From positions 124,001 to 188,000 of the forward strand of contig NZ_FOFV01000009.1 of NCBI RefSeq assembly GCF_900111005.1: a DNA stretch of 64,000 bases, in the 5' to 3' direction. The stretch is from Lentzea albida (GTDB lineage Bacteria > Actinomycetota > Actinomycetes > Mycobacteriales > Pseudonocardiaceae). How positions within the stretch are numbered: the stretch's first letter is position 1; each line of letters opens with the position of its first letter. Below are positions 1 through 64,000 of this stretch, in pieces. The notes under the pieces are model-generated. The model saw only the letters and a program-made list of their open reading frames with translations. It did no database searches and had not been told where the DNA came from. A program made the position numbers and the translations under genes.

Positions 1-2787
1 CAGGCCGTACCGGTTGATGTCGCGGATCGCCCTGGCGAGCTTGATCGGGTCGCGCAGGGCCGCGTCCAGCTCCGGGGAGATCGACACCCGGCTGACGCCG
101 GTGAACAGGTCGCGGGAGATCGGCTCCGGCGAGTAGAACGCGCAGATGTGCAGGATCTGGTGCGCAGCCGGGTTGCGCTTCTTCAGCTCGTCGAACGACA
201 CGTTCCAGGCGGCGGCGACCGAACGCTCGTAGTCCGTCTGGGCGGACGTGTCGAGGATTTCCGCGACGGACTCGTCGAACAGCCTCAGGTACTCGCTCAC
301 GGGCATGCCGGTGACCGCACGCCAGGCCGCGGCCTGCTCCACGGCCAGCGGCAGGTCGCCGAGCTTCTCCGCCAGCACGTTCGCGTCCGCCTCGTCGATC
401 TCCGGGCCGCGCTTGCCGAGCAGTTCGATGCTCTCCCGCCGATCGAACACCGCGAGTTCCAGTGGCCTGGCGACGCCCGCCCAGTCCGGGTTGCGGGAGG
501 TGATCAGCACCTCGCCGGGACCGTTGGCCGGGAAGAACGGGCGCACTTCCTCGGGACTCTCGGCGGCGTCGAAGACGAGCAGCCAGCGGCGGAACGGCCG
601 GCCGACGCGCAGGGCCTCGCGGACGGCGGGCACGGCGGTGTTCGCCTCGGTGGCGCCGGGCAGTCCGAGCTGACGCGCGAGTTCGGTGAGACCGGCGCGG
701 ATCTGGGTCGGCCGGGCCGCCTCGATCCACCAGATGAGGTCGTAGTCCTGCAGGTGGCGGTAGATGTACTCGGTCGCCATCTGCGTCTTGCCGATACCGC
801 CCATGCCGTGCAGCGCGGACGGCAGCACCGCGGTGGCACCACCGGCCGTCAGGCGTTTGCCCAGCTGGTCCAGCAGTTCTTCGCGGCCGGTGAAGTTCGG
901 ATTTCGCGGCGGGACATTTCCCCAGATGACGGGAGGATCATCCGACCTCCGCTCGTGAAACGTCCTCGAGCTCGAAGCGGGAAGAACTGTCATACCGCTC
1001 ACCTCGGGGAGGTCGTTGTCGCGCGACCCGGCGGATTGCGCCGCGTTCGATGCGGAATACGCGGGTGGTTCGGATACCGTGGTCGTGCTGGCGCGCTCGG
1101 CCGCATCGGACATTTTCTTGCTCGCTATCCTAGGCTCACTGGGCTTGATTGATTCAGCATGGCCGCCGCCGCGTCTCACAGCATCGCCCAGCCGATCAGC
1201 GCGTGAGAGGTAAGGACCCGACAACGCTCCCATCACCGCACGCTGGAGCCCGACTTCAGCGGCTGTCGAAACAGAGGGAACGGGGTCCGGGGTGTTGTCT
1301 GGATCCACTATGGCGTCACGGAGACGTCTCAGTGCCGGAATACGATCCCCGAATACCGCGGCAGCCGTTTGCACGACACCCGCGGTTTCGGACCGCCGAG
1401 CGCCGCTGAGCAGCAGTTCTCGCACTTTCTCGGGAAAGACGAAAGCAGTGGAGTCCCAAGCAGGAACTCCACGGCCGACGGGAGAATAGTGCACCACTCC
1501 GCTCAGAAGCAATTCGCTGAGGTGCTCGGTTTTCGCCTCCGGGACGAATTGATGGCGAATGAGTTTCACGACTTCGGGGTGAGCCGGGACCGCCGCCAGC
1601 AACGTCGCGAGCCGGAGCGCCGGCGGTGAGGCGAGGCTTCTGAACCTGCCCACGTGCTCTTTCGCCGACAGGTCGCCGTTGGTCGCGGTCGCGGTCTCAC
1701 GGGTGGCGAGCACCACCGTTCCGGCGGCCGGACCGCGGTGGCCCGCCGTGATCAAGCGCGCCCACCACTTCAGGTAACGAGGTTGCAATTCGATCACGGG
1801 CACCGCGACGGCGCCGTTGCGCAGGTGCGCCTGCGGGTCCTCCTCCAGCCACGCGTCGGGCAGGTCGTAGGTCCAGCGGCCGTTGGGGCGCATCGCGGCC
1901 GGCACGGTCAGGTTCGCGCGGTGCAGCGGCACGGCACCACGGCCCCACAGCCACTGCGGCAGGAGGTGCAGCACGCTCACGGGCATGGACCGCGCCCATC
2001 GTGCGAGCATCGGGTTGAGCAGGTCCGGTCGCCACACGCCGCCGACGCCGTCCGTCACGAGGAGCATGACCCTGCGGCCGGAGACGTCGAGCACCTCCGC
2101 CGGGTCGCGCGCGGGCGCACCGGGCGTACCACCGCGCAACACCGGGACCTCCGTGCCCTCCCCGTCGCGGACGACGTCGACCAAGCGGAACTGGATCGTG
2201 CGGAAGGCTCCCAGCCGCGCGAGCATCTCCAGGAACGCGACGACCTTCGGCCGCCACAGCGACATGGACGGACTGTCGTCCAAAACGACGGTCAGATCGA
2301 GCCAACGCTCCGGACACGACCGGGTGATGGGCCACCACGTGCCGGTGCTCGCCACCTGCTCCGCGGTCGCGACCTCGTCCAGAGTCGTTGCGCCATAACG
2401 GAAAGAAGGGACTTCGCGCTTCAACGGCCGCAACGCGCGGAAGCACTCCAGCATCTCGGCGAGAGCGGGCGCCACCACCGCGGCCGGCGGCAGTTCTCCG
2501 CGTTCCTCGTCGTCATGACCCGATGGGGGTTCAGCCGGTTCCGCCTTCGCCTCCGCCTGCTCCGGGACGGGCGGAGGCTCCACGGCGGAAGCGTCGTCGG
2601 GCTCGGGTTCCTCGGGCGCGGGCGGTTCCTCGCGCACGGACTCGACGGGCGGCGGCCTCACGGGAACGGGTGGGTCCGGATCACCGAGGTCGTCCTCCCG
2701 GCTCTCCGGTGCGCCGCCGCCCATCGCGGCGGCCAGCCACACGACGTCCCCGACGTCGGTCCAGCCCAGAACCTCCAAGCCGTCCAC
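1..2787 (-). CDS. vWA (SAV_2336-like) / NB-ARC (TPR) effector protein, partial
   Basis: The 3' end lies beyond the left edge and 929 residues are visible. After an acidic, proline-rich stretch (about 20-100), a vWA-like domain of the SAV_2336 N-terminal type carries a MIDAS-like D170-x-S172-x-S174 with a later LLVTDG strand. A linker (about 550-628) leads to an NB-ARC-type STAND NTPase with Walker A GMGGIGKT (661-668), a Walker-B-like LLVFD strand and a GDLPLA motif. In this family TPR repeats usually follow, but they would lie outside the window. The GTG start at 2787 is one base past the MoxR stop; the frame is closed by a TGA just upstream. The protein resembles the TPR protein of FxSxx-COOH systems, but no FxsA or FxsB is present here. 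The inferred role is the NTP-driven effector or scaffold of a vWA-MoxR-VMAP conflict system. Confidence 0.72.
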   Translation of the reverse strand, partial: MDGLEVLGWTDVGDVVWLAAAMGGGAPESREDDLGDPDPPVPVRPPPVESVREEPPAPEEPEPDDASAVEPPPVPEQAEAKAEPAEPPSGHDDEERGELPPAAVVAPALAEMLECFRALRPLKREVPSFRYGATTLDEVATAEQVASTGTWWPITRSCPERWLDLTVVLDDSPSMSLWRPKVVAFLEMLARLGAFRTIQFRLVDVVRDGEGTEVPVLRGGTPGAPARDPAEVLDVSGRRVMLLVTDGVGGVWRPDLLNPMLARWARSMPVSVLHLLPQWLWGRGAVPLHRANLTVPAAMRPNGRWTYDLPDAWLEEDPQAHLRNGAVAVPVIELQPRYLKWWARLITAGHRGPAAGTVVLATRETATATNGDLSAKEHVGRFRSLASPPALRLATLLAAVPAHPEVVKLIRHQFVPEAKTEHLSELLLSGVVHYSPVGRGVPAWDSTAFVFPEKVRELLLSGARRSETAGVVQTAAAVFGDRIPALRRLRDAIVDPDNTPDPVPSVSTAAEVGLQRAVMGALSGPYLSRADRLGDAVRRGGGHAESIKPSEPRIASKKMSDAAERASTTTVSEPPAYSASNAAQSAGSRDNDLPEVSGMTVLPASSSRTFHERRSDDPPVIWGNVPPRNPNFTGREELLDQLGKRLTAGGATAVLPSALHGMGGIGKTQMATEYIYRHLQDYDLIWWIEAARPTQIRAGLTELARQLGLPGATEANTAVPAVREALRVGRPFRRWLLVFDAAESPEEVRPFFPANGPGEVLITSRNPDWAGVARPLELAVFDRRESIELLGKRGPEIDEADANVLAEKLGDLPLAVEQAAAWRAVTGMPVSEYLRLFDESVAEILDTSAQTDYERSVAAAWNVSFDELKKRNPAAHQILHICAFYSPEPISRDLFTGVSRVSISPELDAALRDPIKLARAIRDINRYGL

Positions 2788-2788
2788 G

Positions 2789-3859
2789 TCACAGCTCCGT
2801 CAGACGGCGCCACAACGAGTCCAGCAACCGCTGCCACGCCAGGTCGTCCGGCTGGTACGCCCCGGACGTCGCGAGGTACACGGCGTCCAGCAGGCGGTCC
2901 GCCGGCAGCCCGCCCTCCGCGCGACTCTTCGCGATGAACTCGCGCACCAGCCGGTCGCGGTGTTCTCCGCGCTCGTCGAGGAGGTGGTTGGCCACCATGG
3001 CGGCCAGCTGTTCGACCGTCGGGTCCTTGATCTCGAGTTGCAGCACGCGGCGCAGGAACGCGGGCGGGAACTCGCGCTCGCCGTTGCTCGTCATGACGAC
3101 GATCGGGAACGCACGGCAGGCGACCCGGCCGTCCACGACCGTCGCGGTCCCGTTGGGGTCGTTCGTGTGGACGGTGACCTCCCGCGTCTGGTTGCGCACG
3201 CGGGCCAGTTCCGGGATGACGAACTCGCCGTCCTCGAAGATGCTCAGCAGGTCGTTGGGCAGGTCCGACTCCGACTTGTCGAGCTCGTCGACCAGCACGA
3301 CGCGGGGAAGCCTGCGCGGCAGGAACGCGGTGCCCAGCGGTCCGAGCCGGACGAACTCACCGATGGGTGCCTCTTCGGCGTTCCCCGACTGCGCGCGGCT
3401 CGCGGCCGCCTGGACCCTGCCGATCGCGTCGTAGTCGAACAGCCCGGAACTCAGCGTCGTGCGGCTGGTGATCGACCACCTGAGCACGCGGCCGAGACGC
3501 AGTTCCCGGGCGACCCGCCAGGCGAGGGAGGACTTGCCGACTCCCGGTTTGCCGGTCAGCAACAGCGGACGGCGCAGGTACAGGGCCGCGTTGACGACGT
3601 CGAGTTCGTGCGCGTCGACGTCGGACTCCGCCAGGTTGATCTCCGGCCCCAGCCGGCGATCCGCTTCGCCGTCATCACCCGGTGGCACGTCGTCGACCGG
3701 GAGGGGGCCGCCCTGGAAGTCGCGCCACGGCGGAGGAGGCGGGAGTATCTCGCCGAGATCGATGTCGTGGATCTCCCTGCCGGTACCCCGGTAGATCCAC
3801 CAGTCCGGCGCGTCGAGTCCCGCCCTGCGGTCGTCCCGGCCGTGTTCCCGCACGCTCAT
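2789..3859 (-). CDS. MoxR-type AAA+ ATPase of a vWA-MoxR conflict system
   Basis: This is a 356-residue AAA+ ATPase. Walker A is GKPGVGKS (103-110), Walker B is VVLVDELDK (187-195), and sensor 1 is MTSNGEREFPPAFLRR (256-271) with candidate arginine-finger residues at its end. The conserved FxxxLPNDLLSIFEDGEF-type segment after Walker B is typical of MoxR/RavA proteins that act with vWA-domain partners. The proline-rich first 60 residues are not part of the ATPase core. The ATG overlaps the stop of the upstream VMAP-like gene (ATGA), and its own stop is one base before the vWA/NB-ARC gene. The three products are therefore very probably made in fixed ratio and act together. The AAA+ family call is secure; the conflict-system role is inferred from context. 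Confidence 0.88.
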   Translation of the reverse strand: MSVREHGRDDRRAGLDAPDWWIYRGTGREIHDIDLGEILPPPPPWRDFQGGPLPVDDVPPGDDGEADRRLGPEINLAESDVDAHELDVVNAALYLRRPLLLTGKPGVGKSSLAWRVARELRLGRVLRWSITSRTTLSSGLFDYDAIGRVQAAASRAQSGNAEEAPIGEFVRLGPLGTAFLPRRLPRVVLVDELDKSESDLPNDLLSIFEDGEFVIPELARVRNQTREVTVHTNDPNGTATVVDGRVACRAFPIVVMTSNGEREFPPAFLRRVLQLEIKDPTVEQLAAMVANHLLDERGEHRDRLVREFIAKSRAEGGLPADRLLDAVYLATSGAYQPDDLAWQRLLDSLWRRLTEL

Positions 3860-5643
3860 TCGAGGCCCCCACTCGACGTCGGCGGAGGTCCGCCGGGTCC
3901 GATCTTCCGGTTCGGGTCGTCGAGCAGCACGACGAGGTTGCGGATGAGGTCGTCCTCCGTCGCGGCCAGGTGCGCGGCGCGGTGACGGGCCGGCACCCCG
4001 GAGATGCCGCCCTCACCGGTGACGAGCCGGCCGACGAGGTCGCGCAGGTCCGCGGCGCTCGCGCGCGGGTGCCAGACGACCAGGGGCACACCGGCCCGCA
4101 ACGCGGCGGTCAGCGCATCGGGCCCGGAGCTCGGATCGGGATGCGCGGAAGGCGGCTCGTCCATTACCATTCCAACCCACGTGGATTCGCTCAGCACGGC
4201 GTCGATCGGATTCTCCCTGGCTTCAGCTGGCCCGTACGGGTGAATTCGCCGAATCGACGGGGTGTCGTCCACAGCCGACTCCCACCTCATGCGCCAAATC
4301 CGGTGCCAGTGAGCGGACCGCATTCGTTCTAGAGATCTGAGCGCCAAAGGATAGTCGTACACGAGCGGGCGTGGGTAACCAGACCCGTATTCCTTGCGCC
4401 ACGCCATGATCGGCATTTGGAGCAGCGGCCTGGGCATCACGAATTCCAGCGCGACCGAAACAGCCTGGTCCGACCACTCGCTCTCGGCCTGGACGATCAC
4501 CTCGTCGATTCGCCGTTCCAGTTCACCGACGGCCAGCTCGTGCGGTCCCCCGCGCGGCGGCGGCCATTCGAGCGGATCTTCCTGGCGCCAGAACGAGAGC
4601 ACGCACCTGGTCTCGTCTATCGCGTCCAGTTCGACCACGATCATCAGGTGCAGAAACGGCTGCTCGGGTATCGGGCCCCTGGTCTCCCGGCGTTCCTGCC
4701 GCTGCTCGGTACGCCGCAGGTTGTAGATCTTCTGCGAAACCCACTCCGTCAGTTCGGCCGCGCTGTCGGCACCGAGCTCCTCGGCGAGCAGTTCGAGGAA
4801 TTCGATGGCAGGAGGAATTCCGTCGGAATCCGCGTTCACGTCGGCCAGGTTGAGAAAAGCCTCCCAGACCGAGGGGAAACGGGGCAGGGGAATCCTCGCC
4901 CGCGTGGCGCGGCGGACGAGCATCGGCAGGCGGTCGGTCTCCACGCCCGACAGCAACCCCTCCAGCACCTTCATCTCGTCCGCGGGGAACAGGGAGCGCA
5001 CGACGACGTCGTCGTGCGCCGGCCCGGCGACCAGGGCCGGCGGCGACGCGCCGGCCTCCCAGCGCCCCCCGTGCAGCCTCAGCCACGCGTACCCGTCGAA
5101 CGACTTCACCGAGACGTCGATGCGGCGGTACGACTCCGGTGCGCTGCCGGGGTCCTGGCTGATGACCTCGTCGTAGAAGTAGGAACTCGCGATGAAGGCG
5201 ACGAGCTGCCCGGATCTGCTCAACTCCGTCTTCGCCTCCTCCGAGTCGAGGATCCGGAACGTCTGGACCACGGCGTTCCCGACCCAGCCGTTCGCGTTCT
5301 TGCGGATGTCCCCGGCGTGCAACCCCACGCGGAGCGTGAACTGCGCCGGTCGCGCGTGGGTCGCGTTGTGGCGGCGGATCTCGGCGGCCAGACGGTCGGG
5401 CAGCTTGTCCGCCAGTTCGCTCTTGGACACCGACGGCGGGATCAGGATCAGGGCGCCGTCGCCGCGGTCCTCGATGTCGCACTCGTCCACGACCGCTCCC
5501 GCGGCGGTGAGCGCGGCCCTCAACACGCCGTACAGGCCCTCCTGCACCGCGATCTGGTCCGCGACGGTGCGGTCCGGACGGGTGAACTCGGCGACGTCGA
5601 CCGCGACGATCGTCCGGTGTTCGGTCGGTGGCGAGTGGGGCAC
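3856..5643 (-). CDS. VMAP-like protein: nucleotide-cyclase-like domain, effector-associated domain, VMAP-C
   Basis: The product has 595 residues from a GTG at 5643, chosen because GGAAGGA lies five bases upstream; the open frame continues to 5754. Residues about 8-185 resemble class III nucleotide cyclases (VDVAEFT, GDGALILIP, RVGLHAGDI), though activity cannot be judged. Residues about 225-325 look like an effector-associated domain (EAD2-like: LFPADEMKVLEGLL, then helices). Residues about 335-590 resemble the VMAP-C domain of vWA-MoxR-associated proteins (repeated VALEFVMPRPLL and WVGMVMDEP-type strands). VMAP proteins are proposed to sense a signal and connect an effector to the MoxR/vWA pair. 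The gene is first in the operon and its stop overlaps the MoxR start (ATGA). Domain assignments rest on pattern memory, not on a profile search. Confidence 0.68.
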   Translation of the reverse strand: MPHSPPTEHRTIVAVDVAEFTRPDRTVADQIAVQEGLYGVLRAALTAAGAVVDECDIEDRGDGALILIPPSVSKSELADKLPDRLAAEIRRHNATHARPAQFTLRVGLHAGDIRKNANGWVGNAVVQTFRILDSEEAKTELSRSGQLVAFIASSYFYDEVISQDPGSAPESYRRIDVSVKSFDGYAWLRLHGGRWEAGASPPALVAGPAHDDVVVRSLFPADEMKVLEGLLSGVETDRLPMLVRRATRARIPLPRFPSVWEAFLNLADVNADSDGIPPAIEFLELLAEELGADSAAELTEWVSQKIYNLRRTEQRQERRETRGPIPEQPFLHLMIVVELDAIDETRCVLSFWRQEDPLEWPPPRGGPHELAVGELERRIDEVIVQAESEWSDQAVSVALEFVMPRPLLQMPIMAWRKEYGSGYPRPLVYDYPLALRSLERMRSAHWHRIWRMRWESAVDDTPSIRRIHPYGPAEARENPIDAVLSESTWVGMVMDEPPSAHPDPSSGPDALTAALRAGVPLVVWHPRASAADLRDLVGRLVTGEGGISGVPARHRAAHLAATEDDLIRNLVVLLDDPNRKIGPGGPPPTSSGGLE

Positions 5644-5976
5644 GACCGTCCTTCCCACGACATGACGCCGGCGGCTGCCGGCGAGCCGATTCGTCGTGTA
5701 CCAGACCGACCCGGCCGGGCTGCGCGCCGTTTGACGCACAAGGCCCGGTTCCACCCCGCGGGATCTCGCACAGCAGACACTCGTGCGTTACTACAGCAGG
5801 ATTCCCTTCACACCGAGGAGCACTCGGACTGCTCCGCCGGAGATTTCAGCCGATGAGAGCAGCGGGCACGGGCGTGCCCCGCCGGGATTTTCGGGAGGTC
5901 GTGGCGGACCGTTACGCGCACCGGTGCGAACGGGGTGCGATTAGATCGATCGGGGCAGTGACCGCCGAGCTGTTCC
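5644..5976. other. Divergent intergenic region, conflict operon / Crp-like gene
   Basis: These 333 bases separate the minus-strand VMAP operon from the plus-strand Crp/Fnr gene, so promoters of both should lie here. The sequence is somewhat less GC-rich around 5760-5830. I see no convincing ORF, long inverted repeat or clear -35/-10 pair. Confidence 0.5.
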
Positions 5977-6645
5977 GTGAATCATGGAAGCATGGGGATC
6001 GGCCGGTCGTTCTGGGGGATGCTCGACGAGACCGAACGCGCGGCGATGCTGGCGGCGGCGACCCGCAGGACGTTCGGCCCCGGCACCGTGATCTGCCACC
6101 AAGGGGACGAGACGCGGAACGTGCTGGTCGTGTCGCGGGGGCGGGTGCGGGTCAGCCGGTTCGCGCTCAACGGCGACGAGACCTTGCTGGCCGTGCGCGG
6201 GGCCGGTGACATCATCGGTGAGGTCGCGGCGATCGACGGGCAGGGGCGGTCGGCGACGATCACGGCGGTCGACGACGTCGAGGGGATCCTGATCACCGCC
6301 GCCGCCTTCATCCGGCTGTGTGAAAGGCATCCGCGGGTCGTGTGGGCCGTGCTGCGGGTCGTGGTGTCACGTGCCCGGGCGGCGGGTGACCAGCAGGACC
6401 TGCGGACCGGGCCGTCGTTGCAGCGGGTCGCGGGGGTGTTGCTCGGGCTCGCGCACCGCGACGTCAGCGACATGATCGCGACCGTGCCCCTGAGCCAGCG
6501 CGAGCTCGCGGCCATCGCGGGGATCTCGCGCGAGACGCTGGTGCGGGCCTTGAAAACGTTGCGGGAGGCCGGGATCATCGCCACCCGGCGCTCGCACGTG
6601 GAGATCCTGCGCGAGGACGAACTGCGCGCGGTCTGCGGCATTTGA
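5977..6645 (+). CDS. Crp/Fnr-family transcriptional regulator
   Basis: The 222-residue protein has an N-terminal cyclic-nucleotide-binding-like beta-barrel (about 15-125, with FGPGTVICHQGDE and a GDIIGEVAAIDG segment) and a C-terminal winged helix. The recognition region is LSQRELAAIAGISRETLVRA (about 166-185), the arrangement of Crp/Fnr proteins. No cysteine cluster for an Fe-S centre is visible, so a redox-sensing Fnr role is not supported. The start could be the GTG at 5977 or the ATG at 5992; neither has a strong ribosome binding site. The gene lies opposite the VMAP operon and could control it, but that is only positional. A small membrane-protein gene follows 69 bases later. Confidence 0.85.
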   Translation: MNHGSMGIGRSFWGMLDETERAAMLAAATRRTFGPGTVICHQGDETRNVLVVSRGRVRVSRFALNGDETLLAVRGAGDIIGEVAAIDGQGRSATITAVDDVEGILITAAAFIRLCERHPRVVWAVLRVVVSRARAAGDQQDLRTGPSLQRVAGVLLGLAHRDVSDMIATVPLSQRELAAIAGISRETLVRALKTLREAGIIATRRSHVEILREDELRAVCGI

Positions 6646-6714
6646 CGCAGACGTTGCGGCGTGGTCGCGGTTCCCTTGGTGCACAGGCCACCAGCAGTCA
6701 CCAGGGGAGAGACC

Positions 6715-7035
6715 ATGAAGCGCCACACCGTGCCGGAACCCGGCTCCCGCAAGCAGATGGCGCGCGCACGCCGCAAGCACACCGAACGGGTGCTGTTCGC
6801 GGTCGTCTTCACGGCCGTCGAACTCTGGGCGGTCGTCGCCGCCGTGGTGCTGCTCGAGGACGACGGCGTGCTCGCCGTCGCCGCGTCGGTGGTGCTGTCC
6901 GCGGCGCTCATCGCCGTGTGGGACACCTGGCAGTCCGTTTTCGCGTCCGGACGGGCGCTGCGGGTGCCGGCGTCCGACGAGCCCGCCGCCGAGGAGGTCG
7001 GTCCGGACCAGCCGATGACGCTGGTGCGGCTCTGA
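6715..7035 (+). CDS. Small two-helix membrane protein, unknown function
   Basis: This 106-residue product starts at the ATG at 6715, which follows AGGGGAGAG at good spacing. A longer frame from 6661 exists but lacks such a site. After a basic N-terminus there are two hydrophobic stretches (about 23-47 and 52-70), so both ends probably face the same side of the membrane; the C-terminal tail is acidic. No family is recognised. It may be co-transcribed with the Crp/Fnr gene and shares a terminator hairpin with the convergent epimerase gene. Confidence 0.65.
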   Translation: MKRHTVPEPGSRKQMARARRKHTERVLFAVVFTAVELWAVVAAVVLLEDDGVLAVAASVVLSAALIAVWDTWQSVFASGRALRVPASDEPAAEEVGPDQPMTLVRL

Positions 7036-7040
7036 GACCA

Positions 7041-7075
7041 GGTGTGGCCGCGGCGTAGGGGGGCGCGGCCACACC
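7041..7075. terminator. Bidirectional terminator hairpin
   Basis: A perfect 12-bp stem (7041-7052 with 7064-7075, GGTGTGGCCGCG/CGCGGCCACACC) with an 11-base loop lies between two convergent genes. There is no U-tract, which is common for actinomycete terminators. Confidence 0.7.
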
Positions 7076-7082
7076 GCCCGGC

Positions 7083-8201
7083 TCAGCGGGCGGACTCCAG
7101 CATCGTGCGCACCGCCGACGCGATGCGTGCCGACGGAGAACCCGTTCCGTACGGCGAGGGGATCTCGCGCAGTGCCGCGCGGTGGGATTCCACGTCGTCG
7201 AGCCAGCGCAGCACCGCGGTGCTCACGAGCGGGCCGGGCGGGACGAGGGTGCCGAACGTGCCCTCGATCTCCGGGCGTTCGGTGCTGCGCCGCACGACCA
7301 CGACCGGGCGCTTGAGCACGCTCACCTCCTCCTGGATCCCGCCCGAGTCCGACACGATGACGGCGGAGGCGTGGGCCAGGGCGAGGAAAGGGCGGTACGG
7401 CTGGGGTTCGATGACCTGCAGGCCGTGCAGCAGCGCTCCCAGGCCGAACGCGGTGACGCGCTGGGCCGTGCGCGGGTGCAGCGGGAGCACGACGGGGAGC
7501 GGCAGCTCGCCCAGCTGGCGCAGGACGGTCTCGAGGTTCGCGGCGTCGTCGACGTTCTCGGGGCGGTGGATCGTCGCGAGGACGTAGCCGTCGTGCTTGA
7601 GGCCCAGGTCGCCGAGGACGGCGTCCTCCTCGTCGGGCGAGGGCAGTGCGTGGGCCAGTGCCTCCACAACGGTGTTGCCGGTGACCGCGATGCGGCTGCC
7701 GGCGACGCCTTCGGCCAGGAGGTTGTCGCGGTTCAACGACGTCGGCGCGCAGCAGAGGTCGGAGAGGTGGTCGATGAGCACGCGGTTGTGCTCCTCGGGC
7801 ATCGCGCGGTCGTAACTGCGCAGGCCCGCCTCCACGTGCACCAGCGGCACGTCGCAGGCGTTGGCGGCCAACGCCCCCGCGAGCGCGGAGGTCGTGTCGC
7901 CCTGCACGACCACGGCGGCAGGCCGTTCGGAGGCCAGCACCTCGTCCACGGCCGAGACGGCGCGGCCGAGCTGGTCGCCCCGGCGCAGGCCGCCGAGCCG
8001 CAGTTCGTGGAAGCCGCCCGGTTCCGGCACATCACGGCGGATGAGCGAGTACATCGAGCGGTCGTAGTGCTGGCCGGTGTAGATCATGGTGCACGCGCTG
8101 CCGAGGTGTTCCACGAGCGGCGCGAGTTTGATCAGTTCCGGTCTTGTGCCGCAGACGATCGTCACGGTGTTCGTTTCCCGCACCGCGGCAAGGTACTTCA
8201 T
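7083..8201 (-). CDS. wecB: UDP-N-acetylglucosamine 2-epimerase (non-hydrolysing)
   Basis: The enzyme interconverts UDP-GlcNAc and UDP-ManNAc to supply a sugar for surface polysaccharide. The family signature GTRPELIKLAPLV near the N-terminus, the central VQGDTTSALAGALAA and HVEAGLRSYDRAMPEEHNR segments, and a C-terminal SDSGGIQEE motif are all present. The length is 372 residues from the ATG at 8201. A GTG at 8165 would place the start directly before the first beta strand and is an equally credible start. The open frame extends further to 8309, but that would overlap the divergent transporter gene. The gene is transcribed away from the polysaccharide operon, from a gap of about 95 bases that should contain both promoters. 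Confidence 0.88.
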   Translation of the reverse strand: MKYLAAVRETNTVTIVCGTRPELIKLAPLVEHLGSACTMIYTGQHYDRSMYSLIRRDVPEPGGFHELRLGGLRRGDQLGRAVSAVDEVLASERPAAVVVQGDTTSALAGALAANACDVPLVHVEAGLRSYDRAMPEEHNRVLIDHLSDLCCAPTSLNRDNLLAEGVAGSRIAVTGNTVVEALAHALPSPDEEDAVLGDLGLKHDGYVLATIHRPENVDDAANLETVLRQLGELPLPVVLPLHPRTAQRVTAFGLGALLHGLQVIEPQPYRPFLALAHASAVIVSDSGGIQEEVSVLKRPVVVVRRSTERPEIEGTFGTLVPPGPLVSTAVLRWLDDVESHRAALREIPSPYGTGSPSARIASAVRTMLESAR

Positions 8202-8295
8202 CGATCTTGACGAATCGGGGCGAAAGCCGCTCACGTTCACTCGAAAGAGTTGCCTGGGATATCGCTCGAAAGTGTTGGGGCACAAGCGTGTCGTA

Positions 8296-9138
8296 ATGTC
8301 CGCGCTCATGTCCGGTCATCTGGCACTCGCTGTGTCCACTGTCCTGTACGGCCTGGGGATAGTCGCGCAGACCGTCGCCGCGCGGAGGGCCGACGAACGT
8401 CCCGGCGCCGGGGTGGGGCTGCTCGCCCGCCTCGCCTCGGATCGCCTGTACCTGCTGGGTTTCACCGGTCAGGTCGGCGGTTTCCTGTTCGCGTTCCTGG
8501 CCCGCGAGGAACTGCCCCTCTACCTGGTGCAGGCGGGCTCGTCGTCCGCGGTCGGCCTCGCCACCGTGATCGGCGTGCTGCTGCTCGGCTGGCGGATCCG
8601 GCGCGTCGAGATCGCCGTGCTGGCGGTGATGGCGTGCGGCCTGCTGTTGCTGACGGGCGCCGCGGCGCCGTCCGAGGCCCGCGAGCTCCCGCTGGTGCCG
8701 GCGCTGGCCGTGCTGGGGGTGCTGACGCTCGCGGTGCTGCCACTGGCACGGGTCTTCAAGGCATTGACGCCGGTGCTCGCCGGTGTCGCGTTCGCCGTCG
8801 TGGCGGTGGCCGCGCGCAACGTCTCCGGCAAGCCGCTGCTCGACCTGGTGCTGCACCCGCTCACGTGGGTGATGGTGATCGCCGCGTTCGTCGGGCAGGC
8901 GTGCCTCGCGACGGCGTTGCAGCGCGGTTCGGCCACCTCCGCGGTGGCGTCGATGGACGCGACCAGCGTCGTGCTCGGGGCGGCCGCCGGGCTCGCGGTG
9001 ATGGGCGACCGGATCACGCCCGGCCGCGAGTGGTGGGTCGCGCTGGGGATCCTGCTCGTGGTGTCCGGTGTGCTGGTGCTCGGGTCCACCGCGCGCAGGC
9101 CCGCCGCCGAGCTCGTGTCCGCCAGAGGTGAGCGGTGA
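8296..9138 (+). CDS. DMT/EamA-like multispanning membrane protein
   Basis: The product has 280 residues and nine or ten hydrophobic helices in two similar halves, resembling the drug/metabolite transporter (EamA-like) superfamily. An alternative ATG lies at 8308. It is the first gene of a long chain of overlapping polysaccharide genes: its stop overlaps the GTG of the deacetylase gene (GTGA). Such proteins in glycan loci sometimes move lipid-linked or nucleotide sugars, but the substrate cannot be read from the sequence. Confidence 0.68.
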   Translation: MSALMSGHLALAVSTVLYGLGIVAQTVAARRADERPGAGVGLLARLASDRLYLLGFTGQVGGFLFAFLAREELPLYLVQAGSSSAVGLATVIGVLLLGWRIRRVEIAVLAVMACGLLLLTGAAAPSEARELPLVPALAVLGVLTLAVLPLARVFKALTPVLAGVAFAVVAVAARNVSGKPLLDLVLHPLTWVMVIAAFVGQACLATALQRGSATSAVASMDATSVVLGAAAGLAVMGDRITPGREWWVALGILLVVSGVLVLGSTARRPAAELVSARGER

Positions 9139-10079
9139 AGCCCGTCGCCAGCGTGTCGCTGGACCTCGACAACCTCTGGGCGTACCTGCGCACGCACGGC
9201 GACCCGCGCTGGGAGAGCAGGCCGAGCTTCCTGCCGTCCGCGGTGCCGAGGCTGCTGGACGTCTTCGGCGAACAACGTTTGACCACCACGGTCTTCGTCG
9301 TCGGCGCGGACGCGGAACGCGACGACGGCGCCGAGGCGGTGTCGTCGCTCGTGACCGCGGGCCACGAGATCGCGAACCACTCGTTCTGGCACCAGCCGTG
9401 GCTGCACCGGTTCTCCGACGAGGAGGTCGAGAAGGAGGTCATGCGCGCCGAGGAGGCGATCATGGCCGCCGGGGCACCGCGACCCGTCGGGTTCCGCGGC
9501 CCGGGGTACAGCGTCACGCCCGCGTTGCTCGACGTGCTCGCGCGGCGCGGGTACGTCTACGACGCCAGCGTGCTGCCGACGTGGATCGGCCCGCTGGCCC
9601 GCGCCTACCACAACCGGACCGCCGGATCGACGGACGGCGGCGAGGACCTGTTCGGCGGGTTCGGCAAGGTCAAGGCGCCCAACACGGCGTTCCGCTGGCG
9701 CGGCAACGGGGTCGTCGAGCTGCCGGTGACGACCATGCCGTTGCTGCGGGTGCCGATCCACGGCGCTTACCTGTTGCAGCTGCACCAGATCTCGCCCCGG
9801 CTGGCCCGCGGCTACTTCCGCACGGCGCTGCGGTTGTGCTTGGCGCGCAAGGTCTCCCCGTCGTTGCTGCTGCACCCGACCGACGTGCTGTCCGGAGCCG
9901 AGGCGCCCGGGATGGAGTTCTTCCCCGGCATGGCCGTGCCCGGCGCCGAGAAGGTCGCGCTGCTCGGGTGGGTGTTGTCGTTGCTGCGCAGGCACTTCGA
10001 CGTCGTCGGCACCGGCGAGCACGTCGAGCGCGTCACGGGTTCCCGGTTGCGCGAACGGGATCCCGTCGCATGTGGCTGA
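9135..10079 (+). CDS. Polysaccharide deacetylase (NodB-like, CE4)
   Basis: The 314-residue protein has a NodB-homology fold. Asp10 and Asp12 lie in SLDLDN, the metal-binding H82-S-F-W-H86 is intact, and RGPGYS follows as the third motif. It lacks a signal peptide, so it may act on a lipid-linked intermediate inside the cell or belong to the PuuE/WbmS-like branch of the family. Its role is presumably removal of N-acetyl groups from a sugar of the polymer whose genes surround it. The GTG start overlaps the previous stop, and the 3' end overlaps the next gene by ten bases. Confidence 0.85.
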   Translation: MKPVASVSLDLDNLWAYLRTHGDPRWESRPSFLPSAVPRLLDVFGEQRLTTTVFVVGADAERDDGAEAVSSLVTAGHEIANHSFWHQPWLHRFSDEEVEKEVMRAEEAIMAAGAPRPVGFRGPGYSVTPALLDVLARRGYVYDASVLPTWIGPLARAYHNRTAGSTDGGEDLFGGFGKVKAPNTAFRWRGNGVVELPVTTMPLLRVPIHGAYLLQLHQISPRLARGYFRTALRLCLARKVSPSLLLHPTDVLSGAEAPGMEFFPGMAVPGAEKVALLGWVLSLLRRHFDVVGTGEHVERVTGSRLRERDPVACG

Positions 10080-11242
10080 CGGTCCTGCTGCGCGTCCTCG
10101 CCTGCGGCACGGTCGCACTGGCCCCGCTCGAGGGGTACCTGCTGCAGGTGCACGGGCAGTCGGCCAAGGTCGTGCCCGCTCTGCTGATCGGCGTGTGGCT
10201 GTTCTCCCTGTACCGGCACCGGCGGCTGCCCGCGGCGCACCCGCTGCACCTGGTGATCGCGTTGCTGGCGGTGGTGCTGCTCGCGACCTCCGCGGTGCAC
10301 GTGGCCGAGCCGTTCACGCTGGAGTACCTGGTGCGGTGGGTGCCGTTCCTGGTGATCGCGGTGGTGCTCGCCGACGTGGCCGCGCGGGAGGTGCCGGTCC
10401 GCGCGCTGCTCGCGGCGGCGGTCGCCGGCGCGGTCGTCGCGGCCGCGGGCGGGTTGCTGAGCCTGGTGGGCGGGTCGCTGCGCGCCACCGGGCCGGTGGA
10501 GGACCCCAACGACCTGGCGTTCTTCCTCGTGGCGGCGTTGCCGTTGCTGGTCGCGCTGCCCGCTCGCGGCCGGTCGCGGGTCGTGTCGCTGGTGCTGGGC
10601 GCGGTGCTCGTGGCCGGTGCCGCGGCGACGTTCTCCCGGGGCGGCGGGCTCGCCCTGGGGTGCGCGCTGGTGTGGCTGGTCGTCCGGCGCGGCATCCCGG
10701 TGCGCGCGGTGGCCGTGACCGCCGCCGTCGCGGGCGTGGCGGCACTGGTGTTCGCCTCGGCCGCGCAGGCCGAGCTGTCGCGGGCGTTGCAGGAGAAGAG
10801 CCACATCGCGGGCACCAACGCGGACACGAGGGTGCTGCGCTGGCAGGCGGCCTCCCGGATGCTCGCCGACGACCCGCTGCTCGGCGTCGGGCCCGGCGGG
10901 TTCCGCCAGGAGTACGCGGCGGCCGGGCACAACGCGGAGATCGACGAGCAGACCCCGGTGGCGCACAACATGTTCCTCGAGGTCGCCGCCGAGCTCGGCG
11001 TGCCGGGTTTCGCGCTGCTGATCGCGTTCGTCGCCATCGGTTTCGTGGCGAGCGAACGGGCGTTGCGCCGCGGGGCGGACCGGCGTGAGGCCGTCGCCGT
11101 GCAGGCGGCGCTGATCGCCGTGCTGATCGCCTCGATCTTCCTGTCCGAGCAGTACTACCTGCCGCTGTGGTCGCTCGTCGCCCTCGCCGTCGCGATCGAG
11201 CAGCGTTCACTGAAGGAGAGTCGATGCGCGTTCTCCACGTGA
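10070..11242 (+). CDS. O-antigen ligase / Wzy-like polymerase family membrane protein
   Basis: The 390-residue protein has about ten transmembrane helices and a large extracytoplasmic loop (about 235-305). That loop contains the DPLLGVGPGGFRQEY and AHNMFLEVAAELGVPG segments typical of the Wzy_C / O-antigen ligase family, which join or polymerise undecaprenyl-linked glycans outside the membrane. The ATG at 10070 is inside the end of the deacetylase gene, and its 3' end overlaps the next glycosyltransferase by 19 bases. The family cannot be resolved into polymerase or ligase from sequence alone; with Wzz-like and flippase genes nearby, polymerase is more likely. Confidence 0.85.
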   Translation: MWLTVLLRVLACGTVALAPLEGYLLQVHGQSAKVVPALLIGVWLFSLYRHRRLPAAHPLHLVIALLAVVLLATSAVHVAEPFTLEYLVRWVPFLVIAVVLADVAAREVPVRALLAAAVAGAVVAAAGGLLSLVGGSLRATGPVEDPNDLAFFLVAALPLLVALPARGRSRVVSLVLGAVLVAGAAATFSRGGGLALGCALVWLVVRRGIPVRAVAVTAAVAGVAALVFASAAQAELSRALQEKSHIAGTNADTRVLRWQAASRMLADDPLLGVGPGGFRQEYAAAGHNAEIDEQTPVAHNMFLEVAAELGVPGFALLIAFVAIGFVASERALRRGADRREAVAVQAALIAVLIASIFLSEQYYLPLWSLVALAVAIEQRSLKESRCAFST

Positions 11243-12258
11243 TCAGCGAGATGGGCGCGGGCGGCGCGGAGGCGCTCGTGGCCGGCATGGCGCTCGCGGG
11301 CGGTGACGTCGGCTGGGAGTCCGCGGTCGCGAGCGGTCCCGGGTTCCGCCTCGAGTCGGTGCGGGCCGGTGGGGTTCCCACGTTCGACGTGCCGGTGGCG
11401 CGCCGGTCGCCGCTCGGTGTGTTGCGAGCGACGTGGGCGGTCCGGGTGGCCGTGCGCCGCTTCCGGCCCGACGTCGTGCTGGCGCACAACGTCTCCGCCT
11501 CGCTCGTCGCCCGGCTCGCCGCCGCGCGCAGGCCCGTCGTGACGGTGTTCCACGGCGTGGCCGAGACGGACGTGCCCGGTGCGGTGCGGGTGCTGAACCG
11601 GGTGTCGTCGACGGTCGTGGCCGTCGCCTCCGCCGCCGCGGCCAAGCTGACCGGCGCCGGACTCCGGTCCGTGGTCGTGATCCCGAACGCCGTGTTCCCC
11701 ACTCCCCCGTCGGCCGACCGCACGACCGTGCGCGCCCGGCTGGGAACGCCTCCGGACGTGCCGGTCGCGCTGTGCCCGGCCCGGCTGGAACCGCAGAAGC
11801 GGCACGACGTGCTGCTCGACGCGTGGGCGCAGGTCCCCGGCGACGCCGAGCTGTGGCTCGCGGGCGACGGCAGCCTGCGTTCCGAACTGGAGTCGCGCGC
11901 CGACGGCCGGGTCCGCTTCCTGGGGACCCGCACCGACGTGCGCGACCTGCTGGAGGCGGCGGACGTCACCGTGCTCACCAGCGACTGGGAGGGCATGCCG
12001 ATCGCGCTGCTCGAGTCGCTCGCGGCGGACCGGCCCGTCGTGGCGTCCGATGTGGACGGTGTGCGCGAGGTGCTGTCCGGCGGTGGCGGGGTCCTGGTGC
12101 CCCGCCGCGACCCCGCGCGGACCGCGAAGGCGTTGCGCGGCCTGCTCCAGTCCCCCGCGGCGCGGGCGGTGGCCGCCTCGCACGACGGCTCGGCCGACGC
12201 GCACACGTTGATGAAGTCCTACGACGAACTGCTTCGTACCGTCCTGGAGGGACGATGA
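11224..12258 (+). CDS. Glycosyltransferase family 4 (GT-B)
   Basis: The 344-residue GT-B enzyme begins with RVLHVISEMGAGGAE, the usual acceptor-domain opening with a glycine-rich loop. The C-terminal donor domain has LCPARLEPQKRHDVLLDAW and the conserved SDWEGMPIALLESLA segment, the E-x7-E region of retaining GT4 enzymes. The ATG is preceded by GAAGGAGAG. The gene overlaps its neighbours on both sides and belongs to the polysaccharide operon. Sugar donor and acceptor are unknown. Confidence 0.88.
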   Translation: MRVLHVISEMGAGGAEALVAGMALAGGDVGWESAVASGPGFRLESVRAGGVPTFDVPVARRSPLGVLRATWAVRVAVRRFRPDVVLAHNVSASLVARLAAARRPVVTVFHGVAETDVPGAVRVLNRVSSTVVAVASAAAAKLTGAGLRSVVVIPNAVFPTPPSADRTTVRARLGTPPDVPVALCPARLEPQKRHDVLLDAWAQVPGDAELWLAGDGSLRSELESRADGRVRFLGTRTDVRDLLEAADVTVLTSDWEGMPIALLESLAADRPVVASDVDGVREVLSGGGGVLVPRRDPARTAKALRGLLQSPAARAVAASHDGSADAHTLMKSYDELLRTVLEGR

Positions 12259-13106
12259 AGGCTCCCAGAGCTGTGCTGGAAGGCGTGCTGGCCGCCGTGG
12301 TGGTCGGCGCGGCCGTGCTGCTGGCCGTGGCGATGCGCGACGGCGTGACCGAGGGCAGGCTGACGCTGCTCGCGACCCCCGTCGCGGCCGACAGCGCCCA
12401 GTTCGGCGAGGTCACCTCCCTCGCCGCACCGGCCGTGGTGCAACTGGTCCGCAGCCCGTCCGTGCTGGACGCGGCGGCCGGAGCGGCGGGCACGACGCCC
12501 GAGCGCCTGGCCGACGCCATCGCGGTCGAACTGGTCCCGGCGTCCGGCGTGGCCCGGATCTCGGTGCGCGCGGACTCCGCGGACCACGCCTCGGCGGCGG
12601 TCACGGCGGTGGCGCGGGCCGTGGTCGAGGCGGACCTGCTCGCCCCGGCCGCCCGCTTCCGGCTGGTCGACCCGCGTCCCGAGACCACGCAGGTGTCGCC
12701 GGACTGGCGCCTCGCCACCGGACTCGCCCTGGTCGCCGCGGTGATCGCGGGAGTGGCCGTGGTGGCGCTGCGCCGCCTGCGGGGCAACGTCCGGACGTCG
12801 CTGGCCGCCGCGGGGATCGGCCACCCGGTCGTCGTGGCCGCCGACGACGACCCCGGCCTGACCGAGCGGCTCGCGGCGCTGTGCGTGGCGGCGGCACGTC
12901 CGGTGCGGGTGCTGCCGGTGAGCCCGTCGCTGGTGGAACGGGCGGAGGCGCTCGCGCGGGCGTTGCCGGACAAGGCCTCCGAGCCTGCGGACGGCACGGC
13001 GGTGATCGCCGTCGCGTCCGGTGACCGGGCGGGGCGCGGTGACCTGGCCACGGCGCTGGCGGTGCTGCCCAAGTCCTCGGTGCTGGTGGCGGTGGTGCTG
13101 GCGTGA
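12255..13106 (+). CDS. Wzz-like polysaccharide co-polymerase / chain-length determinant
   Basis: The 283-residue protein has one helix near the N-terminus (about 10-27), an extracytoplasmic alpha/beta region, a second helix (about 155-173), and a cytoplasmic tail of about 110 residues. This topology and the early TLLATPVAADSAQFGEV segment fit Wzz-type co-polymerases. The cytoplasmic tail has Rossmann-like strands but no visible Walker motif, so a bacterial tyrosine-kinase activity is not supported. The ATG overlaps the previous stop (ATGA), and the next ORF starts inside its stop (GTGA). Confidence 0.7.
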   Translation: MKAPRAVLEGVLAAVVVGAAVLLAVAMRDGVTEGRLTLLATPVAADSAQFGEVTSLAAPAVVQLVRSPSVLDAAAGAAGTTPERLADAIAVELVPASGVARISVRADSADHASAAVTAVARAVVEADLLAPAARFRLVDPRPETTQVSPDWRLATGLALVAAVIAGVAVVALRRLRGNVRTSLAAAGIGHPVVVAADDDPGLTERLAALCVAAARPVRVLPVSPSLVERAEALARALPDKASEPADGTAVIAVASGDRAGRGDLATALAVLPKSSVLVAVVLA

Positions 13107-13243
13107 CGCTCTCCTCGCGCTGGGCGGCGCTCCTGCGCAGCGACAGCATCCCCGCGGTGCTCGCCGCGGTGGGCTTCGCGGTGCTGGCCGCGGTCGTCGC
13201 GCTCGCCTCGGCCGCCATCGTGGTGGCGGTGATGCCGGAATGA
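13103..13243 (+). CDS. 46-residue single-pass membrane peptide in the polysaccharide operon
   Basis: This short ORF uses the GTG in the GTGA that ends the Wzz-like gene, and its own TGA overlaps the ATG of the GT87 gene. It encodes a basic, Ser-containing N-terminus (TLSSRWAALLRSDS) followed by one Ala/Val-rich helix (about 16-43) and the tail MPE. Coupling on both sides makes real translation likely. It could be a small subunit of the assembly machinery; no family is recognised. Confidence 0.6.
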   Translation: MTLSSRWAALLRSDSIPAVLAAVGFAVLAAVVALASAAIVVAVMPE

Positions 13244-14490
13244 TCTCCACGACCGACCGGGCCGGCCTCGCCAGGACCCTCGGCGTCGCCCTGGTCGCCC
13301 TCGCCGGTGCCCTCAGCGCCTTCCGCGCCCTCAAGCCCTCGTGGGAGGTTCCGCTCCCGACGGAGCAGAACCTCCCCGAAGAACGCATGCAGGACTTCCG
13401 GGACGCGCTCTACTTCCCCGTCCGCGAGTTCCTGGGCGGCGGCAACCCGTACGACCCGGCGGTGATGTTCGACCACTGGCCGGTGCGGCAGAACTTCAAC
13501 CTCTACCAGCCCTACCACCTGGTGCTGCACCTGCCGTTCGCGCTGCCGGAGTACCGGGTGGGCGCGGTGGCGTTCGCCCTGGCGTGCCTGGTGCTGCTCG
13601 TCGGCCTCGCGGTCATGGCCGCGAACGGCGCCCGGCTGCCGGTCGTCGCGGGCGGCGTCGTGATCGCCACGCTGCTGGTGACGAGCCAGGTCGGCAAGGC
13701 GCAGATGTACATCGGGCAGGTCAACCCGCTGATCGCGGTCAGCGTGGCCGGGGCGTTGCTGCTGCGCGCGAAGAGTCCTGGATGGGCGGCCGCGGCACTG
13801 GCGCTGGCCTGGTTGAAGCCGCAGTTCGGGCTCCCGCTGGCGGTGTTGCTGTTCGTGCGCGGTGACCGCAGGGTCGCGCTGCTGGGCACCGGCATCGCGG
13901 CGGTGGCCAGCCTTCCCGTGGCGGCGTTGCTGGTCGTGCGGGGCGGTGGGGTCAAGGAGTTCCTCGACGTCATCTCCCGCAACCTCGAGTGGGCCAGCAG
14001 CACCGGGTACGGCGCGGTCGACTCGATGACGGCCCAGCGCGTCGACCTGCCCGCGGTGTTCTTCCGGACGACCGGGTGGCTGCCGCCTGCGGCAGAACTG
14101 TTGGCGCTGTGCGGAGTTCTCGCGGTGACGGCACTGCTCGCCCGCCGGCTCGACCGGACCGAGAACGGCACCCCGGCGGCGGATCTGCTGGTGTGCCTCG
14201 GCATCGTGGTGGCGCTCGTGCACCAGCCGGGTGACGTGTTGATCGCGGTTCCGGCGTTGGTGGCGCTCGCGGTCGTGGCGTGGCGGCGGCGCAAGGACAG
14301 CCACTGGCGGTGGGCCGGTGTCGCCGCACTGCTGGTCGTGGTTCCGTTCGCGCACCTCTACTTCGTCGACACGGCCGTCAAGAGCCTGCTCGGCGCGCGG
14401 GCGAGCGTCACGCTGGACGGGGTGGCGCTGGTGGCGGCGTGGCTGGTGCTCGCGGTGTTCGCGGTGCGGCACGTCCGGCGCGCCGCATGA
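13240..14490 (+). CDS. GT87-family (DUF2029) polyprenyl-sugar-dependent mannosyltransferase-like protein
   Basis: The 416-residue integral membrane protein has about ten helices. An early extracytoplasmic loop holds acidic residues (DFRDALYFPVREF and GGNPYDP), and a later segment reads GQVNPLIAVSVAGALLL, a pattern typical of the GT87/DUF2029 group. Members use lipid-linked sugar donors on the outer membrane face, for example in mycobacterial alpha-mannan synthesis. It is coupled to the 46-residue ORF upstream and to the flippase gene downstream. Actual sugar specificity is unknown. Confidence 0.75.
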   Translation: MISTTDRAGLARTLGVALVALAGALSAFRALKPSWEVPLPTEQNLPEERMQDFRDALYFPVREFLGGGNPYDPAVMFDHWPVRQNFNLYQPYHLVLHLPFALPEYRVGAVAFALACLVLLVGLAVMAANGARLPVVAGGVVIATLLVTSQVGKAQMYIGQVNPLIAVSVAGALLLRAKSPGWAAAALALAWLKPQFGLPLAVLLFVRGDRRVALLGTGIAAVASLPVAALLVVRGGGVKEFLDVISRNLEWASSTGYGAVDSMTAQRVDLPAVFFRTTGWLPPAAELLALCGVLAVTALLARRLDRTENGTPAADLLVCLGIVVALVHQPGDVLIAVPALVALAVVAWRRRKDSHWRWAGVAALLVVVPFAHLYFVDTAVKSLLGARASVTLDGVALVAAWLVLAVFAVRHVRRAA

Positions 14491-15887
14491 CGGACGTGGC
14501 GGTGCGGGGGTCGCTGTGGCTCTTCGCGGTCAACCTGGTGAGCAAGAGCAGCCAGGTCGTGGTGACCCTCGCGCTCGCCCTGTTCCTCACCGAGGCCGAT
14601 CTCGGCGCGGTGGCCCTGGTCGTGTCGCTCGTCAACATCGGCCAGGTCGTCCAGGCGATGGGTGTCTACGACATCGTCAGCCGCACGACCCGTGATCCCC
14701 TCACCACGGCCGGGACGGTGCTCACGATGAGCGTCGCGGCGGGCGCGGTGCTCGCCGCGGTGCTCGTCGCCACCGCCGGCCCGCTCGCCGCCGCGCTCGG
14801 GGCTCCGGACGCGGCCGGGATGCTGCGGCTCGCGGCGCTCACCCTGCCGTTCACCGCGGCGGGCGGGGTGCAGATGGCGTTGATGCACCGCGACCTCGAC
14901 TTCCGGCGCCGCATGCTCCCCGACGCGGGCGGCATGCTCCTCGGCGCCGCGGTCACCGTCACGCTGGCGGCACGGGGAACCGGGCCGTCGTCACTCGTCT
15001 GGGGCCTGCTGTGCACCGCGGTCGCCCAACCCGTGCTGGCCGCCGTGGCCGGGGCGCGGATCCGGCCGGTGTGGGACCGAGACGCCGCGGCGGAGGCGAC
15101 CCGCTGGCTGGTGGTCGTGGGGCCGGGGGCGTTGATCGCGGTGCTGCTGATCAACGTCGACTACCTCGCGATCGGGCACGTGCTCGGGCCGCAGGCGGTG
15201 GGCGGCTACAGCCTCGCCTTCCGCATCGCCTGGGTGCCGTACATCATGATCGCGGTCGTGCTGGGCGGGGTGCTGTTCCCGATCTGCGCCGGACTCGTCC
15301 GGAGTGGACGGTCCGACCAGCTGCCGGCCACGTTAGAGCGCTTCACCACCGCGACCCTGGTGATCACCGGTGGCCTCTACACGACGGTCGCGTTGTCCGC
15401 CCACGGGATCGTGGTCCTCGGCGAGCAGTGGGCCGGCGCGGCACGGCTCCTCGCCCTCCTCTGCGGCTACGGGTTCGGCCTCGGCCTGCTGCACGTCTGG
15501 TACCAGGTGATCAGGGCCGCCGGTCACGCCCGCCAGTACCTCGCCCTCGAAGCCACCCACCTCGTCCTGCTGCTGACCGCGCTGGTGTTCACCACCGGAC
15601 ACGGCCCGGCGGCGGTCGCGATCACCCAGGTGACCGTCGTGTGGCTGCTGGTCCCGGTGACCTGGCTGGTGCTCCGGCGCAACGGCCTCGCATTCCCCCT
15701 CCCGGTCCGCGCGATCTCGAGCGTCGGCGGCGCGGCGGCGGCCTGCTGGGCCATCAGCGCCGTCCTGCCCGGCAGCACCGGCCTCGCGGGCCTCGTCACC
15801 ACCGGGCTCGTGCTGCTCACCGCCTACTGCGCGATCGCCCTCCCCCTGAACCGCACCGTCCTCATCGGACTGAAGGAGCGCGCGTGA
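14487..15887 (+). CDS. Wzx-like oligosaccharide flippase
   Basis: The 466-residue protein has about twelve to fourteen hydrophobic helices and the N-terminal pattern SLWLFAVNLVSKSSQVVVTL seen in the MATE-like polysaccharide biosynthesis (Wzx/RfbX) family. It would turn an undecaprenyl-diphosphate-linked repeat unit across the membrane. The ATG overlaps the GT87 stop, and its own stop overlaps a GTG start. A flippase, a Wzy-like and a Wzz-like gene together indicate a Wzx/Wzy-dependent assembly route. Confidence 0.85.
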   Translation: MTDVAVRGSLWLFAVNLVSKSSQVVVTLALALFLTEADLGAVALVVSLVNIGQVVQAMGVYDIVSRTTRDPLTTAGTVLTMSVAAGAVLAAVLVATAGPLAAALGAPDAAGMLRLAALTLPFTAAGGVQMALMHRDLDFRRRMLPDAGGMLLGAAVTVTLAARGTGPSSLVWGLLCTAVAQPVLAAVAGARIRPVWDRDAAAEATRWLVVVGPGALIAVLLINVDYLAIGHVLGPQAVGGYSLAFRIAWVPYIMIAVVLGGVLFPICAGLVRSGRSDQLPATLERFTTATLVITGGLYTTVALSAHGIVVLGEQWAGAARLLALLCGYGFGLGLLHVWYQVIRAAGHARQYLALEATHLVLLLTALVFTTGHGPAAVAITQVTVVWLLVPVTWLVLRRNGLAFPLPVRAISSVGGAAAACWAISAVLPGSTGLAGLVTTGLVLLTAYCAIALPLNRTVLIGLKERA

Positions 15888-16951
15888 AGATCGTCCACGT
15901 GACGCAACCGGTCGAGGCCGGCGTCGCCGTCGTGGTCCTGGCCCTCGCCAGGGCCCAGCGGGACCGGGGCTGGGACGTCAGCATCGCCTGCCCCGCAGAA
16001 GGATGGCTGCCGGAACGAGCTCACGAAGCCGGGATCCCGCTACTCCCCTGGCAGGCGACCCGCAGCCCCGGGCCCCGCACCGCGCTGGAACTCAGGGCCC
16101 TGCGGAAGATCCTGCGGCGGCTGAACCCGGACGTCGTCCACCTGCACAGCTCCAAAGCCGGTCTGGCGAGGCTCGTCGTGCGCAACGGCGTCCCCACGAT
16201 CTTCCAGCCGCACCTGTGGTCGTTCCGCGTCGCCACCGGAGCACTGAGCAGGGCCTGCCGGTTCTGGGAAGCGAAGGCCTCCCGCTGGACGAGCCTGCTC
16301 CTCTGCGTCAGCGACGACGAGCTGAAGGCCGGCCGGGAAGCCGTAGTCACCGCACGAGCCGAGGTCGTCTGCAACGGCGTCGACACCCGACGCCTGGCCC
16401 CGCGGGCCAAGACCACCGACACCCCCACGGCGGTATGCGTCGGCAGGCTGGCCCACCAGAAGGGCCAGGACCTGCTGCTGGAAGCCTGGCCCCACGTGCT
16501 CGGGAAGGTCCCGGACGCCGAACTGCTGATCGTCGGCGACGGTCCGATGGCGGCACGACTCCAGGCACGGCACCACCCCCACGTGCGCTGGCACGGCCAC
16601 AGCGACGCCGTCCACACCCACTACGCCGAGGCCGACGTCGTGGTCCTGCCGTCCCGCGCCGAGGGCATGGCGCTGGTGCCGCTGGAAGCCATGGCGTGCG
16701 GGCGCCCGGTCGTCGCGTTCGACGTCGAGGGAGTCGCGCAGAGCATCGGCGACGCGGGTGAAGTGGTGCCCCCCGGCGACGTGAAGGCGTTGGCGCAAGC
16801 GGTTGCGCTGAGGCTCGCCGACCCCGAACTCGCCGCGGCGGAGGGGAAACGGGGCCGGCAGAGGGCTGAGACCCTGTTCGACCTCGACCGCATGACCGAT
16901 CAGATCGTGACGCTCACCGCGAGGCTCGTCACCGAGGAAGGACGACGATGA
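15884..16951 (+). CDS. Glycosyltransferase family 4 (GT-B)
   Basis: The 355-residue GT4 enzyme starts KIVHVTQPVEAGVAVVVLALA and carries HLHSSKAGLARL in the acceptor domain. In the donor domain CVGRLAHQKGQDLLLEAWP and SRAEGMALVPLEAMACGRPV hold the usual basic and E-x7-E elements. The GTG start lies in a GTGA overlap with the flippase. It is one of three GT4 enzymes in this operon. Donor and linkage are unknown. Confidence 0.87.
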   Translation: MKIVHVTQPVEAGVAVVVLALARAQRDRGWDVSIACPAEGWLPERAHEAGIPLLPWQATRSPGPRTALELRALRKILRRLNPDVVHLHSSKAGLARLVVRNGVPTIFQPHLWSFRVATGALSRACRFWEAKASRWTSLLLCVSDDELKAGREAVVTARAEVVCNGVDTRRLAPRAKTTDTPTAVCVGRLAHQKGQDLLLEAWPHVLGKVPDAELLIVGDGPMAARLQARHHPHVRWHGHSDAVHTHYAEADVVVLPSRAEGMALVPLEAMACGRPVVAFDVEGVAQSIGDAGEVVPPGDVKALAQAVALRLADPELAAAEGKRGRQRAETLFDLDRMTDQIVTLTARLVTEEGRR

Positions 16952-18045
16952 CACGGATCGCCTACCTGCTCACACAGGACAGCGGTGGCCCGGTGGACGT
17001 GACGGTGCGCTTGGCCGCCGCACTGGCCAAGTCGGGTGAGGCGGAGGTGCGCGTGTTCGGCCCGCGGCCGAGGCGCGGCGCCGAGCTGATCGACCCGTTC
17101 TTCGAAGAGACCCTGGTGGTGCGCAAGGGGGACATGGCCGCGGCAAGGCAGGCGCGCGCGGCCATCAAGGCGTGGCGCCCGGACCTCGTGCACGCCCAGG
17201 ACCGCCGTTCCGGACTGGTCAGCGCGCCACTCGCCACCACCGGCACCAAGATCGTGCACACCTACCACGGCGTGCCGGACGACGTGGCCGAGCCGTGGTT
17301 CCGCAACGTCCGCGGCGCCACCCCTCCCCCGGCCTACACCAGGGCGGTGCTGGCCGCCGACGCCGCCGTCGCCCGCGTCGTGCACCGCACGGTCGTCCCC
17401 GCCAGGGAGATGGGCAGGTTCCTGCGCGAACGCCTCTACGTGCCACCGCACCGCATGACGCACATCGACAACTGCGTGGAGGTCGGCGCCGCGAACCCGC
17501 CCGCCCGGCCGGTGCGCAAACTGATCTTCGTGGGCCTGCTCGTCGAGCGCAAAGGTCTGCTGAACCTGTTGGACGCCCTCGAGACCACGATGCCGCCGGA
17601 CGCGACGCTCACGATCGTCGGCGACGGTCCACAGAGGTCTCAGGCGGAGGGCCGCGTCACGCGCAGGGGACTCGGGGACAGGGTCCGGTTCCTGGGGTTC
17701 CGCGGCGACGTCCCCGAACTGCTGCTCGACCACGACGCCCTGGTGCTGCCGTCCACGATGGAGCAGCAGCCGCTCGTGGTCGCGGAGGCCATGGCGGCGG
17801 GCAAACCCGTCGTCGCCACCGACACCGGCGGGGTCGCGGACATGCTGGGCATCCCCGGCGACGACTGCCCGAAGCCCGGTGACGTGCCCGCGCTCGCCGC
17901 ACGGCTGAAGGAGCTCTTCGCGGATCCCGATCCCGCGAGCACCGGGGACCGGCTCGCCACGAGGGCACGGGAGCGGTTCACCCCGGAGGTCTGCGCCCGC
18001 AGGCACCTCGACCTCTACCGCAGGCTCACCGCCGCGGACCGTTGA
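16948..18045 (+). CDS. Glycosyltransferase family 4 (GT-B)
   Basis: This 365-residue GT4 protein begins RIAYLLTQDSGGPVDVTVRL. Its donor domain has FVGLLVERKGLLNLLDALE and STMEQQPLVVAEAMAAGKPV. Its ATG overlaps the previous stop (ATGA). It is the last gene of the plus-strand operon that starts at 8296, and its 3' end overlaps the convergent glycoside-hydrolase gene by 20 bases. Confidence 0.87.
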   Translation: MTRIAYLLTQDSGGPVDVTVRLAAALAKSGEAEVRVFGPRPRRGAELIDPFFEETLVVRKGDMAAARQARAAIKAWRPDLVHAQDRRSGLVSAPLATTGTKIVHTYHGVPDDVAEPWFRNVRGATPPPAYTRAVLAADAAVARVVHRTVVPAREMGRFLRERLYVPPHRMTHIDNCVEVGAANPPARPVRKLIFVGLLVERKGLLNLLDALETTMPPDATLTIVGDGPQRSQAEGRVTRRGLGDRVRFLGFRGDVPELLLDHDALVLPSTMEQQPLVVAEAMAAGKPVVATDTGGVADMLGIPGDDCPKPGDVPALAARLKELFADPDPASTGDRLATRARERFTPEVCARRHLDLYRRLTAADR

Positions 18046-19261
18046 CCAGCACCACGGCGTCGGCGGCCGGCAGGTCGAGCTGGGGCGGCACCGGTTCGCC
18101 GCGCAGCGTCACGAGGCCCGGCGGAGGCGTCAGCAGCACGGACGTCTTCGTCGGGTTCACGGCCACCCAGCCGTTCGAGTAGCGGCGGTTCCACACCCCG
18201 CTCGGCAGCCGGTTCGCCGTCTCGACCGCCTCGCCGAGCCGCGCGTCCTGGTACGTCGACCAGTACGGGTTCTTGTAGTCGGGCTGGGCCCTGGTCCAGC
18301 AGGTGTGCGGGCTCGCGAGGAGCGCGGCCGAGGCGTACCCGACCCGCTCCTCCCTGTCCGACTTCGTGTGCGTGATCAGCAGCAGCCACGACTCGCCGAG
18401 CGCGGCCTGGGCGCGCTGCTCCTTGAACTGGTTGCCCTGGAACGTGATCAGCTCGCCGGTGCCGTCGTCGCCCCGCAGGCCGAAGTTCTCCTCCATCGCG
18501 CCCGCGTACCGGGAGTGCGCCGACCACCGCCCCGGTGTCAGCTGCGACTCCGAGACGTTGGGGACGAGCATCTTCCCCGCCTTCTCCAGGGCGTCGCCGG
18601 TCAGTTCGAGCATGCCGTCGAGGCCGTCGCGCAGCAGCCGGTCCGAGCCCGCGGCGTCGGCGGTGCCCGCGATCACGGACGACGAGTAGTACTTGAGGGA
18701 GCTGAAGTCGTTGTCCGCCAGCACGCCGTCCCAGCCCTCGCGCAGCACCTCGCTGACCACGGCGTCCGCCCAGGCCTTCTGGTAGGCCGGGTCCCACACC
18801 GTCATCTGCCAGTGCTTCGGGTAGCCGTTCCACTCGATGCGCTGCCCGAGCGTGCTGATCGCGAACCACCCCGGCGTGCGCTCCGCGGCGTTGTACCCGA
18901 TCCCGGTCGGCAGGTACTGGGCGTCGCGGTCGCCCTCGACCGCGCCGCTGTAGTTGCGGGTGCTGGAGAAGTCCTTGTACACCAGAACCTTGACCTCGGG
19001 GTTGAGCTCGTGGAGCTTCCGCATGGCGGCCGTCTCCCACGCGTTGAGCACCACGACGTCGTAGTGCTTCGCGGCGGCTCTGATCTCCCACGCCGAGGGC
19101 GAGTCGCCGATGCCGTACCACCAGGCGCAGGGGGCCAGGGCCTTCGGGATCGGCCCCGTGATGATCGGGTCCGACTCGGCGGCGCTGACCGCACATGCAC
19201 TCGAAAGAAGTACGAAGGCGACAACGGCGAATCGACGAATCAGCGATTTCTCCGACAACAC
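18026..19261 (-). CDS. Secreted GHL15-like putative glycoside hydrolase (lipoprotein)
   Basis: The 411-residue protein has a signal sequence ending in a lipobox-like LLSSAC (about 18-23), so it is probably anchored to the outer face of the membrane. The mature part looks like a TIM-barrel of the hypothetical GHL15 family: KVLVYKDFSSTRNY, a WDGVLADNDFSS strand with acidic candidates, and LLLITHTKSD. It probably trims or releases the polymer made by the surrounding locus. Its start overlaps the end of the sugar-transferase gene by 22 bases, so the two form one minus-strand unit. Confidence 0.7.
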   Translation of the reverse strand: MLSEKSLIRRFAVVAFVLLSSACAVSAAESDPIITGPIPKALAPCAWWYGIGDSPSAWEIRAAAKHYDVVVLNAWETAAMRKLHELNPEVKVLVYKDFSSTRNYSGAVEGDRDAQYLPTGIGYNAAERTPGWFAISTLGQRIEWNGYPKHWQMTVWDPAYQKAWADAVVSEVLREGWDGVLADNDFSSLKYYSSSVIAGTADAAGSDRLLRDGLDGMLELTGDALEKAGKMLVPNVSESQLTPGRWSAHSRYAGAMEENFGLRGDDGTGELITFQGNQFKEQRAQAALGESWLLLITHTKSDREERVGYASAALLASPHTCWTRAQPDYKNPYWSTYQDARLGEAVETANRLPSGVWNRRYSNGWVAVNPTKTSVLLTPPPGLVTLRGEPVPPQLDLPAADAVVLVNGPRR

Positions 19262-20682
19262 AACTCACCCGCTGTCATCAGTAGAATCCTCAGGTCAAGC
19301 CACAACGACCAATTCGCGATGTAGTAGTTGTCGTACCGAGACCTGTCGGCGATGGAAGTGTCACCTCGCAGTCCGTGCACCTGAGCGAGTCCCGTCAAGC
19401 CGGTCGGAACGCGATGGCGCGCCCAATATAGCTCGTGAATAGCGGAAAACTCGCGAACGAAACCGGGACGCTCCGGGCGCGGCCCGACGACGCACATGTC
19501 GCCGCGCAGCACGTTCCACAACTGGGGCAGCTCGTCGAGCGACGTGCGGCGCAGGAACCGGCCGACCGGCCCGACCCGCGAGTCGCCGACGACCGACCAC
19601 GTGGACTGCGAGTCGTCCTCACCGGTCTGCCGGACGCTGCGGATCTTGTAGAGCGTGAACGTGCGGTCGTCCATGCCCACGCGGACCTGCCGGAAGAACA
19701 GCGGCCGGCCGCTCTCGACCAGCACCGCTAGCGCGCACAGCCCGATCACCGGCGAGAGCACGACCAGCGCGAACGCCGCCAGCACGAGGTCGGCGGCGCG
19801 CTTGATCCACCAGGTCGGCCTGCTGGTCGGCGCGGTGCCGAGGCGCATCAGCGGGTAGCTGCGCAGCCGTTCGATGCCGGGGCCGTCCGGGTGCAGCTCG
19901 TACATGCGGGGCACGACGAGCGTCGAGCAGCCGAGCCGGTGCGCGGTGATCGCGGCCTCGACCAGCGGTGAGTCGCGGGTGTGGGAGAACGCGAGCACGA
20001 CGGTGCCCGCCTTGAGCCGGACGATCGCGTCCGCCAGGTCGCCCTCGACCACCTCGAGCAGCGGTGGCCGCCGGTCGGGGTCGGGGCCCGAGTCGGCGAA
20101 CGCGACGGGCCGCAGGCCGAACTGGGGGTGCTCCAGCATGGTCTTGGCGAGGTTCACGCCGACCTCGCCCGCGCCGACGATGATCGTGCGGTCGCAGCGG
20201 TCGAACCGGCGCCGGCACCACCGCCCAAACGCGAAGACCGCCCACCTCACGGGCTCGATGACCAGCGCGAACTCGATCATCGCCCACTGCACGGCGGAGA
20301 GGGCGACCTGGTCGGAGCCGCTGACCAGGCTCGCGCCGGACAGCAGCGCGAAGGCCAGCGCGGTGCTCGCGGCGGACCGGGGCAGGTCCTGCAGCCACGA
20401 CAGCCACAGCCGCCGCCGGTAGAGCCGCCACGTCCCCCTGATCGTGACCACCGAGGCCACGACCGCGGTGCTCCAGCCCCACCCCAGGTCGTGCCGCACG
20501 CACACCAGGGCGAGCGCCGCGAGGTCCGCGAAGGCGAGCAGGACAGCGACCGCGTTCACCCGGCTGAGCACGTCGCGGCCCACCGAGGACGGCTTGAGGG
20601 GCCGTTGCGCGGGCCGCAGGAGCTCAGCCTCGTGGGTGAGGAGCGGGTCTGCTGGAACGGCAACCGCCGAGAATCGCCTCAT
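19240..20682 (-). CDS. Polyprenyl-phosphate glycosylphosphotransferase (priming sugar transferase)
   Basis: The 480-residue enzyme has N-terminal hydrophobic helices and a Rossmann-like middle (IIVGAGEVGVNLAKTM). The C-terminal bacterial sugar transferase domain starts near residue 290 with IKRAADLVLAAFALVVLSPV and contains LFFRQVRVGMDDRTFTLYKI and GPRPERPGF. It transfers a sugar-1-phosphate to undecaprenyl phosphate and so starts repeat-unit synthesis. The divergent GT2 gene starts 238 bases away. This is probably the initiating enzyme for the whole locus from 7083 to 24013. Confidence 0.9.
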   Translation of the reverse strand: MRRFSAVAVPADPLLTHEAELLRPAQRPLKPSSVGRDVLSRVNAVAVLLAFADLAALALVCVRHDLGWGWSTAVVASVVTIRGTWRLYRRRLWLSWLQDLPRSAASTALAFALLSGASLVSGSDQVALSAVQWAMIEFALVIEPVRWAVFAFGRWCRRRFDRCDRTIIVGAGEVGVNLAKTMLEHPQFGLRPVAFADSGPDPDRRPPLLEVVEGDLADAIVRLKAGTVVLAFSHTRDSPLVEAAITAHRLGCSTLVVPRMYELHPDGPGIERLRSYPLMRLGTAPTSRPTWWIKRAADLVLAAFALVVLSPVIGLCALAVLVESGRPLFFRQVRVGMDDRTFTLYKIRSVRQTGEDDSQSTWSVVGDSRVGPVGRFLRRTSLDELPQLWNVLRGDMCVVGPRPERPGFVREFSAIHELYWARHRVPTGLTGLAQVHGLRGDTSIADRSRYDNYYIANWSLWLDLRILLMTAGELCCRRNR

Positions 20683-20919
20683 GGAAGATCATCCGATCGA
20701 AGGAGTTAGAGCCGCGAGAGTGCACGAAAGAGTGAATGAGCGCTGAGAAATCATCTCTTCAGGTATCAATATCCCTCTTCGGTGTCACGCGTGAACGCGA
20801 ATGGTGAGGTTTCGACGTTGTTCCTGCCCTGAACTCACCCAGGGCCGCCTCCAAGCTTTAGCACGCGGTGTCAATAATTCACGCCACCAACCACGAGCCA
20901 CCGAAGAGGGGGCGCCAGA
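20683..20919. promoter_or_regulatory. AT-richer divergent promoter region
   Basis: These 237 bases separate the sugar-transferase unit (minus) from the GT2/FAD/lysyl-oxidase unit (plus). The stretch around 20740-20780 is clearly more AT-rich than its surroundings, as expected for a promoter region. I cannot assign -35/-10 boxes with confidence. Confidence 0.4.
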
Positions 20920-21744
20920 GTGAGAGTCGACGAACACGGCATCCGGCATTCGGCCGGTGAGCCCGTCGCCATCGTGCAGAAACCGATCAGCACGTGCGGC
21001 GACGTCCACGTCGTCCTGCCCGCCTACAACGAGGCCGTGGCGCTCCCGTCGCTGCTGGCGCGCATCGCGGGCACCGACCTCGCCCCCCGGATCACGGTGT
21101 GGGTCGTCGACGACGGCTCGTCCGACGGCACCGGGGCCTGCACGGCGGACGTGCGCGGGCTCGACGTCCGGCTGGTGACGCACCCGGTCAACCTCGGCCT
21201 CGGCCAGGCCGTCCAATCAGGACTGATGGCCGCGCTCGCCGAGGCGGCGCCCGACGACGTCCTGATCGTCATGGACGCCGACGACACGCACGACCCCGGC
21301 GTGTTCCCCGCGATGCTGGCCGAGATCAAGGCCGGCGCGGACGTCGTGATCTGCTCCCGGTTCGTCGCGGGCGGCGACGACTCGACGGCCCCGCAGTGGC
21401 GGCGGCTGCTCTCGCGCGGCGCCCGCGTCGTGTTCGGCAAGGTGCTGCACTTCGACGGCGTCCAGGACTTCACGAGCGGCTTCCGCGCGTACCGGGTGAG
21501 CCTGCTGCGCCGGGCCGCCGCGCACTGGGGCGAGCGCCTGGTCGAGGAACGCGGGTTCGCCTGCATGGTCGAGCTCCTGCTGAAGTTGCGGCACTGCGGT
21601 CCGATCGTCAGCGAGATCCCGCTGCACCTGCGCTACGACCGCAAGCCCGGCGCCAGCAAGCTCCGGCTCGGCCGCACCCTCAAGCAGTACCTGCTCCTGC
21701 TCACGCGTGACCGCCTCGCGCCCGTTCCGTTCCGGAAGCTCTGA
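20920..21744 (+). CDS. Glycosyltransferase family 2 (GT-A)
   Basis: The 274-residue GT2 enzyme has VVLPAYNEAVALPSLL at the start of the catalytic domain, VVDDGSSDGTG for nucleotide binding, and a DxD-type MDADDTHDP. It is DPM1/DPG synthase-like in length and has no clear transmembrane helix, so its acceptor may be polyprenyl phosphate. The start is a GTG preceded by GAGGGGG at somewhat long spacing. Its stop overlaps the start of the flavoprotein gene (TGATG). Confidence 0.85.
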   Translation: MRVDEHGIRHSAGEPVAIVQKPISTCGDVHVVLPAYNEAVALPSLLARIAGTDLAPRITVWVVDDGSSDGTGACTADVRGLDVRLVTHPVNLGLGQAVQSGLMAALAEAAPDDVLIVMDADDTHDPGVFPAMLAEIKAGADVVICSRFVAGGDDSTAPQWRRLLSRGARVVFGKVLHFDGVQDFTSGFRAYRVSLLRRAAAHWGERLVEERGFACMVELLLKLRHCGPIVSEIPLHLRYDRKPGASKLRLGRTLKQYLLLLTRDRLAPVPFRKL

Positions 21745-23078
21745 TGCCCCAGCGCGTTGTCGTCGTCGGCGGGGGCATCTGCGGCCTCGCCACCGCCCAC
21801 CGGCTCGCCCGCGAGGGCCTCGCCGTGACCCTCCTCGAGGCAGGCGACCAGCTCGGTGGCCTCGGCACGTTCTTCACCTCGCAGGGCCGTTCCGTGGAAC
21901 GCTTCTACCACTGCGTGATGCCGACCGACGCGGCCCTGCTGGCGCTGCTGGACGAGGTCGGCCTGCGCGAGAGCGTGGCCTGGAAACCGACCACCATGGG
22001 CATGGTCGTCGAGGGCGAGCACCGCTCGTTCAACTCGGCGCTCGACCTGCTGCGGTTCCGCCCGCTGAGCTTCGCGGACCGGATCCGCTTCGGCGTGGTC
22101 TCGTTGCTGCTGCGCCGGTTGGGCAAGGGCAAGGACCTCGACGACCTGCGCACCGAGGACTGGCTGCGCGGCCTGTACGGCGACAGGATCTGGGAGCTGC
22201 TGCTCGCTCCCCTGTTCGGCGCGAAGTTCGGCTCCGCGTTCGGCGACGTGCCCGCGCTCTACGTGTGGCAGCGCCTGGGCCGCGAGAGCAACGAGTCGGT
22301 GCGCGGCTACCCCGCCGGTGGCTACAAGAGCGTGATCGACGCGCTGAAGGCGTCCATCGAGGCGCACGGCGGCGAGGTCCGCACCTCCGCTCCCGTCGGC
22401 AGGCTGGAGGCGACGGAAGACCGAGTGCTGGTCACGCTGATCGACGGCGAGACGATCGAGGCGGACCACGCGGTCTCCACCGTTCCGCTGCCCGCGTTGC
22501 GGTCCATCGCGGACCCGGACCTCGCGCCGCGGCTGCCGGAGGTCCGGCTGCCCTACCAGGGCGTCGTCAACACGTTGTTCTTCCTGCGCAAGCCGTTGTC
22601 CGGCCACTACTGGGCGCCCGTGATCCGCTCGGGCACGGACTTCGACGGCGTGATCGAGATGACGCCGCTCACCGGCTCGGAGCGCTACGGCGACCGGCAC
22701 CTCGTGTACGTCATGCACTACACGGACCGCGAGTCGGCGTTGTACCGCGAGGACTCGGACAGCATCGCCCGCCGCTGGACCGAGCAGCTGCTGAGCATCC
22801 ATGAGGGACTGACGCCGGACGACGTCGACGAGGTGCGCGTGTTCAAGGCGCCGTTCGTCGAACCGGTTTACCCGCTGGGATATCTCGCGCAGCGCCCGCC
22901 CGTCGAGGTGCCCGGCACCCGGTTGCGGCTCGCCACCACGGCCCACGTCTACCCCAACGTCACGAGCTGGAACTCGAGCGTCGAGCTCTCCAACTCCGTG
23001 ACGGACGCACTCCTGCGCGACGCCAGGAGTTCCTCGACACAGGAGAACACCGCATGGTCAGCAGAATCGGCGCGGTGA
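21744..23078 (+). CDS. FAD-dependent oxidoreductase (UDP-galactopyranose mutase / protoporphyrinogen-oxidase-like)
   Basis: The 444-residue flavoprotein has an N-terminal dinucleotide-binding motif VVVGGGICGLATAHRLA with a following LLEAG acidic end. The sequence SVERFYHCVMPTD and a C-terminal FAD-closing segment (LATTAHVYPNVTSWNSSVE) resemble the amine-oxidase/UGM superfamily found in surface-glycan loci. Some members convert UDP-sugars between ring forms, and others are uncharacterised. It lies between a GT2 and a secreted lysyl oxidase and overlaps both. The reaction cannot be assigned from sequence. Confidence 0.75.
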   Translation: MPQRVVVVGGGICGLATAHRLAREGLAVTLLEAGDQLGGLGTFFTSQGRSVERFYHCVMPTDAALLALLDEVGLRESVAWKPTTMGMVVEGEHRSFNSALDLLRFRPLSFADRIRFGVVSLLLRRLGKGKDLDDLRTEDWLRGLYGDRIWELLLAPLFGAKFGSAFGDVPALYVWQRLGRESNESVRGYPAGGYKSVIDALKASIEAHGGEVRTSAPVGRLEATEDRVLVTLIDGETIEADHAVSTVPLPALRSIADPDLAPRLPEVRLPYQGVVNTLFFLRKPLSGHYWAPVIRSGTDFDGVIEMTPLTGSERYGDRHLVYVMHYTDRESALYREDSDSIARRWTEQLLSIHEGLTPDDVDEVRVFKAPFVEPVYPLGYLAQRPPVEVPGTRLRLATTAHVYPNVTSWNSSVELSNSVTDALLRDARSSSTQENTAWSAESAR

Positions 23079-24013
23079 TCGCAGCACTGACGATCACCGC
23101 GGTCAACTTGGTCTCCTCCCAGCACGTCCAGGCCGATCCGGCACCGCTGCTGCCCGACCTCCGCCAGGCGCCCATCGGCTGTCCCGGCGGGCACGACGGC
23201 GCGCCGCTGCTGTGCCGCGCCTGGGACGTCTGCCTCGTGGAGGACGCCTCGGCGCCGCGCGGCAAGTGCATGAACCGCGGTGGTGGCAGGGCCCAGGCCG
23301 TGCGCCTGCGGTTCACCACCTCGATCGACAACGTGGGCGACGGCCCGTTGCTGCTGCACGCGCACCGCGACAGCACCGCCACCCCGACGATGAACGTGCG
23401 CCAGGCGGTTCAGTCCGGTGTGGACGGTTCGATCGCCGGGTCGTACAACGAGGCCGGGCGCGAGACCCGTTCCAGCGCCTACTACGAGCCCGCGCCCACG
23501 CACACGCACTGGCACCTGCTCAACTTCGAGTACTTCCAGCTGCGCACGCCCGACGGCGGCGTGGTCGTGACGGACCGCAAGAACGGTTTCTGCATCGGCG
23601 ACCGGTACACGGTGTCCGACGACCTGGAGCACCGGCCGTCCGACCCGGAGAGCCCGGAAGGCAAGCTGGCACAACGGCTTCGCGGTCACATGTGCGAGCA
23701 CCACAACCCGTCCGCACTGGACGTGATGTTCGGGATCTCGGTCGGGTCGGGCGACGACTACAAGCACGAGGTCGACTTCCAGTGGCTGGACCTCACGAAC
23801 GTGAAGTCCGGCACCTACGACGTCGTGAACGTGGTGAACGCCGACCGCGCGTTGCTGGAGAAGAACTACGACAACAACGCGGCGTCGATCGCGATCTCGG
23901 TGCAGTGGCCGGGAGGCGCGGTGAACCCGCCCGCCACGATCGACGAGGCCCCTTCGGTGCGCATGATCCGCAGTTGCCCCGGCAAAGCGCGGTGTGCGAA
24001 GTCGCGCGGCTGA
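23054..24013 (+). CDS. Secreted lysyl-oxidase-like copper amine oxidase
   Basis: The 319-residue protein has an N-terminal signal peptide (about 1-27) and the copper-binding H150-T-H152-W-H154 motif of the lysyl oxidase family. Several cysteines (C43, C54, C60, C72 and later) probably form disulphides outside the cell. Lysyl oxidases turn lysine side chains into aldehydes that crosslink polymers. In a polysaccharide locus it might crosslink surface protein or amino-sugar-containing glycan. The start has a GGAG eight bases upstream and lies within the end of the flavoprotein gene. A strong terminator follows. Confidence 0.85.
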   Translation: MVSRIGAVIAALTITAVNLVSSQHVQADPAPLLPDLRQAPIGCPGGHDGAPLLCRAWDVCLVEDASAPRGKCMNRGGGRAQAVRLRFTTSIDNVGDGPLLLHAHRDSTATPTMNVRQAVQSGVDGSIAGSYNEAGRETRSSAYYEPAPTHTHWHLLNFEYFQLRTPDGGVVVTDRKNGFCIGDRYTVSDDLEHRPSDPESPEGKLAQRLRGHMCEHHNPSALDVMFGISVGSGDDYKHEVDFQWLDLTNVKSGTYDVVNVVNADRALLEKNYDNNAASIAISVQWPGGAVNPPATIDEAPSVRMIRSCPGKARCAKSRG

Positions 24014-24033
24014 TCAGTTCCGAAACAACCCCG

Positions 24034-24074
24034 AACGGGGGTGTTCGCTCCGGCGGACACCCCCGTTTTCTTTT
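24034..24074 (+). terminator. Intrinsic terminator after the lysyl oxidase gene
   Basis: A perfect 11-bp stem AACGGGGGTGT/ACACCCCCGTT (24034-24044 with 24057-24067) has a 12-base loop and is followed by TTCTTTT. This is a textbook rho-independent terminator. Confidence 0.9.
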
Positions 24075-24270
24075 GTACCGGGACAAACGGGCGGGATGCG
24101 GGTCTCGCTACCATATCGGCCGCCAATGGCACAAACCTTACTCTGCGAAACCGACATCAGGTGCACATAGCACACCCATACGCGCAGACGCAATTGCGCT
24201 CAATGGCAGGCTCAAACAACCGAGTCAATAGACCGAGTGGTGCAATCTTCATCACAGTGGAGAGTGTCGT

Positions 24271-24363
24271 ATGCAACCCCCTTGGCTCTTGACCTGGGCA
24301 TGTGGCCGCTTGAGAGAATTCACGGTGCGATTCCACCCCGTCAGGGATTGCAAGCCGACCTGA
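24271..24363 (+). CDS. Candidate upstream leader ORF with two Trp codons
   Basis: A 30-residue ORF starts at ATG 24271, with GGAGAG about eight bases upstream, and begins MQPPWLLTWACGRLREF, so Trp codons are the fifth and ninth. It ends with TGA at 24361-24363, inside the left arm of a hairpin that covers part of the prenyltransferase ribosome binding site. This layout is like a translational attenuator that senses charged tRNA-Trp. Two Trp in thirty residues is suggestive but not proof; the ORF could be chance. Confidence 0.35.
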   Translation: MQPPWLLTWACGRLREFTVRFHPVRDCKPT

Positions 24364-24380
24364 TTCCCCGGCCGATCAGG
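24359..24380 (+). promoter_or_regulatory. Small hairpin covering the prenyltransferase ribosome binding site
   Basis: CCTGAT (24359-24364) can pair with ATCAGG (24375-24380) around a 10-base loop, burying part of the AGGAG that should serve the TTG start at 24392. The left arm contains the stop codon of the Trp-containing leader ORF, so a ribosome there would open the hairpin. The rest of 24075-24270 shows no gene or clear structure and presumably holds the promoter. Confidence 0.35.
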
Positions 24381-24391
24381 AGTGCCCCATC

Positions 24392-25486
24392 TTGAGCGCG
24401 CCATCCGTCTCGTTGCACGATTTCGCCATCGGACAACTACACGACCTGCTTCGCGCTGTCGGTTTAACGAACTCAGCCGAAAGCGCGACAAAACTGCTGG
24501 GTGAAGCATTAGGCCCCGGTTCCCGGCTTCCCCTCTCCGCGGTTCCCCATTGGCCCTCATCGGTCGCCGACGACCACACCCCGGTCGAATTCTCGGTGGC
24601 TTTGGCTCAAAACGAACCCCCCGCCGTGCGCATGATCATCGAGTCGCTCGCCGAGCGGCCCGGCCGGCAGGCCAACGTCACCGCCGCGCTGCGGGTGCTC
24701 GACGGGCTGGCCGAACGGCACCAGGTGCGGCTGCGGCAGCTCGACCTGGTCCGCGACCTGTTCCTTCCCGAGGACCCGCAGGGCGCGTTCGCGTTCTGGT
24801 ACTCGCTGATCGTCGGGCCGGGTGCGCCTCCCGCCGTCAAGGTCTACCTCAACCCCGACGTGCGCGGCCGTGAGAGCGCGACCGCACTGGTCGGCGAGGC
24901 GTTGTCCCGCCTCGGCCTGAGCGCGGCCCTGCCGGCCGTGCGGGAGCACGCGCTGCGGCGGGAGGGACTCGACCGGTTCTCCTTCTTCGCCCTCGACCTC
25001 ATGGACGAGAACCGGGCGCGGGTGAAGACCTACGTCGCGCACGACGACGCCGTGGTCGCGGACGTGGTGCGCGCCGCGGCGGCGGTGCCCGAGGTCGACC
25101 CGGTGATCCTCGCCGACGTCTGCGAGCTCGCCTGCGGCGGCACGGGGCCGTTCTCCCGGCGTCCGCTGATGTCGAGCTACACCTTCCTGTCCGGCGACAC
25201 GGAACGGCCCAGCGGCTACTCCCTCTACATCCCGGTGCGGGACTACGTGCAGGACGACCTGGAGGCGTGCGAGCGCGTCCTGGCGATCATGGCCAGGTGC
25301 GGGCTCGACACGACGCCGTTCGTGATGGCGCTGGCGAGCCTCGTCCAGCGCCCGCTCGGGGACGGCGTCGGCCTGATCGCCCACGTGTCGCTGCGGCTCG
25401 GCAGACCGAAGCCCGGTGTCTCGGTCTACCTGTCGTCGGAGGCGTACGACGTCACGCCGCCCCGCACCAAAGCACTATCCGCTTAG
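24392..25486 (+). CDS. Tryptophan dimethylallyltransferase-type aromatic prenyltransferase (ABBA/DMATS)
   Basis: The 364-residue protein matches bacterial indole prenyltransferases in length and pattern: AFWYSLIVGPGAPPAVKVYL, then RVKTYVAHDD and a C-terminal GYSLYIPVRDYV and VSVYLSSEAY, the repeated beta strands of the ABBA barrel. Such enzymes transfer dimethylallyl from its diphosphate to the indole ring of tryptophan and lack a DDxxD motif, as here. The TTG start is preceded by AGGAG about ten bases away. The tryptophanase gene 25 bases downstream supports tryptophan as substrate, as in the IptA/IptB pair of Streptomyces. Regioselectivity (C4 to C7) is unknown. Confidence 0.85.
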   Translation: MSAPSVSLHDFAIGQLHDLLRAVGLTNSAESATKLLGEALGPGSRLPLSAVPHWPSSVADDHTPVEFSVALAQNEPPAVRMIIESLAERPGRQANVTAALRVLDGLAERHQVRLRQLDLVRDLFLPEDPQGAFAFWYSLIVGPGAPPAVKVYLNPDVRGRESATALVGEALSRLGLSAALPAVREHALRREGLDRFSFFALDLMDENRARVKTYVAHDDAVVADVVRAAAAVPEVDPVILADVCELACGGTGPFSRRPLMSSYTFLSGDTERPSGYSLYIPVRDYVQDDLEACERVLAIMARCGLDTTPFVMALASLVQRPLGDGVGLIAHVSLRLGRPKPGVSVYLSSEAYDVTPPRTKALSA

Positions 25487-25510
25487 CGCTGCACCAGAAA
25501 GGCCACCGCC

Positions 25511-26872
25511 GTGGAGCCGTACCGCATCAAGGTCGTCGAGCCCATTCCCATCACCACCCGTGAACACCGGGAACGCCGCTACTCCGAGGCCGGGTACAAC
25601 CAGTTCAACCTGACGGCGGAAGACGTCACGATCGACCTGCTGAGCGATTCCGGCACCGGCGCGTTGTCGGCGGAACAGCAGGCCGCCGGCATGCGCGGCG
25701 ACGAGACGTACGCGGGCTCGCGCTCCTGGTTCCGGTTCCGCGAGGTGGCCTCGGACCTCACGGGGTACGAGCACATCCTGCCCGTGCACCAGGGCCGCGC
25801 CGCCGAACGCATCCTGTTCAGCGCGTTGCTCAAACCCGGGCAGATCTCGGTCAGCAACACGCACTTCGACACCACCCGCGCGAACGTGGAACTGGCGGGC
25901 GGCGTGGTCCGCGACCTCCCGTCACCGGCCTTCGCCGACTTCGACAGCGACGTGCCGTTCAAGGGCGACATCGACCTCGTCGCACTGGAGGCGTTGCTGG
26001 ACGGGCCCGAGGACGTCGGCCTGGTGCTCATCACGATCACCAACAACGGCGGCGGCGGCCAGCCGGTGTCGATGGCCAACCTCGAGGCGGTGCGCGCGTT
26101 GTGCAGCAAGCACGGCGTGCCGTTCATCCTCGACGCGGCCCGGTTCGCCGAGAACGCGTGGCTCGTGACGCAGCGCGAGGAGCGCTACCGCGGCCACAGC
26201 CCGCGCGAGGTCGCGAAGCTCGCGTTCCGGCTCGCCGACGGGTGCGTGCTGAGCCTGAAGAAGGACGGCATCGTCCACATCGGAGGGATGCTCGCGCTGC
26301 AGGACGCCGATCTGGCCAAGCAGTGCGAACTCCTGCTGATCGCGACCGAGGGGTTCAGCACGTACGGCGGGCTCTCCGGCCGCGACCTCGACATGTGCGC
26401 GCAGGGCCTGGTCGAGGTGACCGACCCGATGTACCTGCGCGAGCGCGCCGACGCCACGGCGTACCTCGCGGACTGCGCGCGTGAGGCCGGTGTGGACAGT
26501 GTGCGGCCGACGGGCGTGCACGCGGTCTACCTCAACGCGGCCAGGCTCCTGCCGCACATCCCGCCGAGCCGGTTCACCGGCCACGCGCTCGCGTCGGAGC
26601 TGTACCTCGCGGGCGGGATCCGGTGCGCCGAGGTCGGTTCGCTCTACCTCGGCGACATCGACCCGTCCGGCGAGCTGCTCACGCCCGCGCCGTTCGAGCT
26701 GGTGCGGCTCGCGATCCCGCGCCGCGTCTACACCCGCAGTCACCTGGAGTACGTGGCGGAGACGCTGGCGGGCATCGCGAAGGACCCGGAGCAGGTGCCC
26801 GGCTACCGGCTCACGGAGGTGCCGCCGATCCTGCGGCCGTTCCGGTGCCGGCTGGAGCAGATCAGGTCGTAG
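25511..26872 (+). CDS. Tryptophanase-like beta-eliminating lyase (PLP)
   Basis: The 453-residue PLP enzyme has the tryptophanase/tyrosine phenol-lyase pattern: SDSGTGALS, GDETYAGSRSW, PVHQGRAAERILF, FILDAARFAENAW, and the PLP-lysine region SLKKDGIVHIGG (K250/K251). It splits tryptophan, or here probably prenylated tryptophan, to the indole plus pyruvate and ammonia. The GTG start has AGAAAGG upstream. Together with the prenyltransferase it would yield a dimethylallyl-indole, as known for IptA/IptB. A hairpin follows the stop. Confidence 0.9.
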   Translation: MEPYRIKVVEPIPITTREHRERRYSEAGYNQFNLTAEDVTIDLLSDSGTGALSAEQQAAGMRGDETYAGSRSWFRFREVASDLTGYEHILPVHQGRAAERILFSALLKPGQISVSNTHFDTTRANVELAGGVVRDLPSPAFADFDSDVPFKGDIDLVALEALLDGPEDVGLVLITITNNGGGGQPVSMANLEAVRALCSKHGVPFILDAARFAENAWLVTQREERYRGHSPREVAKLAFRLADGCVLSLKKDGIVHIGGMLALQDADLAKQCELLLIATEGFSTYGGLSGRDLDMCAQGLVEVTDPMYLRERADATAYLADCAREAGVDSVRPTGVHAVYLNAARLLPHIPPSRFTGHALASELYLAGGIRCAEVGSLYLGDIDPSGELLTPAPFELVRLAIPRRVYTRSHLEYVAETLAGIAKDPEQVPGYRLTEVPPILRPFRCRLEQIRS

Positions 26873-26877
26873 GAACG

Positions 26878-26916
26878 GCTGAAGCCCTTGGTGTGCGGCA
26901 CACCAAGAGCTTCAGC
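26878..26916. terminator. Bidirectional terminator between tryptophanase and conservon
   Basis: A long near-perfect hairpin pairs GCTGAAGC with GCTTCAGC and TTGGTGTG with CACACCAA, with a short internal mismatch and a 3-base loop. It lies between convergent transcription units and can serve both. Confidence 0.8.
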
Positions 26917-26925
26917 GGGCCTGCT

Positions 26926-27519
26926 TCAGGCCATCACGTCGAGCCGGTTCATCGCGTGCTCGATCACGCGGACCAGCACCGCCTTGCACGACTCGCGGTC
27001 GCGGGCGTCGCACAGCACCAGCGGCACCGAGTCCGGCACGTCCAGCGCCACGCGCAGCTCCTCGGTCGTGTAGGTGTGGCTGCCCTGGAAGCAGTTCACC
27101 GCCACGACGAACGGGATGCCCCTGCGCTCGAAGAAGTCGATCGCGCCGAAGCCCGCGTCGAGCCTGCGGGTGTCGACCAGGACGACGGCGCCGATCGAGC
27201 CGATGGCGAGCTCGTCCCACAGGAACCAGAAGCGGTCCTGGCCGGGTGTGCCGAACAGGTAGAGCACCAGTTCGGGGTTGATCGTGATGCGGCCGAAGTC
27301 GAGGGCGACCGTCGTCGTGGTCTTGCCCTCGACGCCGTAGAGGTCGTCGATCTCCTCGCCGGCCTCGGTGAGCAGTTCCTCGGTCCGCAGCGGCGTGATC
27401 TCGCTGACCGCGCCGACCATCGTGGTCTTGCCGACGCCGAAGCCGCCGGCCACGACGATCTTGACGGAGGTGGGGACGGAGAGTTCTTCCCTGCCCTGCT
27501 CAGATTGCACGGACACCAT
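26926..27519 (-). CDS. Conservon GTPase (CvnD-like)
   Basis: The 197-residue Ras-like GTPase has the P-loop GGFGVGKTT (25-33), a switch-like LFGTPGQDRFWFLWDEL, and VNCF in place of the usual NKxD, typical of the conservon GTPase group. These proteins associate with a sensor kinase, a roadblock protein and a DUF742 protein at the membrane in a G-protein-like complex. It is the last gene of the four-gene unit; its start lies 20 bases inside the DUF742 gene. Confidence 0.92.
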   Translation of the reverse strand: MVSVQSEQGREELSVPTSVKIVVAGGFGVGKTTMVGAVSEITPLRTEELLTEAGEEIDDLYGVEGKTTTTVALDFGRITINPELVLYLFGTPGQDRFWFLWDELAIGSIGAVVLVDTRRLDAGFGAIDFFERRGIPFVVAVNCFQGSHTYTTEELRVALDVPDSVPLVLCDARDRESCKAVLVRVIEHAMNRLDVMA

Positions 27520-27877
27520 CGAGCACCTTCTGGAGTAGGTTCATGTCGACCGGGACCACCTTCGTGGACGGGCTGCTGGTGATGACGTCACCGCGCTGGA
27601 TGAGGTCGCTCAGGAGCACCTTCACCACGACGAGCGGCGCGTGCAGGTAGGCGGCGACCTCCGCCACGGAAAGCGGTTTCCGGCAGAGTTTGATGATCTC
27701 CAGGTGCTCGACCGAGAGCGTGCCCTGGTCCGTCGTCGTGCGCAGCGCCCGGACCTGGGTCGTGAGGGTCAGGTCCTCGCCCGCGGGCTTGGGCCTGGTG
27801 CGACCGCTCACCATGGCGTAGGGGCGGACCATGGGGCCCGCCGCCTCGTCGTACCACCAGTCGGAGGAGTTGCTCAT
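27500..27877 (-). CDS. DUF742 protein of the conservon (CvnC-like)
   Basis: The 125-residue DUF742 protein begins with an acidic, Trp-containing tail and MVRPYAMVSGRTRP, then a winged-helix-like domain (LSVEHLEIIKLCRKPLSVAE followed by VVVKVLLSDLIQRGDV). It is an invariant third member of conservons, though its biochemical role is unclear. Its start overlaps the roadblock gene stop (ATGA). Confidence 0.92.
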   Translation of the reverse strand: MSNSSDWWYDEAAGPMVRPYAMVSGRTRPKPAGEDLTLTTQVRALRTTTDQGTLSVEHLEIIKLCRKPLSVAEVAAYLHAPLVVVKVLLSDLIQRGDVITSSPSTKVVPVDMNLLQKVLDGVRAI

Positions 27878-28341
27878 GACAACCCGAGGGGGTTGGGCAT
27901 CCTCGGCGAGGCCATTGTTCGGGGTGCCGAGGAGAGGTAGGCGCCCACGCGCTTCACGAGCATGTTCATCTCGTAGGCGATCATGCCCATGTCGGCGTCC
28001 TCGTCGCCCACCACCGCGAGACAGGCGCCCTGTCCCGCCGCGGTGACGAAGAGATGCGCGCGCTCCATCTCCACGATGGTCTGGCGGACCTGCCCACCTC
28101 CGAAGTGTCTCCCGGTGCCGCGAGCGAGGCTCTGGAACGCCGACGCCATCGCCGAGAGGTGGTCGGAGTCGTCCTTGGAGAGCTCGGGAGAGTGGGCGAG
28201 CAGCAGGCCGTCCGCGGAGAGCACCACCGCGTGCCGGGCACCGACCACTCTCGCGACGAGGTCCTCCAGCAGCCAGTTGAGCTCGGGGTGCCCGCTGGTC
28301 AGGTCGTCCACGGAAATAGCCCTTTCAGTATTCGTCATCAC
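27874..28341 (-). CDS. Roadblock/LC7 protein of the conservon (CvnB-like)
   Basis: This 155-residue roadblock/LC7-fold protein has the segments LNWLLEDLVARVVGARHAV, FVTAAGQGACLAVV and the C-terminal MIAYEMNMLVKRVGAYLSS. In conservons it is thought to modulate the partner GTPase. Start may be GTG 28341 or the adjacent ATG 28338; the former overlaps the histidine-kinase stop (GTGA). Confidence 0.92.
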   Translation of the reverse strand: MMTNTERAISVDDLTSGHPELNWLLEDLVARVVGARHAVVLSADGLLLAHSPELSKDDSDHLSAMASAFQSLARGTGRHFGGGQVRQTIVEMERAHLFVTAAGQGACLAVVGDEDADMGMIAYEMNMLVKRVGAYLSSAPRTMASPRMPNPLGLS

Positions 28342-30794
28342 GGTTCCACGACGTCGTCGGCCTGGCGGGCGTCACGGGTTCCCCGCTGGAACGCGGCCAT
28401 GCCGTCGCGGGTGCGTTCCGCCCGTTCCTCGGGGTTGAACTCCGCGAGTTCGGGCATCGGCCGGAGGTCGTCGTTGGCCAACTGCGGTACGAGGTGCTGC
28501 TGCCGCCTCCGGCGCGGCAGCTCGGGCCGGGCGTTCTGGCGCGTCGTCTCACCTTCCGCCGGGTCGTCGGTCGGCCAGGCGCCTGCCTGGCGGTCGTCCC
28601 GGGGCAGCTCGAGCTGCCCGCTGTTGCTGTCCAGATCCCTTTCCGGGTCTGGGGCGTGGCCGTTTCCCACTGCCCTCCCGGCCCAGAACTCGTCCAGCTG
28701 GAACGTCTCGGTGGGGCGCTCGGCCGGCAGGGACTCGTGCGTCAGGTCGCCCTGCAGCGGGACCGCGGCCTCCAGGGCCTCGGGCGACCGCGCGGCCTGC
28801 TGCATCGTCTGCTGGCGGAACGTCGGCTTCGGCATCTGCACCGAGTCCGCGGGGTCCACCGCGCCCGCCTCGCCGACGATCAGCTCGGACGGGACCAGGA
28901 CCAGCGCGATGGTGCCGCCGGACGGGCAGTCGCGCAGCTCGACGTGGATGTGGCGGCGCGCGGCCAGCCGGGCGACGACGAAGAGACCCAGGCGGGACTC
29001 GCCGCGCAGCCTCATCGCCTCGAAGTCCGGCGGCGCCTCCAGCATCTGGTTGTGCTGCTCGCGGTCCTCGGGCTTGATGCCGAGGCCGTGGTCCTCGATC
29101 TCGATGACGAGGCCCTGCGGCACCTCGCTGCTGTGGATCTCGACCTGCGAGCGCGGCGAGGAGAACGACGTCGCGTTGTCGACGAGCTCGGCGATCAGGT
29201 GGATGGTGTCCGCGACGGCGGCGCCGACCAGCGCGACCTCGGGCACCGGGTTCACCTTCACGCGGGCGTACTGCTCGGTCTCCGCGACGGCGGCGCGGAC
29301 GACGTCGAGCATGCGCACGGGCTTGCGCCACTGCCTGCCCGGCTGCTCGCCGGTCAGGATGATCAGGTTCTCGGCGTTGCGGCGGGCGCGGGTCGCGAGG
29401 TGGTCGAGCTGGAAGAACGCGTCGAGGTGGTCGGGGTTCTCCTCCTCGCGCTCCAGCTTGTCGAGGATCTTGAGCTGGCGGTGCACGAGACCCTGGTTGC
29501 GGCGCGCGATGTCGAGGAAGACCCGGTTCACGCCTTCACGCGTCTGCGACTCCTTCACGGCCGCGGCGACGGCGGTGTACTGCGCGGCGTTGAACGCGTC
29601 GGCCACCTGCCCGATCTCGTCGTTGCCGTAGTCGAGCGCGGGGACCTCGGCGGCGACGTCGACGTGCTTGCCGTCGCGCAGCCGCTCGACGATGTCCGGC
29701 AGCCGCTCGTGGGCGAGCTTGAGCGAGTCGCTCTTCAGGCTGATCAGGCGGACGATCAACGCCTTGTTGACCAGTCGGTTCGACACGCGCACGGCGACGA
29801 AGATGCCGGCGATGACCGCGATCAGGGCGATGAGGGAGCCGATGAGGACGGTGGTGAACTTCTCCTTGCCGTTCGCCATGGCGATGTTGACGGCGCCGGT
29901 GGACTGCTCCTGCACCATCGTGACGATCTCCTGCGAGACCGCGCGGGTGGCGTTCTCGAAGTCCGCCAGGGTGACCTGCTGCCCGACGGGCCGTTCCGAG
30001 TTCTGCAGCAGGCGGTTCTCGAACGTCACCAGCTGCTGGTACGGCGCGCTGCCGGTGAGCTGCTTGTAGTGCTCGCGCACGTCCGGCAGCGCGACGGGCT
30101 CGATGACGTTCAGCGTGAAGTGGTACGCGCCGACGAGGTTGACGTACTCGCGGTGCTCCTCCGGCGTGAACTTGCCCGCCGCGATGGCACCGGCGGCGAC
30201 CGAGCTGGCCCGCGACATCGCGTCGGAGGCCTGGAAGGCCTGCAACGCGGTCAGCGCGCCCTGCACGGTCTCGGCGTCGGGCACGATGCGGGCCTGCGTG
30301 CCGAACAGCGAGCCACCAGCGTCGAGCACGCTGTTGTAGTAGCGGTAGACCTCGTCCTTGGACGAGTTGCCGGACTCGAGGCGCTCGCGCTGGTCCGGCA
30401 GCTGGTCGAGCAGCCCGTTGAGCTTGTTGATGCCGTCGACGATCTCCTGCGGCGCCTGCGAGGCGAGCTCGCCGAAGGCCGCCTTCATCTTCTCGACGTC
30501 CTTGTCGGTGTCCTGCTGCTGCTTGAGCAACGCCGACGAGGTCGCGCCGGAACGGCTCAGGCTCGTCATGCTGAGCTCGCGTTCCTTCTGCAGCGACGCG
30601 AAGGACTGCACGGCGGGGATCGACGCGTCCCGCGCGCCGGAGGCGACCAGCTGGAGGTAGAGACCCTCGAACACCGTGTACGACGAGAACAGCGCCCACA
30701 TGGCCAGAAGGACGACGCTGGGAACCACCACGACACCAGTGAGCCGAGAACGAATTGTCTTGTAATTCGTCTCAGGCACGTTCTTCAGCTTCAC
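28338..30794 (-). CDS. Nitrate/nitrite-sensing-domain sensor histidine kinase of the conservon (CvnA-like)
   Basis: I prefer the GTG at 30794 (818 residues), since GGAG lies four bases upstream; the open frame allows a GTG at 30836. A helix near residue 20-40 is followed by an extracytoplasmic NIT-type sensor (about 55-290), a second helix (about 315-340), a HAMP-like linker, and a kinase core. The core holds DHLATRARRNAENLIILTGE, an N-box-like LIAELVDNATSFSSP and IEIEDHGLGI. The C-terminal 180 residues are a low-complexity, Pro/Glu-rich tail. It is first in the conservon operon and presumably signals to the roadblock/DUF742/GTPase trio. Confidence 0.9.
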   Translation of the reverse strand: MKLKNVPETNYKTIRSRLTGVVVVPSVVLLAMWALFSSYTVFEGLYLQLVASGARDASIPAVQSFASLQKERELSMTSLSRSGATSSALLKQQQDTDKDVEKMKAAFGELASQAPQEIVDGINKLNGLLDQLPDQRERLESGNSSKDEVYRYYNSVLDAGGSLFGTQARIVPDAETVQGALTALQAFQASDAMSRASSVAAGAIAAGKFTPEEHREYVNLVGAYHFTLNVIEPVALPDVREHYKQLTGSAPYQQLVTFENRLLQNSERPVGQQVTLADFENATRAVSQEIVTMVQEQSTGAVNIAMANGKEKFTTVLIGSLIALIAVIAGIFVAVRVSNRLVNKALIVRLISLKSDSLKLAHERLPDIVERLRDGKHVDVAAEVPALDYGNDEIGQVADAFNAAQYTAVAAAVKESQTREGVNRVFLDIARRNQGLVHRQLKILDKLEREEENPDHLDAFFQLDHLATRARRNAENLIILTGEQPGRQWRKPVRMLDVVRAAVAETEQYARVKVNPVPEVALVGAAVADTIHLIAELVDNATSFSSPRSQVEIHSSEVPQGLVIEIEDHGLGIKPEDREQHNQMLEAPPDFEAMRLRGESRLGLFVVARLAARRHIHVELRDCPSGGTIALVLVPSELIVGEAGAVDPADSVQMPKPTFRQQTMQQAARSPEALEAAVPLQGDLTHESLPAERPTETFQLDEFWAGRAVGNGHAPDPERDLDSNSGQLELPRDDRQAGAWPTDDPAEGETTRQNARPELPRRRRQQHLVPQLANDDLRPMPELAEFNPEERAERTRDGMAAFQRGTRDARQADDVVEP

Positions 30795-31518
30795 AACGCT
30801 CCACGACCACCCGAATTGGCGACGGAAAGATAGCACTGCAAGATCAACACTATCAACAGCGATGATCTTGAGGGGTGAGAGCAGAGTACTCAGTCAGATG
30901 CGCAGCGCAACACCCCCTATCCGAGTTCAGGTGACCTGTCGCGTTGGGGGAAGGTGTTCTGACAGCTAGGGGCGCTCCCCCTCGACCGAGTGGACGAAAG
31001 CGCCACCGAGCTGGGCTTTCGTTGCGCGACACCGGGAACGAGCCCCCTAATGAGCGGCAACTTGACACGGTCGCGGGGCGTCTTCTAAGCAAGAACGCAG
31101 CGCGACCGGATGTTGCTTTCCGTCACCGGCGCTTATTCGGAATTTCGCATGCGGATCTCGCGGCCGAGCGTGATCAACTCCGCCATTACCCCGTCGTGAT
31201 CTTGGCGTTCGACACCATCCGAAACGCGTCAATTCCGCTGGTCATCGCCGTGCCGAGACGGGCGGGCAGGCGTTACGGCGCGGCACACCCGCCTGCCGCA
31301 GTGTCCTGGGCCACACGGCGACGGCCACTACTCCGTCCGGGTAACCCGCCGCCACGGGCGCCGACACTCTGCGCGATTCCTGTCCGTTTCCTGCCCGTAC
31401 CGAACCCCCTAAGAAGAAGGATTGGCGTGGAATAGAAAACTTCTCGTCCTGCTGGGGAGTTCCCGCAAGTTCTCCGACCACCGCGAACGCGAGCTCTTTT
31501 CTCCTTCACCCGCGGCCA
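30795..31518. other. Long intergenic region upstream of the conservon
   Basis: About 720 bases lie between the conservon start and the 3' end of the next minus-strand gene. A plus-strand open frame at 30944-31435 has Arg/Pro-rich composition with no fold pattern, and I do not call it a gene. The segments 30795-30880 and 31090-31240 are less GC-rich; the first probably carries the conservon promoter. A bulged hairpin sits near 31262-31302. Nothing else is recognised. Confidence 0.5.
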
Positions 31519-32502
31519 TCAGCGGGTACGACTCGCACGGCGCTCCTCCCGCGCCTGCTCGATGCGGTCCTCCAGCTCTTCGAACCAGCGCCGGCCCTGC
31601 GCGCCGCAGTTGTCGCGGATCTGGTGCTTGAGCTCGGACGTGTTGGCGTTCAGGTCGCGGACCATGCCCAGCCCGTGGTCGACCTGCGTCCGCAGCTCGC
31701 CGTGCGACCTGGCCAGATGCGCCGCGGCCTCGCGCATTTCGGCGCGGGCGCGCCTGCTGACGGTCAGCCGGAGGGGCGCGCTGTGCGCCCGGCGGACGAG
31801 GAACGCCATGGTGTGCAGCGAGGTCTGCGCGGACCGGTAGGCGTCGTGCGCGGTGTCGGCGCACTGGTAGGACTCGCGGTGGAAGACCCGCAACGAGTGG
31901 AACTCGACGTCGGAGCGCGCCGGGGTGCGGGCCTGGAGCTCGACCAGGCGCGCCTGCACCTGCTCGGCCTGGCGGCGCACCTTGGCGTTCTCGGCGCGGA
32001 CCCGCTTCAGCGCCCGGTCGGCCTGAACGGCGGCCTCGCGGACCTCCTGGACGGTGACCCGGCGGGCGCGGCGGTCCCACAGCGACATCAAGACGAGCAC
32101 GCCCACGCCGACGAGTGCGGCCGTGCCGAAGAACGGCAGGGTGTCGTCGACCGCGTACTCACCCGCGGCGGACGGTGCCTTCCACAGGAAGGCGAAGACG
32201 TTGACGGCGGCGAGCAGCACCAGCCCACGCCCGAGGAGACCGGACCACCGCTTCAGCGGCGGGGCACCGCGCACCCGGCCGTCGCGTTTCAACGCGAACC
32301 GGACCAGCAGGACGCTCAGCGGCACGGAGACGGCGGCGCCCCAGAGCCACTCCCGCAGGAACGGCTGGTGCTCCGGCACGCCGTCGACGTGGATGCGGGC
32401 CGCCATCGCCGGCGCGATCAGCACGATCGCCAGCGGGAGCAGGAAGAACACGGCGAAGATCGCGAGTCCGCAGCCCCCGCACCCGCTCTTGTTCCGGCTC
32501 AC
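31519..32502 (-). CDS. Four-helix membrane protein with C-terminal coiled coil, unknown function
   Basis: The 327-residue protein starts at GTG 32502, which overlaps the stop of the upstream gene (GTGA). The N-terminus SRNKSGCGGCG is Cys-rich, followed by four hydrophobic helices (about 12-34, 48-68, 86-106, 121-141). The remainder is charged and helical, with a likely coiled coil (about 145-190) and a second helical region to the end (RWFEELEDRIEQAREERRAS). No known family is recognised. Coupling to the helical upstream protein suggests that the two form one membrane complex. Confidence 0.7.
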   Translation of the reverse strand: MSRNKSGCGGCGLAIFAVFFLLPLAIVLIAPAMAARIHVDGVPEHQPFLREWLWGAAVSVPLSVLLVRFALKRDGRVRGAPPLKRWSGLLGRGLVLLAAVNVFAFLWKAPSAAGEYAVDDTLPFFGTAALVGVGVLVLMSLWDRRARRVTVQEVREAAVQADRALKRVRAENAKVRRQAEQVQARLVELQARTPARSDVEFHSLRVFHRESYQCADTAHDAYRSAQTSLHTMAFLVRRAHSAPLRLTVSRRARAEMREAAAHLARSHGELRTQVDHGLGMVRDLNANTSELKHQIRDNCGAQGRRWFEELEDRIEQAREERRASRTR

Positions 32503-32990
32503 CGGCGGCGGCGCGGCTTGCGGGCGGGCGCGAGCGCGGTGGCACCGGATCCGTTGAGCACCTTGTCGATGACGTCGGCGACGCCGCCGGTGAGCTCGGT
32601 GTGGTGCTGCACCAGCATCGTCGTGAAGTGCTGGGTGAGGTCGATGTACGCGCGGCGCTCGGCCAGTTCGATGCCCGGCTTCACGGTCGCGCGCTGCATG
32701 TTCACCATGCACTCGCGCAACGCCGCCGCGCTCCTGTCGGCTCTCCCGAGCTCCTTGCGCATGCTGCGCAGGGAGGCGGTGGACTCGCGGCGGCGCTGGT
32801 GCAGCACCGCGAGCTTGACCTCCCTGTCGTCCACCGCCGCCGCCTCGGTGATCCGGCGGATCTCGGTGGCCAGCGCGTACGTCTCCGCTACGCACCGGCC
32901 GGCGTCGCCGAGCGGTTCCAGCTGCTCGGCGACGCGGGACAGGGCGTCGGTGAACCCGACGTCCCTGCCGTTGACGGTGACCAGACCCAT
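32499..32990 (-). CDS. Helical cytoplasmic protein paired with a membrane protein, unknown function
   Basis: The 163-residue product is almost entirely helical by pattern, with a central charged stretch (VLHQRRRESTASLRSMRKEL) and a basic tail (PARKPRRRR). There is no signal peptide or membrane helix. The start ATG lies 27 bases after a perfect 18-bp palindrome at 33001-33018. Its stop overlaps the GTG start of the membrane-protein gene. I recognise no family. Confidence 0.65.
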   Translation of the reverse strand: MGLVTVNGRDVGFTDALSRVAEQLEPLGDAGRCVAETYALATEIRRITEAAAVDDREVKLAVLHQRRRESTASLRSMRKELGRADRSAAALRECMVNMQRATVKPGIELAERRAYIDLTQHFTTMLVQHHTELTGGVADVIDKVLNGSGATALAPARKPRRRR

Positions 32991-33000
32991 GGACCACTCA

Positions 33001-33018
33001 TCCGCGCGGCCGCGCGGA
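33001..33018. repeat. 18-bp perfect palindrome upstream of the 163-residue protein gene
   Basis: TCCGCGCGGCCGCGCGGA is its own reverse complement. It lies between the alcohol dehydrogenase stop and the start of the next minus-strand gene. It may be an operator or part of a terminator; GC-only palindromes can also occur by chance in such DNA. Confidence 0.4.
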
Positions 33019-33044
33019 GCGTTACAGCCCGAACGAGTTCCGGC

Positions 33045-34070
33045 TCAGGGCGTGAGGATCGCGCGGCCCCGCACCCGTCCGGCGTCGAGGTCGTCGATCG
33101 CGTCCTGGAACCGGTCGAGCGGGTACTTCTGCGTGTGCAGCGTGACCTTCCCCTGCGCCGCCAGCACCATCAGCTCGCACAGGTCGTTGTAGGAGCCGAC
33201 GAGGTTGCCGATCAGGTTGATCTCGGTGGAGATGATGTCGATCGTCGGGACGTCGATGTTCTCGCCGTAGCCGACGACGTGGTAGTCGCCCGCGCGCCGC
33301 AGCATCGCCACGCCGTCCTTGGTGGCGCCGCCCTCGCCGACGAAGTCGATGACGGTCTCGGCGCCGTTGCCGCCGGTGAGGTCGAGGACCGCGGAGACGT
33401 GCGAACCGTCCGCGACGACGCCGTGGTCGGCACCGATCGTCTCGGCGAGCTTCACCGCGTCCGGGTTGCGGTCCACGACGACGATCTCGGCCGCCGTCAA
33501 CGCCTTCAGCACCTGCACGCCGATGTGCCCGAGGCCTCCGGCGCCGATCACCACGCACCGGTCCCCCGGCCGCAGCCTGCGCGCCGCCTTGGCCGCCGCG
33601 TGGTAGGCCGTGAGGCCCGCGTCGGCGAGCGCCGCCACGTCGGAGGGCTCCAGCGCGTCGTCGATCTTTACGACGCTGCGAGCGGACGTCTTCAGGTACT
33701 CCGCGTAGCCGCCGGCGGTGTCGATGCCGGGGAACTGGGAGGCGGCGCAGTGCACGTCGTCGCCGCTGCGGCAGGCCCGGCACAGGCCGCAGGTGATCAG
33801 CGGGTGCACGATCACCTTGTCGCCCACGGCGACGTTCGTGACGGCCGAGCCGACCTCGTGCACCCAGCCCGCGTTCTCGTGGCCGATCGTGTACGGCAGG
33901 GCGACACCGGACTTCTCCGCCCACTGGCCCTCGAGGATGTGCAGGTCGGTGCGGCACACGCCCGCGCCGCCGATGCGCACGACCACGTCGAACGGGCCGG
34001 TCGCCTTCGGCTGCTCGACCTCGGTGAGCGCCAACGGCTGGTGGTAGCCGACTACCTGGACGGCCTTCAT
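33045..34070 (-). CDS. Zinc-dependent NAD(P)-linked alcohol dehydrogenase
   Basis: The 341-residue medium-chain dehydrogenase has catalytic-zinc candidates C39 and H64-E65 and a structural zinc set C94, C97, C100, C108. The Rossmann motif VIGAGGLGHIGVQV starts near 174. It would oxidise a primary or secondary alcohol. The start overlaps the DUF59 gene (ATGA). In propane-oxidising actinobacteria a similar dehydrogenase lies next to the monooxygenase, DUF59 and amidohydrolase genes, but the monooxygenase itself is not present here. Confidence 0.92.
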   Translation of the reverse strand: MKAVQVVGYHQPLALTEVEQPKATGPFDVVVRIGGAGVCRTDLHILEGQWAEKSGVALPYTIGHENAGWVHEVGSAVTNVAVGDKVIVHPLITCGLCRACRSGDDVHCAASQFPGIDTAGGYAEYLKTSARSVVKIDDALEPSDVAALADAGLTAYHAAAKAARRLRPGDRCVVIGAGGLGHIGVQVLKALTAAEIVVVDRNPDAVKLAETIGADHGVVADGSHVSAVLDLTGGNGAETVIDFVGEGGATKDGVAMLRRAGDYHVVGYGENIDVPTIDIISTEINLIGNLVGSYNDLCELMVLAAQGKVTLHTQKYPLDRFQDAIDDLDAGRVRGRAILTP

Positions 34071-34723
34071 GCCGATTCCTCCATTGCGTAACGGGTGCGG
34101 AGCAGGCCGCGGCAGAAGTGCGCGTTGCCCTCGATGGAAATGCCGACCGACCGGGCGAACCGCAGCCGCAGCGGCAACTGGCCCGCGGGCAGGGGCACGC
34201 CGTGGTCGTCGACGAGCACCGGCGCGTCCGGTGAGATGTCGAAGCCGAGCGCGGACCGCCTGCGCCGCAACGCCTCCGCCGCCTTGGTCGCCGGGAGGTC
34301 CTTCAGCGTCAACGACCTCAGGCGGTCGACCGGCACGTCGCGCACGGCCCGTTCCATCGCGGCCGCGTGCGCCTTGCGCTGGAACGTGAGCCGCAGCACT
34401 TCGAGTTCTCGCGACGCCTCTTCGCCGTACGTGCCGACGAATCCCGAATCCGCCGCGATGCCACGGTTGATCACGTCCGAGTCGTGGTGGTCGTCCAGCA
34501 CGACGACCACGTGCGGGGCCAGGTCGCGCAGCACGTCCTTCGAGTCCGACGCCATGAGGTAGGCGAAGTTCGGCGAGCAGAACGCCGTCGGCAGTCGCAG
34601 GTGGACGGTCAGCACGTCGCCGTCCAGCTCGACCGAGCGGACGAACCCGAGCGTCGTGATCGGCTCGTCCAGCTCGGGGTCCATCACCTCGTCGAGCGCC
34701 TTGAACACGGCGGTTTGGATCAT
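34067..34723 (-). CDS. DUF59 / MIP18-family metal-sulfur cluster assembly-like protein
   Basis: The 218-residue protein has an N-terminal DUF59 domain (about 1-100): FKALDEVMDPELDEPITTLG, then VHLRLPTAFCSPNFAYLMAS, with the conserved acidic DPEL and a cysteine near residue 52. The remaining 120 residues form a less conserved C-terminal region with another cysteine. Family members help mature iron-containing enzymes, and the same pair is found with soluble di-iron monooxygenases. The ATG overlaps the amidohydrolase stop (ATGA) and its stop overlaps the dehydrogenase start. Confidence 0.82.
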   Translation of the reverse strand: MIQTAVFKALDEVMDPELDEPITTLGFVRSVELDGDVLTVHLRLPTAFCSPNFAYLMASDSKDVLRDLAPHVVVVLDDHHDSDVINRGIAADSGFVGTYGEEASRELEVLRLTFQRKAHAAAMERAVRDVPVDRLRSLTLKDLPATKAAEALRRRRSALGFDISPDAPVLVDDHGVPLPAGQLPLRLRFARSVGISIEGNAHFCRGLLRTRYAMEESA

Positions 34724-35733
34724 GCGACGGCCACCGCCTCCTGCTCGACCGGCGCGATGTCGAGACCGGCGGGCACCGGGATGTCGTACAGGTGCGCCGC
34801 GTTGAGGCCGAGGATCTTCTTCTTCTGAGCCACGGTGAGCGGCGCGTACTCGGTCATGTCCTCGGGGATCTGGAAGTCCACGAAGCTCTCGACCAGCCAG
34901 CGCGGTGTCCACAGCGCGTAGTCGCTGGAGAACTGGATCCTGTCCTCGTTCAGCCAGTACAGCAGCTCGCCGATGATCTGCGCGAAGTAGCGCGGCCGGG
35001 TGTGGATGAACGGCATCGCGACCGCGAGACCGGCGTGCACGTTCGGTTCCTGCGTGGCGATCCAGCAGAAGTCCTCCAGGCGCGGCAGCCCGCAGTGCTC
35101 GACCACGAAGTTCATCTCGGGGAAGTCCGTCGCCACGTGGTCGACGTCGGCCACGTCGAACGCGTCCCGGTCGAGCGGCCGGATCGTGGGCCCCTTGTGC
35201 ACGTGGATGTTGCGGATGCCGAGCTCCTGCGCGGCCTCCAGGTACTTGTAGCTCCACGGGTCGTCGAGCCGGTAACCGCGCGAGTCGCCGTACCACTCGG
35301 CCGTGTAGAGCTTCACTCCCTTGAGCCCGAACCGTTCCGCGTCGCGCTTGAGCTCGTCGAGCCCCTTCTGCTCGCGGCGCGGGTCCCAGCAGTGGTTGTA
35401 CGTGAGCTTGTCCGGGTGCTTCGAGGTGAGCGCCCACGCTTCCTCGGTCTGCCCGAAACCGTTGTGGTAGAACGCGCCGAGGTGGGCGGGCTGGAAGATC
35501 GCGTGGTCCACGTACCCGTCGTCGAAGAGGTCCTTCATCAGGCGGTCACCGCCCTGGTAGAGGTACTCCTCGTACGGCCACACCTCCGACTCGGGCGAGA
35601 GGTTGCGGTGGTAGTCGTAGAAGCAGTCGATGAACTGCTTGCCGTGAATGTTGCGCTGGTTCCCGGGGCGGGCGTCCCACAGAGCGATGTGCGCGTCGAC
35701 GATGAAGTAGTCCTCGCCGTCCTTCGAGTACAT
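34720..35733 (-). CDS. Amidohydrolase_2-family metal-dependent hydrolase
   Basis: The 337-residue TIM-barrel protein has IVDAHIALWD near the start (only one His of the usual HxH), then NHCWDPRREQKGLDELKRD, HVHKGPTIRPLDRDAF, VVEHCGLPRLEDF and FSSDYALWTPRW with a probable catalytic Asp. This type is the companion gene of propane/toluene-type monooxygenases in actinobacteria. Its reaction there is not established; a chaperone-like role has been suggested. It is first in a three-gene unit. The ATG lies 155 bases from the divergent regulator. Confidence 0.83.
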   Translation of the reverse strand: MYSKDGEDYFIVDAHIALWDARPGNQRNIHGKQFIDCFYDYHRNLSPESEVWPYEEYLYQGGDRLMKDLFDDGYVDHAIFQPAHLGAFYHNGFGQTEEAWALTSKHPDKLTYNHCWDPRREQKGLDELKRDAERFGLKGVKLYTAEWYGDSRGYRLDDPWSYKYLEAAQELGIRNIHVHKGPTIRPLDRDAFDVADVDHVATDFPEMNFVVEHCGLPRLEDFCWIATQEPNVHAGLAVAMPFIHTRPRYFAQIIGELLYWLNEDRIQFSSDYALWTPRWLVESFVDFQIPEDMTEYAPLTVAQKKKILGLNAAHLYDIPVPAGLDIAPVEQEAVAVA

Positions 35734-35888
35734 GCTGCCTCCCGCTGGCGTGGTGGTTGTGGCAGACCGTAGGAAGATCGGCGCAGCTCAGGCACCCACC
35801 CGGTGTCTCACTTTGAGACAGGGAGCCACACGCCGAACGGACGTCCCGGCCGTACTCTGGGCTTCGAACGCGCGACGAGGAGGTCGAC

Positions 35889-37286
35889 GTGGACGACCGG
35901 CGGCTGGCCGCGATCCCGCAGCGACTGCGGGCGTCGTGGTTGCGCAGTGAGCGGTACGGCGTGCCCGAGGACGAGGTGCGACCGGTCTTCACCGGCACGG
36001 TCGACACGTCCTCGCTGTTCTACGAGTGCGGCCACGAGGTGCTGCGCGGCCTGCACGCCACGCTGTCCGACGAGCCCATCAGCCTGATGATCACCGACAG
36101 CGACGGCCTCGTCCTGACCAGGCTCTGCACCGATCCGGGCATCGTCCGCTCCCTCGACCGCGTCTACCTCGCCCCCGGTTTCCACTTCGCCGAGACCAAC
36201 GCCGGCACGAACGGCCTGGGCCTCGCGCTCGCCGACCGCACGGCGTCGCTGGTCCGCGCCGACGAGCACTACTGCACGGGCCTGCGCGGCTACACGTGCG
36301 CGGCCGTGCCGGTGCTCGACCCGGTGTCCGGGGCCCTCGCGGGCAGCGTGAACCTCACGACCTGGTCCGACCAGTCGTCCGACCTGCTCCTGGCGCTCGC
36401 GCAGGCCGCGGCGGGCAACACGGCGGCGTTGATGCTGGCCCGCGCCTCGGGCCGCAAGGCGCGCCCGACCCCGCGCGGCGAGGTGTTCCGCGTCTACTCG
36501 GACCGGGTGGCGCCGCCGAAGCTGTCCGCGTCCTGGACGTCGGCGGTGGCGACGGCGGCCGAGGCCATGCGGGAGGACCGCGTGGTGGCCGTCGTCGGCG
36601 AGCCGGGAGCGGGCAAGACGGCGCTGGCCACGTGCGCACGCCGGTCCGTCCGCCCCCGCGAACGCCTGCTCAACGCCCGCCCACCGGCCCCCGACGCCGT
36701 CGGGGAGTGGCTGCGCCTGTGGACCCCGGAACTGGGCAAGGCCGACACGTGCGTCGTCGTCTCGGACGTCGACGCGCTGCCGGCGTGGGCCGCGTCGTCA
36801 CTCGCGCCGCTGCTGACCGGGTTCGTGCTGACCGCGACCGAGGCCCTGCCCGAGGCGCTGGCCCCGCTGGTGGACGTCGTCGTGGAGGCCCCGGCCCTGC
36901 GGTTCCGCCCCGACGACATCCTGCCGCTCGCCCACTACTTCGCGCACCGCGACCGGGGCCGCGAGGTCACGTTCACCTCGGCCGCCGCCCGCGCGCTGCT
37001 GTCGTACGAGTGGCCGGAGAACACCAGGCAGCTGCGCCACGTCGTGCGCGTCGCCGCGGCCCGGTCCGACGTCGTCGACGTGCAGCACCTGCCCGCCGAG
37101 GTGTTCACCAGCGTCGGCCACCGGCTGAGCCGGTTGCAGGTGCTGGAACGCGACGAGATCGTGCGCTGCCTGACCGCGCCGGGCGCGACGATCGCGCAGG
37201 CGTCCGCCGAGCTCGGCATCGGGCGGGCGACGATCTACCGCAAGATGGCGCAGTACGGCATCAAGGCCGACCAGATCAGGGGCTAG
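35889..37286 (+). CDS. GAF-domain, Fis-type transcriptional regulator (MimR/AcoR-like)
   Basis: The 465-residue protein has a GAF-type sensor region (about 45-185), an AAA-like domain with Walker A GEPGAGKT (237-244), and a C-terminal Fis-type helix-turn-helix (TIAQASAELGIGRATIYRKM, about 437-456). No GAFTGA loop is visible, so sigma-54 activation is unlikely, as is usual in actinobacterial members. The GTG start is preceded by GAGGAGG. It lies divergent from the amidohydrolase operon, the arrangement in which related regulators switch on alkane or ketone oxidation genes. Confidence 0.87.
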   Translation: MDDRRLAAIPQRLRASWLRSERYGVPEDEVRPVFTGTVDTSSLFYECGHEVLRGLHATLSDEPISLMITDSDGLVLTRLCTDPGIVRSLDRVYLAPGFHFAETNAGTNGLGLALADRTASLVRADEHYCTGLRGYTCAAVPVLDPVSGALAGSVNLTTWSDQSSDLLLALAQAAAGNTAALMLARASGRKARPTPRGEVFRVYSDRVAPPKLSASWTSAVATAAEAMREDRVVAVVGEPGAGKTALATCARRSVRPRERLLNARPPAPDAVGEWLRLWTPELGKADTCVVVSDVDALPAWAASSLAPLLTGFVLTATEALPEALAPLVDVVVEAPALRFRPDDILPLAHYFAHRDRGREVTFTSAAARALLSYEWPENTRQLRHVVRVAAARSDVVDVQHLPAEVFTSVGHRLSRLQVLERDEIVRCLTAPGATIAQASAELGIGRATIYRKMAQYGIKADQIRG

Positions 37287-38352
37287 TCACCGCGTTGGCG
37301 ATGCGCAGTGTCATCTCCTGCTGGGTGGCGTCCCTGACCGTGGGCGTGAAGGAGTAGGCGATGCGCCGCTGCTGGTCGCGCGTCGAGAACATGCCCGCGT
37401 TGTAGCCGTACCACTCCCCCGTCTTGCCCCACACCTCGACGCCGTTGACCGTGAAGGTCTGCAGTCCGGTGCCGTACCTCGCGGGCGTTCCGTCCACCAT
37501 GGACACCTCTGGCAGGGTGAACATCAGCTCCAGCAACGGTTCGGGCAGCAGTCGGCCACCGAACAGCGCGTCGATGAACCGGGTGAGGTCACCGGTCGTG
37601 GACACCATGTCGCCCTCGCCGTGGGCGCGGGACGAGTTGAAGTCGCTGACGTCGACCCTCTGCCCCGAGACGTCCAGGTAGCCGTGCACGTGCGCGCCGC
37701 GGATGGTGGTCTCGTTCCGTTGCGGCACATAGGTCTTGGTGAGGCCCAGCGGGCGCGTGACGCGTTCTTCGACCTCCCGCGCGAGGTCCCGGCCGGTGAT
37801 CTTCTCGACGATCATCGTGGCGAGCAGGTAGTTGATGCCGCGGTACTCCTGCCTGGTGCCGGGCGGGAACTTCGGCCCGCTCTCCGGGATGAGGTCCCGG
37901 AGCCGCTGCGGCGTCCACCGGTCGTAGCGGTGCGCGAGGACCTTCTCCGGCGTGCTCAGGTCCGGGTAGCCGACCTCGTTCGGGATGCCGCTGGTGTGGT
38001 CGAGGAGCTGGCCGACCGTCACGGCGTCCAGCGACTCGGGCACGTCCGGGAAGAAGTGGCGGACCTTCGTTTCGAGGCTGAGCCTGCGTTCCGCCACGAG
38101 CTGCAGCGCGACCGTCGCCACGAACACCTTGGTGACGCTGCCGATCCGGAACCTGTCGTCCGGGCGGACCTCGCGCCGGCCGTCCGCGAGGCCTTCCGCG
38201 CCGTACCAGCGGCCGGCCGGACCGGCCACCCGCAGCTGCGCCGACGTCGCCACCGGGTGCTCCAGGTCGGCGATGGCAGCGTGCAGCAGTTCCGGTTGCA
38301 GGGGCGGTAAGGGAGTCACGGCGACAAGGGCCGCGATCAGGAGTGATTTCAT
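37276..38352 (-). CDS. Secreted serine hydrolase (class C beta-lactamase / DD-peptidase-like)
   Basis: The 358-residue protein has a short signal-like N-terminus and the catalytic S72-V-T-K75. The second motif is EYRGINY where YSN is usual, so the Asn is replaced. The third is WGKTGEWYG, KTG-like. It is probably a peptidase or esterase outside the cell. The ATG at 38352 directly follows two overlapping inverted repeats in the leader. Its 3' end overlaps the convergent GAF/Fis regulator by 11 bases. Confidence 0.82.
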   Translation of the reverse strand: MKSLLIAALVAVTPLPPLQPELLHAAIADLEHPVATSAQLRVAGPAGRWYGAEGLADGRREVRPDDRFRIGSVTKVFVATVALQLVAERRLSLETKVRHFFPDVPESLDAVTVGQLLDHTSGIPNEVGYPDLSTPEKVLAHRYDRWTPQRLRDLIPESGPKFPPGTRQEYRGINYLLATMIVEKITGRDLAREVEERVTRPLGLTKTYVPQRNETTIRGAHVHGYLDVSGQRVDVSDFNSSRAHGEGDMVSTTGDLTRFIDALFGGRLLPEPLLELMFTLPEVSMVDGTPARYGTGLQTFTVNGVEVWGKTGEWYGYNAGMFSTRDQQRRIAYSFTPTVRDATQQEMTLRIANAVTSP

Positions 38353-38383
38353 GATCACCACCGTGCCGTGGTGATCACGGCAC
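38352..38383 (-). promoter_or_regulatory. Two overlapping, mutually exclusive inverted repeats at the serine hydrolase start
   Basis: In the minus-strand RNA, GTGCCGTG/CACGGCAC (8 bp, 5-base loop) overlaps TGATCACCAC/GTGGTGATCA (10 bp, 6-base loop). The second hairpin would hide the weak GGTGG ribosome site and the base of the start codon; the first excludes it. As DNA they could be an operator instead. Confidence 0.45.
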
Positions 38384-38389
38384 GGACAG

Positions 38390-38425
38390 GGTGCCGGCCC
38401 CCGCTCTCGCGGTGGGGCCGGCACC
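38390..38425 (-). terminator. Terminator hairpin after purQ
   Basis: A perfect 12-bp stem GGTGCCGGCCCC/GGGGCCGGCACC with a 12-base loop lies just beyond the purQ stop on the minus strand. No U-tract. Confidence 0.7.
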
Positions 38426-38432
38426 AGCACCG

Positions 38433-39101
38433 CTAGCGGACCGCGCGCACGCCGTTCGAGAAGAACGCGAGCCGCACCTCGCGGTCGATCGCCCGCTCCG
38501 GGTGGTCCATCAGCCCGAACGCGAGCCCGTCGGCGCTCGTGACACCGGCGATGTCGTCGAACGAGCCGTCGGGGTTCGAGTCCTTCTCGTAGCGCAGCGC
38601 GACGCGGAAGCCCGCGGTCTCGCTGCCCGGGTCGAAGCGGCCCTCGCCGTGCGCGCACGGGAAGGTCAGCGTCTGGCCGCCGAGGCCGGTGAGCCACGGG
38701 CTGTCGTTGTCGTTCTCGACGACGTGCCGCTGGTTCTCCTCGTTGCGGAACGTGCCGGCGCTGTTGACCTTCAGGCCGACCTTGCCGAAGCAGCCGCCGC
38801 GCACCGCGATCTGGAACCCGTTGCAGATGCCGATCAGCGGACGCGTGCGCGCCGCCTCGAACTGGTCCGCGAGGTGGCTGCGCAGCAACGCCGCCGCCAC
38901 CGCGCCACCGCCGAGGTGGTCACCGAACGAGAACCCGCCGGGGATGCAGAGGATGTCGGCGTCGTCGAGCCGCTCGGTGCCCGCCAGCAGGTCGGCCGCG
39001 AACCTCATCCGCGGCTGCGCACCCACCTCGGCGAACGCTCGGACGGTCTCCTCCTGGCAGTTGGTGCCGGGCAGGTACAGGACGTTGACGGTCGGCTTCA
39101 T
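38433..39101 (-). CDS. purQ: Phosphoribosylformylglycinamidine synthase glutaminase subunit
   Basis: The 222-residue class I glutamine amidotransferase has the nucleophile C93 in IGICNGFQIAV and the downstream HGEGRF region. It releases ammonia for PurL in the fourth step of purine synthesis. The ATG overlaps the purL stop (ATGA), so the subunits are coupled. A strong hairpin follows. Confidence 0.92.
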   Translation of the reverse strand: MKPTVNVLYLPGTNCQEETVRAFAEVGAQPRMRFAADLLAGTERLDDADILCIPGGFSFGDHLGGGAVAAALLRSHLADQFEAARTRPLIGICNGFQIAVRGGCFGKVGLKVNSAGTFRNEENQRHVVENDNDSPWLTGLGGQTLTFPCAHGEGRFDPGSETAGFRVALRYEKDSNPDGSFDDIAGVTSADGLAFGLMDHPERAIDREVRLAFFSNGVRAVR

Positions 39102-41881
39102 GCGATCCTCGCCGTGAACGAGTTGAGCCAGCCGTCGCGCGCGGCCGGTGCGAACAGGTCGATGCCTTCGAGCCCGATCCCGGTGCCCTCCAGCGTGCCT
39201 TCGAGGGTGCCGAGGACGACGGGGTTCAGCTCGGCCGGCAGGGCGGCGACGTCGTCGGGGGTGACCTCGACGACGGCACCGACGCGGTGCTCGGCGAAGA
39301 GCGACGCGGTGGTCCCGGACTCCAGCCTCACGCCGATGCCGCTCGCGAGCACGCCCTGGGCGAGCGTGGCCGCGACGCCGCCGGCGCCGATGCGGGCGCC
39401 GCTGCGCAGCAGGGCCCTGCTCGCGGCGAGCGCGGTCAGGTAGCTGTCCACATCGGACAGTTCCAGGTCGTCCAGCGCGCCGGTCGGCAGGCTGAGCTTG
39501 CGCGCGGCGACCGTGCCGACCGGGGACGGGGTCTCCAGGCCGACGCGCACGAGCACGTTGCCCGGCGTGGTCCACTGCTCGCGCAGCAGGCGGTCGGTGT
39601 GCGGCACCTTGCCCAGTGCGGACAGGAACACCGCGGGCGGCACGCTGACGAGGCCCTCGTCGGTCTGCACGGACCCGGCCGACGAGTCCTTGCCCGAGAT
39701 CAGCGGCACGCCGAAGTGGCGCACCAGCACGGCGAGCTCGTCGACCATGCCGACCAGCCACTCGCGCCAGTGCGGGGACAGGTGCGGGGTGTAGAAGTTG
39801 TCGCACATGCAGATGTCCTTGACCTCGACACCCGCGAGCACCTGGCCCGCGATCGCCGAGCAGAACATCTGACGGGTCGCGGCGACCGGGTCCGCGTCGA
39901 ACATCCACGGGTTGAACGCGGTGTTCAGCACGGCCGCGGCGGGCGACCCGGTGACCGGCGTGCCGGCCCAGTAGGCCGTGCGGACCGAGTGCTCGGTGCC
40001 GTAGTGCGGGCCGTACCAGGTGTTGCCCTGGACGGTGGAGTCGTACTGCGAGTCGGCGAAGTGCTGCGAGGCGACCTCGGCGTCGGCGACGACCTCCTCC
40101 AGCAGCCCGGCGAGCTGCGTGGGCGCGAGCTCGGGCCACTCCACCACGTCGGTCGGACGCGGCGGCGCGCCGACCTCGACGCGTTCGACCTCGAGGTCGA
40201 GCAGGTCGTACGCCACGTCGAAGCCGGTCTCGCCCTGGTGGGCCGGCACCTCGTCGGGGGCGCCCGCGATCAGCGCCTCCTCGGTCAGGTCGGGGGCGTG
40301 GAACACGTGGTAGCGACCCGTGTCCGCGAACCGTCCGATGACCGTCGAACGGACCATGTGGCGGTCGAGGATCTGCTTCGCCCGCGCCTGGTGCTCCGGC
40401 GGGACGGCGAGCAGCATGCGCTCCTGCGACTCGGACAGCAGGATCCGCCACATCGGCAGCGCCGCGGTCTTGAGCGGCACCAGTGCGGTGTTGATCCACA
40501 CGCCGCACGCCTCGCCGATCTCACCGACGGCGCTGTTCAGGCCCGCACCCCCGACGTCGGTCAGCGCGCTCATGCAGCCCGCCTCGCGCAGCTCGATCAG
40601 GGCCTTGCGGAACTTGACCTGCTCGAGCGGTGCGCCGATCTGCACGGCGGCCGTGTCCATCGTGGCGCCCGCGGAGCTCGCGGACGCGCCGTGGATGCCC
40701 TCGTTGCCGGTCAGGCCGCCGATGAGCACGACGAAGTCGCCGGGACGCGGGGTGCCGCGCTGCGCCGCCGACACGGGCAGCAGGCCGATGCTGCCGCCGA
40801 GCGCGAACGGCTTGGCGCGGTAGCTCGGGTGGAACGTCATGCGCGACGACATCATCGGCACGCCGAACGTGTTGCCGTACTCCTTGATCGCCCGGATCGT
40901 CTCGCCCGCGAGCCTCTTCGCGTCGGGACGGCCCTTGATCGGCGCGGGCGCCTCGGGCTCGCCGACGGCGGTGTACTCGAAGCTGCCGATCGGGTCGGCG
41001 GACAGGCCCGTGCCGAGGATGTCGCGCAGCACGCCGCCGAGCTTGGTCAGCTGGCCGAAGTAGCCGGAGATGGCCGACGGGCCGTTGTGCGTCTCGGCCT
41101 TGATGGCGATCGCGTGGCCGTCGTAGAAGTCCCAGACGCCCGCGTTGTCGTGGAACATGCTCAGCACGTTCGGGTTGTCGACGTCCTTCGCGGCCTGCAC
41201 GAGCCGGCCGAGCAGGCTGCCGAGCGACTTCCAGGTGGTGTGCGCGCAGTGGTCGCTCCAGCGGGCGTCCAGCGCCTCCAGCAGCACGTCGGTGACGAAC
41301 TCGTCCTTCAGCGTCTCCTGGACGTGCTGGACGTGCTTCATCTGGGCGAGCGAGAGGTTGCGGCCACCGGCCACGCCCAGCGCGGCGAGCGCCTCGTCGT
41401 CGAGCCCGCGCAGGTCGTACTGCGCGGCCGACTCGTAGTGGCCCTGCGGCACGAGGGTGTCGTAGTGCGGTTCCTCGTCGTGCAGCTCTTCGATCGTCGC
41501 GTTGAACCGCGTGGCGGCGACCAGGTCCCTCAGCTGCGGCGATGCCGACCTGTAGCTGGTGGCGACCTTGCCCGCGCGGGCCTTCACCCCGAGCAACCCG
41601 CACACGGTGATGATCGAGTCGCTCTCGTTGTCGACCACGCCGCGCTTGTAGGCGACCTGCACGGCACCGGCGTCCAACGGCCGGTCCAGCGACACCTCGA
41701 CGTCGAGCTGGTCCCCGAGCACGGCGGCCACGTCGGCGAGCGCGGCGGGATCCGGCGTGCCCTCGAACTCGACGTAGTAGTCGCGCCACACCTCGAGGTC
41801 GTCGAGCCCCCACGATCGGCCGAGCTCACGGATGTCGGGCTCCGCGACCCCCGCGGAGCGAACCGAGAACTTGTGGATCAA
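39098..41881 (-). CDS. purL: Phosphoribosylformylglycinamidine synthase, long form with PurS-like N-terminus
   Basis: The start is a TTG at 41881 preceded by CAGGAGGA, giving 927 residues; the open frame reaches 41971. The first about 170 residues (KFSVRSAGVAEPDIRELG onward, with VEVSLDRPLDAGAVQVAYKR) look like fused PurS-type modules. The rest is the two-fold AIR-synthase-like catalytic region, with HNGPSAISGYFGQ, LIGGLTGNEGIHGASASSAG and DVGGAGLNSAVGE. Actinobacteria usually carry a PurL of about 750 residues with separate PurS, so this may be a second or transferred FGAM synthase. It uses PurQ from the next gene. Confidence 0.88.
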   Translation of the reverse strand: MIHKFSVRSAGVAEPDIRELGRSWGLDDLEVWRDYYVEFEGTPDPAALADVAAVLGDQLDVEVSLDRPLDAGAVQVAYKRGVVDNESDSIITVCGLLGVKARAGKVATSYRSASPQLRDLVAATRFNATIEELHDEEPHYDTLVPQGHYESAAQYDLRGLDDEALAALGVAGGRNLSLAQMKHVQHVQETLKDEFVTDVLLEALDARWSDHCAHTTWKSLGSLLGRLVQAAKDVDNPNVLSMFHDNAGVWDFYDGHAIAIKAETHNGPSAISGYFGQLTKLGGVLRDILGTGLSADPIGSFEYTAVGEPEAPAPIKGRPDAKRLAGETIRAIKEYGNTFGVPMMSSRMTFHPSYRAKPFALGGSIGLLPVSAAQRGTPRPGDFVVLIGGLTGNEGIHGASASSAGATMDTAAVQIGAPLEQVKFRKALIELREAGCMSALTDVGGAGLNSAVGEIGEACGVWINTALVPLKTAALPMWRILLSESQERMLLAVPPEHQARAKQILDRHMVRSTVIGRFADTGRYHVFHAPDLTEEALIAGAPDEVPAHQGETGFDVAYDLLDLEVERVEVGAPPRPTDVVEWPELAPTQLAGLLEEVVADAEVASQHFADSQYDSTVQGNTWYGPHYGTEHSVRTAYWAGTPVTGSPAAAVLNTAFNPWMFDADPVAATRQMFCSAIAGQVLAGVEVKDICMCDNFYTPHLSPHWREWLVGMVDELAVLVRHFGVPLISGKDSSAGSVQTDEGLVSVPPAVFLSALGKVPHTDRLLREQWTTPGNVLVRVGLETPSPVGTVAARKLSLPTGALDDLELSDVDSYLTALAASRALLRSGARIGAGGVAATLAQGVLASGIGVRLESGTTASLFAEHRVGAVVEVTPDDVAALPAELNPVVLGTLEGTLEGTGIGLEGIDLFAPAARDGWLNSFTARIA

Positions 41882-42062
41882 CAATCCTCCTGGAGCTGAA
41901 CGGTCGGGAACCATTGTCCCTGGCAGCGACCGCGCTCGTGGAGGCACCCAGGCATCCGGGCGAGGCCGCACTGCGACACACGCAGCACCCTAGGCGAACA
42001 GCGCGCACCGACTCGAATCCACGTGACGCGACGCGCGTCACCCACCACTTCGGGGGGACCAC

Positions 42063-42989
42063 TTGAACCAGCACGACCTGTCCTGGGCGGACGCCCACCC
42101 GGGCTCCGGGCCCTTCCTGGGCGAGATCTACTCGCTGGCGTTCGTCCGCGGTGTCGCCCCGCTCGACGCCCTGCGGCGCGCCGGCGGTCTGGAGGACACG
42201 CTGGCGGACCGCACGCCGGGGGAGATCGCGGAGACGCACGACTACGACGACGGCTACCCGGAGGTGGTCTCCGCGTTCGGGCTCGGCGAGTGGGCGGTCC
42301 TCGTCCAGCCGACCGGGTTCTCGCTGACCCACGTCGTGGACGCGCTCTCCCGCGGCACCGAGGCCGTCGCGGTCCTGCGGCACGACTACGCCTCGCCGAA
42401 CTTCACCCACGCCGTGGACGGCACCGTCACGACGTGGTTCAACCTCAACTACCCGGAACAACGCGGCGGCGAGGACCCGGACCGCCTGCTGCCGCTGATG
42501 CTCGAGGCCGGGTTGGCCTACCCGGACGACGACGATGACGACGACGAGAGCTGGCGGCTGCGCTACGAGGAGCCGGTGGCCCGCGCGCTGCGGCTGACCG
42601 GCCTGATCACCGGCGTTCTGCCCACGTTCGACCAGGTCACGGCCTCGTTGCCGAGCATGCACGTCGACACCTGGTTCAGCCGCACGAAGCCGTCGAGGGG
42701 AAACAGGTCCGAGGTGGCCGCGCTCGTCGCCGAGCTGGGCGTGGGCGACACCCCGGGTCTCGCCGCCGCGCTGGCCGCAGCCGACCGGGGCGAGCCCGTC
42801 GTCGTCACCCAGGACAGCGACCTGGGCCGGCACGTGCGTGAATGGTCAACCCTCGCCCGCCGGGCGAGTTGGTCGCTCAACGACCCCGGAGCGCGGTACC
42901 GGTTGAGCGACGGAGAACGCACCCGCGGCTACCGCTTCGGCCACCTCGTCCCGGCCCTCGCCGCCGCCTTCCGATCGGACCTGGCCTGA
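42063..42989 (+). CDS. DUF6461-like protein, function unknown
   Basis: The 308-residue protein starts at a TTG preceded by GGGGGGA. It has the pattern of the DUF6461 group: LSFAF-type N-terminal strand (GEIYSLAFVRGVAPLDALRR), GEWAVLVQPTGF, TTWFNLNYPEQRGG, and an acidic run (YPDDDDDDDE, about 153-162). Such proteins are frequent and divergent in actinomycetes and no activity is known. Its stop overlaps the methyltransferase ATG by one base. Confidence 0.72.
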   Translation: MNQHDLSWADAHPGSGPFLGEIYSLAFVRGVAPLDALRRAGGLEDTLADRTPGEIAETHDYDDGYPEVVSAFGLGEWAVLVQPTGFSLTHVVDALSRGTEAVAVLRHDYASPNFTHAVDGTVTTWFNLNYPEQRGGEDPDRLLPLMLEAGLAYPDDDDDDDESWRLRYEEPVARALRLTGLITGVLPTFDQVTASLPSMHVDTWFSRTKPSRGNRSEVAALVAELGVGDTPGLAAALAAADRGEPVVVTQDSDLGRHVREWSTLARRASWSLNDPGARYRLSDGERTRGYRFGHLVPALAAAFRSDLA

Positions 42990-43810
42990 TGCGGATCCCG
43001 CTCGACGGACTGAGCCACACCGCCCTCTACACGGCCTGGGTGAGGCATCGGGAGGCCGCCGGCGCGGACCCGCTGTTCACCGACCCGCTGGCGGACTTCC
43101 TCGTCGCCGCGGCGGGCGACCACCCGGCGCTGGCCGCGTTCATCGCGCAGATGCAGGACACCTCGAGCGGCTTCCCGTCCTACCACGTGGTGCGCACCCG
43201 GTACTTCGACGACCGGATCAGGTACGCGCTGGACAACGGCGTGCGGCAGGTCGTGGCCCTCGCCGCGGGCGTGGACGGCCGCACCACCCGCCTGCCGTGC
43301 CCGCGCGACACCCGCTGGTTCGAGCTCGACCTGCCGGCCATGATCGAGTTCAAGACCGCACTGGTCGAGCAGTCCGGCCTGACTCCCACCTGTGGGCGGA
43401 TCGGGGTGGCCGCCGACCTCAGAACGGACTGGCCCACCGCCCTGCTCGCCGCCGGGTTCGACCCCCGCAGGCCCACCGCGTGGCTGGTCGAGGGCGTGCT
43501 GATGTACCTCACGCCCGACGAGGGTGACGCGCTCCTGGACGCGGTGACCGCGCTGTCCGCCCCCGGCAGCCACCTGCTGCTCGAACACCTGCAGGTGTCG
43601 ATGCTCGGCGACCGGGGCACGCGGGTGCGGGGCGGGCTGGGCAAGCACGGGGTCGTGTTCGCGGCGGCCCGTGACGACCTGGAGGACTGGCTGGGCGCGT
43701 CCGGGTGGCGGGCGGCGGTGCACGCGGGCGTGGATCCGGCGATCGGGCACGGACGGACCGTCGCGCCGGTGCCCGCGGCCTGGCTGGCTGCCGCGACGCG
43801 CGCCACCTAG
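42989..43810 (+). CDS. SAM-dependent O-methyltransferase (LCMT/PPM-like)
   Basis: The 273-residue class I methyltransferase resembles the leucine-carboxyl-methyltransferase-like family. It has HTALYTAWVRHREAAGADPL, DDRIRYALDNGVRQVVALAAGVDGR (cofactor-binding loop) and WLVEGVLMYLTPDEGDALL. Family members methylate small acids or polyketides. It overlaps the DUF6461-like gene and is followed by about 295 bases with two hairpins before the RiPP locus. Confidence 0.82.
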   Translation: MRIPLDGLSHTALYTAWVRHREAAGADPLFTDPLADFLVAAAGDHPALAAFIAQMQDTSSGFPSYHVVRTRYFDDRIRYALDNGVRQVVALAAGVDGRTTRLPCPRDTRWFELDLPAMIEFKTALVEQSGLTPTCGRIGVAADLRTDWPTALLAAGFDPRRPTAWLVEGVLMYLTPDEGDALLDAVTALSAPGSHLLLEHLQVSMLGDRGTRVRGGLGKHGVVFAAARDDLEDWLGASGWRAAVHAGVDPAIGHGRTVAPVPAAWLAAATRAT

Positions 43811-44105
43811 TTCCGTGCCGGGGCGGTGGTAGCCGCGCGGCAACAGGTCGTCGCACTTCGAGATGTCAGGGACCCGGTGCCGGTGCAGCGTCGGTGTGAC
43901 CGCCACGTGACGCGAAGCGGTCGGCTGTCGTCGTGCGGGTACCGGTCCTGGCCCGCACCCGCACGACGGCGCTGATCCGGTTCCACCCGGCACAGGTCAC
44001 CAAGCTGCCATCACGGCGTCCCCTACCTGCCGTTCGATCCGCTGTCGCCCGCCCTCCCCCCAGGCGACAGTGGAGACCACGAACGAGCGGAAGGAGGTGG
44101 ATCAG
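43811..44105. promoter_or_regulatory. Leader region of the radical-SAM peptide locus, with two hairpins
   Basis: No gene is seen in these 295 bases. Hairpin 1 pairs GTCGTGCGGGT with ACCCGCACGAC (43930-43940 with 43957-43967, 11 bp). Hairpin 2 pairs CTGTCGCC with GGCGACAG (44042-44049 with 44063-44070, 8 bp) and ends about 20 bases before the very strong AAGGAGGTGG site of the peptide gene. The first may terminate the upstream gene; the second may act in the leader. Confidence 0.45.
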
Positions 44106-44207
44106 ATGCTCAAGACCCCGGACTTCGGTGACGAGTACGGCGACCAGGAGGTGCGCTGCGTCGGCACCGGTGGCTACCACGACCTCGGCGACTACTACGG
44201 GATCTGA
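44106..44207 (+). CDS. Candidate RiPP precursor peptide (33 residues)
   Basis: This short ORF has an outstanding ribosome binding site (AAGGAGGTGG, eight bases before the ATG) and lies 31 bases before the radical SAM gene. It encodes MLKTPDFGDEYGDQEVRC and then VGTGGYHDLGDYYGI. Three aromatic-x-Asp units are visible: F7-G-D9, Y11-G-D13 and Y24-H-D26; there is one Cys (C18). Aromatic-x-Asp/Asn units are the crosslink sites used by three-residue cyclophane-forming radical SAM enzymes, so this could be the substrate of its neighbour. A GTG at 44070 in the same frame would give a 45-residue form. Confidence 0.72.
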   Translation: MLKTPDFGDEYGDQEVRCVGTGGYHDLGDYYGI

Positions 44208-44238
44208 TCCACCGCGGGTGCCGAGGGAGGTGCGGGAC

Positions 44239-45345
44239 GTGCGACTGGTGCGAGGCGAGAACGGCTGGTGGTGCATCGGCCGGTCGGCGACGGCGTTGCT
44301 GCCGGACCGGTTGGTGGAGAACGGCGATCTCACCGCGGAGGGCCGGGAACAGCTCAACGCCATGGGGATCGACGTGGTGCAGGCGCCGGACCACTACAGC
44401 CTGACCGTCGTGACGTCCACCGGCTGCAACCTCGGGTGCTCATACTGCTTCCAGAACACCCCGGACGGCAGGCGGCGCATCGCTCCCGCACGGCTCGACG
44501 CCCGCACCGTCGCGCGCTGTGTCGAGTTCACCGAGAAGAAGATGGCCGAACTGGGCGTGCGGCGGCTGGAGCTGCTCCTGTTCGGCGGTGAGCCGCTGCT
44601 CAACCCCGCCGGGTGTCTGCAGGTGCTGCGGGCGTTCGGTGCGCGGATGCCGGTCACCGCCAGCATGATCAGCAACGGCGTGCTGCTCACCCCACGTACG
44701 GCCGCACGGCTGCACGAGGCCGGGCTCGGGCACCTCCAGGTCACCCTGGACGGCGAGCGCGACCGGCACGACAGGACACGCGTGACGCGCGGGGGCAGGC
44801 CCACGTTCGACCTCATCCTGGCGAACGTGGCCTCGGCCCAGCGGCACACCGGCCTCCGCTTCACCGTGCGCGTCAACGTGACACCGGACGTCCTGCCCCA
44901 CCTCGGAACGCTCCTCGACCAGGCGGCCGCGGTGCTCGACGTCCCCGGCACGAACCTCGCGATCGCTCCCGTGCTCGACTACGGCGCCGGCGTCCCGGCA
45001 CCGGACGCACGGGCCGCGGAACAAGCGGTGCAAGCCTGCGCCAGGGCGGCGGAACTCGGGTTCCGGCTCGTCCGCCCGCGCGACGACCACTGCGACTTCT
45101 GCTCCGAGGCCGACGGACGGCTGGGCGCGGTCGTGGCACCGGACGGCACGTTGTTCAGCTGCTGGGACGCGGTCGGCGAGAACGACCTCGCCGTCGGTGA
45201 GCTCGATTCGGGCTACAGCAACGAATCCCGTGCGCGCTGGCGCCGCTGCGGCGGCGAACTCCCGCGCACACAGGCGTTCTCCGACGCACTCGACGCCGGA
45301 GTGCTCGACGTCATCCGCGCGCGCAAGGAGGTGACCCGACCATGA
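44239..45345 (+). CDS. Radical SAM peptide-maturase with SPASM/twitch-like C-terminus
   Basis: The 368-residue enzyme starts at GTG 44239, after GGGAGG. The N-terminal 50 residues (GENGWWCIGRSATALLPDRL and onward) may be a peptide-recognition region. The [4Fe-4S] motif is C63-x3-C67-x2-C70 in STGCNLGCSYC, followed by LLLFGGEPLLNP. The C-terminus has FCSEADGRLGAVVAPDGTLF and then SCWDAVGE, resembling a shortened SPASM/twitch domain with too few cysteines for two full clusters. It probably modifies the peptide encoded just upstream, or the one just downstream. Its stop overlaps the second peptide ATG (ATGA). Confidence 0.85.
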   Translation: MRLVRGENGWWCIGRSATALLPDRLVENGDLTAEGREQLNAMGIDVVQAPDHYSLTVVTSTGCNLGCSYCFQNTPDGRRRIAPARLDARTVARCVEFTEKKMAELGVRRLELLLFGGEPLLNPAGCLQVLRAFGARMPVTASMISNGVLLTPRTAARLHEAGLGHLQVTLDGERDRHDRTRVTRGGRPTFDLILANVASAQRHTGLRFTVRVNVTPDVLPHLGTLLDQAAAVLDVPGTNLAIAPVLDYGAGVPAPDARAAEQAVQACARAAELGFRLVRPRDDHCDFCSEADGRLGAVVAPDGTLFSCWDAVGENDLAVGELDSGYSNESRARWRRCGGELPRTQAFSDALDAGVLDVIRARKEVTRP

Positions 45346-45455
45346 CCGAACCCGAGCACCACGACGACGAGACGCCCTCGGCGCCGAACTTCATCGAACT
45401 GCTCGAGGCCGACGAGGAGCTGACCGGCCCCGGCCTCTGCGTTCCGTTCCGCTAG
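45342..45455 (+). CDS. Second small peptide of the radical-SAM locus (37 residues)
   Basis: This ORF begins in the ATGA that ends the radical SAM gene and reads MTEPEHHDDETPSAPNF, IELLEADEELTGPG and LCVPFR. It is acidic with a single Cys near the end, and the FIELLEADEEL helix looks like a leader-recognition segment, so LTGPGLCVPFR could be a core. It may be a second precursor, a leader partner, or a small accessory protein. The gap to the first M16 gene is 33 bases. Confidence 0.65.
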   Translation: MTEPEHHDDETPSAPNFIELLEADEELTGPGLCVPFR

Positions 45456-45488
45456 AAGTCCTCGCACGCGCACCGGAAGGAGACGGCC

Positions 45489-46793
45489 GTGCACAGAACG
45501 CACCAGCACCTGGTCCGCACTCAGCTGGCCAACGGGCTGCGGGTGTTGCTCGCACCCGACCGCACGGTCCCGGTCGTCGCCGTCGCGGTGCACTACGACG
45601 TCGGCATGCGCTCCGAACCCGAGGGCCGCACCGGGTTCGCGCACCTCTTCGAGCACCTGATGTTCCAGGGTTCGGAGCTGCTGCCGAAGCTCGACCACGC
45701 GCACTACGTGCAGGCCTCCGGCGGGGTGTTCAACGGCAGCACCCACCTCGACTACACGCAGTACCACAACGTGTTGCCCAGCAACGCCTTGGAGCGCGCG
45801 CTGTTCCTCGAAGCCGACCGGATGCGCGCGCCGAACCTCAACGCGGAGAACCTGCGCGTGCAGATCGACGTCGTGAAAGAGGAGATCCGCGCCAACGTCA
45901 CCAACAAGCCGTACGGCTGCTTTCCGTGGGTGACGCTGCCGGGAGTTCTCTTCGACAGCTTCGCGAACTCGCACGACGGTTACGGCTCGTTCGACGACCT
46001 GGACTCGGCGACCGTCGAGGACGCGCGCCAGTTCTTCGACCGCTACTACGCCCCGGCGAACGCGCTGCTGACGTTGTGCGGCGACTTCGACGCGGACGAG
46101 GCCCTCGCGATGGTGGAACGCCACTTCGGTCCGATCCCGTTCCGCCCCAGGCCTTCCCGGCCGGACTTCGCGGAACCGGAGATCACCGGCGAGCGCCGCA
46201 CGGTCAAGTACGACCCGCACGCTCCGCTGCCCGCCGTGGCCGCGGGGTGGAGGGTGCCCGACCCGATCGGCCAGTGGGACGAGTACCTGCCGCACCTGCT
46301 GCTCGCCGACGTGATGTCCGACGACGGACCCGCGTGCCGGCTGCACCGCAGGCTGGTGCGCCAGGACGGCCTCGCCACGAGCCACCGCTGCTACCTCGGC
46401 ATGCTCGGCGACCCGCTCGACACGGGCCACCCGACGGCACTCGTGTTCAGTGCCCGCCAGACGCCCGGCACGAGCTCGCAGCAGGTGCTGGACGCGATCG
46501 CCGAGGAGTTCGCGTTGGTGGCGCGGCACGGTCCGGAGGAACGCGAGCTGAACAGGATCGCGAGCCGCCTCACCACCCGGTTGCTGGTCGAGACGGACTC
46601 GGTGCTCGCGCGCACGCAGGCGCTGGCCTCGCTGGAACTCCGCCACGGCCGTGCCGAACTGCTCGGGGAGCTGCCCGCCCTGCTCACCTCGATCACGCCC
46701 GAACAGGTGGCGCGGGCGGCCGCGCGCATCACCCCCGACCGCCGGGCCGTGGTCGAACTGCTGCCCGCCTCGTACCAGGAGGAGGCAGCATGA
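45489..46793 (+). CDS. M16-family zinc peptidase, catalytic subunit
   Basis: The 434-residue peptidase has the inverted zinc motif H52-L-F-E55-H56 with a likely third ligand Glu in IDVVKEEIRAN about 75 residues later. The GTG start is preceded by AAGGAGA. It should form a heterodimer with the next product, as in the AlbE/AlbF pair of subtilosin and in mitochondrial processing peptidase. It is probably the protease that removes the leader of the small peptides. Coupled by ATGA overlap to the second M16 gene. Confidence 0.92.
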   Translation: MHRTHQHLVRTQLANGLRVLLAPDRTVPVVAVAVHYDVGMRSEPEGRTGFAHLFEHLMFQGSELLPKLDHAHYVQASGGVFNGSTHLDYTQYHNVLPSNALERALFLEADRMRAPNLNAENLRVQIDVVKEEIRANVTNKPYGCFPWVTLPGVLFDSFANSHDGYGSFDDLDSATVEDARQFFDRYYAPANALLTLCGDFDADEALAMVERHFGPIPFRPRPSRPDFAEPEITGERRTVKYDPHAPLPAVAAGWRVPDPIGQWDEYLPHLLLADVMSDDGPACRLHRRLVRQDGLATSHRCYLGMLGDPLDTGHPTALVFSARQTPGTSSQQVLDAIAEEFALVARHGPEERELNRIASRLTTRLLVETDSVLARTQALASLELRHGRAELLGELPALLTSITPEQVARAAARITPDRRAVVELLPASYQEEAA

Positions 46794-48118
46794 CGGCGAG
46801 CGTCGTTCCCGCGTTGCGGCCGTGGCCGGAGATCACCTCCCCGGACGTCACGGAAGTCCGCTGTGCCAACGGGTTGCGGCTCCTCGCGCTGCACCGGCCG
46901 GGCGCGCCGCTGGCCGAGATCCGGCTGAGCGTCCCGTTCGGTTCGATGGCGCCGGGTCACCTGGCCCGCGCGTGGCTGCTGTCGGAGACGGTGCTGGCGG
47001 GCACCGCGGCCACCGGCCGGATCGGGCTCGCGGAACGCATCGGCGAGCTGGGGGCGAGCCTGCGGGCCGAGGTCGACCACGACCGGCTGCTGTTCAGCGG
47101 CACCGTGCTGGCGGACCGGTTCGAGGACCTGCTGGCCGTGCTCGCGGAGGTCGTGCGGGAGGCGACCTACCCCGACCGGGAGGTGCTGGCCGAACGCGGG
47201 CGGCTCGCGTCGCGGCTGACGGCGGCGCGGTCGCAGGCCGCCATCCGGGCGCGGGAGATCCTGCACCGGCACCTGTACGGCGACCACCCCTACGGCGCGA
47301 GCATCCCGACCGGCGCGGAGGTCGACGCGATCTCCGCCGAGCAGCTGCGGGCACTGCACGCCGAACGGGTCGTGCCCGACCACGCGGTGCTGGTCGTCGT
47401 CGGCCTGGTCGACCCGGACCGGGCCGTCACGGCGATGCACCGCCACTTCGCGGACTGGCGGCCGGGCGGGCTCCCCGTGCCGGACCTGCCGCCACTGCCG
47501 GACGAGGCCCCCGCGGGCGCGTCCCGGCTGTTCCACCGGCCCGGCTCGGTGCAGTCGTCGATCCGGATCGGCGGGCCCGCGCTGCGCCGCGACGACCCGC
47601 TGTTCCCCGCCCTGCACCTCGCGAACCTGATCTACGGCGGGTACTTCTCGTCGCGGCTGGTGGCGAACATCCGCGAGGACAAGGGGTACACCTACACCCC
47701 GCGCAGCCGGATCATGCACAGCAGCGCGGGGTCCACGCTCGTGATCGAGGCCGACGTCGCCACCGACGTGACCGCGCCCGCGTTGCTCGAGATGTGGTAC
47801 GAGCTGGGCAGGTTGTCGACGTTGCGGCCGAGCGCCCAGGAGCTGCGCGACGTCCGCCAGTTCGCGGCCGGCAACCTCGCGATGTCGATCGCCACCAGGT
47901 CGGGCCTCGCCACGACCCTGGTGACGCTGCTGGGGGTCGGCCTCGACCTCGACTGGATCCGGCGCAGCCCCGACCTGCTCGCGGAGGTGACCGCGTCCGA
48001 CATCTACCACGTGGGAGTGCACCTGCTGGCCCCCAAACTGCTCGCGGCCGTCGTCATCGGGGACGCGACGAAGTGCGAGGAGCCGTTGCAGGCGTTCGGC
48101 CCCTGGGTGGTCGAGTAG
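46790..48118 (+). CDS. M16-family peptidase-like subunit without the zinc site
   Basis: The 442-residue protein aligns in pattern with M16 enzymes but has ARAWLLSETVLAG where HxxEH should be, so it lacks the zinc ligands. It keeps the C-terminal substrate-binding signature GGYFSSRLVANIREDKGYTY. It is therefore the expected non-catalytic partner of the preceding peptidase. A hairpin after the stop closes this unit. Confidence 0.9.
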   Translation: MTASVVPALRPWPEITSPDVTEVRCANGLRLLALHRPGAPLAEIRLSVPFGSMAPGHLARAWLLSETVLAGTAATGRIGLAERIGELGASLRAEVDHDRLLFSGTVLADRFEDLLAVLAEVVREATYPDREVLAERGRLASRLTAARSQAAIRAREILHRHLYGDHPYGASIPTGAEVDAISAEQLRALHAERVVPDHAVLVVVGLVDPDRAVTAMHRHFADWRPGGLPVPDLPPLPDEAPAGASRLFHRPGSVQSSIRIGGPALRRDDPLFPALHLANLIYGGYFSSRLVANIREDKGYTYTPRSRIMHSSAGSTLVIEADVATDVTAPALLEMWYELGRLSTLRPSAQELRDVRQFAAGNLAMSIATRSGLATTLVTLLGVGLDLDWIRRSPDLLAEVTASDIYHVGVHLLAPKLLAAVVIGDATKCEEPLQAFGPWVVE

Positions 48119-48134
48119 CCGTTCTACCTGCGCA

Positions 48135-48166
48135 AAGCCCGGTCCTGCCCCTGCGGGACCGGGCTT
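48135..48166 (+). terminator. Terminator hairpin after the M16 pair
   Basis: A perfect 11-bp stem AAGCCCGGTCC/GGACCGGGCTT (48135-48145 with 48156-48166) and a 10-base loop, followed by GTTG. It separates the radical-SAM locus from the lanthipeptide locus. Confidence 0.75.
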
Positions 48167-48281
48167 GTTGCGTGTTCCGCCCCCACACCCCGCAGCGAAT
48201 ATGGGGAGCCACTACCCATGTGACCGCGCAACTAGGTGACGCAAAGTCTCCGTAGGCGGTGGAACTGATCGGGGTGGTGGG

Positions 48282-49247
48282 ATGTCGCTGCGTGACCTCG
48301 GCTTCGACGCGGTCCAGGAGGGCGTGTACCGGAGCCTGCTCGCCGATCCGTTGCGGGACAACAGCACCCTCGCGTCGCTCACCCTCACCGACGAGTCGGC
48401 CGTGCGGAACGCGCTGGCCGGACTGCTCGCCCTCGGTGTCGTGGAGGTCGCCGCGACCGCCCCGTGCGGGTACGCGCCCGGTGACCCCGAGGTCGTGGTC
48501 GGCGAGCTGATCGAACGCCTGGAGCAGGAGACGTTGCGGCGCCAGCAGAAGATCGGCGGCACGCGCACCGAGCTGGCGGGCCTCGCGGCGGGGTTCCGGC
48601 ACGACGCGCGCACGGTCGAGGTCGAGCACATCACCGAACCCGAACGGATCCGCGAACGGCTCGCGGAGCTGTGCTTCTTCACCCGCTCCAGCGTGTACGC
48701 GGTGCAGCCGGCGCGGGCGTCGAGCGAGGCGGCCCGCGCGGAGGCGTCCCGGCTCGACAACCGCAGCCTGGGCCGCGGGGTGACGATGCGGATCATCTAC
48801 GACGAGCGGGTGCTGCGCGCCGAACGCACCCGTGCCCGGCTCGGCGAGCGCACGGCGTCCGGCGCGCAGATCCGGTTCCTGCCGGGTCCGCTCGCGCGGC
48901 TGATCCTGCTGGACGAACGGATCGCGATCGTGCCGTCCGATCCGACCGACGCGGGCTCCGGCGCGCTGGTCGTGCACCAGCCCGGCATCGTGAGCGAGCT
49001 GGTCGCCCGCTTCCGGCAGTTGTGGGACGGCGCCCAGGACTTCGCCGAACCCGCCGGCACGCCGTCCGACGACGACCGGTCCGTGCTGCGGATGCTCGCC
49101 TCCGGGCTGACCGACGAGCTCGTCGCCCGGCAGATCGGCGTGTCGGTGCGGCACCTGCGCCGCCGGATCGCGCGGCTCATGGACGAACTCGGCGCGGACA
49201 GCCGGTTCCAGGCGGGAATGGCAGCCGCGCGGCGCGGCTGGATCTGA
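48282..49247 (+). CDS. TrmB-like / LuxR-type helix-turn-helix regulator
   Basis: The 321-residue regulator has an N-terminal winged-helix-like region (about 1-65, LGFDAVQEGVYRSLLADPL), a helical linker, a PLD-like ligand region (about 110-240, RGVTMRIIYDERVLR) and a C-terminal LuxR-type HTH (about 255-315, LRMLASGLTDELVARQIGVS then RHLRRRIARLMDEL). Such regulators often accompany RiPP loci in actinomycetes. The 23-residue ORF follows 47 bases later and the lanthipeptide synthetase 313 bases later. Confidence 0.82.
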   Translation: MSLRDLGFDAVQEGVYRSLLADPLRDNSTLASLTLTDESAVRNALAGLLALGVVEVAATAPCGYAPGDPEVVVGELIERLEQETLRRQQKIGGTRTELAGLAAGFRHDARTVEVEHITEPERIRERLAELCFFTRSSVYAVQPARASSEAARAEASRLDNRSLGRGVTMRIIYDERVLRAERTRARLGERTASGAQIRFLPGPLARLILLDERIAIVPSDPTDAGSGALVVHQPGIVSELVARFRQLWDGAQDFAEPAGTPSDDDRSVLRMLASGLTDELVARQIGVSVRHLRRRIARLMDELGADSRFQAGMAAARRGWI

Positions 49248-49294
49248 GACCTCATTGCCCTGAAAACAGCAGGTGACACTGTTCAGGAGGAAAC

Positions 49295-49366
49295 ATGGTG
49301 CGCAAGGCGGGATCGAACGGGATCGGCGAGGACGACGACGTGATCGGCGCGTTCGGCTGGGACTGA
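49295..49366 (+). CDS. 23-residue ORF with a strong ribosome binding site
   Basis: This ORF has an ideal CAGGAGG five bases before its ATG and ends immediately before an intrinsic terminator, so it is probably translated. It encodes MVRKAGSNGIG and EDDDVIGAFGWD: a basic start, an acidic middle and an aromatic end. It may be a signalling peptide linked to the regulator upstream, or an unusual RiPP precursor. No family is known to me. Confidence 0.6.
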   Translation: MVRKAGSNGIGEDDDVIGAFGWD

Positions 49367-49385
49367 AAAGACCGGCGCGGACCAA

Positions 49386-49415
49386 GGGCGGGTACCCACG
49401 GGTGCCCGCCCTTTT
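49386..49415 (+). terminator. Intrinsic terminator after the 23-residue ORF
   Basis: GGGCGGGTACC and GGTGCCCGCCC (49386-49396 with 49401-49411, one G:T pair) form an 11-bp stem with a 4-base loop, followed directly by TTTT. It would make the regulator and small ORF a separate transcript from the lanthipeptide synthetase. Confidence 0.88.
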
Positions 49416-49560
49416 CGTCACCCCGCAACGGGGTCATCTTGTTGCCCGCGACCGGTCCGGAAGCTGACGCGCCACGACCTTCCGAACCCGTTGGCGGGCA
49501 AGCAGAATTGTTTCCAGAGCAAGGGAAAAGCCCGAAAGAATCCGGAGAGGGGAACGAGAA

Positions 49561-52095
49561 ATGAGCATCTCACTCGTGCACGCCGATCCGGAGTTCTACG
49601 CACCGCTCAGCCGCACGACCCGGCGTGGCACCGAGTACACCGCGACGGGCATGCCGGCGGACTGGAGCGAGCACCACCAGGACGTGTGGACGGCCTGGTA
49701 CCCGCCGCACAAGCTCGGTGGCGTCACCGACGGCTGGAAGATCCACCTATCGGCCCGCGCCGACCGCGCCCAGCACGTGCTGGACGTCGCCGCGCCGATC
49801 TTCGCGGCGCACGGCGTGGCGTTCAAGCACCTGAGCTGCTCGCTGTACTTCGTGGTGACGCACCACAAGCACGCCGAACGCAGCCAGTCGGGCAAGTTCT
49901 GCGCCGCCTACCCGCCGGACGCCGCGACCGCCGAGGCGCTCATGCGCGACCTCGCCGCCGCGTTCGACGGTGAGGAAGGTCCTTACGTGCTCAGCGATCG
50001 CCGGTTCGGCGACTCGCGGGTCGTGCACTACCGCTACGGCGCGTTCGTCGCCCGGCGCAGGCTCACCGCGCAGGGCTGGCACGAGCTGCTGGTCCTCGAC
50101 GCGGCCGGGCGGAGCGTCCCGGACGTGCGCGGCACGAGGTTCAGCACGCCCGAAGGCATCACCGACCCGTTCGCCGAGTCCTCTGTAGACGCGCCGAAAC
50201 GCGCCGGTGCTCCGGAGTTCGGCGGTGTGCGGTTCGAGAAGGCGTTGCGTCACAGCAACGGCGGCGGCGCCTACCAGGGCACCGACGTCGCCACCGGTCG
50301 CACGGTGTTCGTGAAGGAGAGCCGGGGCCACCACGGCCTGGTGAGCCCCACCAGCGCGAGCCAGGACCGGCTGCGCAACGAGTACGAGGTGCTGCAGGAG
50401 CTGCACCGCGCCGGTTCCGGCTTCGCCCCCGAACCGGTGCGGTACTTCCGCCACCTGGAGAACGAGTTCCTGGTCACCGAGTTCGTGCCGGGACGATCGC
50501 TGCGCTCGTGGTGGGTCGAGCACAACCCGATCATCTGGTCCACCGCGACCGACGACGACTTCCGCGCCTACTACGCACGGGCCGCGAAGATCGTCGACGA
50601 ACTGACCGCGCAGCTGGAACGGTTGCACGGCTTGGGTTACGCCTTCATCGACCTGAGCCCGGACAACGTGCTCGTGGACGACGAGGACCGGATCCGGCTC
50701 ATCGACTTCGAGACGGCCACCCGCCTCGGCGGGCCGCTGACGCCGATCGGCACGCCGGGGTTCTTCCCGGCCGACCCGCTGCGGTTCGCCGACGACCCGG
50801 TGCGCTACGACGACTACGCGCTCTCCTCGATCGCGCTGGCGTTGATCGCGCCGATCACCACGACGGCCGACCTGTTCCCCGGCGTGCTCGCCCACCTGAA
50901 GGCGCAGCTCGACCCGCACGGCCTGGTGCCGCGGAAGATGTGGGCGCTGGCGACGCAGGTCCGCGAGCCCGACCCCGTCCCGTCCGCGGACGAGGTCACC
51001 TCGAACCCCTGGAACTGCCTGAAGGCGTTGCGCGACGGCCTGATCACGGGCCTGCGCGGCACCGCGCACCCCGACGGTGTGGTGCCGCTCGGTCCCCGGT
51101 CCTACGCCACCAACAAGCTCGGCTTCGGCCACGGACTCGCCGGCGTCGTGCACGCGCTGCACGTGGCGGGGACGCCGTCGGAGGAGCTGCTCGACCGGCT
51201 GTGCGCCCGTGCGCTGGCGGAGGCGGACGACCTGCCTCCCGGACTCGTCGCGGGACAGGCGGGCGTGGCCCGCGTCCTCGCGGAGCACGGCAGGATCGCC
51301 GAGGCGCAGGAGCTCCTGGCCCGGGCGGACGAGCACCCGCTGCTGCACGGGTCCGCGACGCTCGGCTTCGGTTCCGCCGGCGTCGGGCTCGCCCACCTCG
51401 CGCTGTACCGGCACACCGGCGACCGCGCCCACCTGGACCGGGCCGTCCGGCACGCCGGGGAGATCCCCGGCTCACCGACCGAACTGCTCGGCCGGCACAA
51501 CGCCGCCGGACTCGTCGACGGACGGACCGGGCTCGCGTTGTTCCACCACCACCTCGGTCTGCTGACCGGGGACGAGGACCACCTCGCGCGGGGACTGGTT
51601 CTCCTGCACGAGGAACTGGACCGCGCCGAACTCTCCGAGGGCGGACTGCTGTTCGGGGTCTCGGACCGCGACCGCAGGCTGATGCCGTACCTGAGCACCG
51701 GCACCGCGGGTGTGCTGATGGCGGCGAGCCGCTACCTGGCCACGACCGGCGACGACCGCGTCGCCGCCGCGATCCCGGGCCTGCTGACGGGACTGAACTG
51801 CTCGTTCACCCACTACGGCGGCCTGTTCGACGGCATGGCGGGGCTGAGCCTCGCCCTGCACGACCACGGCCGCAGGCACGGCGACCAGGCGAGCCTGGAC
51901 CGTGCGCAGACCTTGGCACAGCGTCTCTTCCTGTACGCCGTGCCGCACGAGACCGGGACGTACGTCCCCGGTGAGCACGCGCTGCGCCTCAGCGGCGACC
52001 TGTGGTTCGGGTCCGCCGGGGTGCTGACGGTGCTCGCCGGAGTGCTGGACGACCACCCGGACCCCCTGTTCGCCCTCGACGAAGTCGAGCGGTAG
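49561..52095 (+). CDS. Class III lanthipeptide synthetase (LanKC)
   Basis: The 844-residue synthetase has an N-terminal phospho-Ser/Thr lyase-like region (about 1-200), a Ser/Thr kinase domain (about 215-480: K252 in VFVKES, catalytic D364-L-S-P-D-N369, D382-F-E), and a LanC-like cyclase (about 510-844). The Cys-Cys-His zinc ligands of class I/II/IV cyclases are not seen, which fits class III. It would phosphorylate and dehydrate Ser/Thr in the two small peptides downstream and form lanthionine or labionin rings. The ATG has GAGAGGGG upstream. Confidence 0.93.
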   Translation: MSISLVHADPEFYAPLSRTTRRGTEYTATGMPADWSEHHQDVWTAWYPPHKLGGVTDGWKIHLSARADRAQHVLDVAAPIFAAHGVAFKHLSCSLYFVVTHHKHAERSQSGKFCAAYPPDAATAEALMRDLAAAFDGEEGPYVLSDRRFGDSRVVHYRYGAFVARRRLTAQGWHELLVLDAAGRSVPDVRGTRFSTPEGITDPFAESSVDAPKRAGAPEFGGVRFEKALRHSNGGGAYQGTDVATGRTVFVKESRGHHGLVSPTSASQDRLRNEYEVLQELHRAGSGFAPEPVRYFRHLENEFLVTEFVPGRSLRSWWVEHNPIIWSTATDDDFRAYYARAAKIVDELTAQLERLHGLGYAFIDLSPDNVLVDDEDRIRLIDFETATRLGGPLTPIGTPGFFPADPLRFADDPVRYDDYALSSIALALIAPITTTADLFPGVLAHLKAQLDPHGLVPRKMWALATQVREPDPVPSADEVTSNPWNCLKALRDGLITGLRGTAHPDGVVPLGPRSYATNKLGFGHGLAGVVHALHVAGTPSEELLDRLCARALAEADDLPPGLVAGQAGVARVLAEHGRIAEAQELLARADEHPLLHGSATLGFGSAGVGLAHLALYRHTGDRAHLDRAVRHAGEIPGSPTELLGRHNAAGLVDGRTGLALFHHHLGLLTGDEDHLARGLVLLHEELDRAELSEGGLLFGVSDRDRRLMPYLSTGTAGVLMAASRYLATTGDDRVAAAIPGLLTGLNCSFTHYGGLFDGMAGLSLALHDHGRRHGDQASLDRAQTLAQRLFLYAVPHETGTYVPGEHALRLSGDLWFGSAGVLTVLAGVLDDHPDPLFALDEVER

Positions 52096-52120
52096 CAAGA
52101 AAACCCTTGAGGAGGCAGTC

Positions 52121-52234
52121 ATGTCCGACGTCAACGAGCTCCAGAACCTCGCCGACGACGAGAACACCGAGGCCGGCTACACCAACCCGGTCGAGGTCGA
52201 GCCCGGCAAGAGCACCGCCAGCATCGTCTGCTGA
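52121..52234 (+). CDS. Class III lanthipeptide precursor, copy 1
   Basis: The 37-residue precursor starts 25 bases after the synthetase stop, with AGGAGG upstream. The leader has the class III recognition helix ELQNL (residues 6-10). The C-terminal core GKSTASIVC gives S31-x2-S34-x2-C37, close to the labionin pattern. It is nearly identical to the next copy (Val4 here, Ile4 there). Confidence 0.9.
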   Translation: MSDVNELQNLADDENTEAGYTNPVEVEPGKSTASIVC

Positions 52235-52296
52235 CCTGGCCCCACCCGCTCTTCCCGCACCACAGCAAGCACTTCACCTCAACGAAGGAGACGGAC

Positions 52297-52410
52297 ATGT
52301 CCGACATCAACGAGCTCCAGAACCTCGCCGACGACGAGAACACCGAGGCCGGCTACACCAACCCGGTCGAGGTCGAGCCGGGCAAGAGCACCGCCAGCAT
52401 CGTCTGCTGA
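52297..52410 (+). CDS. Class III lanthipeptide precursor, copy 2
   Basis: This second 37-residue precursor differs from the first only at residue 4 (Ile for Val), while the 62 bases between the two are unrelated to the bases before copy 1. The core ends STASIVC as in copy 1. GAAGGAG lies upstream of the ATG. Two copies would raise precursor dose for one final product, since the cores are identical. Confidence 0.9.
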   Translation: MSDINELQNLADDENTEAGYTNPVEVEPGKSTASIVC

Positions 52411-52440
52411 CCTGACCTTCCACAGGTCACGCCGTGCCAC

Positions 52441-52477
52441 GGGGCGGGGGCGGGGGAACTCCCCCGTTCTCCGCCCC
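52441..52477 (+). terminator. Hairpin between precursor genes and exporter
   Basis: GGGGCGG pairs with CCGCCCC, and inside it CGGGGG pairs with CCCCCG around AACT. It may partly stop transcription after the precursor genes, giving more precursor than exporter mRNA. Confidence 0.65.
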
Positions 52478-52527
52478 GAAGCTCTTTTCCGCCCCAGAGG
52501 ACTTCTCCGCGTCGCAGGAGGACCAGC

Positions 52528-53766
52528 GTGAGCCGCGATTTCCGCTACTACTGGTCGGCCGAGGTGAGCTCCACCTTCGGTTCGACGTTCACCACGATGG
52601 CGATCGCCACCCTCGGCGTCATCGTGTTCAACGCGTCGCCGAGCGAGCTCGGCTTCGTCAGCGCGGCCGCGATCCTGCCCGCCTGCGTCTTCGGCCTGCT
52701 GGCCGGTGTCCTCGGCGACCGCCTGCGCCGACCGCGCCGCGTGCTGATCGGCTGCAACGCCGCGGCGGCCTCGCTGGTGCTCGTCGTCGCGCTCGGCATC
52801 GGCACCGGTGCCGCCACGATCTGGTGGCTCGCCGCGCTGTGCTTCGTGCTCGGCTGCATCGCGACCGTCGTCGAGACCGTCTACTTCACGCACCTGCGCG
52901 GCCTCGTGCCGCCGGACCGGCTGACCGCGGGCCGCGCCCGGTTGCAGACAGGCGAGTACGGCGCCCGCACAGCCGGCCAGGCGCTCGCGGGTGTGCTGAT
53001 CTCCGTGCTGGGCGGTGCCTTCGCGCTCGTGGTCGACGCGCTGACCTACCTCGTCAGCCTCGTCCTGCTGACCCGCATCACCGCACCCGACCAGGGCGCC
53101 CCGCCCGCCGACGCGCCGCGGTCGCTGCACCGCGAGATCGGCGAGGGTTTCCGCCAGGTGGCGAAGTACCCGTTCCTGCGCACGTTCGGCGTGTTCACGG
53201 CGGTACGTTCGATGAGCGTCGGCGCGCTCGCGACCATCGTCGCGCCGTTCCTGCTGCGCGACCTGAACGTGCCGCTGGAGCTCTACGGCGCGTTGTTCGC
53301 GGTCAGCGGCCTGGCGGGGCTCGTCGGCTCGCTGGCGGCCGGACGCCTCGCCGAGCGCATGAGCCTGCACTCGCTCGCGGTGCTGGGAAGCGCGGGCACC
53401 GTCGGTGCCGCGTTCGTGCTGCCGTCGGCGGGCGGGCCGTTGCCCGTCGCCGTCACGATCGCCGTGCTGGGCCTGGCGCTGCCGACCGTGTTCGGCGCGA
53501 TCGCCAACGTGGGCCTCAGCGGCGCGCTGACGGAGCTGGTGCCGGAGAACGCGCTCGGCCGCGCCATCGCGAGTCTGCGCACGATCGCCACGACGGCCCA
53601 GATCCTCGGCGCGCTGGGCGGCGGACTGCTCGCCGACGCGCTCGGCCTGCGGCCCACGGCGTGGGTGTGCGCGGGCCTAGCCCTGCTCGGCTGCGTGCCC
53701 CTGCTGCGGGCCGTGGTGGTCACCCGCAGGCCCGCGCCGGTCGAGGAACCGGCGGTGCTCGTATGA
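52528..53766 (+). CDS. MFS exporter of the lanthipeptide locus
   Basis: The 412-residue protein has about twelve hydrophobic helices and the MFS loop GVLGDRLRRPRRVLIG (motif A-like) after the second helix; the N-terminus reads SRDFRYYWSAEVSSTFG, typical of drug-exporter-type MFS. It probably exports the peptide, or protects the cell. The GTG start follows CAGGAGG. Its stop overlaps the next ATG (ATGA). Confidence 0.87.
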   Translation: MSRDFRYYWSAEVSSTFGSTFTTMAIATLGVIVFNASPSELGFVSAAAILPACVFGLLAGVLGDRLRRPRRVLIGCNAAAASLVLVVALGIGTGAATIWWLAALCFVLGCIATVVETVYFTHLRGLVPPDRLTAGRARLQTGEYGARTAGQALAGVLISVLGGAFALVVDALTYLVSLVLLTRITAPDQGAPPADAPRSLHREIGEGFRQVAKYPFLRTFGVFTAVRSMSVGALATIVAPFLLRDLNVPLELYGALFAVSGLAGLVGSLAAGRLAERMSLHSLAVLGSAGTVGAAFVLPSAGGPLPVAVTIAVLGLALPTVFGAIANVGLSGALTELVPENALGRAIASLRTIATTAQILGALGGGLLADALGLRPTAWVCAGLALLGCVPLLRAVVVTRRPAPVEEPAVLV

Positions 53767-55481
53767 CCGCCGTGCTCGCGATCATCGGCGCCGGCCCGCG
53801 CGGCACCGGTCTGCTGGAACGGCTGGCGGCCAACGCCTCCCTGCTCCCGGCGGGATGTGAGATCCACGTGGTCGACCCGCACCCGGCGGGAGCGGGCCGC
53901 GTGTGGCGCCCCGACCAGTCCCCGCTGATGCTGATGAACTCGCGCGCGGGCGACGTCACGATGTTCACCGACGACAGCGTCCGCTGCGCCGGCCCGATCT
54001 CCCCGGGCCCGACGCTCGCCGAGTGGTCCGGGCTGGACGACGACGTCTTCCCGACCCGCCGGCAGGGTGGCGCCTACCTGAGGTGGTGCTTCGACCGAGC
54101 CGTACGCGCTTTCCCGCGCGGTGTCAGGGTTTTCGTGCACCAGACCAACGCCGTGGCCCTCTCGGACGGCCCGCGCCAGACCGTCGCCCTGGCGAACGGC
54201 ACGCACGTGGTCGCCGACGTGGTCGTGCTGGCGCAGGGGAACGTGGGCGGTCACCGCACCCCGGAACAACTGGCGCACCAGGACTTCGCCGCCCGCACCG
54301 GTGGCACGTACCTGCCCCCGTCGTGCCCCGGCGACGAGGACCTCGACCGCCTGCCCGCGGGCGAGGCGGTCCTGGTGTCCGGCATGGGCCTGGCGTTCGT
54401 GGACCTGGTCGTCCTGCTGACGCAGGGCCGGGGCGGCCGCTTCACCCGCGGCCGCGACGGCTCGCTGACCTACCACCCGAGCGGCCGGGAACCGGTGCTG
54501 CACGCGGGATCCCGCCGAGGCGTCCCCTACCTGCCGAAGCCGGTGCTGCCCCCGCTGGCCGACCGGGCTCCCCGCTTCTTCACCCCGGCGCTCCTCGCCC
54601 GCGCCACCACGCCGGGCGAACTGGTAGGCGCCGCGTGCCGCGAACTCGTCTGGGCGCACTACCGCGAACTCTTCGCCGCGCACACCGCCCGGACCCGCAT
54701 GCCGTGGGACGCCTTCGCGTCGGAGTTCGCCGCGCTGCCGATCACCGACCCGGCACTGGAGGTCCTGGTCGCGCAGGCCGTTCCCGACCAGGCCGACCGC
54801 GCGGACACGAGCTTCCTGCGCGCCCCGCTCACCCGCTCGTTCCCGGACCAGGCGGCGCTGAACACGTGGATGCGCGACCACCTGCGCCACGCGGTGGCCC
54901 GCGCCACCGACCCCCGTCACAGCGCGCACGCCGCGGTCCTGCACGGACTCCTGACCGTGAGCGAGGTGCTCGAACGGGCGGCGCCCACCCCGTCGACCGC
55001 GCGCACGGCCGCGGTCCTGTCGCGCTTCGCCGCCTACCTGGGGTCCGGTCCTCCCCCACACCGCTTGGAGCAACTCCAAGCCCTGACGCGCGCAGGCCTG
55101 CTCCACTTCCTGGGAGCAGGGCTGCGCGTCACCCGCACCGACGCCTTCACCGCGCACACGGACTCCCTGCCGTTCGCGGTCAGGGCGAGGCACTTCGTCG
55201 AGGCCCGCCTGCCCGACCCCGACGCCCGCACACACCCGTTGCTCCTCCCGCTGGCGCACAACAGGACCCGCGTGCCGGTGGACCCGGACACGTTCCACGT
55301 CCTCGACGACACGGGCGACGCACATCCGCGCCGCCTGGCGCTGGGCCTGTTCGCCGGTGGAGGGGCGCTGGGCGCGTTCTCCCGTCCCGGACGCAACGCC
55401 CCGTTCTTCCGCCAGAACGACGACACCGCGCGCCGCGTCCTCGCCGAACTGAACGCCAGGACCCCGGCGCTCACGCCCTGA
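53763..55481 (+). CDS. FAD/NAD(P)-binding protein of the lanthipeptide locus
   Basis: The 572-residue protein has an N-terminal dinucleotide-binding motif AIIGAGPRGTGLLERLA and the following VVDPHPAGAGRVW, as in the NAD_binding_9 / FAD-NAD(P)-binding group. A second GMGLAFVDLVVLL segment lies near residue 205. The family includes putative N-hydroxylases and monooxygenase-like proteins. It is coupled to the MFS gene, so it may oxidise the peptide, but its reaction is not known. The C-terminal half is less typical. Confidence 0.78.
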   Translation: MTAVLAIIGAGPRGTGLLERLAANASLLPAGCEIHVVDPHPAGAGRVWRPDQSPLMLMNSRAGDVTMFTDDSVRCAGPISPGPTLAEWSGLDDDVFPTRRQGGAYLRWCFDRAVRAFPRGVRVFVHQTNAVALSDGPRQTVALANGTHVVADVVVLAQGNVGGHRTPEQLAHQDFAARTGGTYLPPSCPGDEDLDRLPAGEAVLVSGMGLAFVDLVVLLTQGRGGRFTRGRDGSLTYHPSGREPVLHAGSRRGVPYLPKPVLPPLADRAPRFFTPALLARATTPGELVGAACRELVWAHYRELFAAHTARTRMPWDAFASEFAALPITDPALEVLVAQAVPDQADRADTSFLRAPLTRSFPDQAALNTWMRDHLRHAVARATDPRHSAHAAVLHGLLTVSEVLERAAPTPSTARTAAVLSRFAAYLGSGPPPHRLEQLQALTRAGLLHFLGAGLRVTRTDAFTAHTDSLPFAVRARHFVEARLPDPDARTHPLLLPLAHNRTRVPVDPDTFHVLDDTGDAHPRRLALGLFAGGGALGAFSRPGRNAPFFRQNDDTARRVLAELNARTPALTP

Positions 55482-55495
55482 CACCGCTGCGGGAA

Positions 55496-55699
55496 CTACA
55501 CCGGAGCGATGTCCACGACCAGGTTCGCCATCACCATGTCGACGCTCAGATCCCTGCGGATCAAGGGGATCCACAGGGTGTTCGTGCGCGGATCGGCGAT
55601 CTCGGGTCCGATCGCGACCGCGCGCCGGAACGCCACCTCGGCGAACGGCGAGGGGGCGAAGTACGTGACGACGGCACCTCTCTCGAGGTGCCCGGTCAC
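55496..55699 (-). CDS. Small hypothetical protein
   Basis: The 67-residue ORF starts 24 bases after the ANTAR gene stop, on the same strand. It encodes a mostly beta-like chain with FAPSPFAEVAFRRAVAIG, ADPRTNTLWIPLIRRD and MVMANLVVDIAPV. Codon use looks coding, but the ribosome site is weak and no family is recognised. Confidence 0.42.
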   Translation of the reverse strand: MTGHLERGAVVTYFAPSPFAEVAFRRAVAIGPEIADPRTNTLWIPLIRRDLSVDMVMANLVVDIAPV

Positions 55700-55723
55700 G
55701 GATCTCGTGCCCGCAGCGGGGAC

Positions 55724-56431
55724 TCAGTGCTCGTCGAGTTCCGAGTGACGGGCGGTGAGGGTGGTCGCGAGGTCGAGCAGTCTCACGTTGAGGTTCTGCG
55801 ACGTCCGGCGGAGCAGGTCGAACGCCTCGTCGGCGGTGATGCCCTGCCGGCTCATCAGGATGCCCTTGGCCTGACCGATGACGTCGCGGCTGTCGATGGC
55901 CTGCCGGAACTGGGCCCGCCGCAGGTCCGCCAGCTCGGTGGCGCGCGCGTGCGCCAGCGCCAGCGAGCCGTGCGTCGCGAGCAGCAGGGCCGTGTGGCGG
56001 TCCGCGTGGTCGAGACCGTCGACGCGGCGCGAGTAGACGTTGAGGGCGCCGGAGAGCTGGTCCGGTCCCGCGGCGGAGAACAGCGCGCTCGACAGGACCG
56101 CGTGGAAGCCGTACCCGCGGGTGGCGGCGGCGAACTCGGGCCAGCGGGTCTCGGTCCCCAGGTCGTCGCTCGCCACGTAGCCGGGACCGTCGCCGCGGGC
56201 CGCGTCGAGGCACGGGCCCCGGCCCGAGTGGTACTGCACCTGGTCCAGTTCGGCCGCCACCTCGTCGGTCTGGACCGGGGTGTGGAACGCGCCGCCGGGC
56301 GCCAGGACCGTCACGCTGACCATGTCGGCTCCCACCACCACCGCACCGGCGGCGTCGGCGACCTGCTGGAGGGCCTCGGCCACGCTGGAGGTGTGGAGCA
56401 GCCTGCGGATCAGCTCCTCGAAGTGGTCCAC
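55724..56431 (-). CDS. GAF/ANTAR-domain regulator
   Basis: The 235-residue protein has a GAF domain (about 15-150) and a C-terminal ANTAR domain (about 165-225: QFRQAIDSRDVIGQAKGILM and ITADEAFDLLRRTSQ). ANTAR proteins bind two-hairpin RNA and prevent termination. I choose GTG 56431 because it gives the usual length; the open frame runs further upstream into the AraC gene. The two genes probably form one unit. Confidence 0.87.
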   Translation of the reverse strand: MDHFEELIRRLLHTSSVAEALQQVADAAGAVVVGADMVSVTVLAPGGAFHTPVQTDEVAAELDQVQYHSGRGPCLDAARGDGPGYVASDDLGTETRWPEFAAATRGYGFHAVLSSALFSAAGPDQLSGALNVYSRRVDGLDHADRHTALLLATHGSLALAHARATELADLRRAQFRQAIDSRDVIGQAKGILMSRQGITADEAFDLLRRTSQNLNVRLLDLATTLTARHSELDEH

Positions 56432-56456
56432 TTCCGCGTCGAGGACGTCGTCGTTC

Positions 56457-57896
56457 TCAGTCGCGGCGATACCCCGCCTCCCCCGGATCGGTGGTGAATG
56501 GTTCGCCGTCCAGTCCACCAGTGGCGGCCGGAGGGCGAATACCGGCGGAAGCGAAGTCCGGACCGCCGGGAATGCGAAGCGCGGACGTGTCGGCGCGCAG
56601 CGTCTGCGAGGGCGACTCGCCGTACGCGTCGCGGTAGAGCGCGGCGAACGTGCTGGCACGGCTGAACCCCCAGCGCGCGCCGATCCGGGTGACCGTCATC
56701 TCGCCGGGGTCGGAGGCCCTGAGCTCGGCCCTCGCCCCGTCGAGCCGGACGCGCCGCAGGTACACCATCGGCGTCATGCCCAGGCGCCGGCGGAACGACA
56801 GCTGCACCGCGCGCAACGTGACTCCGGCGGCCGTGGCGATGTCCACGGCGCTGATGGCCTTGTCGGCGCTCGACTCGATGAACACCATCGCCCGTCGCAA
56901 CGTCTGGAAGTGGGCGTCGTGGTCGTCCATCGCGGACACCGGGGAGGACGCGCTGTTCGGGAACGCCTGCAGCACCGCGGCGGCGAGGTACTGCGACGCC
57001 GTCGACACGAGCAGGAGACTGGTCTCGGGCGAGGCCAGCACGGTGTCGCGGACGTGGGCGATCGCGGACCGCAGCCGCCTGGCTGCGGCGTCGTCCACCG
57101 GACGGTCACCCAGCGGCCTGGTCCCCCGGTCCGGCCCCGCCACCTGGGCGAGGAGGTCGGGCGCGAGCAGCGTGACGCGGGCGCGGACGTGGTCGGCGCG
57201 GCCCGTGACCGGCAGGTCCGGTGGTGCGGAGAAGAGGTCGCCGGCCCCGAACGTGCGCGACCTCCGCCGTCCCCGCACCAGGTGGTCCGCGACCGTGCCC
57301 GACTCGACCTCCACGAGGCAGATCCGGCCGATCGGCCCGGCCTCGAAGGTCATCTCGAAACCGACGGCCAGCTCGTCGACGCTGATCACGCCGGCGGCGA
57401 GCCTAGAGAGGTGCACCTGTGCACGGCCGCTCGCGCTGCTGATCCGCATCGGCGCGTACGCGCTGCTCAGCACCCTTTCCACGCGGTCCAGGTCCGTGCC
57501 GCTGAACGACAGGCTGTGCACCGGTCCGGCGGGGTCCGCGCCCGCCCCGGCGCGTCCGGAGAGCGCCTCGTCGAGCGTGCCGAACCGCGGCACGGTGGCG
57601 CCGGGGTCGACGACGTCCAGCACGAGGTGGACGGCGGCGCTCGCCGCGTTGGGCACCAGCACGCAGCCGACGCCCCGTTCGGCACAACTGTCCGCGAACG
57701 CGACCAGGGTCCTCGCGACGTGCACCGAGACCAGTCCGACGGCCCGCAGGTCGAGCACGACCAGCCGCGCGCCGGGGGCCGCGGCGACCATCAGGGTCCT
57801 CATGAGCAGCGCGGGGCTGACGGCGCCCACCGAGTCGAGGAGGGTGAGCACGAGGGCGTCGCCGACCTGCCTGGGGCGGATCGTCACGTGCTCCAC
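56457..57896 (-). CDS. AraC-family regulator with N-terminal STAS-like domain
   Basis: The 479-residue protein starts with a STAS/anti-sigma-antagonist-like domain (about 1-105, with LVVLDLRAVGLVSVHVART). The middle (about 130-310) resembles the AraC-binding-like region of multi-domain regulators. The C-terminus has two HTHs of AraC type (about 345-445: ISAVDIATAAGVTLRAVQLS and MTVTRIGARWGFSRASTFAA). The GTG start has GGAAGGG upstream. STAS-AraC fusions are uncommon. Confidence 0.85.
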   Translation of the reverse strand: MEHVTIRPRQVGDALVLTLLDSVGAVSPALLMRTLMVAAAPGARLVVLDLRAVGLVSVHVARTLVAFADSCAERGVGCVLVPNAASAAVHLVLDVVDPGATVPRFGTLDEALSGRAGAGADPAGPVHSLSFSGTDLDRVERVLSSAYAPMRISSASGRAQVHLSRLAAGVISVDELAVGFEMTFEAGPIGRICLVEVESGTVADHLVRGRRRSRTFGAGDLFSAPPDLPVTGRADHVRARVTLLAPDLLAQVAGPDRGTRPLGDRPVDDAAARRLRSAIAHVRDTVLASPETSLLLVSTASQYLAAAVLQAFPNSASSPVSAMDDHDAHFQTLRRAMVFIESSADKAISAVDIATAAGVTLRAVQLSFRRRLGMTPMVYLRRVRLDGARAELRASDPGEMTVTRIGARWGFSRASTFAALYRDAYGESPSQTLRADTSALRIPGGPDFASAGIRPPAATGGLDGEPFTTDPGEAGYRRD

Positions 57897-57976
57897 AGCT
57901 GGGCCCTTCCGATCGCGTGACCGCGAATGCTCCCGGACCCGAACGTACCCCCAGGGCGTTCCACGGCACAGCGAAA

Positions 57977-58004
57977 GGCGGGACCGGTCGGAACCGGCCC
58001 CGCC
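57977..58004 (-). terminator. Terminator hairpin after the repeat-protein gene
   Basis: GGCGGG pairs with CCCGCC and CCGGT with ACCGG around a 4-base loop, with single-base bulges. It lies about 20 bases after the stop of the Gly-rich protein gene on the minus strand. Confidence 0.65.
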
Positions 58005-58022
58005 CTGGTGATCACCTCGTGG

Positions 58023-59528
58023 TCACGCCTTCACGGAGTGCTTCCCGTGCGTCCAGGACGCGGCGTCGCCGCCGTCGCCCGCCGGACCGGAGTGGCCACC
58101 GGCCGTGGTGCTGTGGTTGGAGGCGTCGCCGGTCGAACCCGTGGCACCGGTGTCACCGGAGTCGCCCGAGGTGACCTCGGTCCAGGACTGCGTGCCGTGG
58201 TTCTTCCAGCCGTGGTGCTTCCAGCCGTTGTTCTTGTTCTCGTTCTTCACCACCGCCGAGTTGCCGCCGGTGTCACCGGAGTTCCCGGAGTCGCCCGAGT
58301 CACCGGTGGTGGCGTTGTTCGAGCTGGAGGCGTTGCCGCCCTTGCCCGAGTCCCCGCCGTTGCCCGCGGTGGCCTCAGTGGAGCCGTTGTTGCCGTGCTT
58401 GCCCCACTTGCCGTGGTGCTTCCAGGACTTGCCCTGCTCGGTCACCGCCCAGGCGTCGCCGCCGTCACCGGCCGGGCCGGAGTCGCCGCCCACCGTGGTG
58501 CTGTGGTTCCCCGCGTCACCGGTCGAGCCGGTGGCACCCGTGTCGCCGGAGTCGCCCGACGTGACGGTCGTCCAGGACTTGCTGCCGTCCCAGGACTTGT
58601 CGTCCCGGTTCCAGCCGTGGCCCTGCTCCGAACCGGTCGTGCGCACGACGGCCTTGTTGCCGCCGGTGTCACCCGAGCTACCGGAGTCGCCCGAGTCGCC
58701 GGTCGTGGCGTTGTTCGAGCTCGTGGCGTTGCCGCCGTTGCCCGAGTTGCCGCCGTTGCCCGCGGTGGCCTCGGTGGAGCCGTTGTCGTGACTCCACTTC
58801 TGGTCCTTGCTCACGGCCGTCGCGTCGCCGCCGTCACCGGCGGAACCGGAGTTCCCGCCCACGGTGGTGCTGTGGTTGGAAGCGTCACCGGTCGACCCCG
58901 TCGCGCCCGTGTCCCCGGAGTCACCCGAGCTCACGTTCGTGTGGCACTCAGCGAGCACGCAGACGCCGTAGGCGCTGTTGCCGCCGGTGTCACCCGAGTC
59001 GCCCGAGTCGCCGGAGTTGCCGGACGTGGCGTTGTTCGAGCTGGAGGCGTTGCCGCCGTTGCCCGAGTTGCCGCCGTCGCCCGCGTTCGCGCCGGAATCG
59101 CCCGAGCGGCCCGCCGCGGTGGCGTCGCCGCCGTTGCCGGCGGATCCGGAGTTCCCACCCGCGGTGTTGCTGTGGTTGGAAGCGTCACCGGTCGACCCCG
59201 TCGCGCCCGTGTTCCCGGAGTCACCCGAGCTCACGTTCGTGTGGCACTCGGCCAGCACGCACAGGCCGTAGGCGCTGTTGCCGCCGGTGGAACCGGAGTT
59301 CCCCGAGTCGCCCGAGTCGCCGGACCTGGCGTTGTTCGAGCTCGTGGCGTCGCCGCCCTTGCCCGAGTCACCGCCGTTGCCGCCGTTGACGACCGAGTGC
59401 ACGGCGTCGCCGACGCCGCCCAGGAGGCCGTCGCCACCCGTGTCGGCGCTTGCCATCGCCGTTCCGAACAGGAGGAATCCTCCCGAGAACGCTGCGGCCA
59501 TCAGACCGCGTCGCACAGAGCTGTGCAT
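58023..59528 (-). CDS. Secreted Gly/Ser/Asp-rich repeat protein with collagen-like Gly-X-Y runs
   Basis: The 501-residue protein has a signal peptide (about 1-29, ending AMASA). The mature part is four repeats of about 100-130 residues, each with SSNNATSGDSGDSGNSG-like Gly-X-Y triplets (no proline), a GDSGDTGATGSTGDASNHS block and a GDGGDA end. The first two repeats have AYGVCVLAECHTNVSSG with two cysteines; the last two have instead Trp/His/Lys-rich inserts (KHHGKWGKHG, GWKHHGWKNHG). No LPXTG or membrane anchor is seen. It is probably a cell-surface or matrix protein. Confidence 0.8.
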   Translation of the reverse strand: MHSSVRRGLMAAAFSGGFLLFGTAMASADTGGDGLLGGVGDAVHSVVNGGNGGDSGKGGDATSSNNARSGDSGDSGNSGSTGGNSAYGLCVLAECHTNVSSGDSGNTGATGSTGDASNHSNTAGGNSGSAGNGGDATAAGRSGDSGANAGDGGNSGNGGNASSSNNATSGNSGDSGDSGDTGGNSAYGVCVLAECHTNVSSGDSGDTGATGSTGDASNHSTTVGGNSGSAGDGGDATAVSKDQKWSHDNGSTEATAGNGGNSGNGGNATSSNNATTGDSGDSGSSGDTGGNKAVVRTTGSEQGHGWNRDDKSWDGSKSWTTVTSGDSGDTGATGSTGDAGNHSTTVGGDSGPAGDGGDAWAVTEQGKSWKHHGKWGKHGNNGSTEATAGNGGDSGKGGNASSSNNATTGDSGDSGNSGDTGGNSAVVKNENKNNGWKHHGWKNHGTQSWTEVTSGDSGDTGATGSTGDASNHSTTAGGHSGPAGDGGDAASWTHGKHSVKA

Positions 59529-59586
59529 TGTCGAACCTTCCTGTTGATCAAGCTTGGTGATCTGCCGGCTTGGTCGTCAGGACTGC

Positions 59587-60342
59587 TCAACTGGGATGGT
59601 TCCGGCCGTAGTAGTAACACCACGACCCGTGGATCTGGTGGCCGGTGACCACCACGAGGGACCCGTCGCCCGCGTGAACTCCCCGTTCTGCCGGGAGGTC
59701 CGAGAGCACGAGGCCCGTCGATCCGGTCGAGGACGCCGATCCCGTGGTGCCGGTCGGAGCGAACGGCACGCCAGGTGACGGCGGGGACGGCGCCTCGGTC
59801 GGCGGCGCCGCTTCAGGCGCGGAGATCGGGTGCCGCTGCGGCGTTCCCGCCACCGCGACCCGCTCGGGCAGAGCCACCACGTGCGCCTGCGGCACGACCA
59901 CCGGAACGTCCGGCGTCTCCGGTGCCACGGGCACCGGCGACGGGACCTCCGCCGCGGCGGAGGGCTGTGCCACCAGCGGTTCCACGATCCGCGGAACCAG
60001 CGGCACGTCCCGCACCGCGTTCACCACGGGGGTGAGCAGCGGCGCGGTCACGGGCCGCAGGGGCTCGAGCACCGGGTCCAGCGCCCGCGTCGCCGGGTCG
60101 ACGAGCGGCGCCAGCGGTTCCAGCACCGGTTCGAGCACCGGCTCGGCCACCGCCGTCACGTCCCTCGTCAGCGGCGCGACCGTGTCGGTCACCGGCGCGA
60201 CAAGTCCGGCGACACCGCCCAGCGGACCGGGCGACCCGCCGTCGTCAGCACTCGCGACCCCCGCCGAGAGAAGGCCGAATCCGATGAGGAAACCGGCCAC
60301 GCCGAAAGTCCGCTTGAGCGCTGTGGAGCATGTCAACTTCAT
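59587..60342 (-). CDS. Secreted Pro/Val-rich low-complexity protein
   Basis: The 251-residue protein starts at ATG 60342 (GGGGGTG six bases upstream) with a signal peptide ending GVASA (about 32). The mature chain is rich in Pro, Val and Leu, with LEPVLEPLAPLVDP-like repeats, then a C-terminal stretch ending SWCYYYGRNHPS. The signal peptide resembles that of the repeat-protein gene 58 bases downstream, and both may be co-expressed. Confidence 0.72.
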   Translation of the reverse strand: MKLTCSTALKRTFGVAGFLIGFGLLSAGVASADDGGSPGPLGGVAGLVAPVTDTVAPLTRDVTAVAEPVLEPVLEPLAPLVDPATRALDPVLEPLRPVTAPLLTPVVNAVRDVPLVPRIVEPLVAQPSAAAEVPSPVPVAPETPDVPVVVPQAHVVALPERVAVAGTPQRHPISAPEAAPPTEAPSPPSPGVPFAPTGTTGSASSTGSTGLVLSDLPAERGVHAGDGSLVVVTGHQIHGSWCYYYGRNHPS

Positions 60343-60702
60343 GCAATCACCCCCTCTCACCGAATGAGCACCTGTACGTCAAGGCATTCGGGTTCCCCCA
60401 AGAGGGTGGATTGCACAAAAGTGCGGGAAATTTCTTCTCCGCAGCTCACGAGAACTAATTATTTTGAAACATTCATTTCCGACTACTTTGTGATGAAGAG
60501 TCGTGTGTCCGATGTCGACGGACGGTGATCACGTGGCCGGAGGCGCCGCGTCCCTGTGCGTCCACAGGTGGGAACGCACAGGGACCCGCGTGGCGCCGTC
60601 CCGAGCCGGCTGAACCGCATCTGGCGGATCCTCGCGCACCACATCCGTACCCCGCAGCGGCTCCGGATCGGTGTTCGAGGCCCATTGCACCTGATCGAGT
60701 GA
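60343..60702. other. Intergenic region upstream of the secreted-protein genes
   Basis: These 360 bases have a clearly AT-rich part at about 60410-60500, probably the promoter of the minus-strand secreted-protein unit. They also hold the large hairpin at 60542-60597. No gene is supported. Confidence 0.5.
60542..60597 (-). terminator. Large hairpin, probable terminator of the LuxR-type gene
   Basis: TCCCTGTGCGT pairs with ACGCACAGGGA (11 bp, 12-base loop), extended outside by GGCGCC/GGCGCC and GCG/CGC with small bulges. It lies about 105 bases past the regulator stop on the minus strand. Confidence 0.6.
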
Positions 60703-62997
60703 TCACCGGGCGGCGGGAAGGGAGACGTCCTCCAACGCGCGTTCGAGCTCGCGCCGGTTCCGCGCGCCGAGTTTGTTGCGGATGCGCGTGACGTGGTGTT
60801 CGACGGTCTTGGCGGAGATGAACAGGGCGTCGCCGACCTCGCGGTAGGTGAGCCCGTCCCGCACCAGCGCGGCGACCTCCTGCTCGCGGTCGCTCAGGAC
60901 CTCGGCGCCCCCGTTGCCCTGGCCACCGTTCGTGCCGTGGAACTGGCGGGCGATGTCGAGCAGCTGCGTCATGGCCCTGCGGTCGGTGGTGTGCATCGCC
61001 GCGTGCCCGGCGAGCCGTGCCGCGTCGGCGCGCAGGCCGTGGGCGTGCAGTTCCCGCGCCGCCGACTCGACGCGCAGGTGGTCCACGTGGCCGTGACCGG
61101 CCTCGCTCCAGCAGTGCGCGGCGGTCGCGAGCGCGCGGCCGAACGGCAACGCGTCCGCCGCGGCGTCCAGCGCCGCGAGGTGCACCTCGGCAGCGGGGCG
61201 GTCACCGAGGAGAAGTGCCGCGTGGAAGGCGTTCCAGCGCGGCAGGACCGTCCACAGCGGAGGGTCGCCCAGGTCGCGCAGCAACGTCCACGCCTCGTCC
61301 AGGTGCGTCTCCACCCGGTGGAACTGCCCGATCCTGGCCGCCGCGACGGCGATCTCGGTCAGCGGGAGCAGCGTGTAGAGGTCGACGGGGTGCACGACGA
61401 GCGCCTGCTGGGCCGGTTCCCACGCCACGCGCAGGGCGTGGAGGTCTCCGGCGCGGCGGGTGACGCCGAGCTCCAGCGCCGCCGCGAGCAGGGCCTCCCG
61501 CGGCTCCCGGGAGAGGTCGGGACGCGAAGGTCGTCGTGCCTCTTCGACGTCACCGCGGAACAGGTCCACGCAGGCGAGCAGCAGCTGGTGCCGGTCCGCG
61601 TGCAGTCCCCGGCCGCCGTCGCCCCGCACCGCCTTGGCCAGCAACGACCTCGCCACCGACAGCTCTCCCGCGTGGACGCAGATCAGCGCGGCGAGCGCGG
61701 TGGGGCTGTCCGGTTGCACCGACGCCCTGGAGCCCGCCTGGTTGACCCCCGCCGTGGCCACCGCGGCGGCGACGGCGGCCATCGGCGGGCCGGTGACCGT
61801 GTCGAGGACGACGCCCGCCAGCCGATGCCCGAGCGTGTCGGTGAGCGACGCTGCGGGCTGCGCGCCGGACTGGACGGCACGCGCCTCCTCCAGCCGTCCG
61901 GCACCGAGGAGACCGGTCACGGCGAAGCCCAGCGCGAGGCCGTTGTCCGAGCGCCGGAGCAGTTCGCCCCCGCGGCCGACCTGCCCGCGCAGCGTCAGCA
62001 CGGTCGCGGCGACCAGCAGCGCGTCCGCGTCGGCGTGTTCGAGGTCCACCACGTCCACGGCCCCGTCGAGGTCGCCGCTGAGCGCGCGGGCCCGCGCGAG
62101 GAGTGCGGAGGAGCCCGGACCGGCGGCGGCGAACACCCGTGCCGCGAGCGCCGGGTCGTCATCGACCACCTCGTGGCCCGCCGCGGTGAACACGTCCGCG
62201 AGCCCGGGGTCCACCACGCCGAGCTCCAGCAGCGGCCGCGCGTACCCGGCCACCGGCTGCGACCGTTGCACCTGCGCCAGGGCGAGTCTGCGCAGCAGGT
62301 CCGCGCGCTGTTCCGCCGGAGCGAGTGCCTCGGCCGCCTCGGCGGCGACGGGTAGCGGTGTCCCGTCGATCCGGAGCAGGCCGGCCGACCTGAGCGCCTC
62401 GGCGGACTCCGACACCGCGTGCGGGTCCAGCGCGAGAACCGCCGCGAGCAGTCCCACGTCGAACGGGGCGCCGAGCGCGCGGGCGAGCAGCAGGTCGTTC
62501 GCCGCGACGGGCACTTCGTCGAGGTGGCGGGCGAACGCGCCGCGCGGCTCGGGCGACAGCTCGTCCAGCACGAACCCCGGCGTGCCCCCGGTCCGCTCGT
62601 GCAGCCGTGCCGCCACCTCGTCGCTCACCTCGGTGTCGAGGACGCGCGCGGCGAGCGACCGGACCTGCGTCTGCGTCAGCGGCCGGAGCCGCACCCGGAC
62701 CACGGTCCCCGGCAACGTGCCGACCAATCGCCCCAGCACGCGGTTGTCCGGCCACGGCCGATGCGCGAGGACGAGCCGTCCGCCCGCCCGGACCTCGTCC
62801 AGCAGCCGGTCGGCCTCGTCCTCCCCGAGCGCGTGCCCGTCGTCGACGGCGATCGGCTGCGCGAAGGTGCGCAGCAACGTGGTCTTCCCGCACCCGGCGG
62901 GCCCGGTCAGCACGACGTGGTCCGCGCCGCGTGCCCGTTCGAGCGTCCGGGCCGTCCCGTCGTCGAGCAACAAGGGCGTGTCCGGCATCGGGGACAT
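60703..62997 (-). CDS. Large ATP-binding LuxR-family (LAL/IniR-like) regulator
   Basis: The 764-residue protein has an N-terminal Walker A GPAGCGKT (32-39) of a STAND/AAA type, a long helical repeat-like middle (about 250-680), and a C-terminal LuxR-type HTH (about 698-758: LSDREQEVAALVRDGLTYRE and FISAKTVEHHVTRIRNKL). The ATG at 62997 follows AGGAGG at long spacing; the frame is open to 63159. It lies divergent from the IniB-like gene. In mycobacteria a comparable regulator (IniR) controls the ini genes, so a similar pair is likely here. Confidence 0.85.
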   Translation of the reverse strand: MSPMPDTPLLLDDGTARTLERARGADHVVLTGPAGCGKTTLLRTFAQPIAVDDGHALGEDEADRLLDEVRAGGRLVLAHRPWPDNRVLGRLVGTLPGTVVRVRLRPLTQTQVRSLAARVLDTEVSDEVAARLHERTGGTPGFVLDELSPEPRGAFARHLDEVPVAANDLLLARALGAPFDVGLLAAVLALDPHAVSESAEALRSAGLLRIDGTPLPVAAEAAEALAPAEQRADLLRRLALAQVQRSQPVAGYARPLLELGVVDPGLADVFTAAGHEVVDDDPALAARVFAAAGPGSSALLARARALSGDLDGAVDVVDLEHADADALLVAATVLTLRGQVGRGGELLRRSDNGLALGFAVTGLLGAGRLEEARAVQSGAQPAASLTDTLGHRLAGVVLDTVTGPPMAAVAAAVATAGVNQAGSRASVQPDSPTALAALICVHAGELSVARSLLAKAVRGDGGRGLHADRHQLLLACVDLFRGDVEEARRPSRPDLSREPREALLAAALELGVTRRAGDLHALRVAWEPAQQALVVHPVDLYTLLPLTEIAVAAARIGQFHRVETHLDEAWTLLRDLGDPPLWTVLPRWNAFHAALLLGDRPAAEVHLAALDAAADALPFGRALATAAHCWSEAGHGHVDHLRVESAARELHAHGLRADAARLAGHAAMHTTDRRAMTQLLDIARQFHGTNGGQGNGGAEVLSDREQEVAALVRDGLTYREVGDALFISAKTVEHHVTRIRNKLGARNRRELERALEDVSLPAAR

Positions 62998-63230
62998 GAG
63001 CGCGTGAACCTCCTGGTGGCCGACCTCTACCGGGGTACTTCGATGCATCACCCGTTCAGGCTTGGTCTCGGCCGGAAGATCGGGAGACACCCCTATCCCC
63101 CTACACGCGGTAGCCCCAACCCCCGATCCGTCCCCCACGGACAGGACCAGGCACGTCACCCGATGCGGTGATCAACCCGCTCTTCGTAGCTTTCAGTGGC
63201 ACAAGCACAACGACGCAACTGGAGTTCGAC
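62998..63230. promoter_or_regulatory. Divergent promoter region, LuxR-type regulator / iniB-like gene
   Basis: About 230 bases separate the two divergent starts and should hold both promoters. I see no long inverted repeat. The TTCAGTGG and ACAAGCACAA stretch around 63190-63210 is AT-richer than its surroundings. Confidence 0.35.
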
Positions 63231-64000
63231 GTGACCCTGCCGCAGACGCTGCACGACTTCACCCTCAACCTGCTGAGCGACCCCGAGGCCCGCTCGGCCT
63301 TCCAGCTCGACCCGCAGGGCTCGCTCGACGCGGCCGGTCTCGGTGACGTGCACCCGGCGGACATCCAGGAGCTCCTGCCGCTCGTGCTCGACTTCGCCCC
63401 GGTCACCTCGCTCGGCGACTTCGGTTCGACGATCTCCGGCCTCGACCTCGACCAGCAGCTCGACCTCATGAGCACGCTGCAGAACACCGTCGGCCAGCAG
63501 CTCGACGACAACACGGTCCTCGGCGCCGTCTCGGGCCTCACCGCCGCCGTGCACGGCGTCACCAACGGCTTCGACGTGCTCAGCGACCCGTCGAGCGCCC
63601 TGGACGTCGTCGCCGGGACCGAGATCACCGACGTCACCGAGACCGTCACGAACCTCGACGTCACCAACACCGTCGGCGACATCACCAACGGCACCGACGT
63701 CCTCGACACGACGCACGTCACCGACGTCGTCGGCGACGTCACGAGCGGCGTGCAGACCGGCGACCTGGGCGTGAACGACGTGCTCAGCGGCGACATCACC
63801 TCCGCCATCGGCACCGTGACGGGCAACGACCTCTCCCTCGACCACGTCGGCAACGTCACCGACGTCGTCTCGCACGTGGGCAACGTCGGCGACGTGACCG
63901 GCGTCGGCTCCGTCGGCGACCTCGGCAAGATCGGCGACATCTCCGGCGAGCTGGGCGACGTCAACGTCGGTGGCGTCCTGAACGACCTCGACCTGAGCCT
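63231..64000 (+). CDS. IniB N-terminal-domain protein, partial
   Basis: The GTG start at 63231 follows GGAG. The first about 60 residues match the IniB N-terminal domain: TLHDFTLNLLSDPEARSAFQ, LDPQGSLDAAGLGDVHPADI and QELLPLVLDF. The following visible region (to residue 256) is repetitive, with VTDVV, VGDVT and GDLG-type Asp/Val/Gly units that suggest a regular beta-rich or extended surface structure. The 3' end is outside the window. IniB is cell-wall-stress induced in mycobacteria; the role here is inferred. Confidence 0.82.
   Translation, partial: MTLPQTLHDFTLNLLSDPEARSAFQLDPQGSLDAAGLGDVHPADIQELLPLVLDFAPVTSLGDFGSTISGLDLDQQLDLMSTLQNTVGQQLDDNTVLGAVSGLTAAVHGVTNGFDVLSDPSSALDVVAGTEITDVTETVTNLDVTNTVGDITNGTDVLDTTHVTDVVGDVTSGVQTGDLGVNDVLSGDITSAIGTVTGNDLSLDHVGNVTDVVSHVGNVGDVTGVGSVGDLGKIGDISGELGDVNVGGVLNDLDLS

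Follow-up and report, generated by a model that had tools for sequence, protein, structure and literature searches.

A probable composite RiPP cluster joining a radical SAM half and a class III lanthipeptide half in Lentzea albida

Gene content and distribution of the cluster

The window analyzed here, a 64,000-nucleotide stretch of the Lentzea albida genome, holds what is probably a composite RiPP cluster, in which a radical SAM (rSAM) half is joined to a class III lanthipeptide half. The conserved gene block extends from 44106 to 55481, with every feature described below on the forward strand, and comprises three small conserved peptide genes, the rSAM gene, a pair of M16 protease genes, a regulator gene, a LanKC gene, two to four LanA genes, and genes for an MFS exporter and an FAD/NAD(P)-binding protein. 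It is kept in all six genomes that carry the close rSAM clade among the 390 Pseudonocardiaceae genomes searched, and searches for that clade, for M16A above 900 bits and for LanKC at E<=1e-230 each returned the identical six. Peptides 1, 2 and 3 and LanA were found in every one of them; in G009 the halves are found at separate contig ends (the start of C16 and the end of C15), which we counted as one split block. A sequence-only reading of this DNA had proposed a free-standing rSAM/M16 system at 44042 to 48118. Its coordinates are correct as given but end before the conserved unit does, and a free-standing system is not borne out, as the class III module (LanKC, LanA, MFS and FAD proteins) is linked to the rSAM/M16 unit in all six genomes. 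No close LanKC without rSAM and M16A was found among the 390 genomes. A close-relative search found no relative in viral contigs, and matches on 17 plasmids all fell below 60% identity and 80% coverage. In the titles and abstract openings searched, which cover few subscription journals, we found no description of an rSAM, LanKC and M16 cluster or of the VVAH precursors discussed below.

The rSAM half opens with peptide 1 (MLKTPDFGDEYGDQEVRCVGTGGYHDLGDYYGI; 44106 to 44207), a 33-residue candidate rSAM substrate preceded by the ribosome site GGAAGGAGGTG. The rSAM gene follows at 44239 to 45345 with a GTG start, and its stop overlaps, as ATGA, the start of the 37-residue peptide 2 (MTEPEHHDDETPSAPNFIELLEADEELTGPGLCVPFR; 45342 to 45455). 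Both small ORFs, which the sequence-only reading had already picked out with these signals, recur at the same position in 6/6 genomes, with one invariant Cys each and, in peptide 2, an invariant C-terminal end, T-x-P-G-L-C-V-P-F-R. Their pN/pS over all pairs, drawn like that of peptide 3 from five to six short sequences, is 0.39 and 0.43, respectively; together with the same-place recurrence, this indicates that peptides 1 and 2 are real beyond chance. Between the window and its counterpart in L004, peptide 1 has a dN/dS of 1.14. The two peptides show no detectable likeness to each other, and neither contains the Cys-X3-Asp/Glu spacing. Thirty-three bases past peptide 2, the M16 genes begin with M16A (45489 to 46793), the catalytic subunit, followed by the noncatalytic partner M16B (46790 to 48118). 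They lie within the rSAM operon, upstream of the regulator (48282 to 49247) and LanKC. The regulator, kept in 6/6, is TrmB-like or LuxR-type by weak Pfam matches below cut-off. Next comes peptide 3 (MVRKAGSNGIGEDDDVIGAFGWD; 49295 to 49366; 23 residues), with an AGGAGG site, an IGAFGWD end invariant in 6/6 and a pN/pS of 0.46 over five sequences. A hairpin 3' of peptide 3 is visible by eye in the sequence and the alignments and is missing from the output of a terminator scan of 43700 to 56000, which found 2 terminators against 2.4 expected.

The lanthipeptide half begins with LanKC (49561 to 52095), a class III lanthionine synthetase scoring 744.7 bits on NF038151 against a cut-off of 575. LanA1 (MSDVNELQNLADDENTEAGYTNPVEVEPGKSTASIVC; 52121 to 52234) and LanA2 (52297 to 52410), which differ by one residue, carry an S-x2-S-x2-C core, and this core, KSTASIVC or a close variant, is found in two to four copies in 6/6 genomes. 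On NCBIfam class III precursor models LanA scores 14.8 bits (LanA1) against a cut-off of 30 and 13.2 against 22; since the models do not cover this LanA, it is LanKC and the core motif that carry the class III assignment. The MFS exporter (52528 to 53766) scores 144 bits on TIGR00900, below the cut-off of 319.6; it has matches in all six genomes, and its gene is in two pieces in A. bartoniae. The FAD/NAD(P)-binding protein (53763 to 55481; PF13454, 134 bits in the enclosing ORF), also kept in 6/6, has no NCBIfam match.

A 38-base element stands ahead of both halves. The copy at 43995 to 44032, about 110 bases ahead of the start of peptide 1, reads GGTCACC-N2-GCTGCC-N8-GTCC-N4-CCTG and is present in 6/6 upstream regions, where it and the ribosome site are the exceptions in mostly diverged sequence. 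The copy upstream of LanKC (49432 to 49469; GGTCATC-N2-GTTGCC-N8-GTCC-N4-GCTG) is clear in 5/6 genomes and diverged in G009. A pattern drawn from both sites is circular; the ranks from separate profiles are not. With a profile built from the sites upstream of peptide 1, the LanKC site comes second of 127926 positions, directly after the peptide 1 site (10.6 versus -3.2 for the third). A profile of the LanKC upstream sites in turn places the peptide 1 site second of 127926 (3.3 versus 0.0, where third place goes to that LanKC site read on the opposite strand). This common element suggests that the two halves are under joint control.

The modifying enzymes and their sister loci

The rSAM protein (368 residues; PF04055) contains the C63-x3-C67-x2-C70 triad and the shortened SPASM-like end noted in the sequence-only reading. 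An alignment of 12 rSAMs, the window protein included, shows no variation at cysteines 63, 67, 70, 285, 288, 308 and 337. A full SPASM set has more than four cysteines; C285, C288, C308 and C337 would be enough for one auxiliary cluster. The 25 best NCBIfam matches, out of 67, all stay below their cut-offs, and the PapB model NF047865 gives 86.4 bits against 340. An AF2 model (pLDDT 88.7) has CteB as its closest solved fold, with SkfB also among the closest; viewed for an RRE domain, residues 1 to 42 form three strands and one helix only. The protein is most similar to peptide maturases, not to a family with nonpeptide substrates, and the locus combines an rSAM core, auxiliary cysteines and an adjacent conserved small ORF, as is broadly typical of rSAM RiPP maturases. 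Our analysis delimits a peptide-maturase-like rSAM family for which no curated cut-off is reached among those best matches. The rSAM match of L005, one of the six, is split over two frames and was left out of the alignment and tree. Two weak matches (L031 and L032, from G219 and G010) were dropped from the tree and alignment A1 and also from the sister census.

The family occurs in 42/394 Streptomycetaceae and 13/390 Pseudonocardiaceae genomes searched. The Streptomycetaceae sister proteins are 37 to 46% identical to the window protein where measured; three of 44 Streptomycetaceae places (G992, G819 and G923) lie outside the sister data set. Sister loci resemble the cluster described here in the rSAM family, in an MFS gene within 6 kb of the rSAM gene (45/48) and, in many, in acidic Cys peptides. 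A small Cys-containing ORF lies upstream of the rSAM gene in 28/48 and none is evident in the other 20, so that conserved small ORFs accompany rSAM homologues in all of the window clade and in over half of the sister loci. Sister loci differ from the cluster in having VVAH...TPWC or VICGVYDKE precursors, which are unrelated by profile, and an S9-type protease (a prolyl-oligopeptidase within 6 kb in 26/48) or none seen. No M16 match lies near the sister rSAMs within the stretch fetched (0/48), so the association of rSAM with M16 is not obligate. LanKC lies within 10 kb in three of the 32 genomes tested out of the 42 from Streptomycetaceae. HMM searches run both ways against decoys and shuffles led us to reject, at their sensitivity, any homology between peptide 1 or 2 and the sister-clade precursors tested. 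A likeness between peptide 2 and 'PEVIAHAEESEEDPGFCV' that had been spotted by eye was not borne out.

The M16 proteins form a coupled pair with HxxEH on the first only, as had been read from the sequence. M16A (PF00675/PF05193) carries H52LFEH56, and its copies above 900 bits occur only in the six cassette genomes of 390; M16B (Pfam M16) lacks HxxEH and has R295-x6-Y302. This division, with HxxEH on one subunit and R295/Y302 on its partner, is that of a heteromeric M16B protease. A separate M16 pair in the same genome is only 55%/45% identical to the cluster's own, dedicated pair.

Candidate substrates and a model for the cluster

The gene content suggests that radical-type and lanthipeptide-type modified peptides are produced together. 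In the model we favor on balance, with modest confidence, both halves would be switched on together. The rSAM enzyme would abstract hydrogen from one or both of peptides 1 and 2 and link the carbon to the one invariant Cys as a thioether (-2 Da). LanKC would phosphorylate, dehydrate and cyclize S-T-A-S-I-V-C in LanA, the M16 heteromer would take the leaders off LanA and probably off peptide 2 too, and the MFS protein would export the products. Peptide 3 might serve as a signal or leader peptide. The pairing of each enzyme with its peptide is what we infer here; the co-occurrence of all genes fits any enzyme-peptide pairing and tells none apart.

The linkage of LanKC and LanA in all six genomes makes LanA a second, well-precedented candidate substrate of the M16 pair, which may cut LanA in addition to the rSAM peptides or in their place. 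If it served the LanA leader only, the rSAM peptides would be processed by a different protease or by none, with the halves as neighbors under one regulator; we consider this arrangement possible but doubtful. The available text of PMC8960859 and PMC10885120 describes removal of class III lanthipeptide leaders by M16B heteromers, and that of PMC8960859 describes the trimmed precursors as having one S-x2-S-x2-5-C motif, as LanA has here; the sister rSAM loci, 26/48 with prolyl-oligopeptidase and none with a nearby M16 match, point the same way. Against this stand the position of the M16 genes inside the rSAM operon and the confinement of the close LanKC genes found in the 390 genomes to those with rSAM and M16A. 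In addition, in the available part of PMC8960859 an actinobacterial M16B pair, from Catenulispora, left AciA uncut, the sole class III precursor tried with it.

That the pair serves the rSAM peptides only, as the sequence-only reading supposed and as AlbE/AlbF do for subtilosin, we regard as unlikely. The gene order and the AlbF/AlbE precedent (PMC12731061, as far as its available text goes) favor it; the invariable linkage of LanKC and LanA and the sister rSAM loci lacking M16 argue against it.

It is similarly improbable, in our estimation, that LanKC also acts on peptide 2, forming a methyllanthionine from the invariant Thr to the Cys of T-x-P-G-L-C, and that the rSAM enzyme acts on peptide 1 only. 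Neither this Thr nor this Cys varies among the six genomes, and in G009 peptide 2 aligns with LanA over N....L.EDEETT.PG with a score of 56, reached by 6/200000 shuffles. This is, however, one good pair among 40 peptide pairs compared; the other nine pairs of peptide 2 with LanA give p values of 0.02 to 0.56, the LanA profile misses peptide 2, and hhalign yields no confident match. A general relation of peptide 2 to LanA, clear in G009 only, was therefore rejected. Finally, the gene overlap and the short gaps to the next genes would suit peptides 1 and 2 being coupling or attenuation leader peptides and not precursors. We consider this very unlikely: they are conserved at the residue level, most of all toward the C terminus, L023 has a gap of three bases, and no Rfam element was found between 43000 and 53000.

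Under our preferred model, the cluster is a compact case of genetically linked and probably coregulated radical and lanthionine chemistry with a common candidate protease, and it makes it possible to test directly if a single M16 heteromer can act for two RiPP classes. We see only a small chance that it makes one multicomponent product, an rSAM-cross-linked peptide plus a class III lanthipeptide, under one operator and with one M16 heteromer reading a common leader element. If so, two chemically unrelated thioether machineries, radical and ionic, would have coevolved on one protease and possibly even on peptide 2.

Relation to known systems

The subtilosin A system combines the rSAM enzyme AlbA with an M16 pair, one subunit of which is catalytic, beside a small Cys peptide. 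The cluster resembles it in all three respects, AlbA being likened by description and not by sequence, and differs in having one Cys per peptide, two peptides that are not detectably alike and a full class III module attached. AlbF/AlbE take part in subtilosin maturation, as the available text of PMC12731061 states. The paenithopeptin and bacinapeptin systems with PttP1/PttP2-type M16B proteases (as described in the available text of PMC8960859) share with the cluster LanKC, a LanA with one S-x2-S-x2-C and HxxEH on one subunit, a likeness of motifs and genes, leaders aside; unlike them, the cluster is actinobacterial and adds an rSAM enzyme and three extra conserved peptides. PapB cross-links Cys-X3-Asp by a thioether, according to the available text of PMC9413430. 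Relative to the PapB/freyrasin ranthipeptides, the window rSAM scores 86 bits on the PapB model, far under the cut-off of 340, and the motif is absent from both of its neighboring peptides, 1 and 2, whereas the neighboring clade in the tree has Cys-X3-Asp in 15 of 21 precursor units.

The composite gene cluster and its conservation

The sequence-only reading had described a peptide 1 ORF (33 residues, 44106-44207), a radical SAM enzyme (rSAM; 44239-45345, Pfam Radical_SAM), a peptide 2 ORF in an ATGA overlap (37 residues, 45342-45455) and a coupled pair of M16 genes (45489-46793 and 46790-48118), and all of these are present. The M16 genes overlap by four bases and both products have both M16 domains in Pfam, while the sequence check bore out that only the first carries HxxEH. 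These genes do not make up the complete unit, since the block runs on through a regulator, a peptide 3, a class III lanthionine synthetase (LanKC), two lanthipeptide precursors (LanA), an MFS exporter and an FAD/NAD(P) protein. LanKC scores 744.7 bits against NCBIfam NF038151 (cut-off, 575), and each LanA has 37 residues with KSTASIVC at its end. Peptide 3 (MVRKAGSNGIGEDDDVIGAFGWD; 23 residues) lies between the regulator and LanKC (49295-49420, including a hairpin, rich in G+C and carrying a run of T, that we spotted by eye 3' of it). Peptides 1 and 2 have no Pfam or NCBIfam match. The component parts of the cluster are of known kinds; our literature search (titles and abstract starts, mostly without subscription journals) found no description of a cluster combining rSAM, LanKC and M16.

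rSAM matches at E<=1e-20 occur in 15 of 390 Pseudonocardiaceae genomes: six form a close clade (at least 62% identity, own genome counted; named members, Lentzea cavernae and Amycolatopsis bartoniae), seven have 37-46% identity and two are weaker. The two small ORFs beside the rSAM proved to be conserved, with peptides 1 and 2 at the same positions in all six close genomes and the ribosome site of peptide 1 kept across them. Their C-terminal ends are the most conserved parts (VRCxGxxG[YF]HxLGDYxGI and TxPGLCVPFR, respectively). Taken across all pairs, peptides 1 and 2 have pN/pS values of 0.39 and 0.43, respectively; for the window against the A. bartoniae locus L004 alone, dN/dS of peptide 1 is 1.14. 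All six genomes also have two to four LanA copies and the invariant IGAFGWD end of peptide 3. Among the 390 genomes, LanKC at E<=1e-230 and the catalytic M16 subunit at >900 bits are each found in precisely these six; the next M16 match reaches 576 bits, and the second match in the own genome is part of a distinct M16 pair, whose members are 55% and 45% identical to those of the cassette. Thus, with rSAM, M16, LanKC, the peptides and LanA shared by the same six genomes, 44106-55481 is one conserved composite cluster. In genome G009, the two halves stand on different contigs: contig C16 opens with the rSAM half, and C15 closes with the LanKC half, led by the regulator. We take this as a single block split by the contig boundary.

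Some relatives show interrupted matches. The L. cavernae rSAM (L005) falls into two tblastn pieces in two frames, with a break at ~8798-8807 that is either an error or real decay. In A. bartoniae, the MFS gene matches in two pieces ~0.8 kb apart (L036, ~14387-15198), as does LanKC ~230 bases apart (L004, ~14700-14932). Directly upstream of the cluster (42063-43810) lie two genes, one encoding a DUF6461 protein and the other a methyltransferase of LCM type (223.6 bits to TIGR00027); among the five relatives, these are matched only in L005.

A shared element before both halves

A 38-base sequence is found ~110 bases 5' of peptide 1 (43995-44032) in all six close genomes and ~130 bases 5' of LanKC (49432-49469) in five, being diverged in G009. 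When 127926 positions (both strands) are scored with a profile built from the peptide 1 sites alone, the LanKC site of the window ranks second, at 10.6 versus -3.2 for the third. In the reverse profile, built from the LanKC sites, the peptide 1 site comes second (3.3) and the third position (0.0) is the LanKC site on the opposite strand, which hints at an inverted repeat. The element is the best evidence for joint control of the two halves, which it suggests, and the regulator encoded between them is the obvious candidate to act through it.

Proposed modification and leader removal

The three core cysteines of the rSAM and four further ones are invariant in an alignment of 12 sequences. Because of these four, the shortened C-terminal end could have room for one auxiliary cluster. 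Among the best 25 of 67 NCBIfam matches, all fall below cut-off, the top one being TIGR04280 (98.5 versus 400); the PapB model gives 86.4 bits (cut-off, 340). The AlphaFold2 model (pLDDT 88.7) has CteB, anSME, ChlB and SkfB as its nearest solved folds. In a midpoint-rooted tree of 53 rows, the window clade is a single group paired with a clade named here for its VICGVYD precursor units (support, 100/99). PapB is described as cross-linking by thioether at a Cys-X3-Asp spacing (PMC9413430). This spacing occurs in 15 of 21 VICGVYD units, whereas peptides 1 and 2 are without it. Given that neighboring clade, a Cys thioether is the favored product, and the rSAM would act on peptide 1, peptide 2 or both, a pairing that we propose. 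Profiles detected no relation of peptides 1 and 2 to the sister-clade precursors.

LanKC would act on LanA, a step well supported by its family. The earlier proposal that the M16 pair cuts the rSAM peptide retains its precedent in subtilosin maturation, in which M16 heteromers take part (PMC12731061). It had left out LanA as a second candidate substrate: M16 heteromers also remove class III leaders (PMC8960859; review, PMC10885120), so that both halves have a precedent for such a protease. Counting against a class III leader role is one actinobacterial M16B pair, reported in PMC8960859, that left the precursor AciA uncut. In G009, N....L.EDEETT.PG is found in both peptide 2 and LanA (6 of 200000 shuffles equally good) and could be a common leader or cut site; nine other pairs compared are all weak. 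Weighing the precedents for both halves and the G009 motif against AciA and the weak pairs, we give most weight to an M16 pair that would be shared by, or have dual use for, the LanA and rSAM halves, with the rSAM modifying peptide 1 and/or 2.

Sister rSAM loci

Beyond the family of the window, rSAM homologues occur in 42 of 394 Streptomycetaceae genomes; sampling 396 genomes from the phylum added one at E<=1e-50. Our census of sister loci covered 48 (seven from Pseudonocardiaceae and 41 from Streptomycetaceae, the latter from 44 places). An MFS gene lies within 6 kb of the rSAM in 45. Over the same distance, 26 loci have a co-oriented prolyl-oligopeptidase-like gene. LanKC is present in two, and the stretches fetched around the 48 rSAM genes contain no M16 match. 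Small Cys-containing ORFs precede the rSAM in 28 loci and include tandem VVAHS...TPWC units, EKF...VICGVYDKE units and others. None is evident in the remaining 20, nor in the 12 of these that were reinspected. Ten loci of one sister subclade (L108, L109, L111, L112, L114, L115, L117, L121, L141 and L144) have instead, upstream of the rSAM, a gene for a protein of 214-250 amino acids. Tandem VVAHS...WC precursors stand upstream of the rSAM in six Streptomycetaceae loci (L129, L128, L126, L123, L122 and L110), with up to ten units within one ORF in L129, an MFS gene alongside and frequently a prolyl-oligopeptidase too. These putative precursors are a large RiPP-like family without assignment; the two scanned (L110 and L122) have no meaningful NCBIfam match.

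Of the 42 Streptomycetaceae genomes with the sister rSAM, 32 were surveyed for LanKC, giving 60 matches at E<=1e-100, some of them parts of one gene. Three of the 32 (G812, G882 and G802, the last with two) have LanKC on the same strand as the sister rSAM and no more than 10 kb away, against ~0.16 expected in all by a hand estimate that assumes even spacing, although such clusters spread unevenly. The window clade therefore seems not to be the only one with rSAM and LanKC as neighbors. Two of these three genomes fall in the VICGVYD clade, and the LanKC genes of loci L120 and L138 exceed the cut-off (912 and 810 bits). These two Streptomycetaceae loci each contain a second rSAM (L120, 3797-4972; L138, 2038-3111; both on the minus strand), whose best match is the YydG peptide epimerase at 27 and 39 bits, respectively, versus a cut-off of 300.
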